Assembly: GCF_903903185.1 (NCBI RefSeq)
Contig: NZ_CAIUXT010000219.1
Coordinates: 1-62,165, forward strand
Direction: 5' to 3'
Length of the DNA stretch: 62,165 bases
DNA from: an uncultured Rhodoblastus sp.
GTDB lineage: Bacteria; Pseudomonadota; Alphaproteobacteria; Rhizobiales; Beijerinckiaceae
A program made the position numbers and the translations under genes. Positions 1-62,165 of this stretch are shown piece by piece (position 1 is the stretch's first letter; each line of letters starts with the position of its first letter). A model generated the notes under the pieces. That model had not been told where the DNA came from. It saw nothing but the letters and a program-made list of their open reading frames with translations, and made no database searches.

Positions 1-246
1 CACCCGCCAGATGCTCTCGACCGTGTCGAGCGGCAGGCGCCCATGATGGCGCGCGGCGATGACCCGCATCATGTCGGCCTCGCGACCCGGACGGAAGGCC
101 GAACCGCCGCCCTGGCGCGCCTTGACCGCGATCAGCCGGGCGATGATCTCGCCTCGCTTCATAAGCAAATCATGCATTTCGCCGTCGATCCGGTCGATTT
201 CTTCGCGCAGTTCGGCGAGCGATTCGAGGGCGGAGATCTGGCTCAT
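1..246 (-). CDS. Chorismate mutase, AroQ class (partial, C-terminus off window)
   Basis: Reading the minus strand from the ATG at 246 gives 82 codons that run off the left edge. The product begins MSQISALESLAELREEIDRI and continues through DGEMHDLLMKRGEIIARL and FRPGREADMMR, the helical AroQ pattern with the basic and acidic residues that bind chorismate and prephenate. The enzyme converts chorismate to prephenate for phenylalanine and tyrosine synthesis in the cytoplasm. It is divergent from metX across about 216 bp. The full length cannot be seen, so a fusion to another domain cannot be excluded, although most alphaproteobacterial versions are short stand-alone proteins. Confidence 0.85.
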   Translation of the reverse strand, partial: MSQISALESLAELREEIDRIDGEMHDLLMKRGEIIARLIAVKARQGGGSAFRPGREADMMRVIAARHHGRLPLDTVESIWRV

Positions 247-342
247 GGCGTAAATCGCTCTTCTGGCTCGCGACGGGGCGGCGCGGGCGGGAAATTTCCG
301 ATGCTCTTTCTATAAACGCCAAGTCCCATCGACGCCAATCTT

Positions 343-360
343 GCGCCGGAAAACCGGCGC
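343..360. other. Hairpin in the chorismate mutase/metX divergent intergenic region
   Basis: GCGCCGG (343-349) and CCGGCGC (354-360) form a perfect 7-bp stem around an AAAA loop. Both flanking genes point outward, so it is not a simple 3' terminator. It could lie in the leader of either transcript or be an operator. Function is unknown. Confidence 0.4.
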
Positions 361-371
361 GCGGAACTGCG

Positions 372-402
372 TTGCTTGACTTGATCCGCCTTGCTTGACT
401 TG
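372..402. repeat. Direct repeat TTGCTTGACTTG, two copies 19 bp apart
   Basis: TTGCTTGACTTG occurs at 372-383 and again at 391-402. The second copy supplies the proposed -35 element of metX, so the duplication may have created or duplicated a promoter half. Confidence 0.6.
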
Positions 403-423
403 GCAAAAGCCCTGCTCCTAAAT
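395..423 (+). promoter_or_regulatory. Candidate sigma-70-type promoter for metXW
   Basis: TTGACT (395-400) and CTAAAT (418-423) are separated by 17 bp, placing a transcription start near 430. This argues for a metX start downstream of 430 rather than the TTG at 391. A SAM-II riboswitch, common before alphaproteobacterial metX, was looked for and not recognised. Confidence 0.4.
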
Positions 424-462
424 AACAAACGATCCGTTCGGCAAATCGAACAAGTTGAGCTC

Positions 463-1656
463 TTGACCGAAAACAACCCCGATTCCCTGCTCGGCCTCGA
501 CGAGGCCGTGCGACCGCATAGCCAGGTGGCCGCGTTCGACGCGACCCAACCGCTGACCATGGCTGCGGGCGGAATTCTGAGTCCCTTCACCATCGCCTAC
601 CAGACCTATGGCGAACTCAACGCGGCAAAATCCAACGCCATTCTGATCTGCCACGCGCTGACCGGCGACCAGCATGTCGCCAATGCCCACCCCCTGACCG
701 GCAAGCCCGGCTGGTGGTCCGCTCTGGTCGGACCGGGCCGCCCGTTCGACACAGAGAAATATTTCATCGTCTGCTCAAACGTCATCGGCGGCTGCATGGG
801 CTCCACCGGCCCGGCCTCATATAATCCGGCCACCGGCGAGGCCTATGCGCTCGATCTGCCGATGGTCACCATCGCCGACATGGTGCGCGCCCAGGCCATG
901 CTGATCGACCGGCTCGGCATCGATGCGTTGTTTTGCGTCGCCGGCGGCTCGATGGGCGGCATGCAGGTGCTCAACTGGGCGGCGCTCTACCCCGAGCGGG
1001 TGTTTTCCGCCATGCCGATCGCCACGGCGCCGCGCCATTCCTCGCAAAACATCGCCTTTCACGAGGTCGGCCGACAAGCCATCATGGCCGATCCCGACTG
1101 GCGCGGCGGGCGCTATCTCGAACAGGGCGTGCGGCCGGCCAAGGGTCTCGCGGTGGCGCGCATGGCCGCCCATATCACCTATTTGTCGGAAGAGGCGCTG
1201 CAACGCAAATTCGGACGCAAATTGCAGGACCGCGCCGGGCCGACCTTTTCCTTCGACGCCGATTTCCAGGTCGAAAACTATCTGCGCCGCCAGGGCTCGA
1301 CCTTCGTCGACCGGTTCGACGCCAATTCCTATCTCTATGTCACCCGCGCCTGCGACTATTTCGATCTGGCGCAGGATTACGGCGGCTCGCTGGCGCGGGC
1401 CTTCAAGGGCTCGCGGACGCGGTTCTGCGTCGTCGCCTTCAATTCGGACTGGCTCTATACGCCCGCCGAATCGCGCGCCATCGTCCATGCGCTCAACGCC
1501 GGCGGCGCCTCGGTGTCCTTCGTCGAGATCGACACCGACAAGGGCCATGACGCCTTTCTGCTCAATGAGCCGGATTTCATCGCCACCACGCGCGGCTTTC
1601 TCCACGGCGCCGCCAAGGCCCGAGGATTGATCGAAAAGGAAGCCGCGAAATCGTGA
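463..1656 (+). CDS. metX: Homoserine O-acetyltransferase MetX
   Basis: Alpha/beta-hydrolase-fold enzyme that acylates homoserine, the first committed step of methionine synthesis (acetyl versus succinyl donor cannot be told from sequence alone). Visible are the nucleophile elbow GGSMGG (Ser163 with this start), the aspartate in NSDWLY (Asp329) and the histidine in KGHDAF (His362), which make the catalytic triad. The N-terminal family block ending [11 protein letters not shown] is intact. There is no ATG before codon 33. TTG at 463 is chosen because it lies downstream of the likely promoter; TTG 391, GTG 508 and GTG 526 are alternatives. The stop overlaps metW by 4 bp, so the two are translationally coupled. 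Confidence 0.92.
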
Positions 1657-2315
1657 CCTCCTCCCCGGTCGATCTTCCGCAAACCGCGACGACGCGCATC
1701 GACCTGTTGCTGGTCGCAGGGATGGTCGCCGCCGGCTCGCGCGTGCTCGATGTCGGCTGCGGCGACGGCGAGCTGCTGCAGGTTCTGGCCGAACACAAGG
1801 GCGTGGACGCGCGCGGCGTCGAAATCTCGCAAAAAGGCGTCAATGATTGCGTCGCCAAGGGCCTTTCGGTGGTGCAGGGCGACGCCGATGTCGATCTCGC
1901 CGATTATCCCGACGACGGTTTCGATTATGTCATTCTGTCGCAGACGTTGCAGGCGACGCGCCATCCGCGCCGGGTGCTGGAGCAGATGCTGCGCATCGGC
2001 AAGCGCGCCATCGTCTCCTTCCCCAATTTCGGCCATTGGCGCATCCGCTGGCAACTGGCGGTGCGCGGCCGGATGCCGGTCACCGAAAACCTGTCCCATG
2101 CCTGGTACGAGACGCCGAACATCCACCTGTGCTCGATCCGCGATTTCGTCAATCTGGTCGAACTGATCGATGCGCGCATCGTCAAGGCGATGGCGATGGA
2201 CCGCAACGGCGTCCAGATCCGCGTGCAGGCGCCCTGGTGGGCCTGGAACCTGTTCGGCGAACAGGCGGTTTTTTTGCTGGAGCGCCCGAAAAGGACCGAA
2301 CCGGGCGGCGGATAG
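1653..2315 (+). CDS. metW: Methionine biosynthesis protein MetW
   Basis: A 220-residue class I SAM-dependent methyltransferase-fold protein. The SAM-binding motif I reads [12 protein letters not shown] near residue 32 and the family signature [13 protein letters not shown] lies near residue 127. MetW works with MetX in homoserine acylation in alphaproteobacteria and is almost always encoded next to it. Here a GTG start overlaps the metX stop (GTGA), which is the usual coupled arrangement. Length matches the family. Confidence 0.93.
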
Positions 2316-2528
2316 AGTTTCGCTCCCTCCATCCGCGAGGTTGCGGTGGAATATGCGTGACAAATCCAGGGATCAAGTCCGGGGACCGGCATGTCGGCGT
2401 TGGTGACCTGACTTCCGAGCCGTTGCGCCCGTATCATTTGGACTTGGCGGATAACCGCATTTAAATCGCCCGATTGCATGCTTTCGGTTCACGGCTGACT
2501 TTTTTCAACCGTTCGGCGAAGAACGTTG

Positions 2529-2548
2529 GCCCCGAAGGGGCTTTGTTT
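2529..2548 (+). terminator. Short GC hairpin with T-rich tail downstream of metXW
   Basis: GCCCC-GAA-GGGGC (2529-2541) is followed by TTTGTTT. The stem is only 5 bp and lies about 210 bp past the metW stop, so this is a weak call. It also abuts the stop codon of the convergent PEP-CTERM gene. The stretch 2316-2528 otherwise shows nothing recognisable. Confidence 0.35.
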
Positions 2549-4433
2549 ACCTGCGCCGGCAATCGCCCAACTCAAAGCCTTGGGCGCCGACGGCGCTGAC
2601 GTCGTGCGCCCGAAGAACAGCCCGGCCTCTTCGACTGGCGCAGCCGAGGGCGACGAGACCGAGGAGCATCAGCGCCCAGGTGGACGGTTCAGGCGCCGGG
2701 GACGCCGTATCGAAGTGCAACTCCAACCGGGAGTAGACTTTTGCAGCGTTCATCGTGCAGGATTTTGAATTCGACGCTGTTTCGACCCAGTTCCATGCGT
2801 TCGAGCCGAATGCAATCGTTTTCGGTCCGAGGTATCCAAGGTCGATGAAGCCGAAATCAAGCAATGGCAGCGTTGCGGAATTTGGGTTATTGCCAGGCGT
2901 AGACGTCGCCGGGCGATCGTTGTTTGCGTGATCGACGCTCGCGACGTTGGGGCTCGTGAAGACGATTGCACAGGTGCGATGGCAGGGAGAGCCCGCAGTC
3001 AAGGCTGCGATACGTTGGTCGATTGCTGTCGAGTTGGACTCAAGCGCCGCCCACGGGCGTGACCATGGGCAAGAGCCGGCCGCCGCCGCTTCAGTAAAGC
3101 GCCCTTCATACGGCGATTCGCAAGCGAGCCTTGTTTCGCAAAGGTCAGCCGCCGCCGCCTCGCCGCAGACCTCAAGGCGCGAGGTCATTGCCCGGCCACA
3201 TCGCGGAGCGAAATCTGTCTGGTTGGACTCAAGCGCCGCCCACTCGCGCGACCATGGGCAAAAGCCGGCCGCCGCCGCTTCAGTAAAGCGCCCTTCACAC
3301 AGCGATTCGCAAGCGAGCCTTGATTCGCAAAAGTCAGCCGTCGCCTCCTCCCCGCAGACCTCGAGGCGCGAGGTCATAGCCGGGCCACATCGCGGAGCGA
3401 AATCCGGCGTGCTGAACTCAAGCGCCGCCCACTCGCGTGACCATGGGCAAAAGCCGTCCGCCGCCGCTTCAATGAAGCGCCCTTCAGATGGCGATTCGCA
3501 AGCGAGCCTTGATTCGCAAAGGTCAGCCGTCGCCTCCTCCCCGCAGACATCGAGGCGCGAGGTCATAGCAGGGCCACATCGTGGAGCGAAATCTGTCTGG
3601 TTGGACTCAACCGCCGCCCACTCGCGTGTCCATGGGCAAAAGCCGGCCGCCGCCGCTTCAGCAAAGCGTCCTTCACACGGCGATTCGCAAGCGAGCCTTG
3701 TTTCGCAAAAGTCAGCCGTCTCCTCCTCCCCGCAGACATCACGGCGCGAGGTCATCGCCGGGCCACATCGTGGAGCAAAATCCGGCGCGCTGCACTCAAG
3801 CGCCGCCCACGGGCGTGACCATGGGCAGAAGCCGGCCGCCGCCGCTTCAGTGAGTCCCGGATCGCAGAAGTTTTTGTTAGCGTATTCAAATTTATTATTT
3901 TCAGTTTTGACAGATAGATTTCCCGCATCTAAATCGTCAATAGGCTGTCCTTTTTGCATAGCCATAATAGGCATATTATCCGTATTAACATCCGGGCCAA
4001 CATAGCTTTGCAAGCCGAAGCTGACTGCATTTTCAATTTGATAAATTCCGGTCCATCCGTCGTCGGAGACGGGATTGCATTCGTCGGCGGCTCCAGCCGA
4101 ATATTCCTGCATGATGAAATATGCTCGATCAGAAAGTATGGAGCGATTTCCGTAAACAGTCATTGCGATTTCCAGCGGATACGAAAGCTGGCCGGACTCA
4201 TGGATCGACGCCATCAAGGCGCTGCTCGCCGCTTTGGACTGGTCATCGACCAAAAATTTCACATCGTTCGCTCTTGTCGCGGCGCCTCCATTGAGAGTCA
4301 TCTTCGTCAAATGGATTGTCGCCGCGTGGGCCGTCATAAGCGACAGAAGCGCTGTTACGACCGCAATCAAGCCGCAAAGTCCAAAATTTTTCCAAGGCGA
4401 GCGCCCGCAATCTCGAACCAGATATTGGTTCAT
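2547..4433 (-). CDS. Secreted cysteine-rich tandem-repeat protein with PEP-CTERM sorting signal
   Basis: About 628 residues. The ATG at 4433 is chosen because it follows a G-rich ribosome site and gives a clean signal peptide (RSPWK, then a hydrophobic run, cleavage after AHA); ATGs at 4469 and 4538 are also in frame. A unique N-terminal region of about 175 residues is followed by four complete 63-residue repeats and one partial repeat. Each has five invariant cysteines in FCPW, RCG, VCGE, a C-E pair and LACES, giving about 27 cysteines in the mature chain. The C-terminus has PAPEPSTWALMLLGL, then RRGR, the PEP-CTERM signal read by an exosortase; no exosortase gene is in the window. The tail after the arginines is about 20 residues longer than usual. 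Function is unknown; a disulphide-rich surface or metal-binding role is inference. Confidence 0.75.
   Translation of the reverse strand: MNQYLVRDCGRSPWKNFGLCGLIAVVTALLSLMTAHAATIHLTKMTLNGGAATRANDVKFLVDDQSKAASSALMASIHESGQLSYPLEIAMTVYGNRSILSDRAYFIMQEYSAGAADECNPVSDDGWTGIYQIENAVSFGLQSYVGPDVNTDNMPIMAMQKGQPIDDLDAGNLSVKTENNKFEYANKNFCDPGLTEAAAAGFCPWSRPWAALECSAPDFAPRCGPAMTSRRDVCGEEETADFCETRLACESPCEGRFAEAAAAGFCPWTREWAAVESNQTDFAPRCGPAMTSRLDVCGEEATADLCESRLACESPSEGRFIEAAADGFCPWSREWAALEFSTPDFAPRCGPAMTSRLEVCGEEATADFCESRLACESLCEGRFTEAAAAGFCPWSREWAALESNQTDFAPRCGRAMTSRLEVCGEAAAADLCETRLACESPYEGRFTEAAAAGSCPWSRPWAALESNSTAIDQRIAALTAGSPCHRTCAIVFTSPNVASVDHANNDRPATSTPGNNPNSATLPLLDFGFIDLGYLGPKTIAFGSNAWNWVETASNSKSCTMNAAKVYSRLELHFDTASPAPEPSTWALMLLGLVALGCASRRGRAVLRAHDVSAVGAQGFELGDCRRR
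3029..3853. repeat. 189-bp in-frame tandem repeat array, about 4.4 copies
   Basis: The core GACCATGGGC (or a one-base variant) recurs at 3061, 3250, 3439, 3628 and 3817, exactly 189 bp (63 codons) apart. Alternate units are more alike: units at 3250 and 3628 share TCTGTCTGGTTGGACTCAA, while units at 3439 and 3817 carry TCCGGCG(T/C)GCTG instead. The array therefore looks like a 378-bp higher-order duplication of a two-unit block. Because the period is a multiple of three, the antisense strand is also open. Confidence 0.95.
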
Positions 4434-4619
4434 CGCGCCCCCACCAGGATTGGAAGAATTTTTTGCCATCACGCGTGCGATATGCCGCCCCTGTGTTCGA
4501 TCTCTTTGCTGAACGATTGGCGCTATGGCCGTGTGCAAAACGCAGCAAACCGCGTGCCGCTCTCAAAGGCCGTTTTGCCTTAAATTCAAAGCGATACTGG
4601 AGTTTTGCATATTGCAATT

Positions 4620-4634
4620 TGCGAATGATTCGCA
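4620..4634. promoter_or_regulatory. Fur-family-like 7-1-7 palindrome upstream of the PEP-CTERM gene
   Basis: TGCGAAT-G-ATTCGCA is a perfect 7-1-7 inverted repeat in an AT-rich stretch 186 bp upstream of the chosen PEP-CTERM start. The 7-1-7 layout matches the Fur-box form TGATAAT-N-ATTATCA, with three changed bases per arm. Assignment to Fur, Mur, Zur or another regulator is inference. Confidence 0.4.
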
Positions 4635-4639
4635 TTGTG

Positions 4640-5206
4640 CGCAGATCCGTCGCCGCTCTGCTTCAAGATGCGATCCCGTCGGACGAACGAACTCGAAACG
4701 ACTTGCGCCGCTATCGGGATGTATTCGGAAGGCGAGATCCAGGCGCCGCCGGACGTCATACTTCGACTCGACTCGGACACAAGATCGCCGGACCGGAAGT
4801 CGGCTGTTGGCGCTGACGCCAAGGCCCATGAAGGCGCCGACGTTGAGTTCGGACGGGCTGTTCGACCAGCGGTTCGCCTGCGAATTTGTCGGAAGCGACC
4901 GTAAAAGCACAAGTTTCCCCGGTTTTCCTGCAAAGCGATGCGGGGGGCCGAAGGCAAGCGGTGATCGGTGCGGCGAAAACTCTGTCGAAGAGCGCTCCGG
5001 CCGCGGTCATGAAGAGCAGCCCGATTCCGGTCCCGGGATGGCGATCACGAAGCTTTACACGACCGGCAAGGGCGTTGGTTTGCAACTTGGACCTGATCGG
5101 GTTGTTCAAGATGGAAGGTCCGCGATCCGCCGATCTCGGCGGTTGCAACGCGCGCGCGGCCCGCCCGACATATGTCGGGCGCCTGCATTAACCGGAGTGG
5201 CGCGCC
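4640..5206. other. Gap without a convincing gene
   Basis: Several overlapping frames are open here, as expected at this GC content, but none has a ribosome site, motif or recognisable family. Minus-strand frames between about 4640 and 5100 contain stretches with a protein-like composition that switch frame near 4850. They could be the remains of a decayed gene, but this cannot be supported without a database search. Confidence 0.3.
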
Positions 5207-6190
5207 TCACTGCTCGTCGTTCATCGGATGCAGGTCGCGGACCATGGCTTTCAGGCGCTCATCCAGCACGTGGGTGTAAATTTGCGTCGTCGCAATATCC
5301 GCGTGGCCGAGCAATTCCTGGACGATGCGAAGGTCGGCGCCGTTTTGCAGCAGGTGGCTGGCGAAGGCGTGGCGCAGCACGTGCGGACTGACTCGCGAAC
5401 GCGAAATCCCCGCCGCAGCCGCCAGATCCTTGAGATCGCGCGCAAAGGCCTGCCGGGTCAGGTGGCCGCTTTCGGCGTCCGACGGAAACAGCCATTTTTG
5501 CGCCGCAAGCGCCGGGTGAAGCTCGACCAGCACGCGGCGGTAGGTTTTCAGCGCCTCGCAGGCCGGGCCGGTCAGCGGCGCGAGGCGCTCGCGCCCGCCC
5601 TTGCCCTTGATGACCAGAAAACCGCCGCCCTGTTCGAGGGTTTTTTCGGCCATGCGCGCCGCCGACAAGGGCAGCGAGACCAGCTCGGAAACGCGCAGGC
5701 CGGCGGCGTACAACACTTCCAGCAGGCAGGCGGCCCGGCGCGCCCGCAACCGCTCGCCAGCCGGGCGGGCCGGATCGTCCAGCCCTTCGCGGGCGACTCG
5801 CAAAAGGGCGTCCACTTCCGCGACCGACAGGATTTTCGGCAGCCGCCTTCCCTGCCTCGGCCCCTCCAGCAGGACGGCGGGATTGTCGGCGCGCTGCTCC
5901 TCGGCTGCGAGAAACCGATGCAATTGGCGGATCGCCGAGAGTTTTCGGGCGGTGGAGGAGGGTTTGAGCGCCGCGTCGGCCAGACTTGCCAGATGGTCGC
6001 GGATGTCCTGCGTCGTCGCGGTCAAGGGATCGCGTCCCTTTGCCGCCAGAGCGGCGATATAATCGCCGAGATCGCGGCCATAGGCGTCGAGCGTGTTCTT
6101 CGACGCCCCCCGCTCCGCCGCCAGCATGTCCAGAAAATCCGCGACCGTGCGACGGGCGCAAGCGCTCGGCAAGCCGGTCGGCGCGGTCAT
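5207..6190 (-). CDS. xerD: Site-specific tyrosine recombinase XerD
   Basis: 327 residues with an N-terminal SAM-like core-binding domain and a C-terminal catalytic domain. The catalytic set is visible: Arg in AAGLRVSEL, Lys in IKGKGGRERL, His-x-x-Arg in HVLRHAF, His in LLGHADIATTQ and the Tyr nucleophile in QIYTHV. With XerC (encoded at 60322-61305) it resolves chromosome dimers at dif under FtsK control. XerD rather than XerC is chosen from the TVADFLDMLAAERGAS N-terminus and the aroK-side location typical of the order. Its ATG overlaps the stop of the preceding small gene (ATGA). Confidence 0.9.
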   Translation of the reverse strand: MTAPTGLPSACARRTVADFLDMLAAERGASKNTLDAYGRDLGDYIAALAAKGRDPLTATTQDIRDHLASLADAALKPSSTARKLSAIRQLHRFLAAEEQRADNPAVLLEGPRQGRRLPKILSVAEVDALLRVAREGLDDPARPAGERLRARRAACLLEVLYAAGLRVSELVSLPLSAARMAEKTLEQGGGFLVIKGKGGRERLAPLTGPACEALKTYRRVLVELHPALAAQKWLFPSDAESGHLTRQAFARDLKDLAAAAGISRSRVSPHVLRHAFASHLLQNGADLRIVQELLGHADIATTQIYTHVLDERLKAMVRDLHPMNDEQ

Positions 6191-6330
6191 TTGTTCAGAG
6201 TGGCCGGCGCGACCGGCTGGCTGATTTCGCGCGGCGCCGGCTCGACGAAGGCGACAAGCGCCGCCATGCCGACAAAGACGACGCCGGCGGCGAGAGCGAC
6301 AAGAAACAGAAAGCGGAACAGGCTGGGCAT
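6187..6330 (-). CDS. Small single-pass membrane protein upstream of xerD (47 aa)
   Basis: The minus-strand ATG at 6330 opens a 47-residue frame starting MPSLFRFLFLVALAAGVVFV. It has one clear transmembrane segment (about residues 4-29), then FVEPAPREIS and a short polar tail. Its TGA overlaps the xerD ATG by 4 bp, so it is translationally coupled and very probably real. From memory, a similar small protein with an FV-P-PRE motif sits between aroK and xerD in many Hyphomicrobiales; its role is unknown. Confidence 0.75.
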   Translation of the reverse strand: MPSLFRFLFLVALAAGVVFVGMAALVAFVEPAPREISQPVAPATLNK

Positions 6331-6423
6331 GAGGCTCTCTGGGGCTCTTTCGGGCTCTTCGGGTCGGATTGCGGCGAAAGTCGGTTTAAGTTAGCCCTCG
6401 CGTCGTGATAGTAAAGGCGGGAT

Positions 6424-8211
6424 ATGTCGGATCAAGCCTTCGTTCACAGCCAAGGGGCGTCCCAAGGGGCGTCCGACCCGGCGGCCGCTCCGCCGTCCCG
6501 CGACGCCCGCGCGCGGGCGGTCGTCAAGGCTTTGAATGGGCGCCCGATCGTGCTGGTAGGCATGATGGGCTCGGGCAAGACCGCCATCGGCAAGCGGCTC
6601 GCCCATCGGCTAGGCCTGCCCTTCGTCGATTCCGACCATGAAATCGAGGCCGCCCATCGCCTGAGCGTCAGCGAAATCTTCGCCCGCCATGGCGAGGCCT
6701 ATTTCCGTGACGGCGAGCGCCGGGTTCTGGCGCGGCTCATCGGCGGGGGCGAGGGGATCATCGCCACCGGCGGCGGCGCCTTCCTCCATCCGCAGACACA
6801 GTGTCTCATTCGCCGGCACGCGGTGTCGATCTGGCTCAAGGCCGATTTCGACGTGCTGATGCGCCGCGTCCGCAAGCGGCCGACGCGGCCGCTGCTGCAA
6901 AACGCCGATCCCGAAGCGGTGATGCGCCGGCTGATGGATGAGCGCTATGGCGTTTACGCGCAAGCCGATCTGACGACTTTGTCGCGCGACGCGCCGCATG
7001 AGGCGATCATCGCGGAGATCCTCGATGCGCTCGAAGGCCATCTGGCCAAACAAGGAGAAATTTCGCACCCGATGTCCGCGCCCGCGCTCCCCCCGGCCAC
7101 CACCCGCGTCAACGTCAAACTGGGCGCCCGCGCCTATGACATTCTGATCGGTCCCGATCTCGTCGCCCATGCCGGCGAAAAGCTGGCGCAACTCGCGCCT
7201 GACGCCGCCGCCTTCATCGTCACCGACGCGCATGTCAAGGACCGCTGGCTCGCGCCGCTGCAGGCCAGTCTTGACGCGGCGGGCGTGCGCCATGACCATC
7301 TCGTGCTGCCGTCCGGCGAGGCGACCAAGGACTACGCGCATTTCCAGGAACTTTGCGAGGCGGCGCTGGCGGCAAGGATGGAGCGCGGCGATTTGCTCAT
7401 TGCGCTGGGCGGCGGCGTGATCGGCGACCTCACCGGCTTTGCCGCCTCGGCGCTTCGGCGCGGCATGGGGTTTGTGCAGATTCCCACCACCTTGCTGTCG
7501 CAGGTCGATAGTTCCGTCGGCGGCAAGACCGGCATTAATTCGAGCCTCGGCAAGAATCTGGTCGGCGCCTTTCACCAGCCCTCGCTCGTGCTGGCCGACA
7601 CCTTGACGCTCGCCACGCTGCCCGCGCGCGAATTCGCCGCCGGCTATGCCGAAGTCGTCAAATATGGCCTGATCGACCGGCCGGATTTTTTCGCCTGGCT
7701 CGAAAACCACTGGCCGGCGGTGTTCGCCCATGGTCCCGAACTCGATCACGCCATCGCCGTCTCTTGCGAATCCAAGGCCGCCGTGGTGGCGCGCGACGAA
7801 ACCGAACAGGGCGACCGCGCTCTTCTCAATCTCGGCCATACTTTTGGCCATGCGCTGGAAAAACTCGTCGGCTACGACGGCGCCCGGCTGGTCCATGGCG
7901 AAGGCGTCGCCATCGGCATGGCCTGCGCCTTTCGTTTTTCCGCCGCGCAGGGGCTTTGCCGCTCAAGCGCGGCGGCGCGGGTGGAAAACCATTTGCGCGC
8001 TGTCGGGCTGAAGACGCGTATTTTGGAGATTTCGGGCTGGAGCGCGAGCGCCGAGGACATTGTTGCGGCGATGGGGCAGGACAAGAAAGTCCAGCGCGGC
8101 GCGCTGACCTTCATTCTCGCCCATGACATCGGCAAAAGTTTCATCGCCAAAAACATCGAGCCTGAGGCGGTGCGCGCCTTCCTCATCAATGAATTGCGCG
8201 CGGAGGCCTGA
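6424..8211 (+). CDS. aroKB: Fused shikimate kinase / 3-dehydroquinate synthase (AroK-AroB)
   Basis: One 595-residue frame carries two shikimate-pathway enzymes. Residues about 38-210 are shikimate kinase: P-loop GMMGSGKT at 46-53, the DSDHEIE acidic motif, GGGAF, and the RPTRPLL lid. Residues about 217-595 are 3-dehydroquinate synthase: GGGVIGDLTGF, QVDSSVGGKTGIN, and the zinc-site region LNLGHTFGHALE. The two are usually separate adjacent genes in this order. At the junction a GGAG-type ribosome site (7052-7057) precedes an in-frame ATG at 7072 (Met217), a probable relic of the original aroB start. The N-terminus has a duplicated SQGA. It is divergent from the xerD pair and followed 3 bp later by the CNNM gene. 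Confidence 0.93.
   Translation: MSDQAFVHSQGASQGASDPAAAPPSRDARARAVVKALNGRPIVLVGMMGSGKTAIGKRLAHRLGLPFVDSDHEIEAAHRLSVSEIFARHGEAYFRDGERRVLARLIGGGEGIIATGGGAFLHPQTQCLIRRHAVSIWLKADFDVLMRRVRKRPTRPLLQNADPEAVMRRLMDERYGVYAQADLTTLSRDAPHEAIIAEILDALEGHLAKQGEISHPMSAPALPPATTRVNVKLGARAYDILIGPDLVAHAGEKLAQLAPDAAAFIVTDAHVKDRWLAPLQASLDAAGVRHDHLVLPSGEATKDYAHFQELCEAALAARMERGDLLIALGGGVIGDLTGFAASALRRGMGFVQIPTTLLSQVDSSVGGKTGINSSLGKNLVGAFHQPSLVLADTLTLATLPAREFAAGYAEVVKYGLIDRPDFFAWLENHWPAVFAHGPELDHAIAVSCESKAAVVARDETEQGDRALLNLGHTFGHALEKLVGYDGARLVHGEGVAIGMACAFRFSAAQGLCRSSAAARVENHLRAVGLKTRILEISGWSASAEDIVAAMGQDKKVQRGALTFILAHDIGKSFIAKNIEPEAVRAFLINELRAEA
6451..6474. repeat. Perfect 12-bp tandem duplication within the aroKB 5' end
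   Basis: CAAGGGGCGTCC occurs twice head to tail (6451-6462, 6463-6474). It is in frame and produces SQGASQGAS in the poorly conserved N-terminal extension of the kinase. Confidence 0.9.
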
Positions 8212-8214
8212 ACC

Positions 8215-9513
8215 ATGCACGGCGGCGGCGGCGTCTTGCCGGTCAATATCTGGGTCGCGACGGGGATCGTGATCCTGTGCATCCTGTTTTCGGCGCTGTT
8301 TTCCGGGTCCGAAACCGCGCTGACGGCGGCGTCGAAGGCGCGGATGCACGCACTCGAAAAACAGGGCGACGGGCGGGCGAAAACCATCATCCGCCTGCTC
8401 GGCGGACGCGACCGGCTGATCGGCGCCATGCTGCTCGGCAACACCTTGTTCAATATTTTCGCCTCGGCGTTTTCGACCACCATGCTGGTCGCGTTTTTCG
8501 GCGACACCGGGGCGCTTTACGCCACCGTCCTGATGACCGTCCTGTTGCTGGTGTTCGCCGAAGTCCTGCCGAAGACCGTGGCGATCAATTATCCCGACCG
8601 CGTATCGCTGGCGGTCGCGCCGGTCGTTTCGTTCTTCGTCGCGCTGTTCGGCCCGCTGCTTTTTGGCGTCGAAATGCTGGTGCGCGGCGCGCTGCGCGTC
8701 TGCGGCGTGCGGCTCGGCGAAGCCCATGGCCTGCTGACGCCGCAGGAGGAGCTGAAAAGCGCGGTCGATCTGATGCACCGCGAAGGCGACGTCGCCCGCT
8801 CCGACCGCGACATGTTCGGCGGCCTGCTCGACCTCAAGGAGCTGACCGTCTCCGACGTCATGGTCCACCGCACCAAGATGCTGACCCTCGACGCCGATCT
8901 GCCCGTGGCGGACATCGTGCGGGAAGTCGTCGCCGCGCCCTATACCCGCGTGCCCCTGTGGCGCGAACACGCCGACAACATCATCGGGGTGCTGCACGCC
9001 AAGGACCTTCTGCGCGCCCTCGCGCAAGCCGGCGGCGACGCCGACAAAGTCAAGCTGGAGATCATCACGCTCGAAGTCTGGTTCGTGCCGGACACCACGA
9101 CGCTCGAAGAGCAATTGCAGGCCTTTCGCCGCCGCAAAACCCATTTCGCGCTGGTTGTGGACGAATATGGCGACGTGCAGGGTCTGGTGACGCTCGAAGA
9201 CATATTGGAAGAAATCGTCGGCGACATCCGCGACGAGCACGATCTCGCGCTGACCGGCGTGCGCCGGCAGGCCGACGGCGCGGTGATCGTCGAAGGTTCG
9301 GTGCCGATCCGCGATCTCAACCGCGTGATGGACTGGGACCTGCCGGACGAGGAAGCCACGACAATCGCCGGTCTCGTGATCCATGAAGCCCGCGCCATTC
9401 CCGAACAGGGCCAGAAATTCGGTTTCCACGGTTTCCGCTTCGAGGTGCTGCGCAAGCAGCGCAACCGCATCACCTTGCTCAGGCTGACGCCGGAGCCGGC
9501 GGAAGAAGGATGA
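8215..9513 (+). CDS. CNNM/CorC-HlyC family membrane protein (DUF21, CBS pair)
   Basis: 432 residues. The N-terminal DUF21 domain has about four membrane segments with the FSGSETALTAAS signature. A pair of CBS domains follows (DVMVHRTKML to about residue 330), then a C-terminal CorC_HlyC domain near GSVPIRDLNRVMDWDLP. Proteins of this architecture act in magnesium/cobalt resistance or export; the old label hemolysin is misleading. It starts 3 bp after the aroKB stop and is probably co-transcribed with it. Confidence 0.88.
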   Translation: MHGGGGVLPVNIWVATGIVILCILFSALFSGSETALTAASKARMHALEKQGDGRAKTIIRLLGGRDRLIGAMLLGNTLFNIFASAFSTTMLVAFFGDTGALYATVLMTVLLLVFAEVLPKTVAINYPDRVSLAVAPVVSFFVALFGPLLFGVEMLVRGALRVCGVRLGEAHGLLTPQEELKSAVDLMHREGDVARSDRDMFGGLLDLKELTVSDVMVHRTKMLTLDADLPVADIVREVVAAPYTRVPLWREHADNIIGVLHAKDLLRALAQAGGDADKVKLEIITLEVWFVPDTTTLEEQLQAFRRRKTHFALVVDEYGDVQGLVTLEDILEEIVGDIRDEHDLALTGVRRQADGAVIVEGSVPIRDLNRVMDWDLPDEEATTIAGLVIHEARAIPEQGQKFGFHGFRFEVLRKQRNRITLLRLTPEPAEEG

Positions 9514-9762
9514 AACCCCGGTTTTCGAGCCCCGGCGTCGAGACCGCAATGCTCGAGACAGCAGACTTCGAGAGGCGCAAGCGAACTTTGCAGCGACAGG
9601 CCGGCCGTTGGAAGAATTTTGGCCCGTTCCGCTATCTACCCGCGGACCGACCGGCGGCGCTCCAAACCTGTGTCAGAAACAATGCCTGTACACGGGGGCG
9701 TGAAATTCTCTAAACCATTGACGTAGAATGGCTATCTCTTTCACCACCGGGCAAAGCCGAAA
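9514..9762. other. Intergenic region before the permease-kinase gene
   Basis: No gene was seen. TTGACG at 9718-9723 could be a -35 element, but no good -10 follows at the right spacing. The ribosome site before the next ATG is weak. Confidence 0.3.
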
Positions 9763-12700
9763 ATGAGCGCGCAGGTTGTTCCGTCGTTTGAAGAAGGCCG
9801 GGGGACGGCTGCGCCGCGCGTCCATCCGCGCACGATTGGCTGGGTCGGAACGGCGGCCCTCGCCATGGGCGGGAGCAACCAGAGCCTGTTCCTCATGGCG
9901 GCGCTGTTTGGCGGCCAGGGCGACATCCCCGGACAGGGAAGCGCCTCGATCATCCTTTTGGCTGTCGGGCTGTTGCTGGGCTTCGCCGCCGCCCCCGGCT
10001 GGATCGAACTTGTCCTGATGTCGCCGAACCGGGTGGGTGGAATCGCTGCGGCGTGCACTGCGGCGTTCGAGCCTTACGGCGCCATTCTCTCGGCGCTTAC
10101 CGGGGTTTGCTACTGGTGGGGCTGGGTTCCGACCTGCGGCCTGACGGCGTTGTTTTCGGCTTCGGCGATCAACCAATGGGCGCTGCCAGACGTGCCCGTT
10201 CCAGCCATCGCCTGTTTCCTGGTCGCCTTGTTCGTGGCGGTCAATCTCGCCGGCATCAAATGGGTCACCCGGGTCAGCGTCCCCATAGCAACCGTGTCCG
10301 CCGCGCTGGCTTTCGTTTCGATGATCGCGCCCGTCCTCGCCGGGCGAGCCGACTGGACGTCGCTGGGGCGATTCCATCTCGACACGCCTTTTCCGGGCTG
10401 GTTCGGCGACGTCACGTCGCTGATGGCGGGGCTCTACCTGGTCGGCTTTGCGGCCCCGGCTTTCGAGGCGGCGACCTGCCATGTCGCCGAGACGATCGAT
10501 CAGAATCGCAATGTTCCGCGCGCCGTGCTGGCGGCGGCCTTCATGGCGGCGATATTCTTTGTCGGCCTGCCGATCGTGTGGTTTTGCGTTCTTGGGGCGG
10601 AACCGCTGACCGGCGATCTCGGGCAGGTGCTCGGTCCGACTTTCCAGCCGCTTTTCGGAGGTTTGGCGAAGTCGGCCGCGATCTGGTTCATGATGTTCAA
10701 CATGTTTCACGGCACGATGCAGCCGCTTGCGGGCGCGGCGCGCACCTTGTCGCAGTTGAGCGACGACGGTTTGCTGCCTCGCTTCCTCGCCTTGCGGTCG
10801 AAGAACGACGCGCCCTGGGCCGCCACGATCCTGACGGCTGCCTTTTCGATCCTTTTCCTGTTGATGGGCGATCCGATCTGGCTGGTCGCCGCCGCCAATT
10901 TTACCTATTTGATCGGGATTTGCCTGCCCAACATCGCGGTGTGGCTTCTGCGGCGCAACGCTCCGGGCGAGGCGAGGCCCTGGCGCGCGCCGCGCGGCAC
11001 GATCGGACTCGGCGTCGCCGCCGCACTGGTCTGGCTGACCTCGACCGTGCTGGGCTTTGAGCAGTTCGGACTTCCCACCGTGGTGTTTGGGCTTGCCATG
11101 GCCTATTCCGGCGCCGGCCTGTTTGCATGGCGCAAGATGGAAGATCGGGTGCGGGCCGGTTTGCCCGCCGTCAGAATGACGCTCCATCTCAAGCTGACCG
11201 GCGCGATGCTGCTGGTCCTGGTGCTCGACGCGGGGGGCTATCTCATCGCGGTGAACAGCATACCGGCCGGCCAGCCCGCCATGGTCGCGGCGCTGGAGGA
11301 TATTTTTGTCGCCGTCGCGATCCTGACGATTACGGTCGGCGTGGTTTTGCCCGGCATGATCGCCCATAGCGCAGCCGAGATCAGCGCGGCGGCGCAGCGC
11401 CTTTCATCCGGCGTGCTGCACGATTTCTCCAGCGCCATGAATTCGCTCGCCAAAGGCGATCTGGCTGGCGCGCATCTGGAAGCCAATATCTTCCCCGTCG
11501 TCGTGCGGTCCCAGGACGAACTTGGAACGATGGCTGAAAGCTTCAACGAGATGCAATTCGAAGTCAAAAAAGCGGCTCGGGGGATCGACGGCGCGCGGGA
11601 GGGGCTGCGGGGAGCGCGAGCCGAACTGACCGAATCGAACGAACATCTGCGGGAGGAGGTGCGCAAACAGGAAAAACTGGCGGCCGAACTGATCCTGGCG
11701 CGCGACGCCGCCGAGGCGGGCAATCGAAGCAAGGCCGAGTTTCTGGCGATCATAAGCCACGAACTTCGCACCCCGCTCAATGGCGTGATCGGTCTCGCCG
11801 GGCTGCTGCTCGACGCGGATCTGGACGATCGCTCCCGCCGCTACGTCGAGACGCTGAATGAAGCCGGCGACCATCTGTTGCAGCTGATCAACGATCTGCT
11901 CGACTTCAGCAAACTCGAGGCCAATCAATTCGTGTTTGAAGAAGTTGTTTTCGATCTGGATTCAGTCTTGCTCAGCGTTCTCGACCTGATCGGCGCCCGC
12001 GCCCGGGCGAAAGGACTCAAGCTTTCAAAACATATGTCCGACCAATGTCCGCCGGTTCTGATCGGCGATCCGGGCCGATTGCGGCAAGTTCTCAGCAATC
12101 TGCTGGGCAACGCCGTGAAATTTACCGAAAAAGGCGCCGTCTCGGTAGAAGTTCGGCGCCTTCCCTCAAGCGATGCCGAGGCATTGCTTGAATTTGCAAT
12201 CACCGACACCGGGATTGGCATCGCTTCCGACAAGCTGCCGCTGCTGTTTCGCGAGTTCAGCCAGATCGACAGCTCGATATCGCGACGCTTCGGCGGCACC
12301 GGATTGGGACTGGCCATCAGCAGGAGGCTGGTGACGCGGATGGGCGGGACCATCCGCGCCGAAAGCCGACTGGGCCAGGGATCGACATTCCGGTTCACCA
12401 GCCGGTTCAAGCTGGCCAAGGCCCCCCTCGAAAGCGTCGATGAATCGCCGATGAGGCTCGATGGCCGACGGATTCTGATCGTCGACACTTGCGAAGCAAA
12501 CCAAAAAATTGCCGCACAGCAGGTTTCGGACAGAGGCGCGACCGTCGTCGCCTTGAGCGATCCGCGGGAGACCCTGGCGCGACTGCGCCTGGCGACATCG
12601 AATGGCGCTCCGTTCGATGCTGTCGTCATCAACCGGAATTTGCCCGACTTTGACGGAAACAGCCTGGCCCGCGAGATCCGCGCAGGGTATGATTTTGCCG

Positions 12701-13302
12701 GGCTTCGGCTGATCCTTGCCTCGTCGGGCGAACTGGATTTCGACCAACATGTCTTAATGGAGGGATCGTTCGATGCAATTCTGGCCAATCCTGTTTCCGC
12801 CAACGGGCTCGTTCGGGTTTTAGGCGGCGGGGAGAAAAAACGCGCACCCCCCGAAAAGACTGGAACCGGGATCATTGCGTCGTCGGCCCGAAAAGCCGGC
12901 AAGGCGAAAATCAGAGTGCTGGTTGCCGAGGATAATCAGACCAACCAGCTGGTGATCAGGGCCCTGCTCGAAAAGGCGGGCGTGCGCGTCGATCTGGTGG
13001 CCAACGGACTTGAAGCGGTCTCGGCGGTGCGCGAACGTCCTTACGATCTGGTGCTGATGGACGTCATGATGCCGGAACTCGATGGAGTCTCGGCCACCCG
13101 CCAAATAAGAGCGCTGCCGGGCGCGCAAGGCCGCATTCCGATCATTGGCCTGACGGCCAATGTATCCGAGGAGGATCACGCCGCTTTCAGGGCGGCGGGG
13201 ATGGACAGGGTGATCACCAAACCCGTTCGCTATCAACAGCTGGAAGAACTGCTGTCGGCCGGCAGGTGGGGCGGATCTCGCGGATCGGCGGAGCCCGAAT
13301 GA
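9763..13302 (+). CDS. Amino-acid permease (APC)/hybrid histidine kinase with two receiver domains
   Basis: 1179 residues in one frame. Residues about 20-470 are an APC-superfamily transporter with roughly 12 membrane segments. Two further segments (about 475-540) lead into a HAMP-like linker with QDELGTMAESFNEM near 584-598 and a coiled coil (about 605-655). The kinase core has His666 in SHELRTPLN, N box Asn783 in GNAVKF, G1 Asp815 in DTGIGI and G2 GGTGLGL near 847. Receiver 1 (about 903-1015) lacks the phosphoacceptor: Asn957 replaces Asp, and the switch Lys is also Asn. Receiver 2 (about 1045-1165) is complete: ED pair, Asp1100 in LMDVMMP, Thr in LTAN, Lys1153. A transporter fused to a kinase recalls CbrA, which uses a sodium-solute symporter. 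The substrate and output are unknown; no DNA-binding regulator is adjacent. Confidence 0.9.
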   Translation: MSAQVVPSFEEGRGTAAPRVHPRTIGWVGTAALAMGGSNQSLFLMAALFGGQGDIPGQGSASIILLAVGLLLGFAAAPGWIELVLMSPNRVGGIAAACTAAFEPYGAILSALTGVCYWWGWVPTCGLTALFSASAINQWALPDVPVPAIACFLVALFVAVNLAGIKWVTRVSVPIATVSAALAFVSMIAPVLAGRADWTSLGRFHLDTPFPGWFGDVTSLMAGLYLVGFAAPAFEAATCHVAETIDQNRNVPRAVLAAAFMAAIFFVGLPIVWFCVLGAEPLTGDLGQVLGPTFQPLFGGLAKSAAIWFMMFNMFHGTMQPLAGAARTLSQLSDDGLLPRFLALRSKNDAPWAATILTAAFSILFLLMGDPIWLVAAANFTYLIGICLPNIAVWLLRRNAPGEARPWRAPRGTIGLGVAAALVWLTSTVLGFEQFGLPTVVFGLAMAYSGAGLFAWRKMEDRVRAGLPAVRMTLHLKLTGAMLLVLVLDAGGYLIAVNSIPAGQPAMVAALEDIFVAVAILTITVGVVLPGMIAHSAAEISAAAQRLSSGVLHDFSSAMNSLAKGDLAGAHLEANIFPVVVRSQDELGTMAESFNEMQFEVKKAARGIDGAREGLRGARAELTESNEHLREEVRKQEKLAAELILARDAAEAGNRSKAEFLAIISHELRTPLNGVIGLAGLLLDADLDDRSRRYVETLNEAGDHLLQLINDLLDFSKLEANQFVFEEVVFDLDSVLLSVLDLIGARARAKGLKLSKHMSDQCPPVLIGDPGRLRQVLSNLLGNAVKFTEKGAVSVEVRRLPSSDAEALLEFAITDTGIGIASDKLPLLFREFSQIDSSISRRFGGTGLGLAISRRLVTRMGGTIRAESRLGQGSTFRFTSRFKLAKAPLESVDESPMRLDGRRILIVDTCEANQKIAAQQVSDRGATVVALSDPRETLARLRLATSNGAPFDAVVINRNLPDFDGNSLAREIRAGYDFAGLRLILASSGELDFDQHVLMEGSFDAILANPVSANGLVRVLGGGEKKRAPPEKTGTGIIASSARKAGKAKIRVLVAEDNQTNQLVIRALLEKAGVRVDLVANGLEAVSAVRERPYDLVLMDVMMPELDGVSATRQIRALPGAQGRIPIIGLTANVSEEDHAAFRAAGMDRVITKPVRYQQLEELLSAGRWGGSRGSAEPE

Positions 13303-13363
13303 ACGCGCCGGATGCGGTCCGCATCGCCAAGATGTATCCGGGGTGAACGGACAGGCGCGGAAC

Positions 13364-13380
13364 CGCCAAAGTTTTTGGCG
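13364..13380. other. Hairpin downstream of the permease-kinase gene
   Basis: CGCCAAA-GTT-TTTGGCG forms a 7-bp stem with a 3-base loop 62 bp past the stop codon. It has no T-run, so it may be a weak terminator or an RNA-stability element. Confidence 0.35.
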
Positions 13381-13503
13381 CCGCCGCTTCCGCCTGCCCG
13401 TCCATTCTTGCCGGGCGACCGCAACAACCCTTGCGATTCAACTAATGGCGGACAGAACCGGTCCGATGTGCTATGTTGCCCGCTAACAAAGCCGGAGAAT
13501 TGA

Positions 13504-15300
13504 GTGTCGCAACACGCCCAGACATCAAAAAAGCGCTTCCTGTGCCTCATGATCAAGCCGTCGCATTACGATGACGACGGCTATGTGATTCGCTGGTGGC
13601 GCACGATCATTCCGTCGAATTCGCTGGCCGCGCTCTATGGCATTGCGGCGGACTGCGCGGAACGGCGGATTTTCGGTCCCGATGTCGCCATCGATATCGA
13701 GGCGCTGGACGAGACCAACACCCGCATCGACATTGCATCCATCGTCCGGCGTTTCCGCGCCAATGGCAATTTCGGGCTTGTCGCTCTTGTCGGCGTGCAG
13801 ACCAACCAATATCCGCGCGCGCTCGACCTCGCCCGCCCGCTGCGCGAGGCCGGGATCGCCGTGGCGATTGGCGGCTTCCATGTGTCGGGATGCCTGTCGA
13901 TGCTCGATAACGACGCGGTCGATCTGGCCGCCTGCCGCGAGCTGGGCGTCGCCATGTTCGCCGGCGAGGCCGAGGAAGGCCGGCTCGACCGGGTGTTCCA
14001 CGATGCGGCGGCGGGCAAGATGGCGCCGGTCTATAATTTCATGAAGGACCTGCCGGGAATGGAGGGCGCGCCCGTCCCCTTCCTGCCCATCGCCAATCTC
14101 GGCCGCGCCTGGGGCAACAGCACGAGTTTCGACGCGGGACGCGGCTGTCCGTATCAATGCTCGTTCTGCACCATCATCAATGTGCAGGGCCGCAAGTCGC
14201 GCTACCGCACGGCGGACGACGTCGAAAAACTGGTGCGCCTGAACTGGGCGCAGGGCGTCTCCAAATTTTTCATCACCGACGATAATTTCGCCCGCAACAA
14301 GGAATGGGAATCGATTTTCGACCGGCTGATTCTGCTGCGCGAACGCGACGGCATTCCGATCGGCCTGATGATCCAGGTGGACACGCTCTGCCACAAAATC
14401 GACGGCTTCGTCGAAAAATCCAAGCGCGCCGGGGTCACCCGCGTGTTCATCGGGCTGGAGAACATCAACCCCGACAATCTCGTCACCGCCAACAAGCGGC
14501 AGAACAAGATCACCGAATATCGCAAGATGCTGCTCGCCTGGAAGGCGCAGGGCATCATCACGCTGGCGGGCTATATTTTCGGCTTTCCGTCGGACACGGC
14601 GGAAACGATCCGCCGCGACATCGAGATCATCAAGCGCGAATTGCCGCTCGACGGGCTCGAATTCTTCAACCTGACGCCGCTGCCCGGCTCCGAGGACCAC
14701 CAGACGCTGTGGCGCAAGGGCGTCCCGATGGACCCCGACCTCAACAAATACGATCTGGAGCATGTCTGCACCGCCCATCCGAAAATGAGCAAGGCGGAAT
14801 GGGAAGGCATTTATCGCGAGGCCTGGTCGCTCTATTATTCGCCGGAACATATGGAAACGCTGCTGCGCCGCGCCGCGGCGACGGGCGTGCGGATGGGCAG
14901 CCTGATCCGGGTTCTGGTCACCTTCGCCACCTCGGTCAGCCTCGAAGGCGTACATCCGATCCAATATGGCGTGTTCCGGCTAAAACATCCGTCCGAGCGC
15001 CGGCCCGGCCTCAAGTGCGAAAGCGCTTTGCTGTTCTGGCCGCGTTTCGTCGCGGAATCGATCTACAAGGTCGGCGCGGCGGTCAGCCTGAATTTGAAAC
15101 TTCTGTGGGTGGCGCGCCGCATCGAACGCGATCCCAACGCCAAAAGCTATATGGATCAGGCGCTGACGCCGGTGCGCGACGACGACGAGGCGACCCTCGA
15201 TCTCCTGACCAAGACCACCGGCGCAGGCGCGGCGCTGGCCCATCTTAAAAAGATCGACAAGCTGACCCACCCGGGCGGCGTCAAGGTCGCCGCCGAGTGA
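13504..15300 (+). CDS. Radical SAM protein with N-terminal B12-binding-like domain
   Basis: 598 residues. GTG is chosen as start because GGAG lies 7 bases upstream. Residues about 10-170 have a cobalamin-binding-like Rossmann pattern (LVALVGVQTNQ, VAIGGFHVSG) but lack the DxHxxG cobalt-ligand motif. The radical SAM core begins at GRGCPYQCSFCTI with Cys215-x3-Cys219-x2-Cys222 for the 4Fe-4S cluster. A C-terminal region of about 200 residues resembles that of B12-type radical SAM enzymes. The reaction is unknown; methylation of a lipid or natural product is a family-level possibility only. It stands alone between the permease-kinase gene and a gene-poor region. Confidence 0.85.
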   Translation: MSQHAQTSKKRFLCLMIKPSHYDDDGYVIRWWRTIIPSNSLAALYGIAADCAERRIFGPDVAIDIEALDETNTRIDIASIVRRFRANGNFGLVALVGVQTNQYPRALDLARPLREAGIAVAIGGFHVSGCLSMLDNDAVDLAACRELGVAMFAGEAEEGRLDRVFHDAAAGKMAPVYNFMKDLPGMEGAPVPFLPIANLGRAWGNSTSFDAGRGCPYQCSFCTIINVQGRKSRYRTADDVEKLVRLNWAQGVSKFFITDDNFARNKEWESIFDRLILLRERDGIPIGLMIQVDTLCHKIDGFVEKSKRAGVTRVFIGLENINPDNLVTANKRQNKITEYRKMLLAWKAQGIITLAGYIFGFPSDTAETIRRDIEIIKRELPLDGLEFFNLTPLPGSEDHQTLWRKGVPMDPDLNKYDLEHVCTAHPKMSKAEWEGIYREAWSLYYSPEHMETLLRRAAATGVRMGSLIRVLVTFATSVSLEGVHPIQYGVFRLKHPSERRPGLKCESALLFWPRFVAESIYKVGAAVSLNLKLLWVARRIERDPNAKSYMDQALTPVRDDDEATLDLLTKTTGAGAALAHLKKIDKLTHPGGVKVAAE

Positions 15301-15813
15301 GGCAGGGCTCCGAATTCGGGTGAATTTTGAAACCCGGGGCCGTCATGGCCGTGCTTGTCACGGCCATCCGCGCCCACGAGCCGCGCGATGTTTCCCCAAG
15401 ACGCCAGAGGGTTCATGCAACTTGAGTTGCCGATGAGGCCACGGCCCGGCGTGATTGCCCGTGACAAGCAGCGGCATGACGGCGTTGTTAACCCGAGTTC
15501 GGAGCGCTGCCGAGTCAGGGCGGCAGCCATCGGTTGAACGTGGAGGACGGGGCGCATGCCCTTGTCCCCATGGTCCGTCGTCAGCGGAAATTGTTTTCGG
15601 AAATCCTGCGGCGAAAGCAGGAATCTGCGTCAGGACCGGGACGACGTCCTTTGTCGAAGCTTTCCGGGTTTTTCGGCCAGAGGGGCCCGTTCCAGTCCGC
15701 ACGGATTTCGCAGCAGGCGCACGGCGCCGTCGCCCATTTCATTTGCAACCGTACGATCCGTCGCCCTTGTCTTCCGGACGAAGCCGGATCGCGAACGCCA
15801 TGCAACCTCATCG
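15301..15813. other. Intergenic region containing a repeat element
   Basis: No supported gene. It holds the inverted-repeat element listed separately at 15339-15483. Open frames on both strands lack ribosome sites and recognisable motifs. Confidence 0.4.
15339..15483. repeat. Dispersed intergenic inverted-repeat element (REP/BIME-like)
   Basis: GCCGTCATGGCCGTGCTTG (start of 15339-15365) is matched by a near-perfect inverted copy at 15457-15483 ending CAGCGGCATGACGGC. The 27-base arms enclose about 90 bp. The CGTCATG-GGC-CTTGTC-CGG-CATCC consensus resembles an intergenic repeat common in Hyphomicrobiales genomes (from memory). Only one copy was recognised in this window. Confidence 0.6.
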
Positions 15814-15996
15814 CTATCGGCTCCTGGGCGCCCAGCCCTGCATCAAGCCCGTCGGCGCTTCCGAGTCAAATGCGCCGCCCGGAAAGGTTTCGGCAAGGAA
15901 TGCCGTCAGAAGGATCATCACAAGAATGACGATGACATTAAGCAGAACATGGTCATCCCTCGGCTGTTTGCGCGGGACAGCATTAGCCTTTTTCAT
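15814..15996 (-). CDS. Small membrane protein (60 aa), uncharacterised
   Basis: The minus-strand ATG at 15996 follows a strong ribosome site (GAGGAGG, 5-base spacer). The product starts MKKANAVPRKQPRDDHVLLN, has one transmembrane segment over about residues 18-36 (VLLNVIVILVMILLTAFLAE), and ends in a polar tail. The basic N-terminus favours an inward-facing start. The 12 bases CGATCGAGGAGG before the start are repeated exactly before the small gene at 17540. No family is recognised; the strong ribosome site is the main reason to believe it is real. Confidence 0.6.
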   Translation of the reverse strand: MKKANAVPRKQPRDDHVLLNVIVILVMILLTAFLAETFPGGAFDSEAPTGLMQGWAPRSR

Positions 15997-16359
15997 CGGA
16001 ACCTCCTCGATCGACGCGACCCCGTAAAGCGCGCCACCCCAGGCGCACCGCTTATCGACGAAATTTATTTCGCTATTACGAATTATTTGATTTTATTATT
16101 CATTGCATTTTCATGTTTGATTTAGACGTGAAAATGCTCTATTCTTTTGTTTTTAAGTCTATTGTTATTCATGCATTTGTTAGGCTATTCTCCAGAAGAT
16201 CGTATGGAATACACAGTAGTCGGCCCAACTTTGAATTACAGCCCGAGGGGCTTTTGTTTACACCGGGTGGTTCGGCTTTCCCGCCCGGCGCCGCGCCAAC
16301 CCCTTGACCCAGGCCCCCCGCCGTGATCGATTTGATAGCATTGACGGCGCTCGCGCCTA
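15997..16359. other. AT-rich intergenic patch upstream of the CRP-like gene
   Basis: The stretch 16056-16225 is far richer in A and T than anything else in the window, with runs such as GAATTATTTGATTTTATTATT. No gene is supported. It lies between divergent transcripts (the small gene at 15996 and the regulator at 16441), so it may hold both promoters or be foreign DNA. Confidence 0.5.
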
Positions 16360-16375
16360 TGTGACCTCGATCACA
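16360..16375. promoter_or_regulatory. Perfect CRP-type site TGTGA-N6-TCACA, 65 bp before the CRP-like gene
   Basis: TGTGACCTCGATCACA has both half-sites identical to the enterobacterial CRP core. Its position 65 bp upstream of the regulator's start codon suggests autoregulation. Confidence 0.7.
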
Positions 16376-16440
16376 GCGTCGGCGCCGCGATCGGAGCTGC
16401 GGTGGACGCCGTCGGGCGGGCCGGGAGCGTTGGGGATTGC

Positions 16441-17148
16441 ATGAGCGAAGTTCAAAACGCGGCGAGCAACGCGCATCTGTTCGATCAATGCGCCGTGTTC
16501 CATACGCTCAGCGACGAGGCCCGCATCGAGCTGCTGAAACGCTCGTCTCGCCGGCATTTTACCTCCGGTCAGGTCATTTTCCGTTATCGGACGCCCGGCC
16601 AGAGCATGATGGTCCTTCTCAGCGGCGAGGTCCGCATTTCCCTGCCGGAGCCGAACGGGCGCGTCATCATCCTCGCCGATCTGCAACGCGGCGCCATATT
16701 GGGCGAAATGTCGGTGCTGGACGGCGAGGAACGATCGGCAGACGCGACGGCGCTGACCGCCTGCGAGCTGCTGGCGCTGGAGCGCAGCGACGTGTTGGCG
16801 TTTCTCGAGCGTCATCCCGGCGTCTGTCTGGACATATTGCATATGGTCTGCGCCCGCCTGCGCGACGCCAACGAACGGACGCTGGACCTCGGTTTTCTCG
16901 ACGTCCCCTCGCGACTGGCCAAGATGCTGCTGGCGCGGGCGAAAAAGCGCGGCAATGCGGCGCCGGGCGGCGCGACCTTGCGGATCAGCGACAGTCAGAG
17001 CGATCTGGCCGCCATGATCGGCGCCAGCCGCGAAAAAGTGAATCGTTCGCTCAAACAGATGCAGCAGCAAGGAATCGTAGCGACGCGCGACGGCCGCATC
17101 GAGATTCTGAACCCGGGCGCGTTACAGTCCGTCGCCGGGCTGACCTGA
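16441..17148 (+). CDS. Crp/Fnr-family transcription regulator, CRP-like
   Basis: 235 residues. ATG 16441 is preferred over an in-frame GTG at 16402. The N-terminal cyclic-nucleotide-binding domain has the phosphate-binding cassette GEMSVLDGEERSA with Arg98-Ser99, matching the cAMP-contacting RS of E. coli CRP. No FNR-type N-terminal cysteine cluster is present. The C-terminal winged helix carries SREKVNR with Arg197, Glu198 and Arg202 at the spacing of CRP Arg180/Glu181/Arg185, which predicts a TGTGA half-site. Perfect TGTGA-N6-TCACA sites lie on both sides of the gene (16360 and 17631). Ligand specificity is inferred. Confidence 0.88.
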   Translation: MSEVQNAASNAHLFDQCAVFHTLSDEARIELLKRSSRRHFTSGQVIFRYRTPGQSMMVLLSGEVRISLPEPNGRVIILADLQRGAILGEMSVLDGEERSADATALTACELLALERSDVLAFLERHPGVCLDILHMVCARLRDANERTLDLGFLDVPSRLAKMLLARAKKRGNAAPGGATLRISDSQSDLAAMIGASREKVNRSLKQMQQQGIVATRDGRIEILNPGALQSVAGLT

Positions 17149-17366
17149 TCCGCGCCTTGTCGGAGCTGCAATTCGCTTCCATGGCCAACACGGGCGCAAT
17201 GGCGCGTTTCGAACGGGTCGATCGGGACAATGAGCCGGGCAGGGCCGGCCGGGCGCCAACATAAGGCGGGTGTTCGAGGACATTCCGCAAACCGATCCCG
17301 ATGATCCGGAGTTTGTCTGCGGCGGGGCCTATTGGCAGACCCGCTCCCGGGTCGAAGCGCTCACGC

Positions 17367-17540
17367 CTAAGCCTTGCTGAAGCGGCGCATCGGCCTGAAA
17401 CCTTCGGCATGGCTGACCTGACGCGACGTTTCGCCCATTCGCGGGCCGGCATTATATTCCCTTGAAACCAAACTGAAATAGATGCTGGGGGTGGCGTCGT
17501 CTCGCAACAGGGCTTGGACGATTTTGCTCCAGACGCTCAT
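17367..17540 (-). CDS. Small protein (57 aa) downstream of a CRP-type site, uncharacterised
   Basis: The minus-strand ATG at 17540 follows GAGGAGG with a 5-base spacer. The product starts MSVWSKIVQALLRDDATPSI and is basic, with no obvious membrane segment. The leader CGATCGAGGAGG is identical over 12 bases to that of the small gene at 15996. A perfect CRP-type palindrome lies about 90 bp upstream. It is too short for usual gene callers. No family is recognised. Confidence 0.5.
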   Translation of the reverse strand: MSVWSKIVQALLRDDATPSIYFSLVSREYNAGPRMGETSRQVSHAEGFRPMRRFSKA

Positions 17541-17630
17541 TGCAGCCTCCTCGATCGCTGGTTGAACCGGCCTCGCGACAGGAAGGCGACGCCATCACCT
17601 TATCGATAACACCTTCGGCCTTCGCGCCGC

Positions 17631-17646
17631 TGTGACGGCAATCACA
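17631..17646. promoter_or_regulatory. Perfect CRP-type site TGTGA-N6-TCACA upstream of the 57-aa gene
   Basis: TGTGACGGCAATCACA lies 91 bp upstream of the ATG at 17540 on the minus strand and 67 bp past the stop of the upstream small secreted protein. The distance suits activation of the 57-aa gene by the adjacent CRP-like protein. Confidence 0.7.
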
Positions 17647-17712
17647 GCCCGCACACCTTCGTCGGAGCCGGCGCGCCGACGCCAAACCGGAAGGAGGAGG
17701 CTTCGCGCCGGC

Positions 17713-17973
17713 TCAGAAAGACTTCTTGAATTCAAGTCCCGGCGGGTTCAATTTCGGCGACAGGCTTTGGCCCGGAGGCGTGTTGGCCTGACCTTCAAGC
17801 GTCATCCCATGTTCGGGCGGCTGCGTCGCCGACAGGGAATTCGGATCGGGTCGCCCATCGATGACTCGCTGAAGATCGGTCACGACGCCCGGAAGCCTGA
17901 ACTTGTCGAAATCCCCCGAAAAAGCCGGCGTGGCGAGGAGCAGGAAGGAGGCAAAAGTCGCAACATGTTTCAT
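17713..17973 (-). CDS. Small exported protein (86 aa), uncharacterised
   Basis: The ATG at 17973 gives MKHVATFASFLLLATPAFSG, a typical Sec signal peptide with cleavage near AFS-G. An upstream in-frame ATG at 18027 would bury it. The mature part is short and rich in proline and polar residues (GRPDPNSLSATQPPEHG), likely disordered and periplasmic. It lies just upstream of the CRP-type site and the 57-aa gene. No family recognised. Confidence 0.55.
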   Translation of the reverse strand: MKHVATFASFLLLATPAFSGDFDKFRLPGVVTDLQRVIDGRPDPNSLSATQPPEHGMTLEGQANTPPGQSLSPKLNPPGLEFKKSF

Positions 17974-17974
17974 A

Positions 17975-18006
17975 TTTGCCTGTTCTCGTGTTTGCCTGTT
18001 CTCATG
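17975..18006. repeat. 16-bp tandem duplication (15/16 identity)
   Basis: TTTGCCTGTTCTCGTG (17975-17990) is followed directly by TTTGCCTGTTCTCATG (17991-18006), just upstream of the small exported protein's start. A second pair with the same 16-bp spacing, CCAATAGACT, occurs at 18024 and 18040. Confidence 0.9.
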
Positions 18007-18055
18007 CGAAAAATGCTGCGAAACCAATAGACTGCGACGCCAATAGACTCAATTC

Positions 18056-18635
18056 TTGTCCTCTTTTGGGCCGTGGGACGCGTGTTGCCTGCGCTGTTGG
18101 ACTCTGGCGGGATCGTCCTGTCGAAAGGCCGCGTCAGGCCGAAGCGTTCGATCGGGCGGACTCGATCCGGCTCTCCGCCATATCCAATCCAGCAGGTGTC
18201 TGCCGGAGCAATCGCGTGAATGGCCTATCACCGATTTGGGGCCGTCCGTACATGACGGGTTGAAAATGCCTCCCAATACCTTTACCCGTTTGCTCCGCCT
18301 GCGCGCGGGGGTTGTGAGATGACCGGGAAAACAGCGCAAAACCAGCGACTTTCGTGGAAAAAGCGCGCGTTTTCGTCAAAAAGACGCCAATTTCCGAGCG
18401 TTTTTTTCACCCCTCGCGCGCCACAATCCCCGGTTGCGCTGCGCCCGCCGCCGTCACGGCGCCAGCGCGGCCCATTTGGCGAAAAAGATGGATAAACAGC
18501 AGCCTGCGGGCCAATTCGGCCCACCTCCCGGGCCAGGTGTTTCACGTGAAACATAACAAGAACACCGCAAAACCCGGAAATTTTCACCGAAAATGAGGGT
18601 TTGAGCCTTTTCACCTTCTTCGCCGAAAAGCGCGC
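18056..18635. other. Gene-free region holding parS
   Basis: No supported coding region; open frames on both strands lack ribosome sites and motifs. The only clear element is the parS palindrome at 18538-18553. Confidence 0.5.
18538..18553. promoter_or_regulatory. parS: parS centromere site (ParB-binding palindrome)
   Basis: TGTTTCACGTGAAACA is a perfect 16-bp match to the canonical bacterial parS consensus. ParB nucleates here to organise and segregate the newly replicated origin. parS sites cluster near oriC, usually close to gidAB-parAB. Those genes are not in this window, so this is either an outlying site or the cluster is nearby. Confidence 0.85.
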
Positions 18636-20420
18636 TCACGCCTCCGACTTCGCCTCCGCGGCCATGAATTGCGCCCGCGCCAGAGCGGCGAACTTGCCGT
18701 TGCGCGCCACCAGTTCCTCGAACGATCCGCCTTCGACAATTTTACCCTGATCGAACACGAAAATCTTGTTGGCGCTACGGATCGTCGCCAGACGATGGGC
18801 GATGACGAAGGTCGTGCGCCCCTTGGTCGCGGCCTCCAGCGCCGCCTGCAACTGCTTTTCGGTCGCGGCGTCGAGCGCCGACGTCGCCTCGTCGAAAATC
18901 ATGATCGGCGGGTCCTTGAGCAAGGCGCGGGCGATGGAGACGCGCTGGCGCTCGCCGCCCGACAGCGACCTTCCCCTTTCGCCGACCAACGTCTTGACGC
19001 CATCGACCTGACGCGCAACGAATTCGCTCGCCTGCGCCCGCTCCAGCGCCAAAGCGATTTCGGCGTCGGTGGCGTCGAGCTTGCCGACGCGCAGATTCTC
19101 CTCGATCGAACGGGCGAACAGCATCGGCTCCTGAAACACCACGCCGATATTGCGGCGCAGCGCGACGAGCTTCATGTCGCGAATGTCGATGCCGTCGATC
19201 CGGATCGCGCCGCCTTGCGGATCGAACACGCGATGCAGCAGGCTCAGCGTCGTCGATTTGCCCGAGCCGGTCGAGCCGACCAGCGCCACGGTCTCGCCGG
19301 GCTGGACCACGAAACTGACGTCGTCCACCGCCTTGCGGCGCTCGTCATAGGCGAAGGTGACCTGTTCGAACGCCACTTCGCCGACAAGCCGGCCGGGGTC
19401 TCGGGCGTTGGGCCGGTCGGCGACATTGGGCGCGGTGTCCATCACCTCGAAGAAGTCGGACATTTTCGGCGCCTGCAAGAACAGGTAATTGACGAAGCCG
19501 ACCAATTGCTCCAGCCGCCCGATCAGCATGGTGGCGAAATTCATGAAGGTGACGATTTCGCCGATGCTGGCGAGCGATTGCAGATGCAGCCAGACGCCGA
19601 TGACGAAGATCGACAATAGCGTCAGCGTCGCCGAGGCGCGCGTCGCCACCGCCGCCACCGCCCACCAGGACAGCACCGGCAGTTGCGCCGCCAGCACCCG
19701 GTCGACGATCCGCCGCAGCCCTTGGGATTCGCTGTCGATGCGGGTGAAGGACTGGATCACCGGGACATTGCCGAGCACATCCGAGGCGCGCTCGGCCAAC
19801 CGGGCGTTGAAAAGCTCCACCTCCGCCTGCAGGCCCTCGGTCCGGCGCAGCACGAAGGTCGTGAGCAGGCCGAAACAGATCACCAGCACCACCAGCACCG
19901 ACGCCAGCCGCCAGTTGATGAACAAGGTCAGCGGCAGCAGAATGAACAGCGCCACCATCGACGCGCAGTTTTCGCGGAAAAACGACAGCCACAGGCCGAA
20001 CATGCCGCTCGCGCCATCGAGCATCACCTTGAGCAGCCGCCCCGAATGGGTGGCGCCGTGAAAGCTCAGCGGCAATTCGAGCAGGTGATCGAAGAAATTG
20101 GCCATCACCGCGAGACGCCGCCGATGCGACAGCCGGTCGGCGTAAAGCGCCACCAGCACCGCCGCGCCGATGGAAAACAGCCCGAAGCCGACCCAGGCGC
20201 CCAATAGCGGCGTCAGTTCGGGCCAGGTCGGGTTGCGCTGCTGCGCCTGGGCGTTGGTCAGCCGGTCGATGATGCGGCCAAACAGCACCGGCTCGACGAA
20301 TTGCGCGATGGCCAGTGCGAGATTGGCGAAAACCAGGACAATGGCGAGGCCGCGCTCGGGGGCCAGTTCGCCGAGCACGCGCCGGTAGACCTGCAAGATC
20401 GGCATCTGGACTTTGGACAT
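18636..20420 (-). CDS. ndvA: ABC exporter, NdvA/ChvA-type cyclic glucan transporter
   Basis: 594 residues, a half-transporter with an N-terminal six-helix membrane domain (about 20-310) and a C-terminal ATPase. Visible are Walker A GSTGSGKST, signature LSGGERQRVS, Walker B IMIFDEATSALD and the H-loop in VIAHRLAT. The N-terminus (YRRVLGELAPER) and the overall pattern match the beta-1,2-glucan export family of Hyphomicrobiales. It would export cyclic glucan from cytoplasm to periplasm as a homodimer. No glucan synthase (ndvB) is in the window, so substrate assignment is by family resemblance. It lies downstream of the mannose-sugar genes on the same strand. Confidence 0.82.
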   Translation of the reverse strand: MSKVQMPILQVYRRVLGELAPERGLAIVLVFANLALAIAQFVEPVLFGRIIDRLTNAQAQQRNPTWPELTPLLGAWVGFGLFSIGAAVLVALYADRLSHRRRLAVMANFFDHLLELPLSFHGATHSGRLLKVMLDGASGMFGLWLSFFRENCASMVALFILLPLTLFINWRLASVLVVLVICFGLLTTFVLRRTEGLQAEVELFNARLAERASDVLGNVPVIQSFTRIDSESQGLRRIVDRVLAAQLPVLSWWAVAAVATRASATLTLLSIFVIGVWLHLQSLASIGEIVTFMNFATMLIGRLEQLVGFVNYLFLQAPKMSDFFEVMDTAPNVADRPNARDPGRLVGEVAFEQVTFAYDERRKAVDDVSFVVQPGETVALVGSTGSGKSTTLSLLHRVFDPQGGAIRIDGIDIRDMKLVALRRNIGVVFQEPMLFARSIEENLRVGKLDATDAEIALALERAQASEFVARQVDGVKTLVGERGRSLSGGERQRVSIARALLKDPPIMIFDEATSALDAATEKQLQAALEAATKGRTTFVIAHRLATIRSANKIFVFDQGKIVEGGSFEELVARNGKFAALARAQFMAAEAKSEA

Positions 20421-20509
20421 GGGCGCGCGGTCTGGTTGCGGAAGAACCCGGCGACTATAAGCAAATTTTTGCGGCTGTCGCCTGTCCTTCGTTACGGCGG
20501 CGCCGGTCG

Positions 20510-22009
20510 TCAGATGGTCTGGTTATAGGCGCCGACTTCCTTGTTTTCGCGCAAGATCCCGTCCACCGCCTTGAACATGGCGTGGAGATTGGCTTCCGAC
20601 GCCGGGCTTTCGACGACCACCACCAGTTCCGGCTTGTTGGACGAGGCGCGCACCAGGCCCCAGGTGCCGTCCTCGACGGTGACGCGCACGCCATTGACCG
20701 TGACGAGGCTGGAAATCTTCTGGCCGATGATTTTTTCGCCCGCCGCCTCCATCGCCTGAAAACGCGCCACCACCTTGTCCACCACGCCATATTTGGTCTC
20801 GTCGGCGCAATGCGGCGACATCGTAGGCGAACCCCAGGTCTTGGGCAGGTCAGCATAGAGATCGGCCATGGTCCGGCCCGGATTGCGGTCGAGCATTTCC
20901 AGAATATGCACCGCCGTCAGCAGCCCGTCGTCATAGCCGCGCCCGACCGGCGCGTTGAAGAAGAAATGCCCGGATTTCTCGAACCCGGCCAAGGCGTTCA
21001 GATCGTTGACCCGGCGCTTGATGTAGGAATGGCCGGTCTTCCAGTAGTCGGCCTTGACGCCCTGCGCCTTGAGCACGGGATCCGACGCAAACAGGCCGGT
21101 CGATTTGACATCGACCACGAAGGTCGCGCCGGGATAGCGTTTCGACAGGTCGCGCGCCAGCATCACCCCGATCTTGTCGGCGAAAATCTCGTCGCCCTTG
21201 TTGTCGACCACGCCGCAGCGGTCGCCGTCGCCGTCGAAGCCGAGGCCGACGTCGGCGCCGGTCTCGCGCACCTTGTCGGCCATGGCGTGCAGCATTTCGA
21301 GGTCTTCGGGATTGGGGTTGTAGCGCGGAAAATTGTAATCGGGCGTCACGTCGAGCGGGATCACCTCGCAGCCGAGCCGCTCCAGCAGTTCCGGGGCGAA
21401 GGCGCCCGCCGTGCCATTGCCGCAGGCGGCGACGACCTTGAGCTTCCGGGTCAATCTGGTGTGGCCGGCGAGATCGTCGATATAGGTTTTGGCGAAATCC
21501 TCGACATATTCGTAAGAACCGCCCGGCCGGCTCGCGTAGCGGCCTTCGAGCACGATGTCGCGCAGCCGGCCCATCTCGTCCGGCCCGAAGGTGACGGGGC
21601 GCTGCGCCCCCATCTTCACCCCGGTCCAGCCATTGTCGTTATGCGAGGCGGTGACCATGGCGACGGCCGGGCAATCCAGCGCGAATTGCGCGAAATAGGC
21701 CATGGGCGACAGCGCGAGGCCGATGTCCACCACCTCCACGCCGCCCGCCATCAGGCCGACAATCAGCGCATTCTTGATCGAGGCCGAATAGGAACGGAAG
21801 TCGTGACCGGTCGCCAGCCGCGGCCTGACGCCCATTTCATGCAGCAGCGTGGCGAGGCCGAGGCCGAGCGCCTGCACGCCCATCAGGTTGAGTTCGGCGC
21901 CGAACAACCAGCGCGCGTCATATTCGCGAAAGCCGGTCGGCTTGACCAGCGGCAGGCGCTCATAGTCGAAGGTGTTGGGCGTCAGGATGGATACGGGTTT
22001 GGGGAACAT
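20510..22009 (-). CDS. Phosphomannomutase/phosphoglucomutase (AlgC/ManB type)
   Basis: 499 residues of the alpha-D-phosphohexomutase family. The phosphoserine loop reads TASHNDNGWTG, the metal-binding loop GFDGDGDRCG and the sugar-binding loop GFEKSGHFFF, followed by the C-terminal phosphate-binding domain (WGLVRASSNKPE). It interconverts hexose-6-phosphate and hexose-1-phosphate. Together with the adjacent mannose-1-phosphate guanylyltransferase 50 bp upstream it would make GDP-mannose for surface polysaccharide. The ATG at 22009 has only a weak ribosome site. Confidence 0.88.
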   Translation of the reverse strand: MFPKPVSILTPNTFDYERLPLVKPTGFREYDARWLFGAELNLMGVQALGLGLATLLHEMGVRPRLATGHDFRSYSASIKNALIVGLMAGGVEVVDIGLALSPMAYFAQFALDCPAVAMVTASHNDNGWTGVKMGAQRPVTFGPDEMGRLRDIVLEGRYASRPGGSYEYVEDFAKTYIDDLAGHTRLTRKLKVVAACGNGTAGAFAPELLERLGCEVIPLDVTPDYNFPRYNPNPEDLEMLHAMADKVRETGADVGLGFDGDGDRCGVVDNKGDEIFADKIGVMLARDLSKRYPGATFVVDVKSTGLFASDPVLKAQGVKADYWKTGHSYIKRRVNDLNALAGFEKSGHFFFNAPVGRGYDDGLLTAVHILEMLDRNPGRTMADLYADLPKTWGSPTMSPHCADETKYGVVDKVVARFQAMEAAGEKIIGQKISSLVTVNGVRVTVEDGTWGLVRASSNKPELVVVVESPASEANLHAMFKAVDGILRENKEVGAYNQTI

Positions 22010-22059
22010 GAGCGTCTCGCGAAGTTGCGGCCGGCTGCCGGGAAATCAAGCCAGAAAAA

Positions 22060-23472
22060 TCAGACGCGGGCGTAGACGTCCTCGATGCGCACGATGTCGT
22101 CCTCGCCGAGATAGGAGCCGGTCTGGACCTCGATCAGTTCGAGATCGATCTTGCCCGGATTGATCAGGCGATGAACCGAGCCGATCGGCAGATAGATCGA
22201 TTGGTTTTCATGGACCATCACCACCTCGTCATTGCGCGTCACTTCCGCCGAGCCGCGCACCACGATCCAGTGCTCGGCGCGATGATAGTGTTTTTGCAGC
22301 GACAGTTTCTGGCCCGGCTTGACGACGATGCGCTTGACCTGATGGCGTTCGCCACTGTCGATCGACTGGTAATAGCCCCAGGGCCGATAGACGCGGCGAT
22401 GCTCCCGCGCCTCCTTGTGGTTACGGCGCTTCAGCTCATCGACCAGTTGCTTGACCTTGTCGCCATGCTGCGCGCCGAGCACCAGCACGGCGTCGTCGGT
22501 GGTCACCACGATCACGTCGCTGACGCCCAGCACCGTGGTCAAGATGTCGTCGGATCGCACATGGACGTTGTGGCCTTCCTGGATGAGGCCGTGGCCGCGC
22601 ACCGAATTGCCGTCGGCGTCGCGCTCCGACAATTCCCACACCGCCTGCCAGTTGCCGACATCGGACCAGCCGATATCGGCGGGAATCACCGCCGCATGGG
22701 AGGTGCGCTCCATCACCGCGTAATCGATCGAGGTTTTCGGCGCCCGCGCGAACGAGGCCTTGTCGAGCGCGAGAAAGCCGAGATCCGTCGTCGCTTTGGC
22801 GCAGGCCTGCGCCGCCGCTTCGGCGATTTGCGGCGCGAAAGCCCGCAATTCCTCGCGCATGACGTCGGCGCGGAAGAAGAAATTGCCGGAATTCCACAAA
22901 TAGCCTTGCGCGATATAGCTCTCGGCGGTGGCGAGATCGGGCTTTTCGACAAAGGCGTCGACCTTGGCGACGCCGGCCTCGGCGGCGATGATTTCGCCGG
23001 GGCGGATATAGCCATAGCCAGTGGCGGGCCCGGTCGGCGGGATACCGAGCGTCACGATGTAGCCCTGTTGCGCCGCCTTCGCCGCCTCGCGGCAGAGTTT
23101 CCGGAACGCCTCGACCTTGCGCACGGCGTGATCGGCGGCGAAAACCGCGACCACGGCGTCGCTCGACCGGGCCATGGCCAGTTCGCAGGCGACCGCCACG
23201 GCGGCGGCGGAATCGCGGCGCTCGGGTTCGAGCACGATCTCGCCCTTGACGCCGATCTCCTCCATCTGCTCCTTGACCAGAAAGCGATAGTCGTGATTGG
23301 TGACGATGGTCGGCGCGTCGAAGGTTTCAGGGTCCAGCCGCAGCAGCGTGTCCTGAAAGGTCGAGAGCTTGCCCAACAGCGGAATGAATTGTTTCGGCAT
23401 GGTCTCGCGCGAGGCGGGCCAGACCCGCGTGCCGGCGCCGCCGCACATGATGACCGGAATGATCTTGTTCAT
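22060..23472 (-). CDS. Mannose-1-phosphate guanylyltransferase/mannose-6-phosphate isomerase
   Basis: 470 residues of the bifunctional type II family (ManC/CpsB/XanB). The N-terminal nucleotidyltransferase has CGGAGTRVWPASRE and VEKPD. The C-terminal cupin-type isomerase domain starts near GYYQSIDSGERHQVKR and has QKHYHRAEHW metal-site histidines. It makes GDP-mannose and can isomerise mannose-6-phosphate. GAGG lies before the ATG. It pairs with the downstream phosphomannomutase, probably as one transcript. Confidence 0.9.
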   Translation of the reverse strand: MNKIIPVIMCGGAGTRVWPASRETMPKQFIPLLGKLSTFQDTLLRLDPETFDAPTIVTNHDYRFLVKEQMEEIGVKGEIVLEPERRDSAAAVAVACELAMARSSDAVVAVFAADHAVRKVEAFRKLCREAAKAAQQGYIVTLGIPPTGPATGYGYIRPGEIIAAEAGVAKVDAFVEKPDLATAESYIAQGYLWNSGNFFFRADVMREELRAFAPQIAEAAAQACAKATTDLGFLALDKASFARAPKTSIDYAVMERTSHAAVIPADIGWSDVGNWQAVWELSERDADGNSVRGHGLIQEGHNVHVRSDDILTTVLGVSDVIVVTTDDAVLVLGAQHGDKVKQLVDELKRRNHKEAREHRRVYRPWGYYQSIDSGERHQVKRIVVKPGQKLSLQKHYHRAEHWIVVRGSAEVTRNDEVVMVHENQSIYLPIGSVHRLINPGKIDLELIEVQTGSYLGEDDIVRIEDVYARV

Positions 23473-23580
23473 TTTTGCCTCGTTCGGATTGACGGCTGGA
23501 ACGCATCATGAATGCGTCGATCCGCCTCGCGCGATCCTGTCTACCATAAAAGCTACATGTAACGGATTTCTTGTGCTTTT

Positions 23581-24027
23581 TCAGCCCCGAAAAGCGACGA
23601 GAAGGGCGCCGCAGCCGATCAGGGCGACGCCCAGCCAATTGGTCGTGGAAAGCCGCTCGCCGAGAAACAACACGCCGAATGCAGCGACCAGAACGACGCT
23701 GAGCTTGTCGATGGGCGCGACGCGCGCCGCGTCGCCGAGTTTCAGGGCGCGGAAATAGCACAGCCACGAGGCGCCCGTAGCGAGGCCGGACAGCGTCAGG
23801 AATGCCAGGGTTTTCGGACTCAGGGCCGTTGGCTGGAGCCGCCCCGTCGCGCTCAGCAGCAGGCCGAGGACCGCGACCACGATCAGGGTGCGAATGAACG
23901 TCGCAAAATCGGAATCGACGCCCTCGACGCCAACCTTGGCGAAAATCGCGGTCAGAGCGGCGAAAACCGCCGAAAGCAGCGCCCAGACCGTCCAGGAAGC
24001 GGCGAGGTGGTCGAAATCGGGTCTCAT
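23581..24027 (-). CDS. EamA-family small membrane transporter (single domain)
   Basis: 148 residues with five predicted membrane segments, about half the length of a typical two-domain DMT exporter. It matches the single-EamA type with [22 protein letters not shown]. Such proteins probably dimerise; the substrate is unknown. Its ATG overlaps the prfA stop (ATGA), so it is translationally coupled to prfA, in the place where prmC is usually found. Confidence 0.8.
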
Positions 24028-25103
24028 GCGCCCCCCTCATTATCGGCCAGCAGCCGCGCCTGATGATCGGCGATCAGCGGGTCGAGGATTTCGTCCAGGG
24101 CTTCGCCTTCCATCACCTTGTCGATCTTGTAAAGGGTCAGGTTGATGCGGTGGTCGCTGACGCGCCCCTGCGGAAAATTATAGGTGCGAATGCGCTCGGA
24201 ACGGTCGCCCGACCCGACCTGGGCGCGGCGGTCCGCCGCGCGGGCGTTGTCGAGTTTTCCGCGTTCGAGATCGAACAGGCGCGAGCGCAGTACGTCCATC
24301 GCCTTGGCCTTGTTGCGGTGCTGCGAACGCTCCTCCTGCATCATCACCACAAGACCGCTCGGGATATGGGTGATGCGGATCGCCGATTCGGTCTTGTTGA
24401 CATGCTGGCCGCCGGCGCCCTGGGCGCGCATCGTGTCGATGCGCAGGTCGCCGTCGGCGATCGCCATATCGACCTCGGTGGCTTCCGGCAGCACCGCGAC
24501 GGTGGCGGCGGACGTATGGATGCGCCCCTGGGTCTCGGTGGCGGGCACACGCTGCACGCGATGCGTCCCGCTCTCGAATTTGAGGCGGGCGAAAACGCCC
24601 TTGCCGCTGACCTGCGCAATGATTTCCTTGAAACCGCCCGCCGTTCCCTCGCTGTGCGAGAGAAGCTCCATCGTCCACCCGCGCATTTCCGCGTATTTCT
24701 GGTACATGCGGAACAGATCGCCGGCAAACAGCGCGGCCTCGTCGCCGCCGGTTCCGGCGCGAATTTCGAGAATGGCGTTTTTCTCGTCCGAGGCGTCGCG
24801 CGGCAGCAGCGCCAGCCGCAGGTTTTTTTCCGCCTCCGCCAGTTGCGCCCGCCGCTGCGACAATTCGTCTTCCGCCATTCCCCGCATTTCGGCGTCGGAA
24901 GCCGGATCGCAGGCCAGCGATTCCAGATCGGAAATTTCCCGGCTCAGGGCGCGAAAAGCCCCGATCGCCGCGACCACCGGCTCCAGTTCCGACAATTCGC
25001 GCGACAGCGCCGAAAACGCCGAGGCCTCGACGGCCCCCGACAGGCGATGGCCAATCTCCTCATGACGGCGCGCGATGAGATCGAGTTTTTCGGGCGGCAA
25101 CAT
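24024..25103 (-). CDS. prfA: Peptide chain release factor 1
   Basis: 359 residues, the normal length. The anticodon-like region has [14 protein letters not shown] (PAT variant of the PxT motif that reads UAA/UAG) and the catalytic loop is [12 protein letters not shown], with the GGQ that triggers peptide release. The glutamine is normally methylated by PrmC, which is not encoded next door here. It ends in an ATGA overlap with the EamA gene and lies 66 bp downstream of ptsP. Confidence 0.95.
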
Positions 25104-25169
25104 GATGAAAAATCCGGCGACAATCTGGGCGGGAAAAGACGGGAGAAAAGCACGCGAAAAGGCCGCCCG

Positions 25170-27434
25170 CTACAAGGGAACGCCAAATCTTTCGGCGAAG
25201 CAGCGCAATTCGTGGCGCACCGAAACCAGATCGTCGGGACGGTCGATCATCGGCGTCAGGAATTCGCGCGTCGCCTTGAGATCGGTGGCGAGAATCGCCG
25301 CCTTGACCGGACCGATCGCCGAAGGCGCCATCGACAAGCCCCTGTAGCCGATCGCCGCCAGGGCAATGGCTTCCAGCGGCTTGCCGCCCATTTCACCGCA
25401 CAAGGTGACCGGCGTCCGATGCCTTGCTGCGACATCGACGATGGATTTGAGGGCGCGCAGATTGGGCGGCGACAAAGTGTCGAAACGCGCCGCCACCCTT
25501 TTGTTGTCGCGATCGACGGCGAACAAATATTGCGTCAGGTCGTTCGAGCCGACCGACAGGAAATCGGCGAGGCCGCAGATTTCGTCGAGCTGCCACAACA
25601 GCGACGGCACCTCCACCATCACGCCGAGCTTGAGTTCGGTCGGCAATTCGTAATCGTGCCGGCGCAGGAATTCGATCTCGCGCTCGCAGACCGCCTTGGC
25701 CTGCGAAAACTCAGCCGTCGTCGCCACCATCGGGAACATGATGCGCATTTCCCGACCGGCGCCGGCGCGCAGCATCGCGCGTAGCTGCATCCGCAACAGG
25801 CCCGGCCGGTCGAGGCCGATCCGGATCGCGCGCCAGCCCAGGGCCGGGTTTTCCTCTTCCATCTTGGCCATGTAGGGCAGGACCTTGTCCGACCCGATGT
25901 CGAGGGTGCGGAAAGTCACCGGTCGTCCATCGGAGACCTCGATTACCTTCTTGTAGAGCGCATATTGCTCCGACAGCCGCGGAAAGCTCGACGCCACCAT
26001 GAATTGCAGTTCGGTGCGGAACAGGCCGATGCTCTGCGCTCCGGCCTCGGCGACATGCTGGCAGTCGATCAGCAGCCCGGCGTTCATGTGCAGACCGACA
26101 CGCACGCCGTCGCGGGTGACGGCGGGCACATCGCGCAGCTTGTGGTATTGTTCCTGGCGGCGCGCCCGCAGCCGCGCCTTCTCGCCATAGGCCGCCTCGA
26201 CATCGGGCGGCGGCCGCAGCTGCACCTCGCCGGTGGCGCCATCGACGATGATCGGATCGCCGGTTTCGACGAGATCGGTGATGCTCTGCACTTCGCCGAT
26301 CGCCGGAATCCCCAGCGCCCGGGCGATGATCGCGACATGGCTGGTCGGTCCGCCATCTTCGAGCACCAGCCCACGCAAGTTGGCGCGGTCATATTCGAGC
26401 AGCGCCGCCGGCCCCATGTTGCGCGCCACCAGAACGGCGTTCGCCGGCAAGGACCCGCCATGGGCCGCGCCCTGGCCGGTCAGTTGCTGGAGCAGGCGAT
26501 TGGCAAGATCATCGAGGTCGTGCAGCCTTTCGCGCAAATAGGGATCGGTCTGGCGCTGCAATTTGGCGCGGGCGTCGTTCTGCACCCTTTCCACCGCCGC
26601 CTCGGCGGTCAGGCCGGACTCCAGCGCCTCGCGAAGGCGCCGCAGCCAGCCGCGATCGTTGGCGAACATGCGCACGGTTTCGAGCACGTCGCGATGTTCG
26701 CCCGCCCCGTAGCGGTCGCCGCGCGCGATCAGCATGTCGATCTGCTCGCGCATCGCCGCAATGGCCTGGTCGAGCCGGCGGGTTTCCGCCGCCGGGTCTT
26801 CGGCGACCAATTGCTTGATGACGATGCGCGGCTCGTGAAGCACCACATGGCCGAGGCCGACGCCCTCGCTCAGCGGCGAGCCGCGCAGGGCCATCGGTTT
26901 TTGCAGGCTCAGACTCTGGCCGGGCTGGGCCAGCGATTGCAATTCGCCCGAGGCGATCATTTCGGCCAGCAGCATGGCCGTGGTCTGAAGCGCCTCTACT
27001 TCCTCCTCGGAATAAGTCCGCCGGGCGCGATTCTGCACCACCAGCACGCCCAACGTATTGCCGCCGCGCAAGATCGGCACGCCAAGGAAGGATTGGTAGA
27101 TTTCCTCGCCGGTTTCCGGGCGATAGGAAAAGGACGGATGGGCCTGGGCGTCGGCGAGCGCCAGCGCCTCGGCTTTTTCGGCGATCAGGCCGACCAGGCC
27201 TTCGCTGGTGGTCAAGGTGGTGAGATGGACCGCCTCGCGGTTCAGACCTTCGGTGGCGTAAAGCTCAAGCTGGCCGTCGGAACGCAGAACATAGACCGAG
27301 CAGACTTCCGCCACCATGTTGGCGGCGATATGGATGACGATCCGGTCCAGCCGCGCCTGCGCGCTCACCGGCTCCGCCATGACCTCGCGAAGCCGGCGCA
27401 GAAGCAGACGGGGTCCGCCCATGGCGCCGCGCAT
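25170..27434 (-). CDS. ptsP: PTS-Ntr enzyme I (phosphoenolpyruvate-protein phosphotransferase)
   Basis: About 754 residues from ATG 27434, chosen because AGGAAAC lies just before it; an in-frame ATG at 27533 would add 33 unlikely residues. An N-terminal GAF domain (about 20-165) precedes the enzyme I part: the HPr-binding region, the phosphohistidine domain with GGPTSHVAIIARALGIPA, and the PEP-binding barrel ending in LCGEMGGKPLEA. It starts the nitrogen phosphotransferase relay that controls potassium and carbon/nitrogen metabolism. Codirectional with lysC upstream and prfA downstream. Confidence 0.93.
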   Translation of the reverse strand: MRGAMGGPRLLLRRLREVMAEPVSAQARLDRIVIHIAANMVAEVCSVYVLRSDGQLELYATEGLNREAVHLTTLTTSEGLVGLIAEKAEALALADAQAHPSFSYRPETGEEIYQSFLGVPILRGGNTLGVLVVQNRARRTYSEEEVEALQTTAMLLAEMIASGELQSLAQPGQSLSLQKPMALRGSPLSEGVGLGHVVLHEPRIVIKQLVAEDPAAETRRLDQAIAAMREQIDMLIARGDRYGAGEHRDVLETVRMFANDRGWLRRLREALESGLTAEAAVERVQNDARAKLQRQTDPYLRERLHDLDDLANRLLQQLTGQGAAHGGSLPANAVLVARNMGPAALLEYDRANLRGLVLEDGGPTSHVAIIARALGIPAIGEVQSITDLVETGDPIIVDGATGEVQLRPPPDVEAAYGEKARLRARRQEQYHKLRDVPAVTRDGVRVGLHMNAGLLIDCQHVAEAGAQSIGLFRTELQFMVASSFPRLSEQYALYKKVIEVSDGRPVTFRTLDIGSDKVLPYMAKMEEENPALGWRAIRIGLDRPGLLRMQLRAMLRAGAGREMRIMFPMVATTAEFSQAKAVCEREIEFLRRHDYELPTELKLGVMVEVPSLLWQLDEICGLADFLSVGSNDLTQYLFAVDRDNKRVAARFDTLSPPNLRALKSIVDVAARHRTPVTLCGEMGGKPLEAIALAAIGYRGLSMAPSAIGPVKAAILATDLKATREFLTPMIDRPDDLVSVRHELRCFAERFGVPL

Positions 27435-27666
27435 GTTTCCTATCCTGTCCGGCAGACGCGAGACCCGCGCCTGCCAATCGCAAAATTGACGATTCGCTCG
27501 CCGACCGCACCTGACGATCCTATAGGGATGCAATGTCCGGACCGCAAGCGCGGGCTTGAAAACCGGGCCTGGAACACGAGGTTGGACATGGCGAACATGT
27601 ATGCCGGCAAGCCGGTTGTGTCGCGCTGCGCGAATGTCCGACCAGGGCGGCGCGAGGGCTGTCCGG

Positions 27667-28902
27667 TTACGCCTTGTCGAGGCCGTAAAGCGTATGAAGC
27701 GTGCGCACCGCCAGTTCGGTATAGGCGGCGTCGATCAGCACCGAAAATTTTATTTCCGAAGTGGTGATGGCGCGGATATTGACGCCTTTCTGCGCCAACG
27801 CGCGGAAGGCCGCCGCCGCCACGCCGGCATGGCTGCGCATTCCGACGCCAATCGCCGAAACTTTCACCACGTCGGTCGAGGCCTGAATCGAGGAAAAGCC
27901 GACCTCGGCCCTGGCCTTTTCCAGCGCTGCGCGGGCGCGCTCGAATTCCGCCGCCGGCACGGTAAAGGTGATGTCGGTGGTCGCGGCGTCGTCCGAGACC
28001 ACCTGGACGATCATGTCCACATTGATATTGGCCTCGGCCAGAGGCTGAAAAATCGCCGCCGCGACGCCGGGCTTGTCGGCGACCTTGCGCAAGGTGATCT
28101 GCGCTTCGTCTTTCGAGAAGGCGATTCCGGTCACGACCTGCTGTTCCAAAATATCCTCCTCGTCGCAAATCAGCGTGCCAGGCTGAGGGTTGGCCGGATC
28201 GTCGAAGGACGAACGCACGAAAGTCTTGACCCCATGCACCATGGCGACTTCGACCGAACGCACTTGCAGCACCTTGGCGCCCAGCGAAGCCATTTCCAGC
28301 ATTTCCTCGAAGGCGATCCGGTCGAGCCGGCGCGCCCTGGCCACGACCCGCGGGTCGGTGGTGTAGACGCCGTCGACATCGGTATAAATGTCGCAACGAT
28401 CCGCCTGAATCGCCGCCGCGATCGCCACGGCGCTGGTGTCGGAGCCGCCGCGTCCGAGCGTCGTGATCCGCCCGGTGGCCGGATCGAGACCCTGAAAGCC
28501 GGCGATCACAGCTACTTCATTAGCGCCAAAACCTTCGATCAGCCGCGCGCCGTCGATTTTCTCGATCCTCGCGGAACCATGGGCGCCATCCGTTTCGATC
28601 GGTATCTGCCAGCCCTGCCAGGAGCGCGCCGGAATTCCCATTTCCTGCAAAGCAGTGGCCAGGAGCCCGGAGGTCACCTGTTCGCCGGATGCCACCACCG
28701 CGTCATATTCGCGCCAATCGTGAACCGCGCCGGCCTCCTTGACCCAGCCGACCAGTTCATTGGTCGTGCCGGACATCGCGGAAACCACCACCGCCACTTC
28801 GAACCCTGAATCCACTTCGCGTTTGACATGACGCGCCACATTGCGGATTCGTTCGATATTGGCGACCGAAGTGCCGCCGAATTTCATCACCAGACGCGCC
28901 AT
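27667..28902 (-). CDS. lysC: Aspartate kinase
   Basis: About 411 residues from MARLVMKFGGTSVA at 28902; ATGs at 28929 and 28989 are in frame but extend past the conserved start. The kinase domain has KFGGTSV, GRGGSDTSAVA and the DVDGVYTTDPR loop. Two C-terminal ACT domains follow (EAQITLRKVADKPGVAA, KVSAIGVGMRSHAGVA), which bind lysine/threonine for feedback control. It catalyses the first step towards lysine, threonine and methionine. Divergent from ubiG, with about 250 bp between. Confidence 0.93.
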   Translation of the reverse strand: MARLVMKFGGTSVANIERIRNVARHVKREVDSGFEVAVVVSAMSGTTNELVGWVKEAGAVHDWREYDAVVASGEQVTSGLLATALQEMGIPARSWQGWQIPIETDGAHGSARIEKIDGARLIEGFGANEVAVIAGFQGLDPATGRITTLGRGGSDTSAVAIAAAIQADRCDIYTDVDGVYTTDPRVVARARRLDRIAFEEMLEMASLGAKVLQVRSVEVAMVHGVKTFVRSSFDDPANPQPGTLICDEEDILEQQVVTGIAFSKDEAQITLRKVADKPGVAAAIFQPLAEANINVDMIVQVVSDDAATTDITFTVPAAEFERARAALEKARAEVGFSSIQASTDVVKVSAIGVGMRSHAGVAAAAFRALAQKGVNIRAITTSEIKFSVLIDAAYTELAVRTLHTLYGLDKA

Positions 28903-29152
28903 AATGCCCAGATCGGTTTCATCGTTCATGGTGTCGATCGCGACTTTTCGCGCTCGACCATTCCCTCGCGCCGGCCCCAGGACGACCAAAGACCGCCGTC
29001 TTTCGACGGGCTTCGAGCGCCATCGGCAGAACCCGTTCCGGCAAGGGCGGGAAGGGCTATAAAACTCGCATCGCGCGCGCGGGGCGGCTATACATGACGG
29101 GGCGGACCAATTGTGTCAACGCTCCCTTGGCCATTGATTTTCAGGTTGGGCA

Positions 29153-29929
29153 ATGTCGGAATCCTTCAAGCAAGCAGTCGGAAGCGTCGATGCGTCGGAA
29201 CTGGCGCGTTTCGCCAAACTGGGCGACAGCTGGTGGGACCTTTCCGGTCCGCAACGTGCGCTGCACAAGATGAATCCCCTGCGGGTCGGCTATTTGCGCG
29301 ACCTTTTCTGCGCGCATTTTCCACTCGGGAGCGGGCCCCGCGACCGCAAAGGCAAACAGCCGCTGGCCGGATTGCGGCTGGTCGATCTCGGCTGCGGCGG
29401 CGGACTCCTCGCCGAACCTTTGGCGCGACTCGGCGCGCAGGTCACCGCCGTCGATCCGGCGGAGGAAAATATTCTGGCCGCCCGCCGCCACGCCGAAGCC
29501 GGCGGACTGACCATCGACTATCGCCCGGTCACCGTGGAATCGCTTGCCGAATCCGGGGAAACCTTCGATGCGGTTCTCGCCATGGAAGTGCTGGAGCATG
29601 TCGCCGACGTCGATGGATTTTTGCGCGCCGCAGCGAGGCTGGTCCGCCCCGGCGGGTTGCTGGTCGGCGCGACCTTGAACCGGACCCTGAAAAGCTATGC
29701 TTTGGCGATCGTCGGGGCTGAATATGTCCTGCGCTGGGTCGAGCCCGGCACCCATGACTGGTCGAAATTCCTGCGGCCGGAGCAATTGCTCAAGCCGCTC
29801 GTCGCGGAAGGACTGACGGAAATTGACCGCGCCGGCGTCGTCTATCATCCGCTGCGCGACCGGTGGCGGCTGTCGGGCGACACCGACGTCAATTACATTC
29901 TCGCACTCGCGCGCCCGTCCGCAACATAA
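29153..29929 (+). CDS. ubiG: Ubiquinone biosynthesis O-methyltransferase UbiG
   Basis: 258 residues. The family N-terminus FAKLGDSWWDLSGPQRALHKMNP is followed by SAM motif I LVDLGCGGGLLAEPLARLGA and AMEVLEHV. It performs both O-methylations of the ubiquinone ring at the inner membrane. Divergent from lysC and convergent with the atp operon, from which a shared hairpin separates it. Confidence 0.93.
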   Translation: MSESFKQAVGSVDASELARFAKLGDSWWDLSGPQRALHKMNPLRVGYLRDLFCAHFPLGSGPRDRKGKQPLAGLRLVDLGCGGGLLAEPLARLGAQVTAVDPAEENILAARRHAEAGGLTIDYRPVTVESLAESGETFDAVLAMEVLEHVADVDGFLRAAARLVRPGGLLVGATLNRTLKSYALAIVGAEYVLRWVEPGTHDWSKFLRPEQLLKPLVAEGLTEIDRAGVVYHPLRDRWRLSGDTDVNYILALARPSAT

Positions 29930-29930
29930 A

Positions 29931-29952
29931 ACGGCCCCTCCCAAGGGGCCGT
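29931..29952 (-). terminator. Terminator between ubiG and the atp operon
   Basis: ACGGCCCCT (29931-29939) and AGGGGCCGT (29944-29952) form a perfect 9-bp stem with a CCCA loop. On the minus strand it is followed by TTTA, so it best fits the end of atpHAGDC. It may also stop ubiG reading the other way. Confidence 0.8.
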
Positions 29953-29974
29953 CGAAGGCGACGTCGGATTAGGA

Positions 29975-30376
29975 TCAGGCGGCGATGGCTTCTTTGAGCT
30001 CGTTGAGCTGGTCGAGCTTTTCAGCCGCCAGTTTTTTGGCTTCCTCGGTCTTGGCGTCGGCGAGATCTTCCTCGGCGTTCTTGATCTCGGCCGCGAGGCG
30101 CGCGGAGTCGAACTGCTCCAGCGGCGCCGCCTGTTCGGCCAAAAGGGTCAGGCCGCCATCGGCGACATCGGCGAAGCCGCCGCGCACGAACAGCCGAATC
30201 TTCTTGGCGGCGGTTTCCTCGATCTCGACAATGCCCGCCTTGAGGACCGTCATCACCGGCGCATGATCCTTGAGGACCGTGAACTGGCCTTCGATTCCCG
30301 GAACGACGACGGCTTCGACTTCGCCGGTAAACAGCAGCCTTTCCGGGGACACCAACTCGAAGTGAAACGTCGCCAT
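29975..30376 (-). CDS. atpC: ATP synthase F1 subunit epsilon
   Basis: 133 residues. Beta-sandwich N-terminus ([20 protein letters not shown]) with the [16 protein letters not shown] motif and a C-terminal helical hairpin. It is the central-stalk subunit that couples rotation and can inhibit hydrolysis. Last gene of atpHAGDC, 55 bp after atpD. Confidence 0.95.
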
Positions 30377-30431
30377 CTGACTCTCCGTTAAAACCGGTTT
30401 TGCTTCGCGTGATCAGCCACGCTTCGCGGAA

Positions 30432-31886
<1,455 letters not shown>

Positions 31887-31904
31887 TCACATTTTCCATG
31901 ACGG

Positions 31905-32774
31905 TCAGAGCGCTTCGGCGCCCGAGATGATTTCGATCAGTTCCTTGGTGATCATCGCCTGACGCGAACGATTGTAGATCGTCGTCTGCTTCTTGATCAT
32001 TTCGCCGGCGTTGCGCGTGGCGCTGTCCATGGCGCTCATGCGCGCGCCCTGTTCCGAGGCGGCGTTTTCCAGGAGAGCCCGGAACACCTGCACGGAAATA
32101 TTGCGCGGCAGCAAAGTGGCCAGAATTTCGTCCTGGCCCGGCTCATACTCATAGGCCGCTTCGCTGACCGCGTGGCCGGCGCCGATCTGGGCGGGAATCA
32201 GTTGCTGGGCGGTCGGAATCTGCAGGATCACCGAGCGGAATTTCGAATAGAACAGGGTCGCGACGTCGAATTCGCCGGCCTCGAACCAGCCGATGATCTT
32301 CTTGCCGATCGGATCGGCGTTCTCGAAGGCGAGCTGGCGCACCGAGCGCAGGTCGATCAGTTCGACGATCTGCTTCTCGAACTGGCGGCGCAGCTGGTCG
32401 AAACCCTTCTTGCCGATGCACAAAATCTTGACCGTCTTGCCTTCGGCCTGCAGGGCGAGGACCTTTTCGCGCGCCAGCCGGACGATCGACGAATTGAAGC
32501 CGCCGCACAGGCCGCGCTCGGCGGTGGCGACAACCAGCAGATGAATCTGGTCCCGGCCATTGCCGGAGAGCAACGCCGGCCCGGCGCCGGCGGCGACGCC
32601 TGAAGCGAGATTCGCGAGAACGATATCCATGCGCTCGGCATAGGGACGGGCGGCTTCGGCGCCCTGCTGCGCGCGGCGCAATTTCGCCGCCGCCACCATC
32701 TGCATGGCCTTGGTGATTTTCTGCGTCGCCTTCACGGAGGCGATGCGATTGCGTAGATCCTTCAACGAGGGCAT
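31905..32774 (-). CDS. atpG: ATP synthase F1 subunit gamma
   Basis: 289 residues. Rotor shaft: N-terminal [20 protein letters not shown], central [14 protein letters not shown] and C-terminal [11 protein letters not shown] helix. Separated from atpA by 98 bp that contain two hairpins. Confidence 0.97.
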
Positions 32775-32800
32775 GGTTTTCCGCTCGGCTGCCGCCCCCG

Positions 32801-32863
32801 GGCCGGTTTATCCGGCCAGCGGGGCGATCAAAAAGGCGAGCCCGTCGCGGCGACGGCAGGCTC
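32801..32863 (-). other. Two stem-loops in the atpA-atpG gap
   Basis: GGCCGG-TTTAT-CCGGCC (32801-32817) is one perfect 6-bp stem. The second (32838-32863) pairs GAGCC-CGTCG with CGACG-GGCTC around a CGG loop and a 3-base bulge. Neither has a T-run. In this position they could protect the atpA 3' end or reduce transcription into atpG, whose product is needed at one third the level. Confidence 0.5.
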
Positions 32864-32872
32864 GATGCGAAT

Positions 32873-34402
32873 TCAGGCGAAGGACTTGGTAAAGCCCTCG
32901 ACAATCGACTTGAGCTGGGCCGCCGAAGCGTCGGAGAGATCCTTGGACGAACGGATCGCTTCGAGCAGATCGCCATGGCTGGTGCGCACCAGGGCGAGAA
33001 GACCGTCTTCATAGGCCTTGATGCGGTTGACCGGCAGCGCGTCAAGATAGCCGTTGACGCCGGCATATATCACCGCGACCTGCTCTTCCATTTTGAGCGG
33101 CGCGAACTGCGCCTGTTTCAGAAGTTCGGTCAGGCGCGAGCCACGGTTGAGCAAGCGCTGCGTAGTGGCGTCGAGATCGGAGCCAAACTGGGCGAAGGCG
33201 GCCATTTCGCGATATTGCGCGAGCTCGCCCTTGATCTTGCCTGCGACCTTCTTCATCGCTTTGGTCTGGGCGGCGGAGCCGACGCGCGACACCGACAGGC
33301 CGACGTTCACCGCCGGGCGGACGCCCTGATAGAACAGGTCGGTTTCGAGGAAGATCTGGCCGTCGGTGATCGAGATCACATTGGTCGGAATATAGGCCGA
33401 CACGTCATTGGCCTGGGTTTCGATCACCGGCAAGGCCGTCATCGAGCCGGCGCCATTGGCGTCGTTGAGCTTGGCTGCGCGTTCGAGCAGGCGGCTGTGC
33501 AGATAGAACACGTCGCCGGGATAGGCTTCGCGGCCCGGCGGGCGTCGCAGCAGCAGCGACATCTGGCGGTAAGCGACGGCCTGCTTGGTCAAATCGTCAT
33601 AGACGATCAGCGCATGCATGCCGTTGTCGCGGAAATATTCGCCCATGGCCGCGCCGGCGAAGGGGGCCAGGTACTGCATCGGAGCCGGATCGGAGGCGGT
33701 GGCGGCTACGACGATGGAATATTCCATCGCGCCGTGCTCTTCCAGAACCTTCACGAACTGGGCGACGGTGGAGCGCTTCTGGCCGACCGCGACATAGACG
33801 CAGTAAAGCTTGGCGCTTTCGTCCGTGCCCTGGTTAATCGACTTCTGGTTGAGGATGGCGTCGAGCGCCACCGCCGTCTTGCCGGTCTGGCGGTCGCCGA
33901 TGATCAGTTCGCGCTGGCCGCGCCCGATCGGGATCAGTGCGTCAATGGCCTTGAGGCCGGTCGCCATCGGCTCATGCACGGATTTGCGCGGAATGATGCC
34001 TGGGGCCTTGACGTCGACCCGCGAACGCTTGGCGGCGACAATCGGGCCCTTGCCGTCGATCGGATTGCCGAGCGCGTCGACGACGCGCCCGAGCAATTCC
34101 TTGCCGACGGGAACGTCGACGATCGAACCGGTCCGCTTGACCGTCTGGCCTTCCTTGATTTCGCGGTCGGAGCCGAAAATGACGACGCCGACATTATCGG
34201 CTTCGAGGTTCAGGGCCATGCCCTGAATGCCGTTTTCGAACTGCACCAGCTCGCCGGCCTGGACGTTGTCCAGACCATAGACGCGGGCGATGCCGTCGCC
34301 GACGGACAGAACCTGACCGACTTCCGTGACCTGAGCTTCATTACCGAAATTGGCGATTTCGTTTTTCAGAATCGCGGAAATTTCTGCGGCGCGGATATCC
34401 AT
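32873..34402 (-). CDS. atpA: ATP synthase F1 subunit alpha
   Basis: 509 residues. Regulatory nucleotide-binding subunit with P-loop [13 protein letters not shown] and the [22 protein letters not shown] block. Its ATG overlaps the atpH stop by one base (TGATG), so it is translationally coupled. Confidence 0.98.
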
Positions 34403-34974
34403 CAGCCGACCTCTTTCATGCGTGTGCGGAGCGAGTTGAGTTTGGTTTTGAGCGAGGCGTCAACCTGTCGGGAGCCAAGCTGGACGACAATGCCGCCAAT
34501 GAGCGAAGGATCGACTTGGACGTTGACCTTGACCGTCTGCCCGCCCGAGACCTGACGCAACGCCTCTTCGAGCGCGGCGGATTGATCGGGCGAAAGCGGC
34601 TCGGCGACGGTGACCTGCGCATGGGTCACGCCCTTGGCCCGGTCGTTGAGCGCGCCAAAGGCGCGGATCATTTCCGGCAGGACGAACAGGCGGCGCTTGG
34701 CGGCGACGAGTTTGATGAAATTGGCGGTGATGCCGCCATAACCGAAATGGCTCAACAGCGCCGTGACGGCCTTGAGTTGTTCCTCGGCGGAAAACACCGG
34801 GCTGACGATAAAACGCTGCAAGTCGGCGTTTTCGGCGATCAGGTCGCCAAAATTATGCAGGGCGTCGGCGACGGCGTCGGTGGTTTGGGTGTCCTGCGCG
34901 AGGGAGAACAGGGCCTGGGCATAGCGCTGCGCGACACCGGATGTCGGATTCTTCGAGTCGACGACTTCAGCCAC
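34402..34974 (-). CDS. atpH: ATP synthase F1 subunit delta
   Basis: 190 residues. Peripheral-stalk subunit with [17 protein letters not shown] at the N-terminus and [21 protein letters not shown] near the C-terminus. First gene of the operon; the Fo genes are not here, as is usual in alphaproteobacteria, where F1 and Fo operons are separate. Confidence 0.95.
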
Positions 34975-35198
34975 GCGGAAACGCCCCTTTTAGCTCTCGA
35001 AAGACAATCCAGCCCGACCAAGCCCGACGCGAAGCGTCGTATCGACGGAAAGTCCGAACTGTCAGGAAACGGGAAACCGGCAAGCCGCACTTCCCGAAAG
35101 GCGGGCGTGAGGTAACATAGGGCGCCACGCCGCGCAACCCTGAGCGAAGGGGCGAAAGTAGGGCTTTGGGCTTATTTACAAAATAAAGAGCCGAAAAC

Positions 35199-37433
35199 TC
35201 ATAAAAAACTTTGCGGATCGACATCGACCGACACGGTTAATCCGCCGCGCGGTTTTGGCGCCGTGGCCAGCATCTGCCGCAGGCAGCCCTGCAGGTCGGC
35301 GCGGCGCGGCGCCTTGATCAGGAGGCGAAATCGATGCTTTCCGCGCAGCATGGCGATCGGGGCTTCCGCCGGGCCCAGCACGACGATGTCGTCTTCCCCG
35401 GAAAGCTGGCCGGGCGGGCAAACGCTCCAGCCGGGCTTTTCCGGCGCAAGGCAGGCGGCGCGCGCCAGCGCGCGGGCATGGATTTCGGCCGCCGCGCGGT
35501 CCGGCCCGGCGACGATCACCGCGGCGAGCCGGCCGAAAGGCGGCAGGCGGGCGTCGCGCCGCATCTGGGTCTCTTCGAGGTAGAAGCGCTCGAAATCGCC
35601 CGACAGCAGCGCGCGCAGCACCGGATGTTCTTTCTGGAACGTCTGCAACAGGGCGCGGCCCGGCTTGTCGCCGCGACCGGCGCGGCCCGCCACCTGATTG
35701 AGCAATTGAAAGGTGCGTTCGGCGGCGCGCGGGTCGCCATTGGCAAGGCCGATATCAGCATCCACGACGCCGACCAGAGTGAGAAAAGGGAAATTATGGC
35801 CCTTGGCGACAAGTTGCGTGCCGATCACGAGATCGAACCTGTGTTCCGCCACCGCCTGCAATTCGGCGCGCATTCTTTCCGCGCCGCCCGGCAAGTCGGA
35901 GGACAGCACCAGCATCCGGACGTCGGGAAACAGCGCCGCCGCCTCCTCGGCCACCCGCTCGACCCCCGGCCCGCAGGCGTCGAGCGAATCCGCCGCGCCG
36001 CATTCGGGGCATTGCTCGGGACGGCGCTCGATATGGCCGCAATGATGGCACGCCAGAGCGCGGCGAAGACGATGTTCGACCAGCCAGGCCGAACAGTTCG
36101 GGCATTGGAACCTGTGGCCGCAGGCCCGGCACAGGGTCAAAGGCGCGTAGCCGCGACGGTTGAGGAACAGCAAGGCCTGTTCGTGACGCGCGAAATTCTG
36201 GCGTAGGGCTTCGACGAGGCGCGGCGACAGGAATTTTCCGCGCGGCGCCGGCTCCAGGCGCAAATCCACCGCTTCGATCGCCGGCAGATCGCGGCCGGCG
36301 AAGCGATTGTCGAGGCGCAGATGGGCATAGCGGCCCTGGCGGGCATTTTCGCGCGTCTCGATGGAAGGGGTCGCGGAGGCCAGCACGATGGCGCAGGATT
36401 CGATGCGCGCGCGCACCACCGCCATGTCGCGGGCGTGATAGGCGACGCCCTCGTCCTGCTTGTAAGCCTGATCGTGCTCCTCATCGACGACGATCAGGCG
36501 CAGTTGGCCGAAGGGCAGGAAAAGCGCCGAACGCGCGCCCGCCACCGCGCGCGTCTGGCCTTCGGCGACGCCGCGCCACACCCGCGCCCGGCGTCGCGGC
36601 GACAGTCCGGAATGCCATTCCGCCGGACGATGGCCGAAACGCGCGGCGAACCTTTCGAGAAATTGAGCCGTCAAGGCGATTTCCGGCATCAGGATCAGCG
36701 CCTGGCCGCCCTCGCGCAAGGCCTGCGCCACCGCCTCGAAATAGACTTCCGTCTTGCCGGAGCCGGTCACGCCTTCGAGCAGGATCGGCTGGAAGGCCCG
36801 GGCGGCGACGGCATCGCCCATGACGCGCGCCGCCCGCGCCTGATCGGGCGACAGGGCCGGTTGGGCGAAGTCGGGGTCCGGCGCCTCCGACGCGGTCGGC
36901 GGCGGAAGCGCCAGAGGTTCGAGCGCGCCGTCGTCGATCAGGGCGTCGATGACGCTGGCCGAAACCCCGGCCAACCGCGCCAGCTCGCTCTTGCCGATCG
37001 TTTGACCGCCTTGCGCGGCGTCGAGAACCCGCTGGCGCGCCTCGGTGAGGCGGCTCGGCGCCGCGCCGGTCAGGCGCAGGCCGATCCGCGCCGGCTCCTC
37101 CCCCGCATCCAGCGCGCCGCGCGTCGCCAGCCGCAGGACGCCGCCCAGCGACGCGAGCGTCCAGCCGGCGACCCAATCGATGAAGGCGCGCAATTTCGCC
37201 GGCAGAGGCGGCTGGTCGAGCCGGCGAAGAACCGGCTTGAGATTGCCGCCGCCCCCGCGGCGCAAGCCCCAGACGACGCCGAAAGCCTCGCGCGTCCCCA
37301 GCGAAACCCAGACGAAATCGCCTTCCGCGAGCCGCAGGCCGCCCGGGATTCGATAGGACCAGGGGCGATCGACGGCGACGGGGACGAGGACGTCTGCGAT
37401 GTCGGGCGCTTCGGGGGGGCACGGCTCGCTCAT
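35199..37433 (-). CDS. priA: Primosomal protein N' (replication restart helicase PriA)
   Basis: About 744 residues from ATG 37433 (GGGAAAA just before it); an in-frame ATG at 37478 is possible. An N-terminal 3'-DNA-binding domain precedes the helicase: Walker A GVTGSGKTEVYF, DEEHDQAYKQ, and a zinc-binding insert with CRACGHRFQCPNCS and CHHCGH-CPEC cysteines. It reloads the replisome at stalled forks. It lies between secA and the atp operon, same strand. Confidence 0.95.
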   Translation of the reverse strand: MSEPCPPEAPDIADVLVPVAVDRPWSYRIPGGLRLAEGDFVWVSLGTREAFGVVWGLRRGGGGNLKPVLRRLDQPPLPAKLRAFIDWVAGWTLASLGGVLRLATRGALDAGEEPARIGLRLTGAAPSRLTEARQRVLDAAQGGQTIGKSELARLAGVSASVIDALIDDGALEPLALPPPTASEAPDPDFAQPALSPDQARAARVMGDAVAARAFQPILLEGVTGSGKTEVYFEAVAQALREGGQALILMPEIALTAQFLERFAARFGHRPAEWHSGLSPRRRARVWRGVAEGQTRAVAGARSALFLPFGQLRLIVVDEEHDQAYKQDEGVAYHARDMAVVRARIESCAIVLASATPSIETRENARQGRYAHLRLDNRFAGRDLPAIEAVDLRLEPAPRGKFLSPRLVEALRQNFARHEQALLFLNRRGYAPLTLCRACGHRFQCPNCSAWLVEHRLRRALACHHCGHIERRPEQCPECGAADSLDACGPGVERVAEEAAALFPDVRMLVLSSDLPGGAERMRAELQAVAEHRFDLVIGTQLVAKGHNFPFLTLVGVVDADIGLANGDPRAAERTFQLLNQVAGRAGRGDKPGRALLQTFQKEHPVLRALLSGDFERFYLEETQMRRDARLPPFGRLAAVIVAGPDRAAAEIHARALARAACLAPEKPGWSVCPPGQLSGEDDIVVLGPAEAPIAMLRGKHRFRLLIKAPRRADLQGCLRQMLATAPKPRGGLTVSVDVDPQSFL

Positions 37434-37487
37434 TTTTCCCGCCCGGCCGCCAAGCCCTGAATCAAGCTCTGTCGCCAACCCTCGCCG

Positions 37488-40301
<2,814 letters not shown>

Positions 40302-40354
40302 TCCTAAAACCTTTCAGAGCGGCGCGACGACGCGGCGCGATCTGTTGAAAACAC

Positions 40355-40395
40355 GCTCCCGACGCATTGGGCCGCGCCGACCCTATGTCGGGAGC
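40355..40395 (-). promoter_or_regulatory. Stem-loop in the secA mRNA leader
   Basis: GCTCCCGAC (40355-40363) pairs perfectly with GTCGGGAGC (40387-40395). The loop contains further GGG/CCC and CG/CG complementarity, so the leader folds into an extended hairpin ending about 54 nt before the secA ATG. No upstream ATG peptide was found in the leader. A regulatory role is inference. Confidence 0.5.
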
Positions 40396-40515
40396 TTTCG
40401 CGCCGGGGACAAGAGCGACGACAAGACCCGGATGCCCTGTCCCCGCCTTTGTCCCGGTCACTGCTGTTCCAAGACTTAACAAAAAGCGGCGCAACGCTTT
40501 GAAAAATGCGCGCGA

Positions 40516-40544
40516 GGAATAGAAGCGGGGCGCGTCCTTGTCAA
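40516..40544 (-). promoter_or_regulatory. Promoter for secA
   Basis: On the minus strand TTGACA (40544-40539) and TATTCC (40521-40516) are separated by 17 bp. Transcription would start near 40509, leaving a leader of roughly 208 nt before secA. Confidence 0.6.
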
Positions 40545-40545
40545 C

Positions 40546-40575
40546 GCAAGGACGGATTCTGCAAGGACGGATTCG
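40546..40575. repeat. 15-bp tandem duplication next to the secA promoter
   Basis: GCAAGGACGGATTCT (40546-40560) is followed by GCAAGGACGGATTCG (40561-40575), 14/15 identical. It lies directly upstream of the -35 element. The rest of the 40302-40630 gap holds only the promoter and leader hairpin. Confidence 0.9.
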
Positions 40576-40630
40576 GCGGCTCCGGCATCCCCGTATCGCC
40601 GCCGCACAGAACGCCATCCGGCAGAGCGTT

Positions 40631-41332
40631 TCACGGCCTCGGCCGGGCTTCGACCGGTCGAAGCAAGGCCATCAACGATTCTTCGTCGGGTTGGAAGGCG
40701 GCGACGATCTGCTGCTGCGGCGCCCAAGCGCCGCACAGCGCGGCAATTTCGGCGGACAGGCAGAAATGGCGCAGACGCGGCGCGGCTTCGCGGCCCATCA
40801 GCGCCAGAGCGAGAGCCGCGCTGCGCGGCGAATAATGCAAGATAGCGTCGATTTCGCCGCACGCCAGCGCGGCGCGAAGGTTTTCCGGCCAGTACGGGAC
40901 GGGCCGCGCCTCGTAGGTCTCGATGATTTCAACCCGCCAGCTGTTTTCGCGCAACCGCCGCTCCAGCAGGCCCTTGCGCTCGCGTCCGGCAAGGTAGAGC
41001 GCGGATTTTGGGCGGCCTTCCGCCAATAGAACGGTGGCGAGCGCCTCGCTGTCGGCGCCGACGGTCTGGACCTCGAACCCGCGCCGGCGCGCCGCCTCGG
41101 CGGTTTTCGCGCCAACGCAGGCGAGCGGCGACCCCGGCGCGCTTTCAGGCGCAATGCCCAGAAAAGCCTGGGCGCTGGACGCCAGCAGGAGGTCGAAGGG
41201 GCCGGCCGGGAGCCTCGCCCCGGTCGCCACGATTTCGAGCACCGGCGCCAGAACCGGAACGTGACCGAGGGCGACGAGTTTTTGTGCGGTTGGCGCCGCC
41301 TGTTCGGGCGGTCGCGTCACCAGCACGCGCAT
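40631..41332 (-). CDS. hemD: Uroporphyrinogen-III synthase
   Basis: 233 residues from MRVLVTRPPEQA at 41332; an upstream in-frame ATG at 41533 would overlap hemC heavily and is rejected. Typical HemD features are VTRP, LLLASSAQAF and HYSPRSA. It closes and inverts ring D of hydroxymethylbilane in tetrapyrrole synthesis. It begins 5 bp after the hemC stop. The mitofilin-like and hemY genes often found downstream are absent; secA follows. Confidence 0.9.
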   Translation of the reverse strand: MRVLVTRPPEQAAPTAQKLVALGHVPVLAPVLEIVATGARLPAGPFDLLLASSAQAFLGIAPESAPGSPLACVGAKTAEAARRRGFEVQTVGADSEALATVLLAEGRPKSALYLAGRERKGLLERRLRENSWRVEIIETYEARPVPYWPENLRAALACGEIDAILHYSPRSAALALALMGREAAPRLRHFCLSAEIAALCGAWAPQQQIVAAFQPDEESLMALLRPVEARPRP

Positions 41333-41337
41333 GACGA

Positions 41338-42270
41338 TCAAAAGCTCAACAGATCGGGCGGCGCGGCGGCGAGGATTTGTCTCGCCGCCGTTTCGCCGAG
41401 CGTCGCGGCCTGATCGACCGGACCCTCGATGCGCGCGTCGAAAACCTCCGAGCCGTCCTTGCGCAGCACGATCCCGTAAAATTCGAGACGCGCGCCGGCG
41501 ACCACGGCATGACCGGCGATAGGCGTACGGCACGAACCGTCGAGCACCCCAAGAAAGGCCCGCTCCGTCGCCAGCGCATGGCCGGTCTCGAGGTCGCAGA
41601 TTTGCGCGAGGTCCGACAGGATCCGGGAATCCTCGCGGCGCGCGGTGATGGCGATGGCCCCTTGCCCGCAGGCCGGCGGAAACAGGTCGAGCGGCAGCAG
41701 CGAGGTCGCCTTGTCGGCGAGGCCGAGGCGCTTCAGTCCGGCGAGCGCCAACAGGGTCGCGGCGAATTCGCCGCTCTCCACTTTCCGCAGCCGCGTCTGC
41801 ACATTGCCGCGCAACAGTTCGACCTGAAGATCGGGGCGCAGGCGGCGGAGCATCGCCTGACGTCGCAAAGACGCCGAGCCGACGCGCGCGCCCTGCGGCA
41901 GATCGTCCAAAGTTTTCGCCGCGCCGCCGATAAAGGCGTCGCGCACGTCCTCGCGCGGCAGATAGCCGGCGACGACCAGCCCCTCCGGCAGCAGCGTCGG
42001 CAAATCCTTGGCCGAATGCACCGCTATGTCGATCGCGCCTTCGAGCTGGGCCTGATCGAGTTCCTTGGTGAACAGGCCCTTGCCGCCGACCTCGCTCAAG
42101 GGGCGGTCCTGAATCAGGTCGCCGCTGGTCTTGATGACGATGATTTCGAAATGTTCTTCCGGCGCGCCATGGACCAGCGCCAGACGGCGGCGCGTCTCAT
42201 GCGCCTGGGCCAGAGCCAGCGGACTGCCTCGCGTGCCAATTTTCAACCAGGGCGCCAATTTCGACTCCAA
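41338..42270 (-). CDS. hemC: Hydroxymethylbilane synthase (porphobilinogen deaminase)
   Basis: 310 residues. [20 protein letters not shown] at the start and [13 protein letters not shown], whose Cys anchors the dipyrromethane cofactor. The frame opens with TTG at 42270; no in-frame ATG or GTG lies upstream, and an ATG 5 bases away is in another frame. It makes the linear tetrapyrrole for hemD. Divergent from tsaD. Confidence 0.95.
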
Positions 42271-42390
42271 GCCATTTTGATTTGATCGGGAGCGGGACTA
42301 TAGGGAAAAGCAGCCTGCGGCGAAAGCGGTTGGCGGGAATTTCGCCTCGACCGGGCCAAGGCCTTATTTTGGGCCTCCATGGAGCAGGAA

Positions 42391-43461
42391 ATGCGAGCGG
42401 GTCTGCGGGTGTTGGGGCTGGAGAGCACGTGCGACGAAACCGCCGCCTCCGTGGTCGAAGCCGATTCGATGGGCCGCGGCCGGATTCTCTCCAACGCCGT
42501 GCTGAGCCAGATTGCCGAACATGCCGCCTATGGCGGCGTGGTGCCGGAAATCGCCGCCCGCGCCCATATCGAATCGCTCGACCGTCTGATCCGCCGCGCC
42601 CTCGCCGAGGCCAATTGCGCCATCGGCGATCTCGACGCGATCGCCGCCGCCGCCGGACCGGGGCTGATCGGCGGCGTCCTCGTCGGCCTGACCACCGGCA
42701 AGGCCATTGCGCTGGCGGCGGGCAAGCCCTTCGTCGCCGTCAATCATCTCGAAGGCCATGCGCTGACGCCGCGCCTGACCGACGGGATCGAATTTCCTTA
42801 TTTGCTCTTGCTGGTCTCGGGCGGCCACAGCCAGCTGGTGGCGGTGAACGGCGTCGGCGATTATCGCCGGCTCGGCTCGACGGTGGACGACGCGCTCGGC
42901 GAGGCTTTCGACAAGGCCGCCAAATTGCTCGGCCTGCCTTATCCGGGCGGGCCCCGCGTCGAACAGGCGGCCGCCGCCGGCGACCCCTCGCGTTTCGATT
43001 TCCCCCGCCCGATGGCCGGGCGAAAAAATCCCGATTTTTCGTTTTCCGGCCTAAAGACGGCGGTGCGGCTCGAAGCCGAGCGCATCGTGCCTCTGACCCA
43101 GACCGATGTCGCCGATCTCTGCGCCTCGTTCCAGGCGGCGGCGGTGGATACAATCGTCGATCGCTGCCGCGCCGCGCTGCGCCTGCTCGCCGACGCGCCG
43201 CAGCCGCCAAATGCGCTGGTCGCGGCGGGCGGCGTCGCCGCCAATGGCGCGATCCGCCGGGCGCTGGCGCGATTCTGCGCCGAAGCGGGACTGAAGCTGG
43301 CTTTGCCGCCGCCCGGCCTGTGCGCCGATAATGGCGCCATGATCGCCTGGGCCGGACTGGAGCGTTTCCGCGTCGGCCTTGTCGATGGCATGGATTTCGC
43401 CGCGCGGCCCCGCTGGCCGCTCGATTCGGACAAAGACCCCCGCTGGCGCGGCAAGGCCTGA
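42391..43461 (+). CDS. tsaD: tRNA threonylcarbamoyladenosine transferase subunit TsaD
   Basis: About 356 residues. [15 protein letters not shown], the metal-binding NHLEGHAL and [12 protein letters not shown] are conserved. It transfers the threonylcarbamoyl group onto A37 of ANN-decoding tRNAs. ATG 42391 follows GGAG with a 6-base spacer; ATG 42379 is an alternative. Followed 6 bp later by the PLD-like gene. Confidence 0.96.
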
Positions 43462-43467
43462 GGTTTT

Positions 43468-44028
43468 ATGCGCGCGCTCAAACTTCTCCTGCTTGTCGGC
43501 GCCTTGATCCTCGCGATCATGGGCCAGCGGACCTTCCTGCAAACGCGCGAGCCGCTGCTGGCCCCGGTGCGCATCGCCTATGGCCCGTCGCCGGGCTTCG
43601 CCGCGATCGATCCCGAATTGATCGGGCGGGCGAAAAACACCATCGACATGGCCGCCTATGTCCTGAGCGACCAGAGGGTCATCGAGGCCTTGTCGCGGGC
43701 GGCGAGCCGGGGGGTGAAGGTGCGCCTCTATTTCGACCCCGAACAGTTTCGCCGCATCGGCGGAATCAACGACTCCGTTTCGGCGCTGGCGCTCCAGCCC
43801 AATGTCGCCGGCAAGATCAAGGCCGAACAAAACGACCTGATGCATATCAAGGCCTACGCGGTGGACGGACGCTGGCTGCGCACGGGCTCGACCAATTTTT
43901 CCTGGTCCGGCGAGACGCGGCAGGACAATGACATCGTCGTCATCGACAGCCCCGAGGCGGCGGGTGATTTCACCCGCTATTTCGAAAAGCTGTGGGCGCG
44001 GCGCGACAACCGGGAGGCCGCCCGATGA
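43468..44028 (+). CDS. Single-HKD phospholipase D/Nuc-family protein
   Basis: 186 residues with an N-terminal membrane anchor or signal (MRALKLLLLVGALILAIMGQ) and one HKD motif: His126, Lys128 and Asp133, followed by GSTNFS. One motif per chain means it acts as a dimer, as in the Nuc endonuclease. It could be an exported nuclease or lipase; substrate unknown. It sits between tsaD and gpsA, which are normally adjacent, and overlaps gpsA (ATGA). Confidence 0.85.
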   Translation: MRALKLLLLVGALILAIMGQRTFLQTREPLLAPVRIAYGPSPGFAAIDPELIGRAKNTIDMAAYVLSDQRVIEALSRAASRGVKVRLYFDPEQFRRIGGINDSVSALALQPNVAGKIKAEQNDLMHIKAYAVDGRWLRTGSTNFSWSGETRQDNDIVVIDSPEAAGDFTRYFEKLWARRDNREAAR

Positions 44029-45017
44029 GCGGCAAGGGGACGCTCGCCGTGCTCGGGGCCGGCGCCTGGGGCACGGCTCTGGCCAATATGGCTGCGGTTT
44101 CGCACGCCCGGGTCTGGCTTTGGGGGCATGACCGCGACCATGTCGAGGCCATGCGGGAAACCCGGCGCAACGACCGCCGGCTGCCGGGTTTCGCGCTCGC
44201 CGCCGAAGTCGAACCCGTCGCCGACATCGCCTGCGTCGCCGGCGCCGATCACGTGCTGGCGGCGGTTCCCGCGCAAAGCTTCCGCGAGACGGCGATGCTG
44301 TTGCGCGGCCATGTGCGGCCCACATCGGCGGTGGTCAGTTGCGCCAAGGGCATGGAAAGGGAGACCGGCCTCTATATGCGCGAAATTCTTGCGCAGGTCC
44401 TGCCGGGCCAGCCCGCCGCCGCGCTTTCGGGTCCGAGCTTCGCCGTCGATCTGGCGCGCGGCCTGCCGACAGCGGTGACGCTCGCAGCGGAAAGCATGGA
44501 GCTTGCCGAATATCTCTGCAAAAAACTCGCCGCGCCGAACTTTCGGCTCTATCGGTCGAACGATCTCATCGGCGTCGAGATCGGCGGCGCGGCGAAAAAT
44601 GTGCTGGCGATCGCTTGCGGCGTCGCGCGGGGGCGCGAACTGGGCGCCAGCGCCCACGCCGCCTTGCTGGCGCGCGGTTTCGCCGAATTGATGCGTTTCT
44701 CCGCAGCGCAGGGCGCGCGGCCGAACACGATCATGGGCCTGTCCGGACTGGGCGATCTGGCCCTGACCTGCTCGTCGCCGCAATCGCGCAATTATTCGCT
44801 TGGCTTTGCGCTTGGGCGCGGCGAAGAACCCCAGGCCGCCGGTCACGGCAAATTGACGGAAGGGGCCTGGACGGCGCCGATTCTGACGCAAAAGGCCAAG
44901 GCGCTTGGGACCGAAATGCCGATCGCCGAGGCGGTGACGGCGATTCTGGCGGGCCGCATCGAGGTCGGCGCGGCCATCGAAGCCCTCATGAGCCGACCCT
45001 TCAAGGCCGAGGGCTGA
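44025..45017 (+). CDS. gpsA: Glycerol-3-phosphate dehydrogenase (NAD(P)+)
   Basis: 330 residues. Rossmann start LAVLGAGAWGTALANMA, catalytic-region IGGAAKNVLAIACG and GLSGLGDLALTCSS. It reduces dihydroxyacetone phosphate to glycerol-3-phosphate for phospholipids. ATG 44025 overlaps the PLD gene stop. Confidence 0.96.
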   Translation: MSGKGTLAVLGAGAWGTALANMAAVSHARVWLWGHDRDHVEAMRETRRNDRRLPGFALAAEVEPVADIACVAGADHVLAAVPAQSFRETAMLLRGHVRPTSAVVSCAKGMERETGLYMREILAQVLPGQPAAALSGPSFAVDLARGLPTAVTLAAESMELAEYLCKKLAAPNFRLYRSNDLIGVEIGGAAKNVLAIACGVARGRELGASAHAALLARGFAELMRFSAAQGARPNTIMGLSGLGDLALTCSSPQSRNYSLGFALGRGEEPQAAGHGKLTEGAWTAPILTQKAKALGTEMPIAEAVTAILAGRIEVGAAIEALMSRPFKAEG

Positions 45018-45039
45018 GCGGCTCGCTTCTTTAATGAAC

Positions 45040-45063
45040 GGCGCGCCTTTTCCAAAGCGCGCC
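45040..45063. terminator. Bidirectional hairpin between gpsA and the DUF3597 gene
   Basis: GGCGCGC (45040-45046) pairs with GCGCGCC (45057-45063), with a CTTTTCCAAA loop whose ends also pair. It lies between convergent genes. Confidence 0.55.
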
Positions 45064-45072
45064 GCCTTAAAA

Positions 45073-45462
45073 TCACTTCTTGGCGAGCAGGTCGGCGGGA
45101 ACCTTGCCGCCATTGGCCGCGACCAGGGCGATGACCTTTTCGTGCAGCCAGATGTTCATTTTGGCCGAATCGCTGCCGTCGCCGTCATATTTGAGCTCGG
45201 CGGCCAGCGCCTTGCGGTTGGCGAGGCTGGAGTCGATGCCGAGAACCTTGAGCAGATCGACGATGGAGACGCGCCAGTCGAGGACTTCCGGGTTCTTCTC
45301 GTTGAGTTCGTCGAGAACGGCGGCAATATCTACCTTCGCGGCGGCATCCGCCGGAACGCCGGCGACGGCTTCGTGCGACCCGGCGGGCGCTCCGCCGGCG
45401 GGGGCGGCGGCGGCGGGTTTGGAGCCGAAAATTTTTGACAGAATGGAGCCGAAGATGCTCAT
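45073..45462 (-). CDS. DUF3597-family protein
   Basis: 129 residues. MSIFGSILSKIFG, an alanine/glycine-rich linker, then the conserved helical domain with VDIAAVLDELN and LDWRVSIVDLLKVLGIDSS. The family is widespread and uncharacterised. Convergent with gpsA. Confidence 0.85.
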   Translation of the reverse strand: MSIFGSILSKIFGSKPAAAAPAGGAPAGSHEAVAGVPADAAAKVDIAAVLDELNEKNPEVLDWRVSIVDLLKVLGIDSSLANRKALAAELKYDGDGSDSAKMNIWLHEKVIALVAANGGKVPADLLAKK

Positions 45463-45678
45463 GAATCCTACCCTTTATCCAGTTGTATCGTGGGCCTCCG
45501 GCGGCGCGGGGACGGCGGAAGCGCCAGTAAGCTAAGGCCTCGATGCGACGTTTACAATACGAAAACAGTCCGCAACCTTCCCTGAAAGGTTGAACTCGCG
45601 CCGCCTGCCGCGCCATACTCCGCCGGCGCGAGGAGCGGGCGTCCGGTCCGATCCGCAACAAATGTCAGGAAGACCCAG

Positions 45679-45966
45679 ATGTATTTTGTCGTATTGTGCC
45701 TGGACAAGCCGGAATCCCTGGGGATCAGGATGGAAAACCGCGCCGCCCATCTCGCCTATCTCGCCGCCAACGCCGCCAATGTGAAGCTCGGTGGCCCCTT
45801 TCTCGATTCGTCGGGCCAGATGTGCGGCTCGATGTTGCTCTTTTCCTGTCCCGACGAGGCGGCGGCCCGCGCCTTGCTCGCCAGCGATCCTTTTCTCAAG
45901 GCCGGCCTGTTCGAATCGGTGGAGTTGCGGCCCTTCCGTCCCTCGGTCGGCGTGTCGCTGGAATGA
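45679..45966 (+). CDS. YciI-family protein
   Basis: 95 residues, ferredoxin-like fold. MYFVVLCLDKP, the RAAHLAYL His and LGGPFLDSSGQMCGSMLLF match YciI. Role unknown in general. AGGAAG precedes the ATG. The stop overlaps the EVE gene (ATGA). Confidence 0.9.
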   Translation: MYFVVLCLDKPESLGIRMENRAAHLAYLAANAANVKLGGPFLDSSGQMCGSMLLFSCPDEAAARALLASDPFLKAGLFESVELRPFRPSVGVSLE

Positions 45967-46388
45967 GCGCGGACAGGCATTACTGGCTCGTCAAGAGCGA
46001 GCCCGCCGCCTGGTCCTGGGAGCAGATGGTCGCCGCCGGCGCCAAGGGAACCGGCTGGACCGGGGTGCGCAACCATCTAGCCAAACAGCAGATGATGGCG
46101 ATGAAAAAGGGCGACCTCGCGTTTTTCTACCATTCCAACATCGGCAAGGAAGTGGTCGGGATCGTCGAGGTGATCGCCGCCTATCATCCCGACCCGACCG
46201 ATCCGACCGGCAAGTTCGGGATGGTGGACGTTCGCGCGGTCGAACCGCTCAAGCGGCCGGTGACGCTCGAACAGATCAAGGCCGATCCGCGTTTCGTCGA
46301 CATGGCGCTGGTGAAACTCACCCGACTGTCGGTGCAGCCGGTGTTGCCCGAACATTGGCGGGCGATTCGGGCGCTGGGCGGCCTATAA
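45963..46388 (+). CDS. EVE-domain (modified-nucleobase-binding) protein
   Basis: 141 residues covering the PUA-like EVE fold: YWLVKSEPAAWSWEQM, TGVRNHLAKQQM, GDLAFFYHSN and IVEV. EVE domains bind modified bases in DNA or RNA. YciI-EVE pairing is common in alphaproteobacteria. It overlaps the convergent MarR gene end by 6 bp. Confidence 0.93.
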   Translation: MSADRHYWLVKSEPAAWSWEQMVAAGAKGTGWTGVRNHLAKQQMMAMKKGDLAFFYHSNIGKEVVGIVEVIAAYHPDPTDPTGKFGMVDVRAVEPLKRPVTLEQIKADPRFVDMALVKLTRLSVQPVLPEHWRAIRALGGL

Positions 46389-46913
46389 ATCCTCGGGATC
46401 GAACGCGCCGGGCAACGGCAGGCCATTGGCCACGCCGGCGAGCCAGCGGCGCAGGGCGCGTTCGCGCTTCGGCTTCATGCCGTCGATCAGTCTCGCGCCC
46501 GCGGCCTCGACCCTTTCGCGGCCCATGCGCAAAACGCTTTCGCCCTGCGGCGTCAAAGCCAGCGGCCGCGCCCGCGACAGAGCCGGCGCCGGGCCCGCTT
46601 CCTCCCGCGCGAGGCCGGCGCGGCGCAGATTGGCGACGATCAGGCTGACGGTCTGCGGCGTCAATCTGGCCCGCCGCGCGAGATCGGCGGCAAGAATTCC
46701 GGGATTGGCGCCGATCTGGGTCATCGCCGCCAGCTGCGGCGGGGTAACGCCGAGATCGGCGAGCAGACGTTCTTCCGCCAGTCGCTGCGCGCCGGCCGCC
46801 TGGCGCAGCAAGGCGGCGATGGCGCCGTTTTCGCCGGGCAGGTCGAGCGGACGGGGGCGCTTTCGAGCAGATTCGGTGATGGAGGGTTGATCCGGCGGCC
46901 GCGTCTTGTTCAT
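46383..46913 (-). CDS. MarR-family transcription regulator
   Basis: 176 residues from ATG 46913, which follows GGAGGG. The winged helix has LGVTPPQLAAMTQIG, LARRARLTPQTVSLIVANL and PLALTPQGESVL. Upstream in-frame extension to 47300 is rejected. Target unknown; zapE is divergent. Confidence 0.85.
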   Translation of the reverse strand: MNKTRPPDQPSITESARKRPRPLDLPGENGAIAALLRQAAGAQRLAEERLLADLGVTPPQLAAMTQIGANPGILAADLARRARLTPQTVSLIVANLRRAGLAREEAGPAPALSRARPLALTPQGESVLRMGRERVEAAGARLIDGMKPKRERALRRWLAGVANGLPLPGAFDPEDL

Positions 46914-47112
46914 TTCATCCCTCCAAGGACGCCAGAGAGTCGGGCTTGAAAACGGGCGCGGCGTTTGCCAAAAGGCGCGACGTTTGCAAAAAGCCCGCTG
47001 ACAGTGTTGTGATGCTATGCGCGCAAAAGCGCCGCCGCAAGGCGTTGGCGTCCGCAAATTCCCGGGCCTTCCGCAATGGCTCCAAAACGCCTCGGCTTCA
47101 ATCCGGAAGACC

Positions 47113-48300
47113 ATGATGGACCATTCCCGCCGCTCGATCGCCGACCGATACGCCAGTCTCGCAGCCCATGGCCGCATCGAACGCGACCCGCGCCAGGAGG
47201 CGATCGTCGAAAAACTCGACGCCTTGAACGCGGCGATCGCCGAATCGCTGCTGGCCAAGAAGTCGAGCGCGCTCGGCTGGATGTTCGGCGGCCGCGGCAA
47301 GGCGGCGGCGCCGTCGAAGGGCCTTTACATCTGGGGCTCGGTCGGACGCGGCAAGACCATGCTGATGGACCTGTTCTTCGACGCGGCCGAGGTCGAGCCG
47401 AAGCGGCGGGTGCATTTCCACGCCTTCATGGCGGACGCCCATCGCCGCATTTTCGCCTGGCGGCAAAAGAAAAAGGCCGGGCAAGTCAAGGGCGACGATC
47501 CGATCGCGCCGGTCGCCGAGGACCTGGCGAAAGAGGCCAGCCTGTTGTGCTTCGACGAATTCGCCGTCACCGACATCGCCGACGCGATGATGCTCGCCCG
47601 GCTGTTCCAGGCCTTGTGGGAGAGGAAAGTCGTCGTCGTCGCCACGTCCAATGTCGATCCCGCCGATCTCTATAAGGATGGACTCAACCGCGCCTTGTTC
47701 CTGCCGTTCATCGCCTTGATCGGCCGGAACATGGAAGTGCTGAAGCTCGATGCGCGCACCGATTACCGCCTCGAAAAGCTTGGCGGCGCGCCCGTCTACC
47801 ATACGCCCGCCGACGCCGACGCCGACGCCGCGCTCACCAAAGCCTTTCTGGCGCTTACCGGCGTCGAAAAGGGGCCGCCCATGGCTCTGCCGCTGCTGGG
47901 GCGGGAAATTCATGTGCCGCAGGCGGCCAGTCATGTCGCGCGCTTCGATTACGCCGACCTGTGCAAAAAGCCGCTCGGTTCGGCGGATTTTCTGGCGATA
48001 GCCGAAAATTTTCACACCCTGATCGTCGATCGCATTCCGGTGATCAAGGCGGAAGAGCGCAACGAAGCCAAGCGCTTCATCAATCTGATCGACGCGCTCT
48101 ACGACCAAAAAGTGAAGCTGCTCGCCTCGGCCGAGGCCGAACCCGACGATCTCTACAAGGCGGCGCAGGGGCGCGAGGCGTTCGAGTTCGCCCGCACCGC
48201 CTCGCGGCTCACCGAAATGCGCTCGCGGGAATATATGGCGCTGCCGCATGGCCTGGGCGACGTCGTCAGCGGCGAGGTCACCGGTCTGGTCGAAACATGA
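47113..48300 (+). CDS. zapE: Cell division protein ZapE (AFG1-like ATPase)
   Basis: 395 residues from ATG 47113 (GGAAGA upstream). P-loop GSVGRGKTMLMD and Walker B LLCFDEFAVTDIADAM. ZapE modulates the FtsZ ring late in division and under low oxygen. Its stop overlaps the TetR gene start (ATGA). The gene is commonly next to mdh in Hyphomicrobiales, as here. Confidence 0.92.
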   Translation: MMDHSRRSIADRYASLAAHGRIERDPRQEAIVEKLDALNAAIAESLLAKKSSALGWMFGGRGKAAAPSKGLYIWGSVGRGKTMLMDLFFDAAEVEPKRRVHFHAFMADAHRRIFAWRQKKKAGQVKGDDPIAPVAEDLAKEASLLCFDEFAVTDIADAMMLARLFQALWERKVVVVATSNVDPADLYKDGLNRALFLPFIALIGRNMEVLKLDARTDYRLEKLGGAPVYHTPADADADAALTKAFLALTGVEKGPPMALPLLGREIHVPQAASHVARFDYADLCKKPLGSADFLAIAENFHTLIVDRIPVIKAEERNEAKRFINLIDALYDQKVKLLASAEAEPDDLYKAAQGREAFEFARTASRLTEMRSREYMALPHGLGDVVSGEVTGLVET

Positions 48301-48929
48301 GCGAACCTTCGACGGCGCGCTCCGGCGAACTCGCCGCCGACCAGAGAATCCTCGAACTCGCGGGCGATCATCTGCGCCGCTTCGGCCCCAGGCGCAGCAC
48401 CATTGTCGGCATCGCCGAGGCGGCGGGAATGTCCCATGCCAATGTCTACCGTTATTTTCCCTCCAAACAGGCTTTGTTCGAAGCCGTCACCGCGCTCTGG
48501 CTCAAGCCGCTCGAAGCCCAGTTGCGGCTCATCGTCGAAGGCCAGGACCCGGCCTATGACAAGCTGGAGCGGGCGCTCGCGGCGTTGCAGCGCGCCTATC
48601 GCGAAAAACTGGACCGCGATCCGATCCTGTTCCGGCTGTTGTGCGAGGCGATCGAAAACGGCCATGGAGTGGCGCGCAGGCATCGCAACCGGGTGCAGAA
48701 CGAAATCCAGGCGATCGTCGAGGAGGGCATCGGCTCCGGGTCGTTTCGGATGAACGACCGCCGCCGTGCCATGGCGCTGGTTTTCGATCTGGCGCATCGG
48801 TTCATCCAGCCGGTGTCGATCGCGCTGGACAAAAATGTTTCCGCTGCGGAACTCGAGTTCCGCGCCAGCCGCGTCATTACGGTGATCCAGAGAAGCCTGA
48901 CATTCGGCGATCCGGATTTTGATATCTGA
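48297..48929 (+). CDS. TetR-family transcription regulator
   Basis: 210 residues. N-terminal HTH: IVGIAEAAGMSHANVYRYFPSKQALFEAV. C-terminal ligand domain typical of the family (LFRLLCEAIENGHGVARRH). Coupled to zapE by ATGA overlap. Ligand unknown. Confidence 0.88.
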   Translation: MSEPSTARSGELAADQRILELAGDHLRRFGPRRSTIVGIAEAAGMSHANVYRYFPSKQALFEAVTALWLKPLEAQLRLIVEGQDPAYDKLERALAALQRAYREKLDRDPILFRLLCEAIENGHGVARRHRNRVQNEIQAIVEEGIGSGSFRMNDRRRAMALVFDLAHRFIQPVSIALDKNVSAAELEFRASRVITVIQRSLTFGDPDFDI

Positions 48930-50202
<1,273 letters not shown>

Positions 50203-50233
50203 ACCGGGCTCGCTCATATCAAGAGGATAGCAA

Positions 50234-51433
50234 ATGAATATTCATGAGTATCAGGCGAAAGCCGTTCTCAAGGAGTACGGGGCGCCGGTGTCGCGAGGCG
50301 TTCCGGTCCTGAAAGTCGAGGACGCCGAAGCCGCCGCCAGGGAACTCGGCGGTCCGCTCTGGGTCGTCAAGTCGCAGATTCACGCGGGCGGCCGCGGCAA
50401 GGGCAAGTTCAAGGAAGCCGCCGCCGGCGAAAAGGGCGGAGTCCGCCTCGCCAAGTCGATCGACGAGGTCAAGCAATATGTCAAGGAAATGCTTGGCAAT
50501 ACGCTGGTCACCGTCCAGACCGGCCCGGCCGGCAAGCAAGTCAACCGCATCTATATCGAGGACGGCTCCGACATCGAGAAGGAATTCTACCTCTCGGCCC
50601 TGGTCGATCGCGTGACCTCGCGCGTCGCCTTCGTCGTCTCCACCGAAGGCGGCATGAACATCGAGGAAGTCGCGCATGCGACGCCCGAAAAGATCATCTC
50701 CTTCTCGATCGACCCGGCCACCGGCGTCATGCCGCATCATGGCCGCACCGTCGCCAAGGCTCTCGGCCTGACCGGCGACCTCGCCAAACAGGCGGGCGTG
50801 CTGCTCGGCCAGCTTTACGCCGCCTTCGTCGGCAAGGACATGTCGATGCTGGAGATCAATCCGCTGATCGTCTCCACGCAAGGCCAGTTGAAGTGCCTCG
50901 ACGCGAAAGTATCCTTCGATTCCAATGCGCTCTATCGCCACCCGGACATTTTCGCGCTCCGCGACGAGACCGAGGAAGACGCCAAGGAAATCGAAGCGTC
51001 GAAACACGATCTGTCCTACATCACGCTCGACGGCGCGATCGGCTGCATGGTCAATGGCGCCGGCCTCGCCATGGCGACCATGGACATCATCAAGCTTTAT
51101 GGCATGGAGCCCGCCAACTTCCTCGACGTCGGCGGCGGCGCCACCAAGGAGAAGGTCGCGGCGGCATTCAAGATCATCACCGCCGATCCGAAAGTCAAAG
51201 GCATTCTGGTCAATATTTTCGGCGGCATCATGCGCTGCGACGTCATCGCCGAGGGCGTGATCGCGGCGGTGAAGGAAGTCGGCCTGCAGGTTCCGCTGGT
51301 CGTGCGCCTGGAAGGCACCAATGTCGAAATCGGCAAGAAATACATTCGGGAATCGGGTCTCAACGTCATTTCGGCGGACGATCTCGACGATGCCGCGCAG
51401 AAAATCGTCAAGGCCGTGAAGGAGTCCGCCTGA
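50234..51433 (+). CDS. sucC: Succinyl-CoA ligase subunit beta
   Basis: 399 residues, normal length. ATP-grasp N-domain ([20 protein letters not shown]) and the C-terminal [13 protein letters not shown] region. AGAGGA before the ATG. Overlaps sucD by one base (TGATG). Confidence 0.98.
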
Positions 51434-52320
51434 TGTCCATCCTGATCGACAGCAATACCAAGATCATCACCCAGGGGTTCACCGGCAAGAACGGCACCTT
51501 CCATTCCGAGCAGGCGCTGGCCTTTTTCGGCACCAAGATCGTCGGCGGCACCTCGCCGGGCAAGGGCGGCTCGACCCATATCGGCTTGCCGGTGTTCGAC
51601 ACCGTGGAGGAAGCCAAGCACGCCACCGGCGCCACCGCTTCGGTGATCTACGTGCCGCCGGCGGGCGCGGCCGACGCCATCTGCGAGGCGATCGACGCGG
51701 AAATTCCGTTGATCGTCGCGATCACCGAAGGCGTTCCGGTCCAGGACATGGTCAAGGTCAAGCGTTCGCTGTCCGGATCCAAGTCGCGCCTGATCGGCCC
51801 GAACTGCCCGGGCGTGATCACCGCCAACGCTTGCAAGATCGGCATCATGCCCGGCAATATTTTCAAGAAGGGCAATGTCGGCATCGTCTCGCGCTCCGGC
51901 ACGCTGACCTATGAGGCCGTATTCCAGACCACGCAGGTCGGGCTCGGCCAGACCACGGCGGTCGGCATCGGCGGCGATCCGGTCAAGGGTACGGAATTCA
52001 TCGACGTGCTCGAATTGTTCCTCGCCGACGACGAGACCCATTCGATCATCATGATCGGCGAAATCGGCGGTTCGGCGGAAGAAGACGCCGCGCAGTTCAT
52101 CGCCGACGAGGCCAAACGGGGCCGCAGGAAGCCGATCGTCAGCTTCATCGCCGGCCGCACAGCCCCTCCGGGGCGCCGCATGGGCCATGCCGGCGCCATC
52201 ATTTCCGGCGGCAAGGGCGGCGCGGAAGACAAGATCGCGGCGCTCGAGGCGGCGGGCATCCGCGTCTCGCCCTCGCCGGCGCGTCTCGGCTCGACGCTGA
52301 TCGACCTTCTGAAAGGCTGA
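51433..52320 (+). CDS. sucD: Succinyl-CoA ligase subunit alpha
   Basis: 295 residues. CoA-binding [20 protein letters not shown] and phosphohistidine in [11 protein letters not shown]. Forms the enzyme with SucC. Confidence 0.98.
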
Positions 52321-52327
52321 CAAAACC

Positions 52328-52353
52328 GGCGCGGGCGTTTTTTCGCCCGCGCC
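52328..52353 (+). other. Strong hairpin between sucD and sucA
   Basis: GGCGCGGGCG and CGCCCGCGCC form a perfect 10-bp GC stem with a TTTTTT loop, 7 bp after the sucD stop. No T-run follows, so it is more likely an mRNA-stability or processing element, or a partial terminator, than a full stop. Confidence 0.6.
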
Positions 52354-52525
52354 GCTGCCCCAAGGCCCCTGCCGGCGCGTTAAACCATCGCGCCCATAGC
52401 GGGAAAAGCCGGACGCCGCGAGACAAAACGGCCGATGGCCGGCCGGGGACGGAAAGATTGGCGGCAGGCCGCCGTAACCCGTTGGCGTCTCGATTGAATC
52501 CGCCGCGGGCCGAGAGGAAAAAGCA

Positions 52526-55500
52526 ATGGCGCGTCAAGACAGCAATGGAAGCAATGGCGGCGGTGGAGCGCAGCGTTCCCCCAAGAACGCCGCTTTGGCG
52601 GATTCGTCTTTCCTGTTTGGCGGCAATTCCGCCTATATCGAGCAGCTCCAGGCCGCCTATGAGACCAATCCGGCCGGGGTCGATCCCGAATGGCGCGAAT
52701 TTTTCGCCGCCCTGAACGACGACAAGGCGGCGGTCGTCGCCAATGCAAGGGGCGCCTCATGGAAGAACGCCAGCTGGCCGATCCCGCAAGCTGGCGACCT
52801 GGTTTCGGCGCTCGACGGCCAATGGCCGGTCAATGAAAAAGCGCTGGCCGACAAAATCAAGGGCAAGGCCGCGGCCGCCAATGGCGGGTCGGAGATTTCC
52901 GTCGCCGAACTGCACCGCGCCACGCAGGACTCCGTGCGCGCCATCATGATGATCCGCGCCTATCGCATGCGCGGCCATCTTCACGCCAATCTCGATCCGC
53001 TCGGCCTCGATCCGCAGAAGGATCACGAGGAGTTGCATCCGTCGAGCTATGGCTTCACCCAGGCCGATTACGACCGCAAGATCTTCATCGATCACGTGCT
53101 CGGCATGGATTACGCCACCATTCCGGAAATGCTGGAGATTCTGCGCCGCACCTATTGCAGCACCATCGGCTGGGAATTCATGCATATTTCCGATCCAGCC
53201 GAAAAGGCCTGGATTCAGGAGCGCATCGAAGGCCCGCACAAGGAAATCGTCTTCACCAAGGAGGGCAAGCGCGCCATCCTGCAGAAACTGGTCGAGGCGG
53301 AAGGTTTCGAGAAATTCCTCGACGTCCGCTACACCGGCACCAAGCGTTTCGGCCTCGACGGCGGCGAATCGATGATCCCTGCGCTGGAACAGATCATCAA
53401 GCGCGGCGGCGCGCTCGGCGCGCGGGAAATCGTGCTCGGAATGGCCCATCGCGGCCGTCTCAATGTGCTCTGCCAGGTCATGGGCAAGCCGCACCGCGCG
53501 TTGTTCAACGAATTCAAGGGCGGCTCCTTCCTGCCCGAGACGGTGGAAGGCTCCGGCGACGTCAAATATCACCTCGGCGCCTCATCCGACCGCGAATTCG
53601 ACCATAACAAGGTCCATCTTTCGCTCACCGCGAACCCCTCGCATCTCGAAATCGTCGATCCGGTCGTGCTGGGCAAGGTGCGCGCCAAACTCGACCAGAA
53701 CATTGACCGTGCGCCCGACGACCGCCGCTCGGTCATGCCGCTGCTGATTCACGGCGACGCGGCCTTCGCCGGCCAGGGCGTGGTGGCGGAATGTTTCGGC
53801 CTCTCCGGCCTCAAGGGCCATCGCACCGGCGGTTCGATCCATTTCATCATCAACAACCAGATCGGTTTCACCACCTATCCGCGCTATTCGCGCTCCTCGC
53901 CCTATCCGTCCGACGTGGCCAAGACGGTCGAGGCGCCGATTCTCCATTGCAATGGCGACGACCCGGAAGCCGTGACCTTCTGCGCCAAGGTGGCGACGGA
54001 ATTCCGGCAGAAATTCCAGAAGCCGGTGGTCATCGACATGTGGTGCTACCGCCGCTTCGGCCATAACGAGGGCGACGAGCCGTCCTTCACCCAGCCGCTG
54101 ATGTACAAGAAGATTCGCGCCCACAAATCGACGCTCGACATCTATTCGGAAAAGCTGATCGGAGAAAACATCGTCACCCTCGGCGAAGTCGAAAAGATGA
54201 AGGCCGACTGGCGCAGCCGGCTCGACGCCGAATATGACGCCGGACCGGGCTACAAGCCCAACAAGGCCGACTGGCTCGAAGGCGTGTGGGCCACCCTCAA
54301 ATCGGCCCCCAGCGCCGAGCAGGAAGAGGCGCGGCGCGGCAAGACCGCCATCGAGAAGACCAAGCTGATCGAACTTGGCGACAAGCTGTGCTCGGTTCCC
54401 GAGGGATTCCACCTCCACAAGACGATCCAGCGTTTCCTCGACAATCGCCGCAAGGCGATCGACACCGGCTTGGGCATCGACTGGGCGACTGCCGAGGCTT
54501 TGGCTTTCGGCTCGCTGGTTGACGAAGGCTATCGGGTCCGCCTGTCGGGCCAGGATTGCGAACGCGGCACGTTCTCGCAGCGCCATTCGGTGCTGATCGA
54601 CCAGGAGAACGAAAGCCGCTATGTGCCGCTGAACCATATCCGCGCTGGCCAGGGCCATTACGAGGTCATCAATTCGATGCTTTCGGAAGAGGCGGTGCTT
54701 GGCTTCGAATATGGCTATTCGCTGGCCGAGCCCAACGCCCTCATCCTTTGGGAAGGCCAGTTCGGCGATTTCGCCAATGGCGCGCAGGTGTTGTTCGATC
54801 AGTTCATCTCTTCGGGCGAACGCAAATGGCTGCGCATGTCCGGCCTCGTCTGCTTGCTGCCGCATGGCTATGAAGGGCAGGGACCGGAACATTCCTCGGC
54901 GCGTCTCGAACGCTTCCTGCAAATGTGCGCCGAAGACAATATGCAGGTCGCCAATTGCTCGACGCCGGCCAATTATTTCCACATCCTGCGCCGGCAACTC
55001 AAGCGCGACATCCGCAAGCCGCTGATCCTGATGACCCCGAAATCGCTGCTGCGCCACAAGCGCGTGGTTTCGACGCTCGAGGAATTTTCGGGTGAGGGCC
55101 ACTTCCGCCGGCTGCTTTCCGATCACGCCGAGACCGACGCCAACGAAGCGATCAAGCTGGTCAAGGACGACAAGATCCGCCGGGTGATCCTGTGCACCGG
55201 CAAGGTCTATTACGATCTCTACGAGGACCGCGAGAAGCGCGGCGTCGACGATGTCTATCTGCTACGCGTCGAGCAGCTCTATCCGCTGCCGCTCAAGGCG
55301 ATGGTCAACCGTCTTTCGCGCTTCAAGAAAGCCGAAGTCGTATGGTGCCAGGAGGAGCCAAAGAACATGGGCGCCTGGAGCTTCGTCGAGCCCTATCTCG
55401 AATGGGTGCTCGCCCAGGTCGGCGGCAAGAGCAAGCGCGCGCGCTATGTCGGGCGTCCCGCCTCGGCGGCGACGGCGGCGGGCGCGGCGCCGCGCCATCT

Positions 55501-55543
55501 CGCCCAGTTGCAGGCTTTCCTTGACGACGCCTTCGCACTTTAG
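52526..55543 (+). CDS. sucA: 2-oxoglutarate dehydrogenase E1 component
   Basis: 1005 residues. N-terminal FLFGGNSAYIEQLQAAYE, thiamine-site regions GMAHRGRLNVL and HGDAAFAGQGVV, and EGQFGDFANGAQV. Decarboxylates 2-oxoglutarate and passes the succinyl group to SucB. AGAGGAAA ribosome site. Confidence 0.98.
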   Translation: MARQDSNGSNGGGGAQRSPKNAALADSSFLFGGNSAYIEQLQAAYETNPAGVDPEWREFFAALNDDKAAVVANARGASWKNASWPIPQAGDLVSALDGQWPVNEKALADKIKGKAAAANGGSEISVAELHRATQDSVRAIMMIRAYRMRGHLHANLDPLGLDPQKDHEELHPSSYGFTQADYDRKIFIDHVLGMDYATIPEMLEILRRTYCSTIGWEFMHISDPAEKAWIQERIEGPHKEIVFTKEGKRAILQKLVEAEGFEKFLDVRYTGTKRFGLDGGESMIPALEQIIKRGGALGAREIVLGMAHRGRLNVLCQVMGKPHRALFNEFKGGSFLPETVEGSGDVKYHLGASSDREFDHNKVHLSLTANPSHLEIVDPVVLGKVRAKLDQNIDRAPDDRRSVMPLLIHGDAAFAGQGVVAECFGLSGLKGHRTGGSIHFIINNQIGFTTYPRYSRSSPYPSDVAKTVEAPILHCNGDDPEAVTFCAKVATEFRQKFQKPVVIDMWCYRRFGHNEGDEPSFTQPLMYKKIRAHKSTLDIYSEKLIGENIVTLGEVEKMKADWRSRLDAEYDAGPGYKPNKADWLEGVWATLKSAPSAEQEEARRGKTAIEKTKLIELGDKLCSVPEGFHLHKTIQRFLDNRRKAIDTGLGIDWATAEALAFGSLVDEGYRVRLSGQDCERGTFSQRHSVLIDQENESRYVPLNHIRAGQGHYEVINSMLSEEAVLGFEYGYSLAEPNALILWEGQFGDFANGAQVLFDQFISSGERKWLRMSGLVCLLPHGYEGQGPEHSSARLERFLQMCAEDNMQVANCSTPANYFHILRRQLKRDIRKPLILMTPKSLLRHKRVVSTLEEFSGEGHFRRLLSDHAETDANEAIKLVKDDKIRRVILCTGKVYYDLYEDREKRGVDDVYLLRVEQLYPLPLKAMVNRLSRFKKAEVVWCQEEPKNMGAWSFVEPYLEWVLAQVGGKSKRARYVGRPASAATAAGAAPRHLAQLQAFLDDAFAL

Positions 55544-55641
55544 GAAATCCGATCCATCCGCGACTCCGCAGCGCCGCGCGACCCGTCGGAGTCCCATCTC
55601 TCTTCTCCTGTTGAGCCGCGTCGGCGGCGGAAGTGAACTCC

Positions 55642-56853
55642 ATGGCCACAGAAATCCGCGTTCCCACCCTTGGCGAGTCCGTCTCCGAAGCGACCATCGG
55701 CCGCTGGTTCAAGAAGCCCGGCGACGCCGTGAAGGCCGATGAGCCCTTGCTCGAACTTGAAACCGACAAGGTGACGCTCGAAGTCAATGCGCCGGTCGCC
55801 GGCGTGCTGGCGGAAATCGTCGCCAAGGACGGCGATACCGTCGAACCCGGCGCGCTGCTTGGCCAGATCGCCGAGGGCGCCGGCGCCGATGCGGTCGCCG
55901 CTCCCGCTCCAGCAGCCGCGGCTCCTGCTCCTGCTCCGGCCGCTGCTCCAGTGGCCGCCGGGGCCGGCGCGCCGCCGTCGCCCGCCGCCGCCAAGAACGC
56001 CGCCGACCGCGGCATCGCGGTGCAGGACGTCGCCGGCTCCGGCAAGCGCGGGCAGGTGCTCAAAGGCGACGTCATCGCCTTCGCGGCCGCTCCCCCTGCC
56101 GCCGCCGCGCCCGCCCCGGTCGCCGTCCGCGCGCCCTCCCGCCCCGACGATACGGCGCGCGAAGAGCGGGTGAAAATGACCAAGCTGCGCCAGACCATCG
56201 CCCGCCGCCTCAAGGAAGCGCAAAATACCGCCGCCATGCTGACAACCTTCAACGAGGTCGATATGGCGCCGCTGATGGCCCTGCGCAGCCATTACAAGGA
56301 CCTTTTCGAGAAGAAGCACGGCGTCAAGCTCGGCTTCATGGGCTTTTTCGTCAAGGCCGTGACCCACGCGCTGAGGGAGATCCCGGCGGTCAACGCCGAG
56401 ATCGACGGCGCCGACCTGATCTACAAGAATTTCTGCCATATCGGCGTCGCCGTCGGCACCGAAAAGGGTCTGGTCGTGCCGGTGGTGCGCGACGCCGAAA
56501 CCCTGTCCATCGCCGGGATCGAAAAGACCATCGCGGGATTTGGCAAGCGCGCCCGCGACGGCCAGCTGACGATCGAGGACATGCAGGGCGGCACCTTCAC
56601 CATCTCGAATGGCGGCGTCTATGGTTCGCTGATGTCCACGCCCATCCTGAACGCCCCGCAATCGGGCATTCTGGGCATGCACAAGATCCAGGACCGCCCG
56701 GTGGTCGTCGCCGGCAAGATCGAAATCCGTCCGATGATGTATCTGGCTCTGTCCTACGATCACCGCGTCGTCGACGGCAAGGAGGCGGTCACCTTCCTCG
56801 TGCGCGTCAAGGAAGCGCTGGAAGACCCGGCGCGCCTCGTCCTCGACCTTTGA
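55642..56853 (+). CDS. sucB: 2-oxoglutarate dehydrogenase E2 (dihydrolipoyl succinyltransferase)
   Basis: 403 residues from ATG 55642 (a GTG 9 bp upstream is in frame). Lipoyl domain with ETDKVTLEV, Lys43 lipoylated; alanine/proline-rich linker about 85-135; E1/E3-binding segment [18 protein letters not shown]; catalytic core with [13 protein letters not shown]. Confidence 0.97.
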
Positions 56854-56907
56854 GCCCGCTCCATGCCCGGCCCGTCCGGGCGTGGTTGTTTTTTCGCGGA
56901 GAATCCA

Positions 56908-58305
56908 ATGTCCTATGATCTTGTCGTCATCGGCTCCGGCCCGGGCGGTTATGTCTGCGCCATTCGCGCCGCCCAGCTCGGGCTCAAGACCGCCATTGTC
57001 GAAAAGCGCCAGACATTTGGTGGAACCTGCCTCAATATCGGCTGCATTCCCTCCAAGGCGCTGCTTTATGCTTCCGAAGTCTACGAGGAAGTCGCCCATG
57101 GGCTAGGCCCGCTCGGCGTCGTCGTCGGCAAGCCCAAGCTCGACCTTCCCGCGATGATGAAGCACAAGGACGAGACCGTCGGCGCCAATGTCCAGGGCGT
57201 GGCCTTCCTGCTCAAGAAGAACAAGGTCGATACCTTCTTCGGCGCCGGTTCGATCCCCGCCGCCGGCAAGGTCGAAGTGACCGCCGGGGACGGCGCGAAA
57301 CAGGTTCTTGAAACCAGAAACATCGTCATCGCCACCGGCTCGGAAGTGACGCCGCTGCCGGGCGTGACCATTGACGAAAAAATCGTCGTCTCCTCGACTG
57401 GCGCGCTGGAACTGGGAAAAGTTCCAGCCAGATTGATCGTCGTCGGCGCCGGCGTTATCGGACTTGAACTGGGCTCCGTCTGGCGGCGCCTCGGCGCCGA
57501 AGTCACGGTGGTCGAATATCTCGACCGCATCCTGCCCGGCATGGATGTCGAAACCGTCAAGCAGTTCCAGCGGCTGCTGGAAAAGCAGGGCTTCAAATTC
57601 CTGCTCGGTTCGAAAGTCACCAAGGTCGAAACCACGAAGAGCGCGGCCAAGGTGACGGTGGAGCCGGCCGCGGGCGGCGAAGCCCGGACGCTCGACGCCG
57701 ACGTCGTGCTGGTCGCCATCGGCCGTCGTCCCTATACGCAAGGACTCGGCCTGGAGGCGCTGGGCGTGGCGCTGGAGCGCGGCCAGATCGTCATCGACGC
57801 GCAATTCGCCTCCAGCCTTCCCGGCGTCTACGCCATAGGCGATGCGGTGCGCGGACCGATGCTGGCGCACAAGGCCGAGGACGAAGGCGTCGCGGTGGCG
57901 GAAATTCTCGCCGGCCAGCATGGGCATGTGAATTACGACGTCATCCCCGGCGTGGTTTACACCAATCCGGAAATCGCCTCTGTCGGCCTGACCGAGGAAG
58001 AGCTCAAGGCCAAGGGAATCGCCTACAAGAGCGGCAAGTTCCCGTTCACCGCCAATGGCCGCGCCCGGGCCACGCGCCATACCGACGGCTTCGTCAAGGT
58101 GCTGGCCGACGCCGCCACCGACCGCGTGCTCGGCGTTCACATCCTCGGCTTCGGCGCCGGCGAGTTGATCGGCGAAGCCTGCGTGCTGATGGAGTTCGGC
58201 GGATCGTCGGAAGATCTCGCCCGCACCTGCCATGCCCATCCGACTATGTCGGAAGCGGTCAAGGAAGCCGCTCTGGCGGTGGAAAAGCGCGCCATCCATA
58301 TCTGA
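56908..58305 (+). CDS. lpd: Dihydrolipoyl dehydrogenase (E3)
   Basis: 465 residues from ATG 56908 (GGAG upstream). FAD motif [17 protein letters not shown], redox disulphide [16 protein letters not shown] motif [13 protein letters not shown] and catalytic HAHPTMSEA. Reoxidises lipoate for SucAB and probably other dehydrogenases. Confidence 0.97.
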
Positions 58306-58334
58306 ACGCCAATCGAATCTGAGCGCCAATCGAA
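58301..58334. repeat. 17-bp tandem duplication across the lpd stop codon
   Basis: TCTGAACGCCAATCGAA (58301-58317) is followed directly by TCTGAGCGCCAATCGAA (58318-58334), 16/17 identical. The first copy contains the TGA stop. Confidence 0.9.
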
Positions 58335-58356
58335 GCTTCATTCGCCCATGCCAATG

Positions 58357-58381
58357 GAAAGCCCGGAAATTCCGGGCTTTC
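58357..58381 (+). terminator. Terminator after lpd
   Basis: GAAAGCCCGGAA and TTCCGGGCTTTC form a perfect 12-bp inverted repeat around a single A, ending in TTTCTCC. It marks the end of the mdh-suc-lpd array. Confidence 0.85.
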
Positions 58382-58498
58382 TCCGTTTCGCCAGACCGGA
58401 CGCCCCCCGCGAAACGATTGCGGGACGGCGGCGCCGGGGCCTATCCTGCTCCGGTTGACGATTCTTGATCGATTTCCGGCCTCCGGATGGGAGAAGTC

Positions 58499-60313
58499 AT
58501 GGTTCCGCCGGCCAACGCCGACAAGCCCCGGCCCGCGTCCCCATCGCAGTCCGCATCGAAGCCGCAAGCCCCGGCTTCGATGCGTTTCGCGCGGGGCCTT
58601 CGCGCGCTGATGCGCTCGAACGAACTGGCGCTGGTCGCCGCCGCCATGCTGGTTGGCCTCGTCGCCGCCGTCTGCGTCACCGCGATGACCGAGGCGGCGA
58701 TCTTCATGCATGTGCTGATTTTCAACTTGCCGTTCGACGTGCGGCTCAGCGCCAGCGATCGCGTCGCCCCGGTGGCCGCCTTCGCCGCCTTGACGCTCGG
58801 AGGATTGAGCGTCGGCCTGATGGAAGCCTGGCGGATCGCCAGAAAAATTCCTGCTCCGGTCGATCCGGTCGAGGCCAATGCCTTGCGCGGCGGCCGGATG
58901 TCGCTGCGCGACAGTTTCGTCGTCGGGATGCAGACGCTGATCTCCAATTCCGTCGGCGCCTCGGTCGGCCTCGAAGCGGGTTTTGCCCAGATCGGCTCCG
59001 GCCTCGGCTCTTACCTCGGTCAGAAATTGCACCTGCGCCGAGGCGATTTGCGCCTGCTGGTGGGCGCGGGCGCCGCCGCCGCCATAGGCGGCGTGTTCGG
59101 CGCCCCTCTGACCGGCGCCTTCTACGCGTTCGAGATCATTCTCGGCGCCTATGCGATTTCCGCCGCGGGACCGATTTTCGCCGCCTCGATCGTCGGCGTG
59201 ATCGCCACCCATGTTCTCGGCGGCGCCCCTTACCAGATCGCCACCGCTCCGGTCGGCGCAATGAGTCCCGCCGCCTGGCCGGCCCTGCTCGGGCTCACGG
59301 CCTGCGCCGTGGCGCTGGGCGTCGGCGCGATGCGCGCCGCCGGCGCCGCTGAACGCGCTTTCGAGGAGACCGCCGTTCCCGTCTGGGGCCGGCCGGTCAT
59401 CGGCGGCCTGGCGGTGGCGACGCTGGCCATGTTCACGCCGCAGGTGCTTGGCGCCGGGCATGGAGCGCTCGCCTTGAACATTTCGACAAATTTCCCGTTG
59501 GCCGCGCTGGTCGCCTTTCTGGCGCTCAAGCTTGTCGCCTGCCTGATTTCGCTGGCCAGCGGTTTTCGCGGCGGCCTGTTCTTCGCCTCGCTGTTCATGG
59601 GCGCGACGCTTGGCAAGATTTACGGCATGATTGTGCTGGCGCTGTTTCCCGCTTTTGCGCCGGACCCTACGATCTGCATTCTCGCGGGCATGGCGACTTT
59701 CGGCGTGACGATCGTCGGCGGTCCCCTGACCATGTCTTTCCTGGTGCTCGAAAATACCGCCAATTTTTCGGTTACGGCGGGCGTGCTGGCGGCTTCCATC
59801 GCCGCGAGCCTCGCGGTCCGCGCTGCTTTCGGCTATTCCTTCTCGACGTGGCGGCTGCATTTGCGCGGCGAAAATATCCGCAGCGCCAATGACGTCGGCT
59901 GGATCGACGACCTCAAGGTCGGCCGGCTCATGCGGCCCGACCCGCCGAGCGCGCCCGACTGGCTCGATATCGACGATTTCTGTGAACGCTTTCCGCTCGG
60001 CTCGGGGGCCTGTGTCGTCCTGACCGACGATTCCGGCCGCTATGCGGGGATGGTCAATCTGGCCGAAGCGCATCTTCATGCGCGCAAATCCGAAGGCCGG
60101 GTGCGCGCTCTGGCGCGGCAGGGCGGCGTCTGGCTGACCGCCGACATGAACGCCAAGACCGCCATGGCTTTGTTCGACCGGGCGGAGGCGGACCAGCTCG
60201 CGGTCATCGATTCCGTGTCCGGCGCGCCGGTTGGGGTGTTGACCGAACCTTATCTTGCCCGCAGCTATGCCGAAAAAGCCGACGCTGCCGTGCGCAGCGC
60301 TTTCGGGATATGA
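58499..60313 (+). CDS. ClC-family chloride channel/antiporter with C-terminal CBS pair
   Basis: 604 residues from ATG 58499, which follows GGGAG; an ATG at 58487 is in frame. About ten membrane helices (about 45-440) then a cytoplasmic CBS-type domain (about 470-595). The gating-glutamate loop reads GLEAG (Glu159) instead of the usual GREGP, and the GxFxP motif reads GLFFA without the proline. The protein is therefore a divergent ClC; channel or exchanger mode and ion preference are uncertain. It converges with xerC with 8 bp between. Confidence 0.85.
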   Translation: MVPPANADKPRPASPSQSASKPQAPASMRFARGLRALMRSNELALVAAAMLVGLVAAVCVTAMTEAAIFMHVLIFNLPFDVRLSASDRVAPVAAFAALTLGGLSVGLMEAWRIARKIPAPVDPVEANALRGGRMSLRDSFVVGMQTLISNSVGASVGLEAGFAQIGSGLGSYLGQKLHLRRGDLRLLVGAGAAAAIGGVFGAPLTGAFYAFEIILGAYAISAAGPIFAASIVGVIATHVLGGAPYQIATAPVGAMSPAAWPALLGLTACAVALGVGAMRAAGAAERAFEETAVPVWGRPVIGGLAVATLAMFTPQVLGAGHGALALNISTNFPLAALVAFLALKLVACLISLASGFRGGLFFASLFMGATLGKIYGMIVLALFPAFAPDPTICILAGMATFGVTIVGGPLTMSFLVLENTANFSVTAGVLAASIAASLAVRAAFGYSFSTWRLHLRGENIRSANDVGWIDDLKVGRLMRPDPPSAPDWLDIDDFCERFPLGSGACVVLTDDSGRYAGMVNLAEAHLHARKSEGRVRALARQGGVWLTADMNAKTAMALFDRAEADQLAVIDSVSGAPVGVLTEPYLARSYAEKADAAVRSAFGI

Positions 60314-60321
60314 ATATATTG

Positions 60322-61305
60322 CTATTTGGCGCGCGGATGGGAGGCGAGATAGGCGTCGAACAGCCGCGCCTTGTCGATCGAGGTGTAGATTTGCGTCGTG
60401 GACAGGCTGGCGTGGCCGAGCAATTCCTGAATCGAGCGCAGATCGCCGCCGCGCCCCAGAAGATGGGTGGCGAAAGAGTGGCGCAAGGCGTGCGGCGTCG
60501 CCGAATCCGGCAGGCCGAGTGCGCCGCGCAAACGCTCCACCGTCAACTGGATGAGTCGCGGCGACAGCGGGCCGCCGCGCGCGCCAACGAACAAGGGTAC
60601 GTTCGCCGCGAGCGCGAAGGGACAAAGATCCAGATAGGTTTCAATGGCTTTGCGCACGGGAAGGATCACCGGAACCGAGCGCGTCTTGCCGCCCTTGCCG
60701 ACAATAGTCACGGAATCGACGGCGCCGACAGGCGCCTGGGCGCGGCGGATCGATAAGGCCTCGGAAATGCGCAGGCCCGCCCCGTAAAGCAGGCCGAGCG
60801 CCGCCGCGTCGCGGGCGGCGATCCAGGCCGGGCGCGTCTCGCCATCGTCCGATTCGCCGGCGGCAAGTTCCCGCGCCTTGGCCGCCGGCAGCGCCTTGGG
60901 CAGGACGCGCGGATTTTTCGGCGTGCGGACCTTGTCGAAAACCCCGACGCTCGCCAGCCCTTCGCGAGCGAGATAGCGGGCGAAAGACCTCAAGCCCGCC
61001 AATTGCCGCAACAGCGAGCGCGAACCCACTCCGGCTTCGCGCCGGCGCGCCATGAAGGCGCGCAGATCGTTCGGCTTCAAACCGCTCAGGGCTTTCAGGC
61101 CAACTGGCGCTTCGAGACGCTCGCCGAGAAAGAGGAGGAATTGGCGGAGGTCGCGCGCATAGGCGTCGAGCGTAAGCGGCGAAACGCGGCGCTCGCCTTC
61201 GAGCCGGCGCAGCCACAGGACCGCCGCCTGCGCCGTTTCGGCTTCGGCGCCGGGAAAGACGAGAACACCCGACCGGTGCGCCTTTTTCTCGGTTTCTGGC
61301 TTCAT
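60322..61305 (-). CDS. xerC: Site-specific tyrosine recombinase XerC
   Basis: 327 residues. Catalytic Arg in GAGLRISEAL, Lys in VGKGGKTRSVP, HALRHSF, LGHASLSTTQIYT with the Tyr nucleophile. N-terminal core-binding domain with LDAYARDLRQFLLFL. Partner of XerD for dimer resolution at dif. Confidence 0.9.
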   Translation of the reverse strand: MKPETEKKAHRSGVLVFPGAEAETAQAAVLWLRRLEGERRVSPLTLDAYARDLRQFLLFLGERLEAPVGLKALSGLKPNDLRAFMARRREAGVGSRSLLRQLAGLRSFARYLAREGLASVGVFDKVRTPKNPRVLPKALPAAKARELAAGESDDGETRPAWIAARDAAALGLLYGAGLRISEALSIRRAQAPVGAVDSVTIVGKGGKTRSVPVILPVRKAIETYLDLCPFALAANVPLFVGARGGPLSPRLIQLTVERLRGALGLPDSATPHALRHSFATHLLGRGGDLRSIQELLGHASLSTTQIYTSIDKARLFDAYLASHPRAK

Positions 61306-61360
61306 GACGCCAGGATAGAGACTTTCAAGTTTCGGTTGAATGAAAAAAGCGCCTCGGGGC

Positions 61361-61681
61361 TCACGGCTTTTTCACGTCCTTGGTCGCCTGGGCCCGGAAT
61401 TCCTCAAGATGGCGCTCGATCTGATGCTCGGACTTGGCGACCCCGGCGGCGGCGAAGTCTTTGCGGACCCGATCCAGAATCCCCGACTGGAGATGCGCGA
61501 TGATGTCGTTCGACACCAGACTCCGGGCATATTCCTCGGCGTCGGCGCCGCTTTTGCCGAGTTGCTGGGCGGCCCACAGCCCGAGCAGCTTGTTGGCGCG
61601 GGCGAGGGCCTTGAACTGCAGCTCCTCGTCATGCGCGAATTTGTTTTCGAAAGCTGCTTCGCGCCCGTTGAAAGTGGACAT
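61361..61681 (-). CDS. ATP synthase zeta subunit / DUF1476 family (F1 inhibitor)
   Basis: 106 residues from MSTFNGREAAFENKFAHDEE; GGGAA lies upstream. The N-terminal inhibitory segment and the four-helix domain (FKALARANKLLGLWAAQQLG) match the alphaproteobacterial zeta subunit, which blocks ATP hydrolysis by F1 much like mitochondrial IF1. A TTG two codons upstream is an alternative start. It is divergent from purC, the usual arrangement. Confidence 0.88.
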   Translation of the reverse strand: MSTFNGREAAFENKFAHDEELQFKALARANKLLGLWAAQQLGKSGADAEEYARSLVSNDIIAHLQSGILDRVRKDFAAAGVAKSEHQIERHLEEFRAQATKDVKKP

Positions 61682-62072
61682 GATCAATTCCCTTCCTGCC
61701 TTATTCCCTGCTCTTGGGCTATTTTATCCCCGCTTATATATTCGTTCGATGGGCCTCTGCCTAGAAGGCGTCGCGCGCGAGCCATGTCGCAGCGATGGGT
61801 CTTTGGGCGAATAGGCGCGCTGTTGCAGCAGGGAGACGTCCTCTATTTGGCCACGAGGCCTCGCTGGCGCGTCCGATTCGTCCAAACGGCTTGTGCAAAG
61901 ACGCGGAACGGGATAGGAACCTAAGGAAACGCGGCCTAATGGTTTCGATTCCGCGCGACGATTCCGCTAAAGAGCCGTTGTCGCCGATTGCGATCGGTCA
62001 GGACGTCAAATTCGCAGGAGGCCCGGAAGAGCCGGGGCATCCTTGGATTATCTCCCCGATCGGTTGACCCCA
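61682..62072. other. Intergenic region between the zeta subunit gene and purC
   Basis: 391 bp without a supported gene. A plus-strand frame ending at 62067 has no ribosome site or known motif. A TATATAAGC-like AT-rich patch near 61734-61742 may hold the zeta-gene promoter. No ribosome site precedes the purC ATG. Confidence 0.4.
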
Positions 62073-62165
62073 ATGAACCGCCGCCGTCGCATCTACGAAG
62101 GCAAGGCCTAGGTCCTCTATGAGGGCCCCGAGCCTGGCACCCTGATTCAGCATTTGATGGACGAC
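62073..62165 (+). pseudogene. purC: purC (SAICAR synthetase) 5' end, interrupted by an amber codon (partial)
   Basis: ATG 62073 opens MNRRRRIYEGKA, then TAG at 62109-62111, then VLYEGPEPGTLIQHL. The intact family reads EGKAKVLYEGPEPGT, so the lysine AAG has become TAG. Two codons near the edge (LM where FK is usual) also differ. PurC makes the SAICAR intermediate of purine synthesis. Either this copy is a pseudogene with another purC elsewhere, or it is a sequencing error. No ribosome site is visible. The gene runs off the window. Confidence 0.7.

Follow-up and report, generated by a model that had tools for sequence, protein, structure and literature searches.

A putative receptor module built on an APC-type permease and attached to exchanged signaling outputs in bacteria

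Introduction

Kinases fused to transporters are already known, CbrA/CrbS and Ks-Amt5 being described examples, although few bacterial transporter-fused receptors have been characterized, and transceptors are called rare in the available parts of two sources (PMC11109136, PMC13022988). The SLC5/STAC kinases (CbrA, CrbS/MxtR, and RpuS), as far as the accessible descriptions go, have a LeuT-fold transporter on the N-terminal side of their histidine kinase, which is sometimes a hybrid. The transporter part of CbrA belongs to the SLC5/SSS family according to the available text of two sources (PMC7918813, PMC13022988), which agrees with the statement in the earlier note on this DNA that CbrA-type sensors use a different transporter family. 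CbrA has been termed a transceptor, with reported binding and uptake of histidine (PMC13022988, available part), and a review, in the portion available, takes the signal sensed by CbrA to be intracellular and relates that kinase function persists in a variant from which the SSS domain is missing (PMC7918813). In Ks-Amt5, likewise, a histidine kinase domain lies C-terminal to a transporter fold, and the available part of its description mentions neither a HAMP coupler nor swapped c-di-GMP outputs, unlike the family described below (PMC10433425). In the 5TMR sensor kinases, hybrids included, a transporter-related membrane fold serves as the kinase receptor (PMC11109136, available part).

The window, which is the whole analyzed stretch of 62,165 nucleotides from an uncultured Rhodoblastus sp., encodes a protein that shares this general plan and differs from each of these systems in its components. 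Where the SLC5/STAC kinases possess an SSF transporter and a STAC linker, the window protein possesses an AA_permease_2 domain followed, apparently in place of STAC, by TM13-14 and HAMP; no SSF (PF00474) match was returned by Pfam for the window protein, nor did an SSF search of its own genome match the window gene. The fold of Ks-Amt5 is that of Amt, which is not known to be related to the APC fold of the window protein, and Pfam found no Amt domain in the latter at an E value of 0.001. The 5TMR receptors are built on the S-component fold of ECF transporters rather than on a 12-helix APC permease. By score, the kinase-receiver region resembles hybrid kinases of the BarA/TorS type (TorS, 428 bits; BarA, 418 bits), yet it falls below the cut-offs of these families (676.5 and 890, respectively), and the input parts of such kinases are not known to be permeases. 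A literature search of open-licence papers found no description of a permease-TM13/14-HAMP receptor.

Results

Domain organization of the window gene

The gene is a single unbroken frame on the forward strand with an ATG start, specifying 1179 amino acids. Pfam and an AlphaFold2 model bear out the domain order that had been read from the sequence earlier, namely, a 12-helix transporter, two extra helices, HAMP, a kinase core, and two receivers in one chain, as follows.

9763..13302, + strand, APC-permease/HAMP hybrid histidine kinase, whole gene, 1179 aa (ORF, Pfam)
9835..11154, + strand, APC permease domain, TM1-TM12, aa 25-464 (Pfam, AlphaFold2 model, Foldseek, conservation)
11182..11382, + strand, TM13-TM14 hairpin, aa 474-540 (AlphaFold2 model, conservation)
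11383..11556, + strand, HAMP region, aa 541-598, Pfam HAMP at 552-598 (Pfam, AlphaFold2 model)
11557..11712, + strand, signaling helix, aa 599-650, with an AREGL motif at aa 611-615
11731..11922, + strand, HisKA dimerization/phospho-acceptor domain, H666 (Pfam)
12064..12402, + strand, HATPase_c catalytic domain with N, G1, and G2 boxes (Pfam)
12472..12819, + strand, receiver 1, probably a pseudo-receiver, Asp replaced by N957 and Lys by N1009 (profiles)
12916..13251, + strand, receiver 2, canonical, D1100 and K1153 (Pfam)
9514..18635, no strand assigned, variable region holding the window gene (comparison with same-genus regions)

The Pfam matches comprise AA_permease_2 (residues 25-423; E value, 9.5e-34), HAMP (552-598), HisKA (657-720), HATPase_c (768-880), and Response_reg in two stretches, the best of which covers 1052-1163, the other being set at 904-1019 by separate profiles. 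The AA_permease_2 score of 117.5 bits against a gathering cut-off of 27 places the protein in the APC family, and HAMP is the only domain that Pfam shows between permease and kinase. That the genes of a permease and a kinase were joined by an assembly or frameshift artefact is practically out of the question, since the same permease-plus-output fusion occurs in 75 loci of other genomes; these include the named isolates Roseiarcus fermentans, Paraburkholderia kururiensis, Glaciimonas immobilis, and Actinoplanes palleronii.

The permease fold and its coupling to HAMP

The AlphaFold2 model of residues 1-647 (mean pLDDT, 89.4; pTM, 0.85) contains twelve membrane helices, as counted by eye, with TM1 broken at residue 39 and TM12 spanning 437-464. 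When this model was compared with the PDB by Foldseek, BasC, y+LAT2, LAT1, and AdiC appeared within the first ten rows, and the first 16 rows were all of the BasC/LAT/Asc/AdiC type, with target TM-scores of 0.72-0.79 for 15 of them and 0.75 for the other, SLC7A10, thus assigning an APC fold. TM13 covers residues 474-498, and a single helix (505-563) joins TM14 to HAMP; this continuity, together with a TM13-TM14 loop of approximately six residues, leaves no room for a separate extracytoplasmic sensor domain.

Within the module, conservation is highest in helices TM3, TM6, and TM10, and TM13-14 is also conserved: among 49 aligned members, D489 of the hairpin is nearly invariant, G492, Y493, and D513 are conserved, and F515 is invariant. 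E235 in TM6 is invariant in all 49, and the bacterial CAT homologue 6f34 has an Asp at the aligned position. TM1 reads GGSNQSLF where a permease of the same genome (L002) has VGAGIF in the alignment; the G-(S/A/T)-G motif, which we take to be the usual APC substrate motif of TM1 and not a formal rule of membership, is replaced by GGSNQS. TM6 is modeled as one unbroken helix (213-238), and transporters of the APC fold usually have a break in this helix.

Kinase core and receivers

The kinase carries H666, an N-box (779-787), G1 (815-820), and G2 (845-852), and with acceptor D1100 in receiver 2 these features identify a hybrid histidine kinase. An acceptor Asp in both receivers, which is optional for such kinases, is not the case here, as receiver 1 has N957 at what is presumably the phospho-acceptor position and N1009 in place of the presumed conserved Lys, and it is probably a pseudo-receiver; D1100 and K1153 occupy the equivalent positions, assigned on the same assumption, in receiver 2.

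A family of relatives with exchanged outputs

Relatives were sought with the N-terminal ~645 amino acids in one genome per species, and 80 of the 89 found were kept; their corresponding region shares 49-83% identity with that of the window protein, and they span seven phyla. No demonstrable stand-alone permease was found among these 80. Of the short members, which might have stood alone, L058 and L084 are accompanied on their contigs by matching output sequence in a different frame, in L092 permease sequence meets receiver sequence, and L009, L027, L053, and L075 run off the ends of their contigs; the pieces of broken loci were compared apart rather than joined.

Pfam analysis of 77 tails identified HATPase in 57, HisKA in 45, HisKA_2 in 6, HisKA_3 in 3, a receiver in 31, and Hpt in 6, as well as GGDEF in 18, EAL in 17, and HD in 1. 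A constant permease-TM13/14-HAMP module is combined with HisKA, HisKA_2, or HisKA_3 kinases or with GGDEF-EAL or GGDEF-HD outputs. PAS (19 tails) and GAF (6 tails) provide some members with another possible sensor, and by profile count one or the other lies between HAMP and the kinase in 16 of 81 rows, L009, L084, and L092, in which the match ends before residue 555, being left out of these profile counts. On the permease tree (80 rows, 76 labelled), which was built by a quick method and leaves 19 of its 76 inner branches open, the output class changes at least 14 times, and the starred branches alone force at least four changes for the c-di-GMP class. L008 and L020, whose tree rows are identical and whose contigs have equal lengths (23,180), represent one gene, which is counted twice in the tails, the tree, and the identity pairs.

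The spread of the module across bacteria is patchy. The possibility, raised in the earlier note, that the architecture is common and already characterized was not borne out, as none of 397 other genomes drawn from the phylum of the window carries the module at an E value of 1e-50 (at most three candidates were scored per genome in the rows shown) and the search of open-licence papers yielded no account of it. Among the PF13520 matches listed for 100 genomes of this phylum, four frames exceed 800 amino acids, one being the window gene; in the others (G217, G177, and G232), the permease, as judged by eye on the translations, sits at the C terminus of a frame that extends upstream by chance, and they were rejected as further APC-kinase fusions. 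By name, many carriers of the module are lake or soil metagenome bins.

Conservation of the module relative to its outputs

The permease is more similar than the output core in 944 of 946 pairs of HisKA members, in 134 of 136 pairs of GGDEF-EAL members (17 rows representing 16 different genes), and in all 15 pairs of HisKA_2 members. Where HisKA core identity lies between 45 and 55%, the median permease identity is 68.7%, and the permease is the more conserved part in 241/241 pairs. The CbrA-like SSS (sodium symporter) kinases used as a control (20 of 22 matches, from one class as opposed to the seven phyla of the APC set) differ in this respect: at a kinase identity of at least 33%, transporter and kinase identities are 48.4% and 48.7%, respectively, the transporter being higher in 37 of 81 pairs. 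Over all 171 control pairs, however, the transporter is also the more conserved part (45.7% versus 31.5%; higher in 127 pairs), and output swapping is, therefore, not special to the APC-receptor family; the contrast between the two sets appears only at matched output identity.

Genomic neighborhood

In four of nine same-genus regions fetched, the two flanking genes lie approximately 10 to 100 bases apart without the window gene between them. The gene that follows the window gene encodes a radical SAM protein, of which no relative was found in three family loci searched (L008, L013, and L014), and the scanned neighbors of the window gene include no adjacent response regulator. In 31 loci inspected, 11 histidine kinase members share 4 bases with the gene that follows, and all five such following genes scanned (L034, L044, L064, L080, and L089) carry receivers. 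Elsewhere in the genome of the window gene, small Hpt-like proteins are specified on contig C16 (15406-15933, minus strand) and on contig C230 (56514-56903, plus strand), the second of them beside an NtrC-type regulator. Flanks of unequal length were compared for 83 loci, the neighbors of L013, L075, and L081, where an antisense frame over the focal gene had been picked, being left out. One neighbor cluster is widespread (32/83 loci by single linkage) and comprises signaling proteins, its scanned members carrying receivers or GGDEF-EAL; apart from signaling proteins, the largest clusters reach five of 83 loci each, and no recurrent uptake or catabolic gene was recognized beside family members in the 83 loci, with Pfam applied to 20 neighbor proteins.

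Discussion

We propose, with a probability of approximately 0.7, that this module is a portable receptor built on an APC permease, whose pocket would sense one ligand and signal via TM13-14 and HAMP. The permease is regarded as the likely sensor because it is the constant part while outputs are exchanged, and it is such comparative evidence that favors a sensing role for the permease, as envisaged in the earlier note. A signaling protein appears to have recruited a nutrient transporter as its receiving part, and the close similarity of this part in distant bacteria with different outputs suggests that it detects one specific small molecule. On the other hand, high conservation could stem from transport or packing rather than from ligand recognition, and the neighborhoods of the 83 loci name no ligand.

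A true transceptor, in which the permease still transports and flux rather than mere occupancy sets the kinase state, as has been discussed for CbrA and histidine, is a sub-case of the receptor reading with which its odds overlap, and we consider it a serious possibility somewhat short of even odds. The retained APC fold (AlphaFold2 model and Foldseek), the invariance of E235 in 49/49 members and its alignment with the Asp of 6f34, and the reported binding and uptake of histidine by CbrA (PMC13022988, available part) all agree with transport, but the fold by itself is no proof of it, and the atypical TM1 motif, the unbroken TM6, and the lack of a recognized recurrent uptake or catabolic gene alongside speak against it. 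It is improbable that an ordinary transporter is merely tethered to a signaling part whose signal is read in the cytoplasm by PAS, GAF, or receivers. Such an arrangement would suit the members with PAS or GAF in their tails or between HAMP and kinase and, by analogy, the CbrA variant that remains an active kinase without its SSS domain (PMC7918813, available part), both of which, along with the intracellular signal assumed for CbrA in the same review, count against the receptor reading; most members, the window protein included, nevertheless lack PAS and GAF by Pfam and profiles, the conserved unit is the module and not the cytoplasmic part, and conservation of TM13-14 and HAMP extends over all 49 aligned members.

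The amino acid suggested earlier as ligand is not supported, as the TM1 motif is replaced by GGSNQS and the nearest named transporter family is the trimethylamine N-oxide (TMAO) permease (NF053774), albeit at 115 bits against a cut-off of 690. This family, whose members are stand-alone, unlike the window fusion, is the best-scoring named family in three members (115, 124, and 149 bits; next-best families, 59, 76, and 81). In most rows shown, it shares with the module the patterns C[YN]W.[GA]W.P in TM3 and FE.A.C[HY]..E in TM6; identity to 11 of the 13 TMAO-permease rows is 22-26%, and the remaining two rows are fusions of frames (O_L001 and O_L004, which are wrong-frame reads, and T_L124 and T_L135, which contain an extra frame, were not used). 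Some carriers are by name relatives of methylotrophs (Methylovirgula, Methylotenera, and Methylophilaceae, whose lifestyle is methylotrophic). As ligand, a methylated amine of small size, such as TMAO or trimethylamine, is compatible with the receptor readings, but we regard it as less likely than not: the identity is too low for substrate transfer, most carriers are not methylotrophs by name, and the genome of the window gene has no TMAO-permease match at an E value of 1e-40 and only gln_synth_III matches below cut-off. A PF02461 profile search matched neither this genome nor the controls and so carries no weight as to methylotrophy of the genome. A fuller reading, which we advance tentatively and at clearly less than even odds, is that of a horizontally spread, undescribed family in which the APC permease would be a dedicated receptor with little or no transport, recognizing one ligand, possibly a methylated amine, and acting through the conserved TM13-14/HAMP unit on many dimeric outputs (HisKA, HisKA_2, HisKA_3, GGDEF-EAL, and GGDEF-HD).

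A module kept across phyla, at about 50-85% identity to that of the window, with exchanged outputs would render the question of how transporter folds signal directly testable, since a single module with one presumed ligand could be followed by several enzymatic read-outs through a simple covalent coupler. Biosensors would be a further use to be developed from the permease receptor module, and the presence of the same detector in unrelated bacteria points to a solute of considerable importance to them.

From these comparisons we infer a shared pocket ligand, a coupling path, a direction of signaling, and a route for phosphate. In the proposed receptor, a small molecule would lodge in the pocket at the center of the permease (TM1, 3, 6, 8, and 10), and the occupied or cycling permease would shift the TM13-TM14 hairpin, whereupon TM14, being continuous with the first HAMP helix, would relay the change via HAMP and the signaling helix to the output. 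In other bacteria, the module is linked to different kinases and in some cases straight to c-di-GMP enzymes. The window kinase is predicted to autophosphorylate on H666 and to pass phosphate to receiver 2 (D1100), while receiver 1, not phosphorylatable in the usual way, probably has a structural or regulatory role. Because the chain contains no Hpt domain, phosphate would have to pass to an Hpt protein made from another gene or be exchanged directly. The search for an orphan regulator or phosphotransfer partner recommended in the earlier note yielded candidates only, with the two small Hpt-like proteins of the genome as possible partners.

Architecture of the permease-kinase protein

An earlier note had read one gene of the window as an APC amino-acid permease joined in a single chain to two extra helices, HAMP, a kinase core and two receivers, and this chain was borne out by Pfam and, over the first 647 residues, by an AlphaFold2 model.

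9763-13302, + strand: APC-permease/HAMP hybrid histidine kinase gene, a single ATG-to-stop open frame of 1179 codons

Pfam places AA_permease_2 at residues 25-423 (E 9.5e-34), together with HAMP, HisKA, HATPase_c and two receivers. The first 647 residues, modelled with 49 family sequences (mean pLDDT 89.4, pTM 0.85), form an APC core of 12 helices, in which TM1 is broken at residue 39 and TM6 (213-238) runs without a break. After the core, a loop of six residues separates TM13 (474-498) from a single long helix comprising TM14 and the start of HAMP (505-563), beyond which lies a second long helix (586-646). BasC, y+LAT2, LAT1 and AdiC were among the first ten rows of a Foldseek comparison with the PDB (target TM-scores 0.72-0.79). 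All kinase boxes were found and receiver 2 is canonical; in receiver 1, Asn replaces both the phospho-acceptor residue and the conserved Lys. By eye, receiver 1 at three further loci (L013, from Roseiarcus, L015 and L074) likewise lacks Asp at the phospho-acceptor position, which L037 and L047 retain.

A rare family spanning seven phyla

Residues 1-647 were used to scan genome_contigs, where each of 84,980 species is represented by a single genome, by exact short peptide patterns, which makes the locus count a lower bound: at least 89 loci matched and 80 were kept, at 49-83% identity. Seventy-eight tree rows could be assigned from their NCBI names, to Pseudomonadota (30), Verrucomicrobiota (28), Actinomycetota (15), Myxococcota (2), Chloroflexota, Omnitrophota and Dormiibacterota (1 each). 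The APC-permease fusion is a real family over these seven phyla, though rare. At E 1e-50, a sample of 397 further genomes from the window's phylum yielded no copy of the module, comprising permease, TM13-14 hairpin and HAMP; within 150 relatives, it was present in none of the 10 listed same-genus genomes and in two of the same family (G031 and G047, the latter copy being split in two pieces over two contigs). Matches in genomes G070 and G120 were rejected as TMAO-permease relatives at 28-29% identity. Only one of 72,556 plasmid records, a 1.09-Mb Paraburkholderia replicon, carries the module. The concern that the architecture might be common and already characterised was thus allayed, no description of an APC-permease kinase or diguanylate cyclase being found among the matches listed in open-licence full-text literature.

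Exchange of output domains

Among 77 C-terminal tails (one gene counted twice), Pfam matched HATPase (57), HisKA (45), receiver (31), PAS (19), GGDEF (18), EAL (17), HisKA_2, Hpt and GAF (6 each), HisKA_3 (3) and HD (1). In the member L081, the tail reads as GGDEF followed by an HD-type domain in place of EAL. Output classes were assigned row by row with our own profiles (80 loci plus the window; L009, L084 and L092 dropped). Excluding the window and the duplicate L008, the 79 loci comprise HisKA (44), GGDEF-type (18), HisKA_2 (6), other HATPase (5), HisKA_3 (3) and truncated or none (3); the 76 with an output include L012, which holds no more than the 3' part of the split G047 gene.

The permease tree (quick IQ-TREE, 80 rows) has 76 inner branches, of which 39 are starred and 19 open. 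On it, the 76 labelled rows require at least 14 changes of output class, where the minimum would be 4 and shuffling gives a mean of 28.4; output class is therefore partly inherited and has been exchanged repeatedly. For the GGDEF-type class alone, starred branches force at least four changes. Host phylum changes at least nine times (a raw, unshuffled count).

The permease is the more constant part. Median pairwise identities of permease and output core were 65.7% versus 38.9% in HisKA members (n=44; permease higher in 944 of 946 pairs), 69.8% versus 43.2% in 17 GGDEF-EAL rows representing 16 different genes (134/136), and 80.6% versus 43.5% in HisKA_2 members (n=6; 15/15). Where HisKA cores were 45-55% identical, the permease median was 68.7%, and the permease was higher in all 241 pairs.

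As a control, the comparison was repeated on the own-genome sodium-solute symporter (SSS) hybrid kinase L139 and on relatives of it sought in 58 genomes of the class (20 proteins; 17 genomes with a match, own included), L139 being labelled SSS-type from a weak but over-cut-off SSF match and by eye. At kinase identities of at least 33%, the median was 48.4% for the transporter versus 48.7% for the kinase, the transporter being higher in 37 of 81 pairs. Across the full set of 171 pairs, among them those with swapped kinases, it was higher in 127, so the APC family is not alone in exchanging outputs. Only in the APC family did the transporter exceed its matched kinase in conservation, in one comparison in which the APC set spans phyla and the control one class. 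L139 itself (2439-5972, + strand, contig C12; 1177 aa) is a second and different transporter-fused sensor in this genome, and kinase parts differ among its relatives too. The APC-permease receptor would represent a variant of the transporter-fused receptor kind, undescribed in the literature searched, with an "unusually clean" modular logic.

Helix conservation and the candidate ligand

In APC transporters, the substrate pocket is lined by TM1, 3, 6, 8 and 10. Mean column conservation in the family was highest in TM3 (0.87), TM6 (0.85) and TM10 (0.84), followed by TM1a and TM2 (0.81 each), TM8 (0.80) and TM1b (0.77), and lower in TM9 and TM12 (0.70 each), TM7 and TM11 (0.69 each), TM5 (0.62) and TM4 (0.59); the coupling hairpin also scored high (TM13 0.79, TM14 0.76). 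Such a pattern would be expected if the family had its ligand and its coupling mechanism in common, and would be proof of neither.

The earlier suggestion of an amino acid as the sensed ligand found no support. The best-scoring named NCBIfam transporter was the TMAO permease (115, 124 and 149 bits in three members; next-best 59, 76 and 81 bits; all far below cut-off). TMAO-permease homologues are 22-26% identical to the module in 11 of 13 aligned rows and have patterns in TM3 and TM6 in common with it. In alignment, TM1 reads GGSNQSLF, atypical beside the VGAGIF of an own-genome permease, and E235, invariant in 49 of 49 members, has Asp as its counterpart in the bacterial CAT homologue 6f34; we take E235 to match AdiC E208. 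These observations cast doubt on an ordinary amino-acid ligand. A methylated amine is a possible ligand, though less likely than not.

Output partners

A 4-base overlap with the next gene occurs at 12 of the 31 loci with listed neighbours (11 histidine kinase members, one GGDEF-EAL member). Six of these 12 next genes were scanned: those at L034 and L044 encode receiver-PAS-HisKA-HATPase hybrids, that at L064 a 260-aa protein with a receiver as its sole domain, those at L080 and L089 regulators combining receiver and winged helix, and that next to L088, the GGDEF-EAL member, a HAMP-GGDEF-EAL protein. Neighbours of other members encode receiver-EAL (L017, L071), receiver-HD (L021) and single-receiver proteins (L033, L049). 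At L022, a phospholipase C-like phosphoesterase gene (8918-11140, + strand) lies 65 bases downstream of a family member.

No output-partner gene of such kinds was found among the scanned neighbours of the window gene. The check suggested earlier, for an unpaired regulator or phosphotransfer partner, gave candidates only: three Hpt matches genome-wide, one internal to a 979-aa frame and two in ORFs of 175 aa (L140) and 129 aa (L141), the last sitting after a regulator read from its translation as NtrC-type.

A variable genomic site

9514-18635, no strand: variable site between a CorC-like gene (8215-9513) and gene 18636-20420, from same-genus comparison
13504-15300, + strand: radical SAM protein gene adjoining the sensor gene, NCBIfam matches all far below cut-offs

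Nine regions from 10 same-genus genomes were compared (G008 left out). The flanking genes are about 10-100 bases apart in four (L107, L108, L110 and L111) and enclose different inserts of about 1.7-4.6 kb in four others, while L112 ends short of the far flank; 9514-18635 is therefore a variable site, occupied in this genome by about 9.1 kb. Its GC content is 61.5%, versus 63.8% window-wide, and the window holds no tRNA genes. A search of three family loci (L008, L013 and L014) showed no relative of the radical SAM protein. Elsewhere in the window, a 663-aa frame (2547-4538, - strand) has a PEP-CTERM match at its C-terminus (E 3.7e-06).
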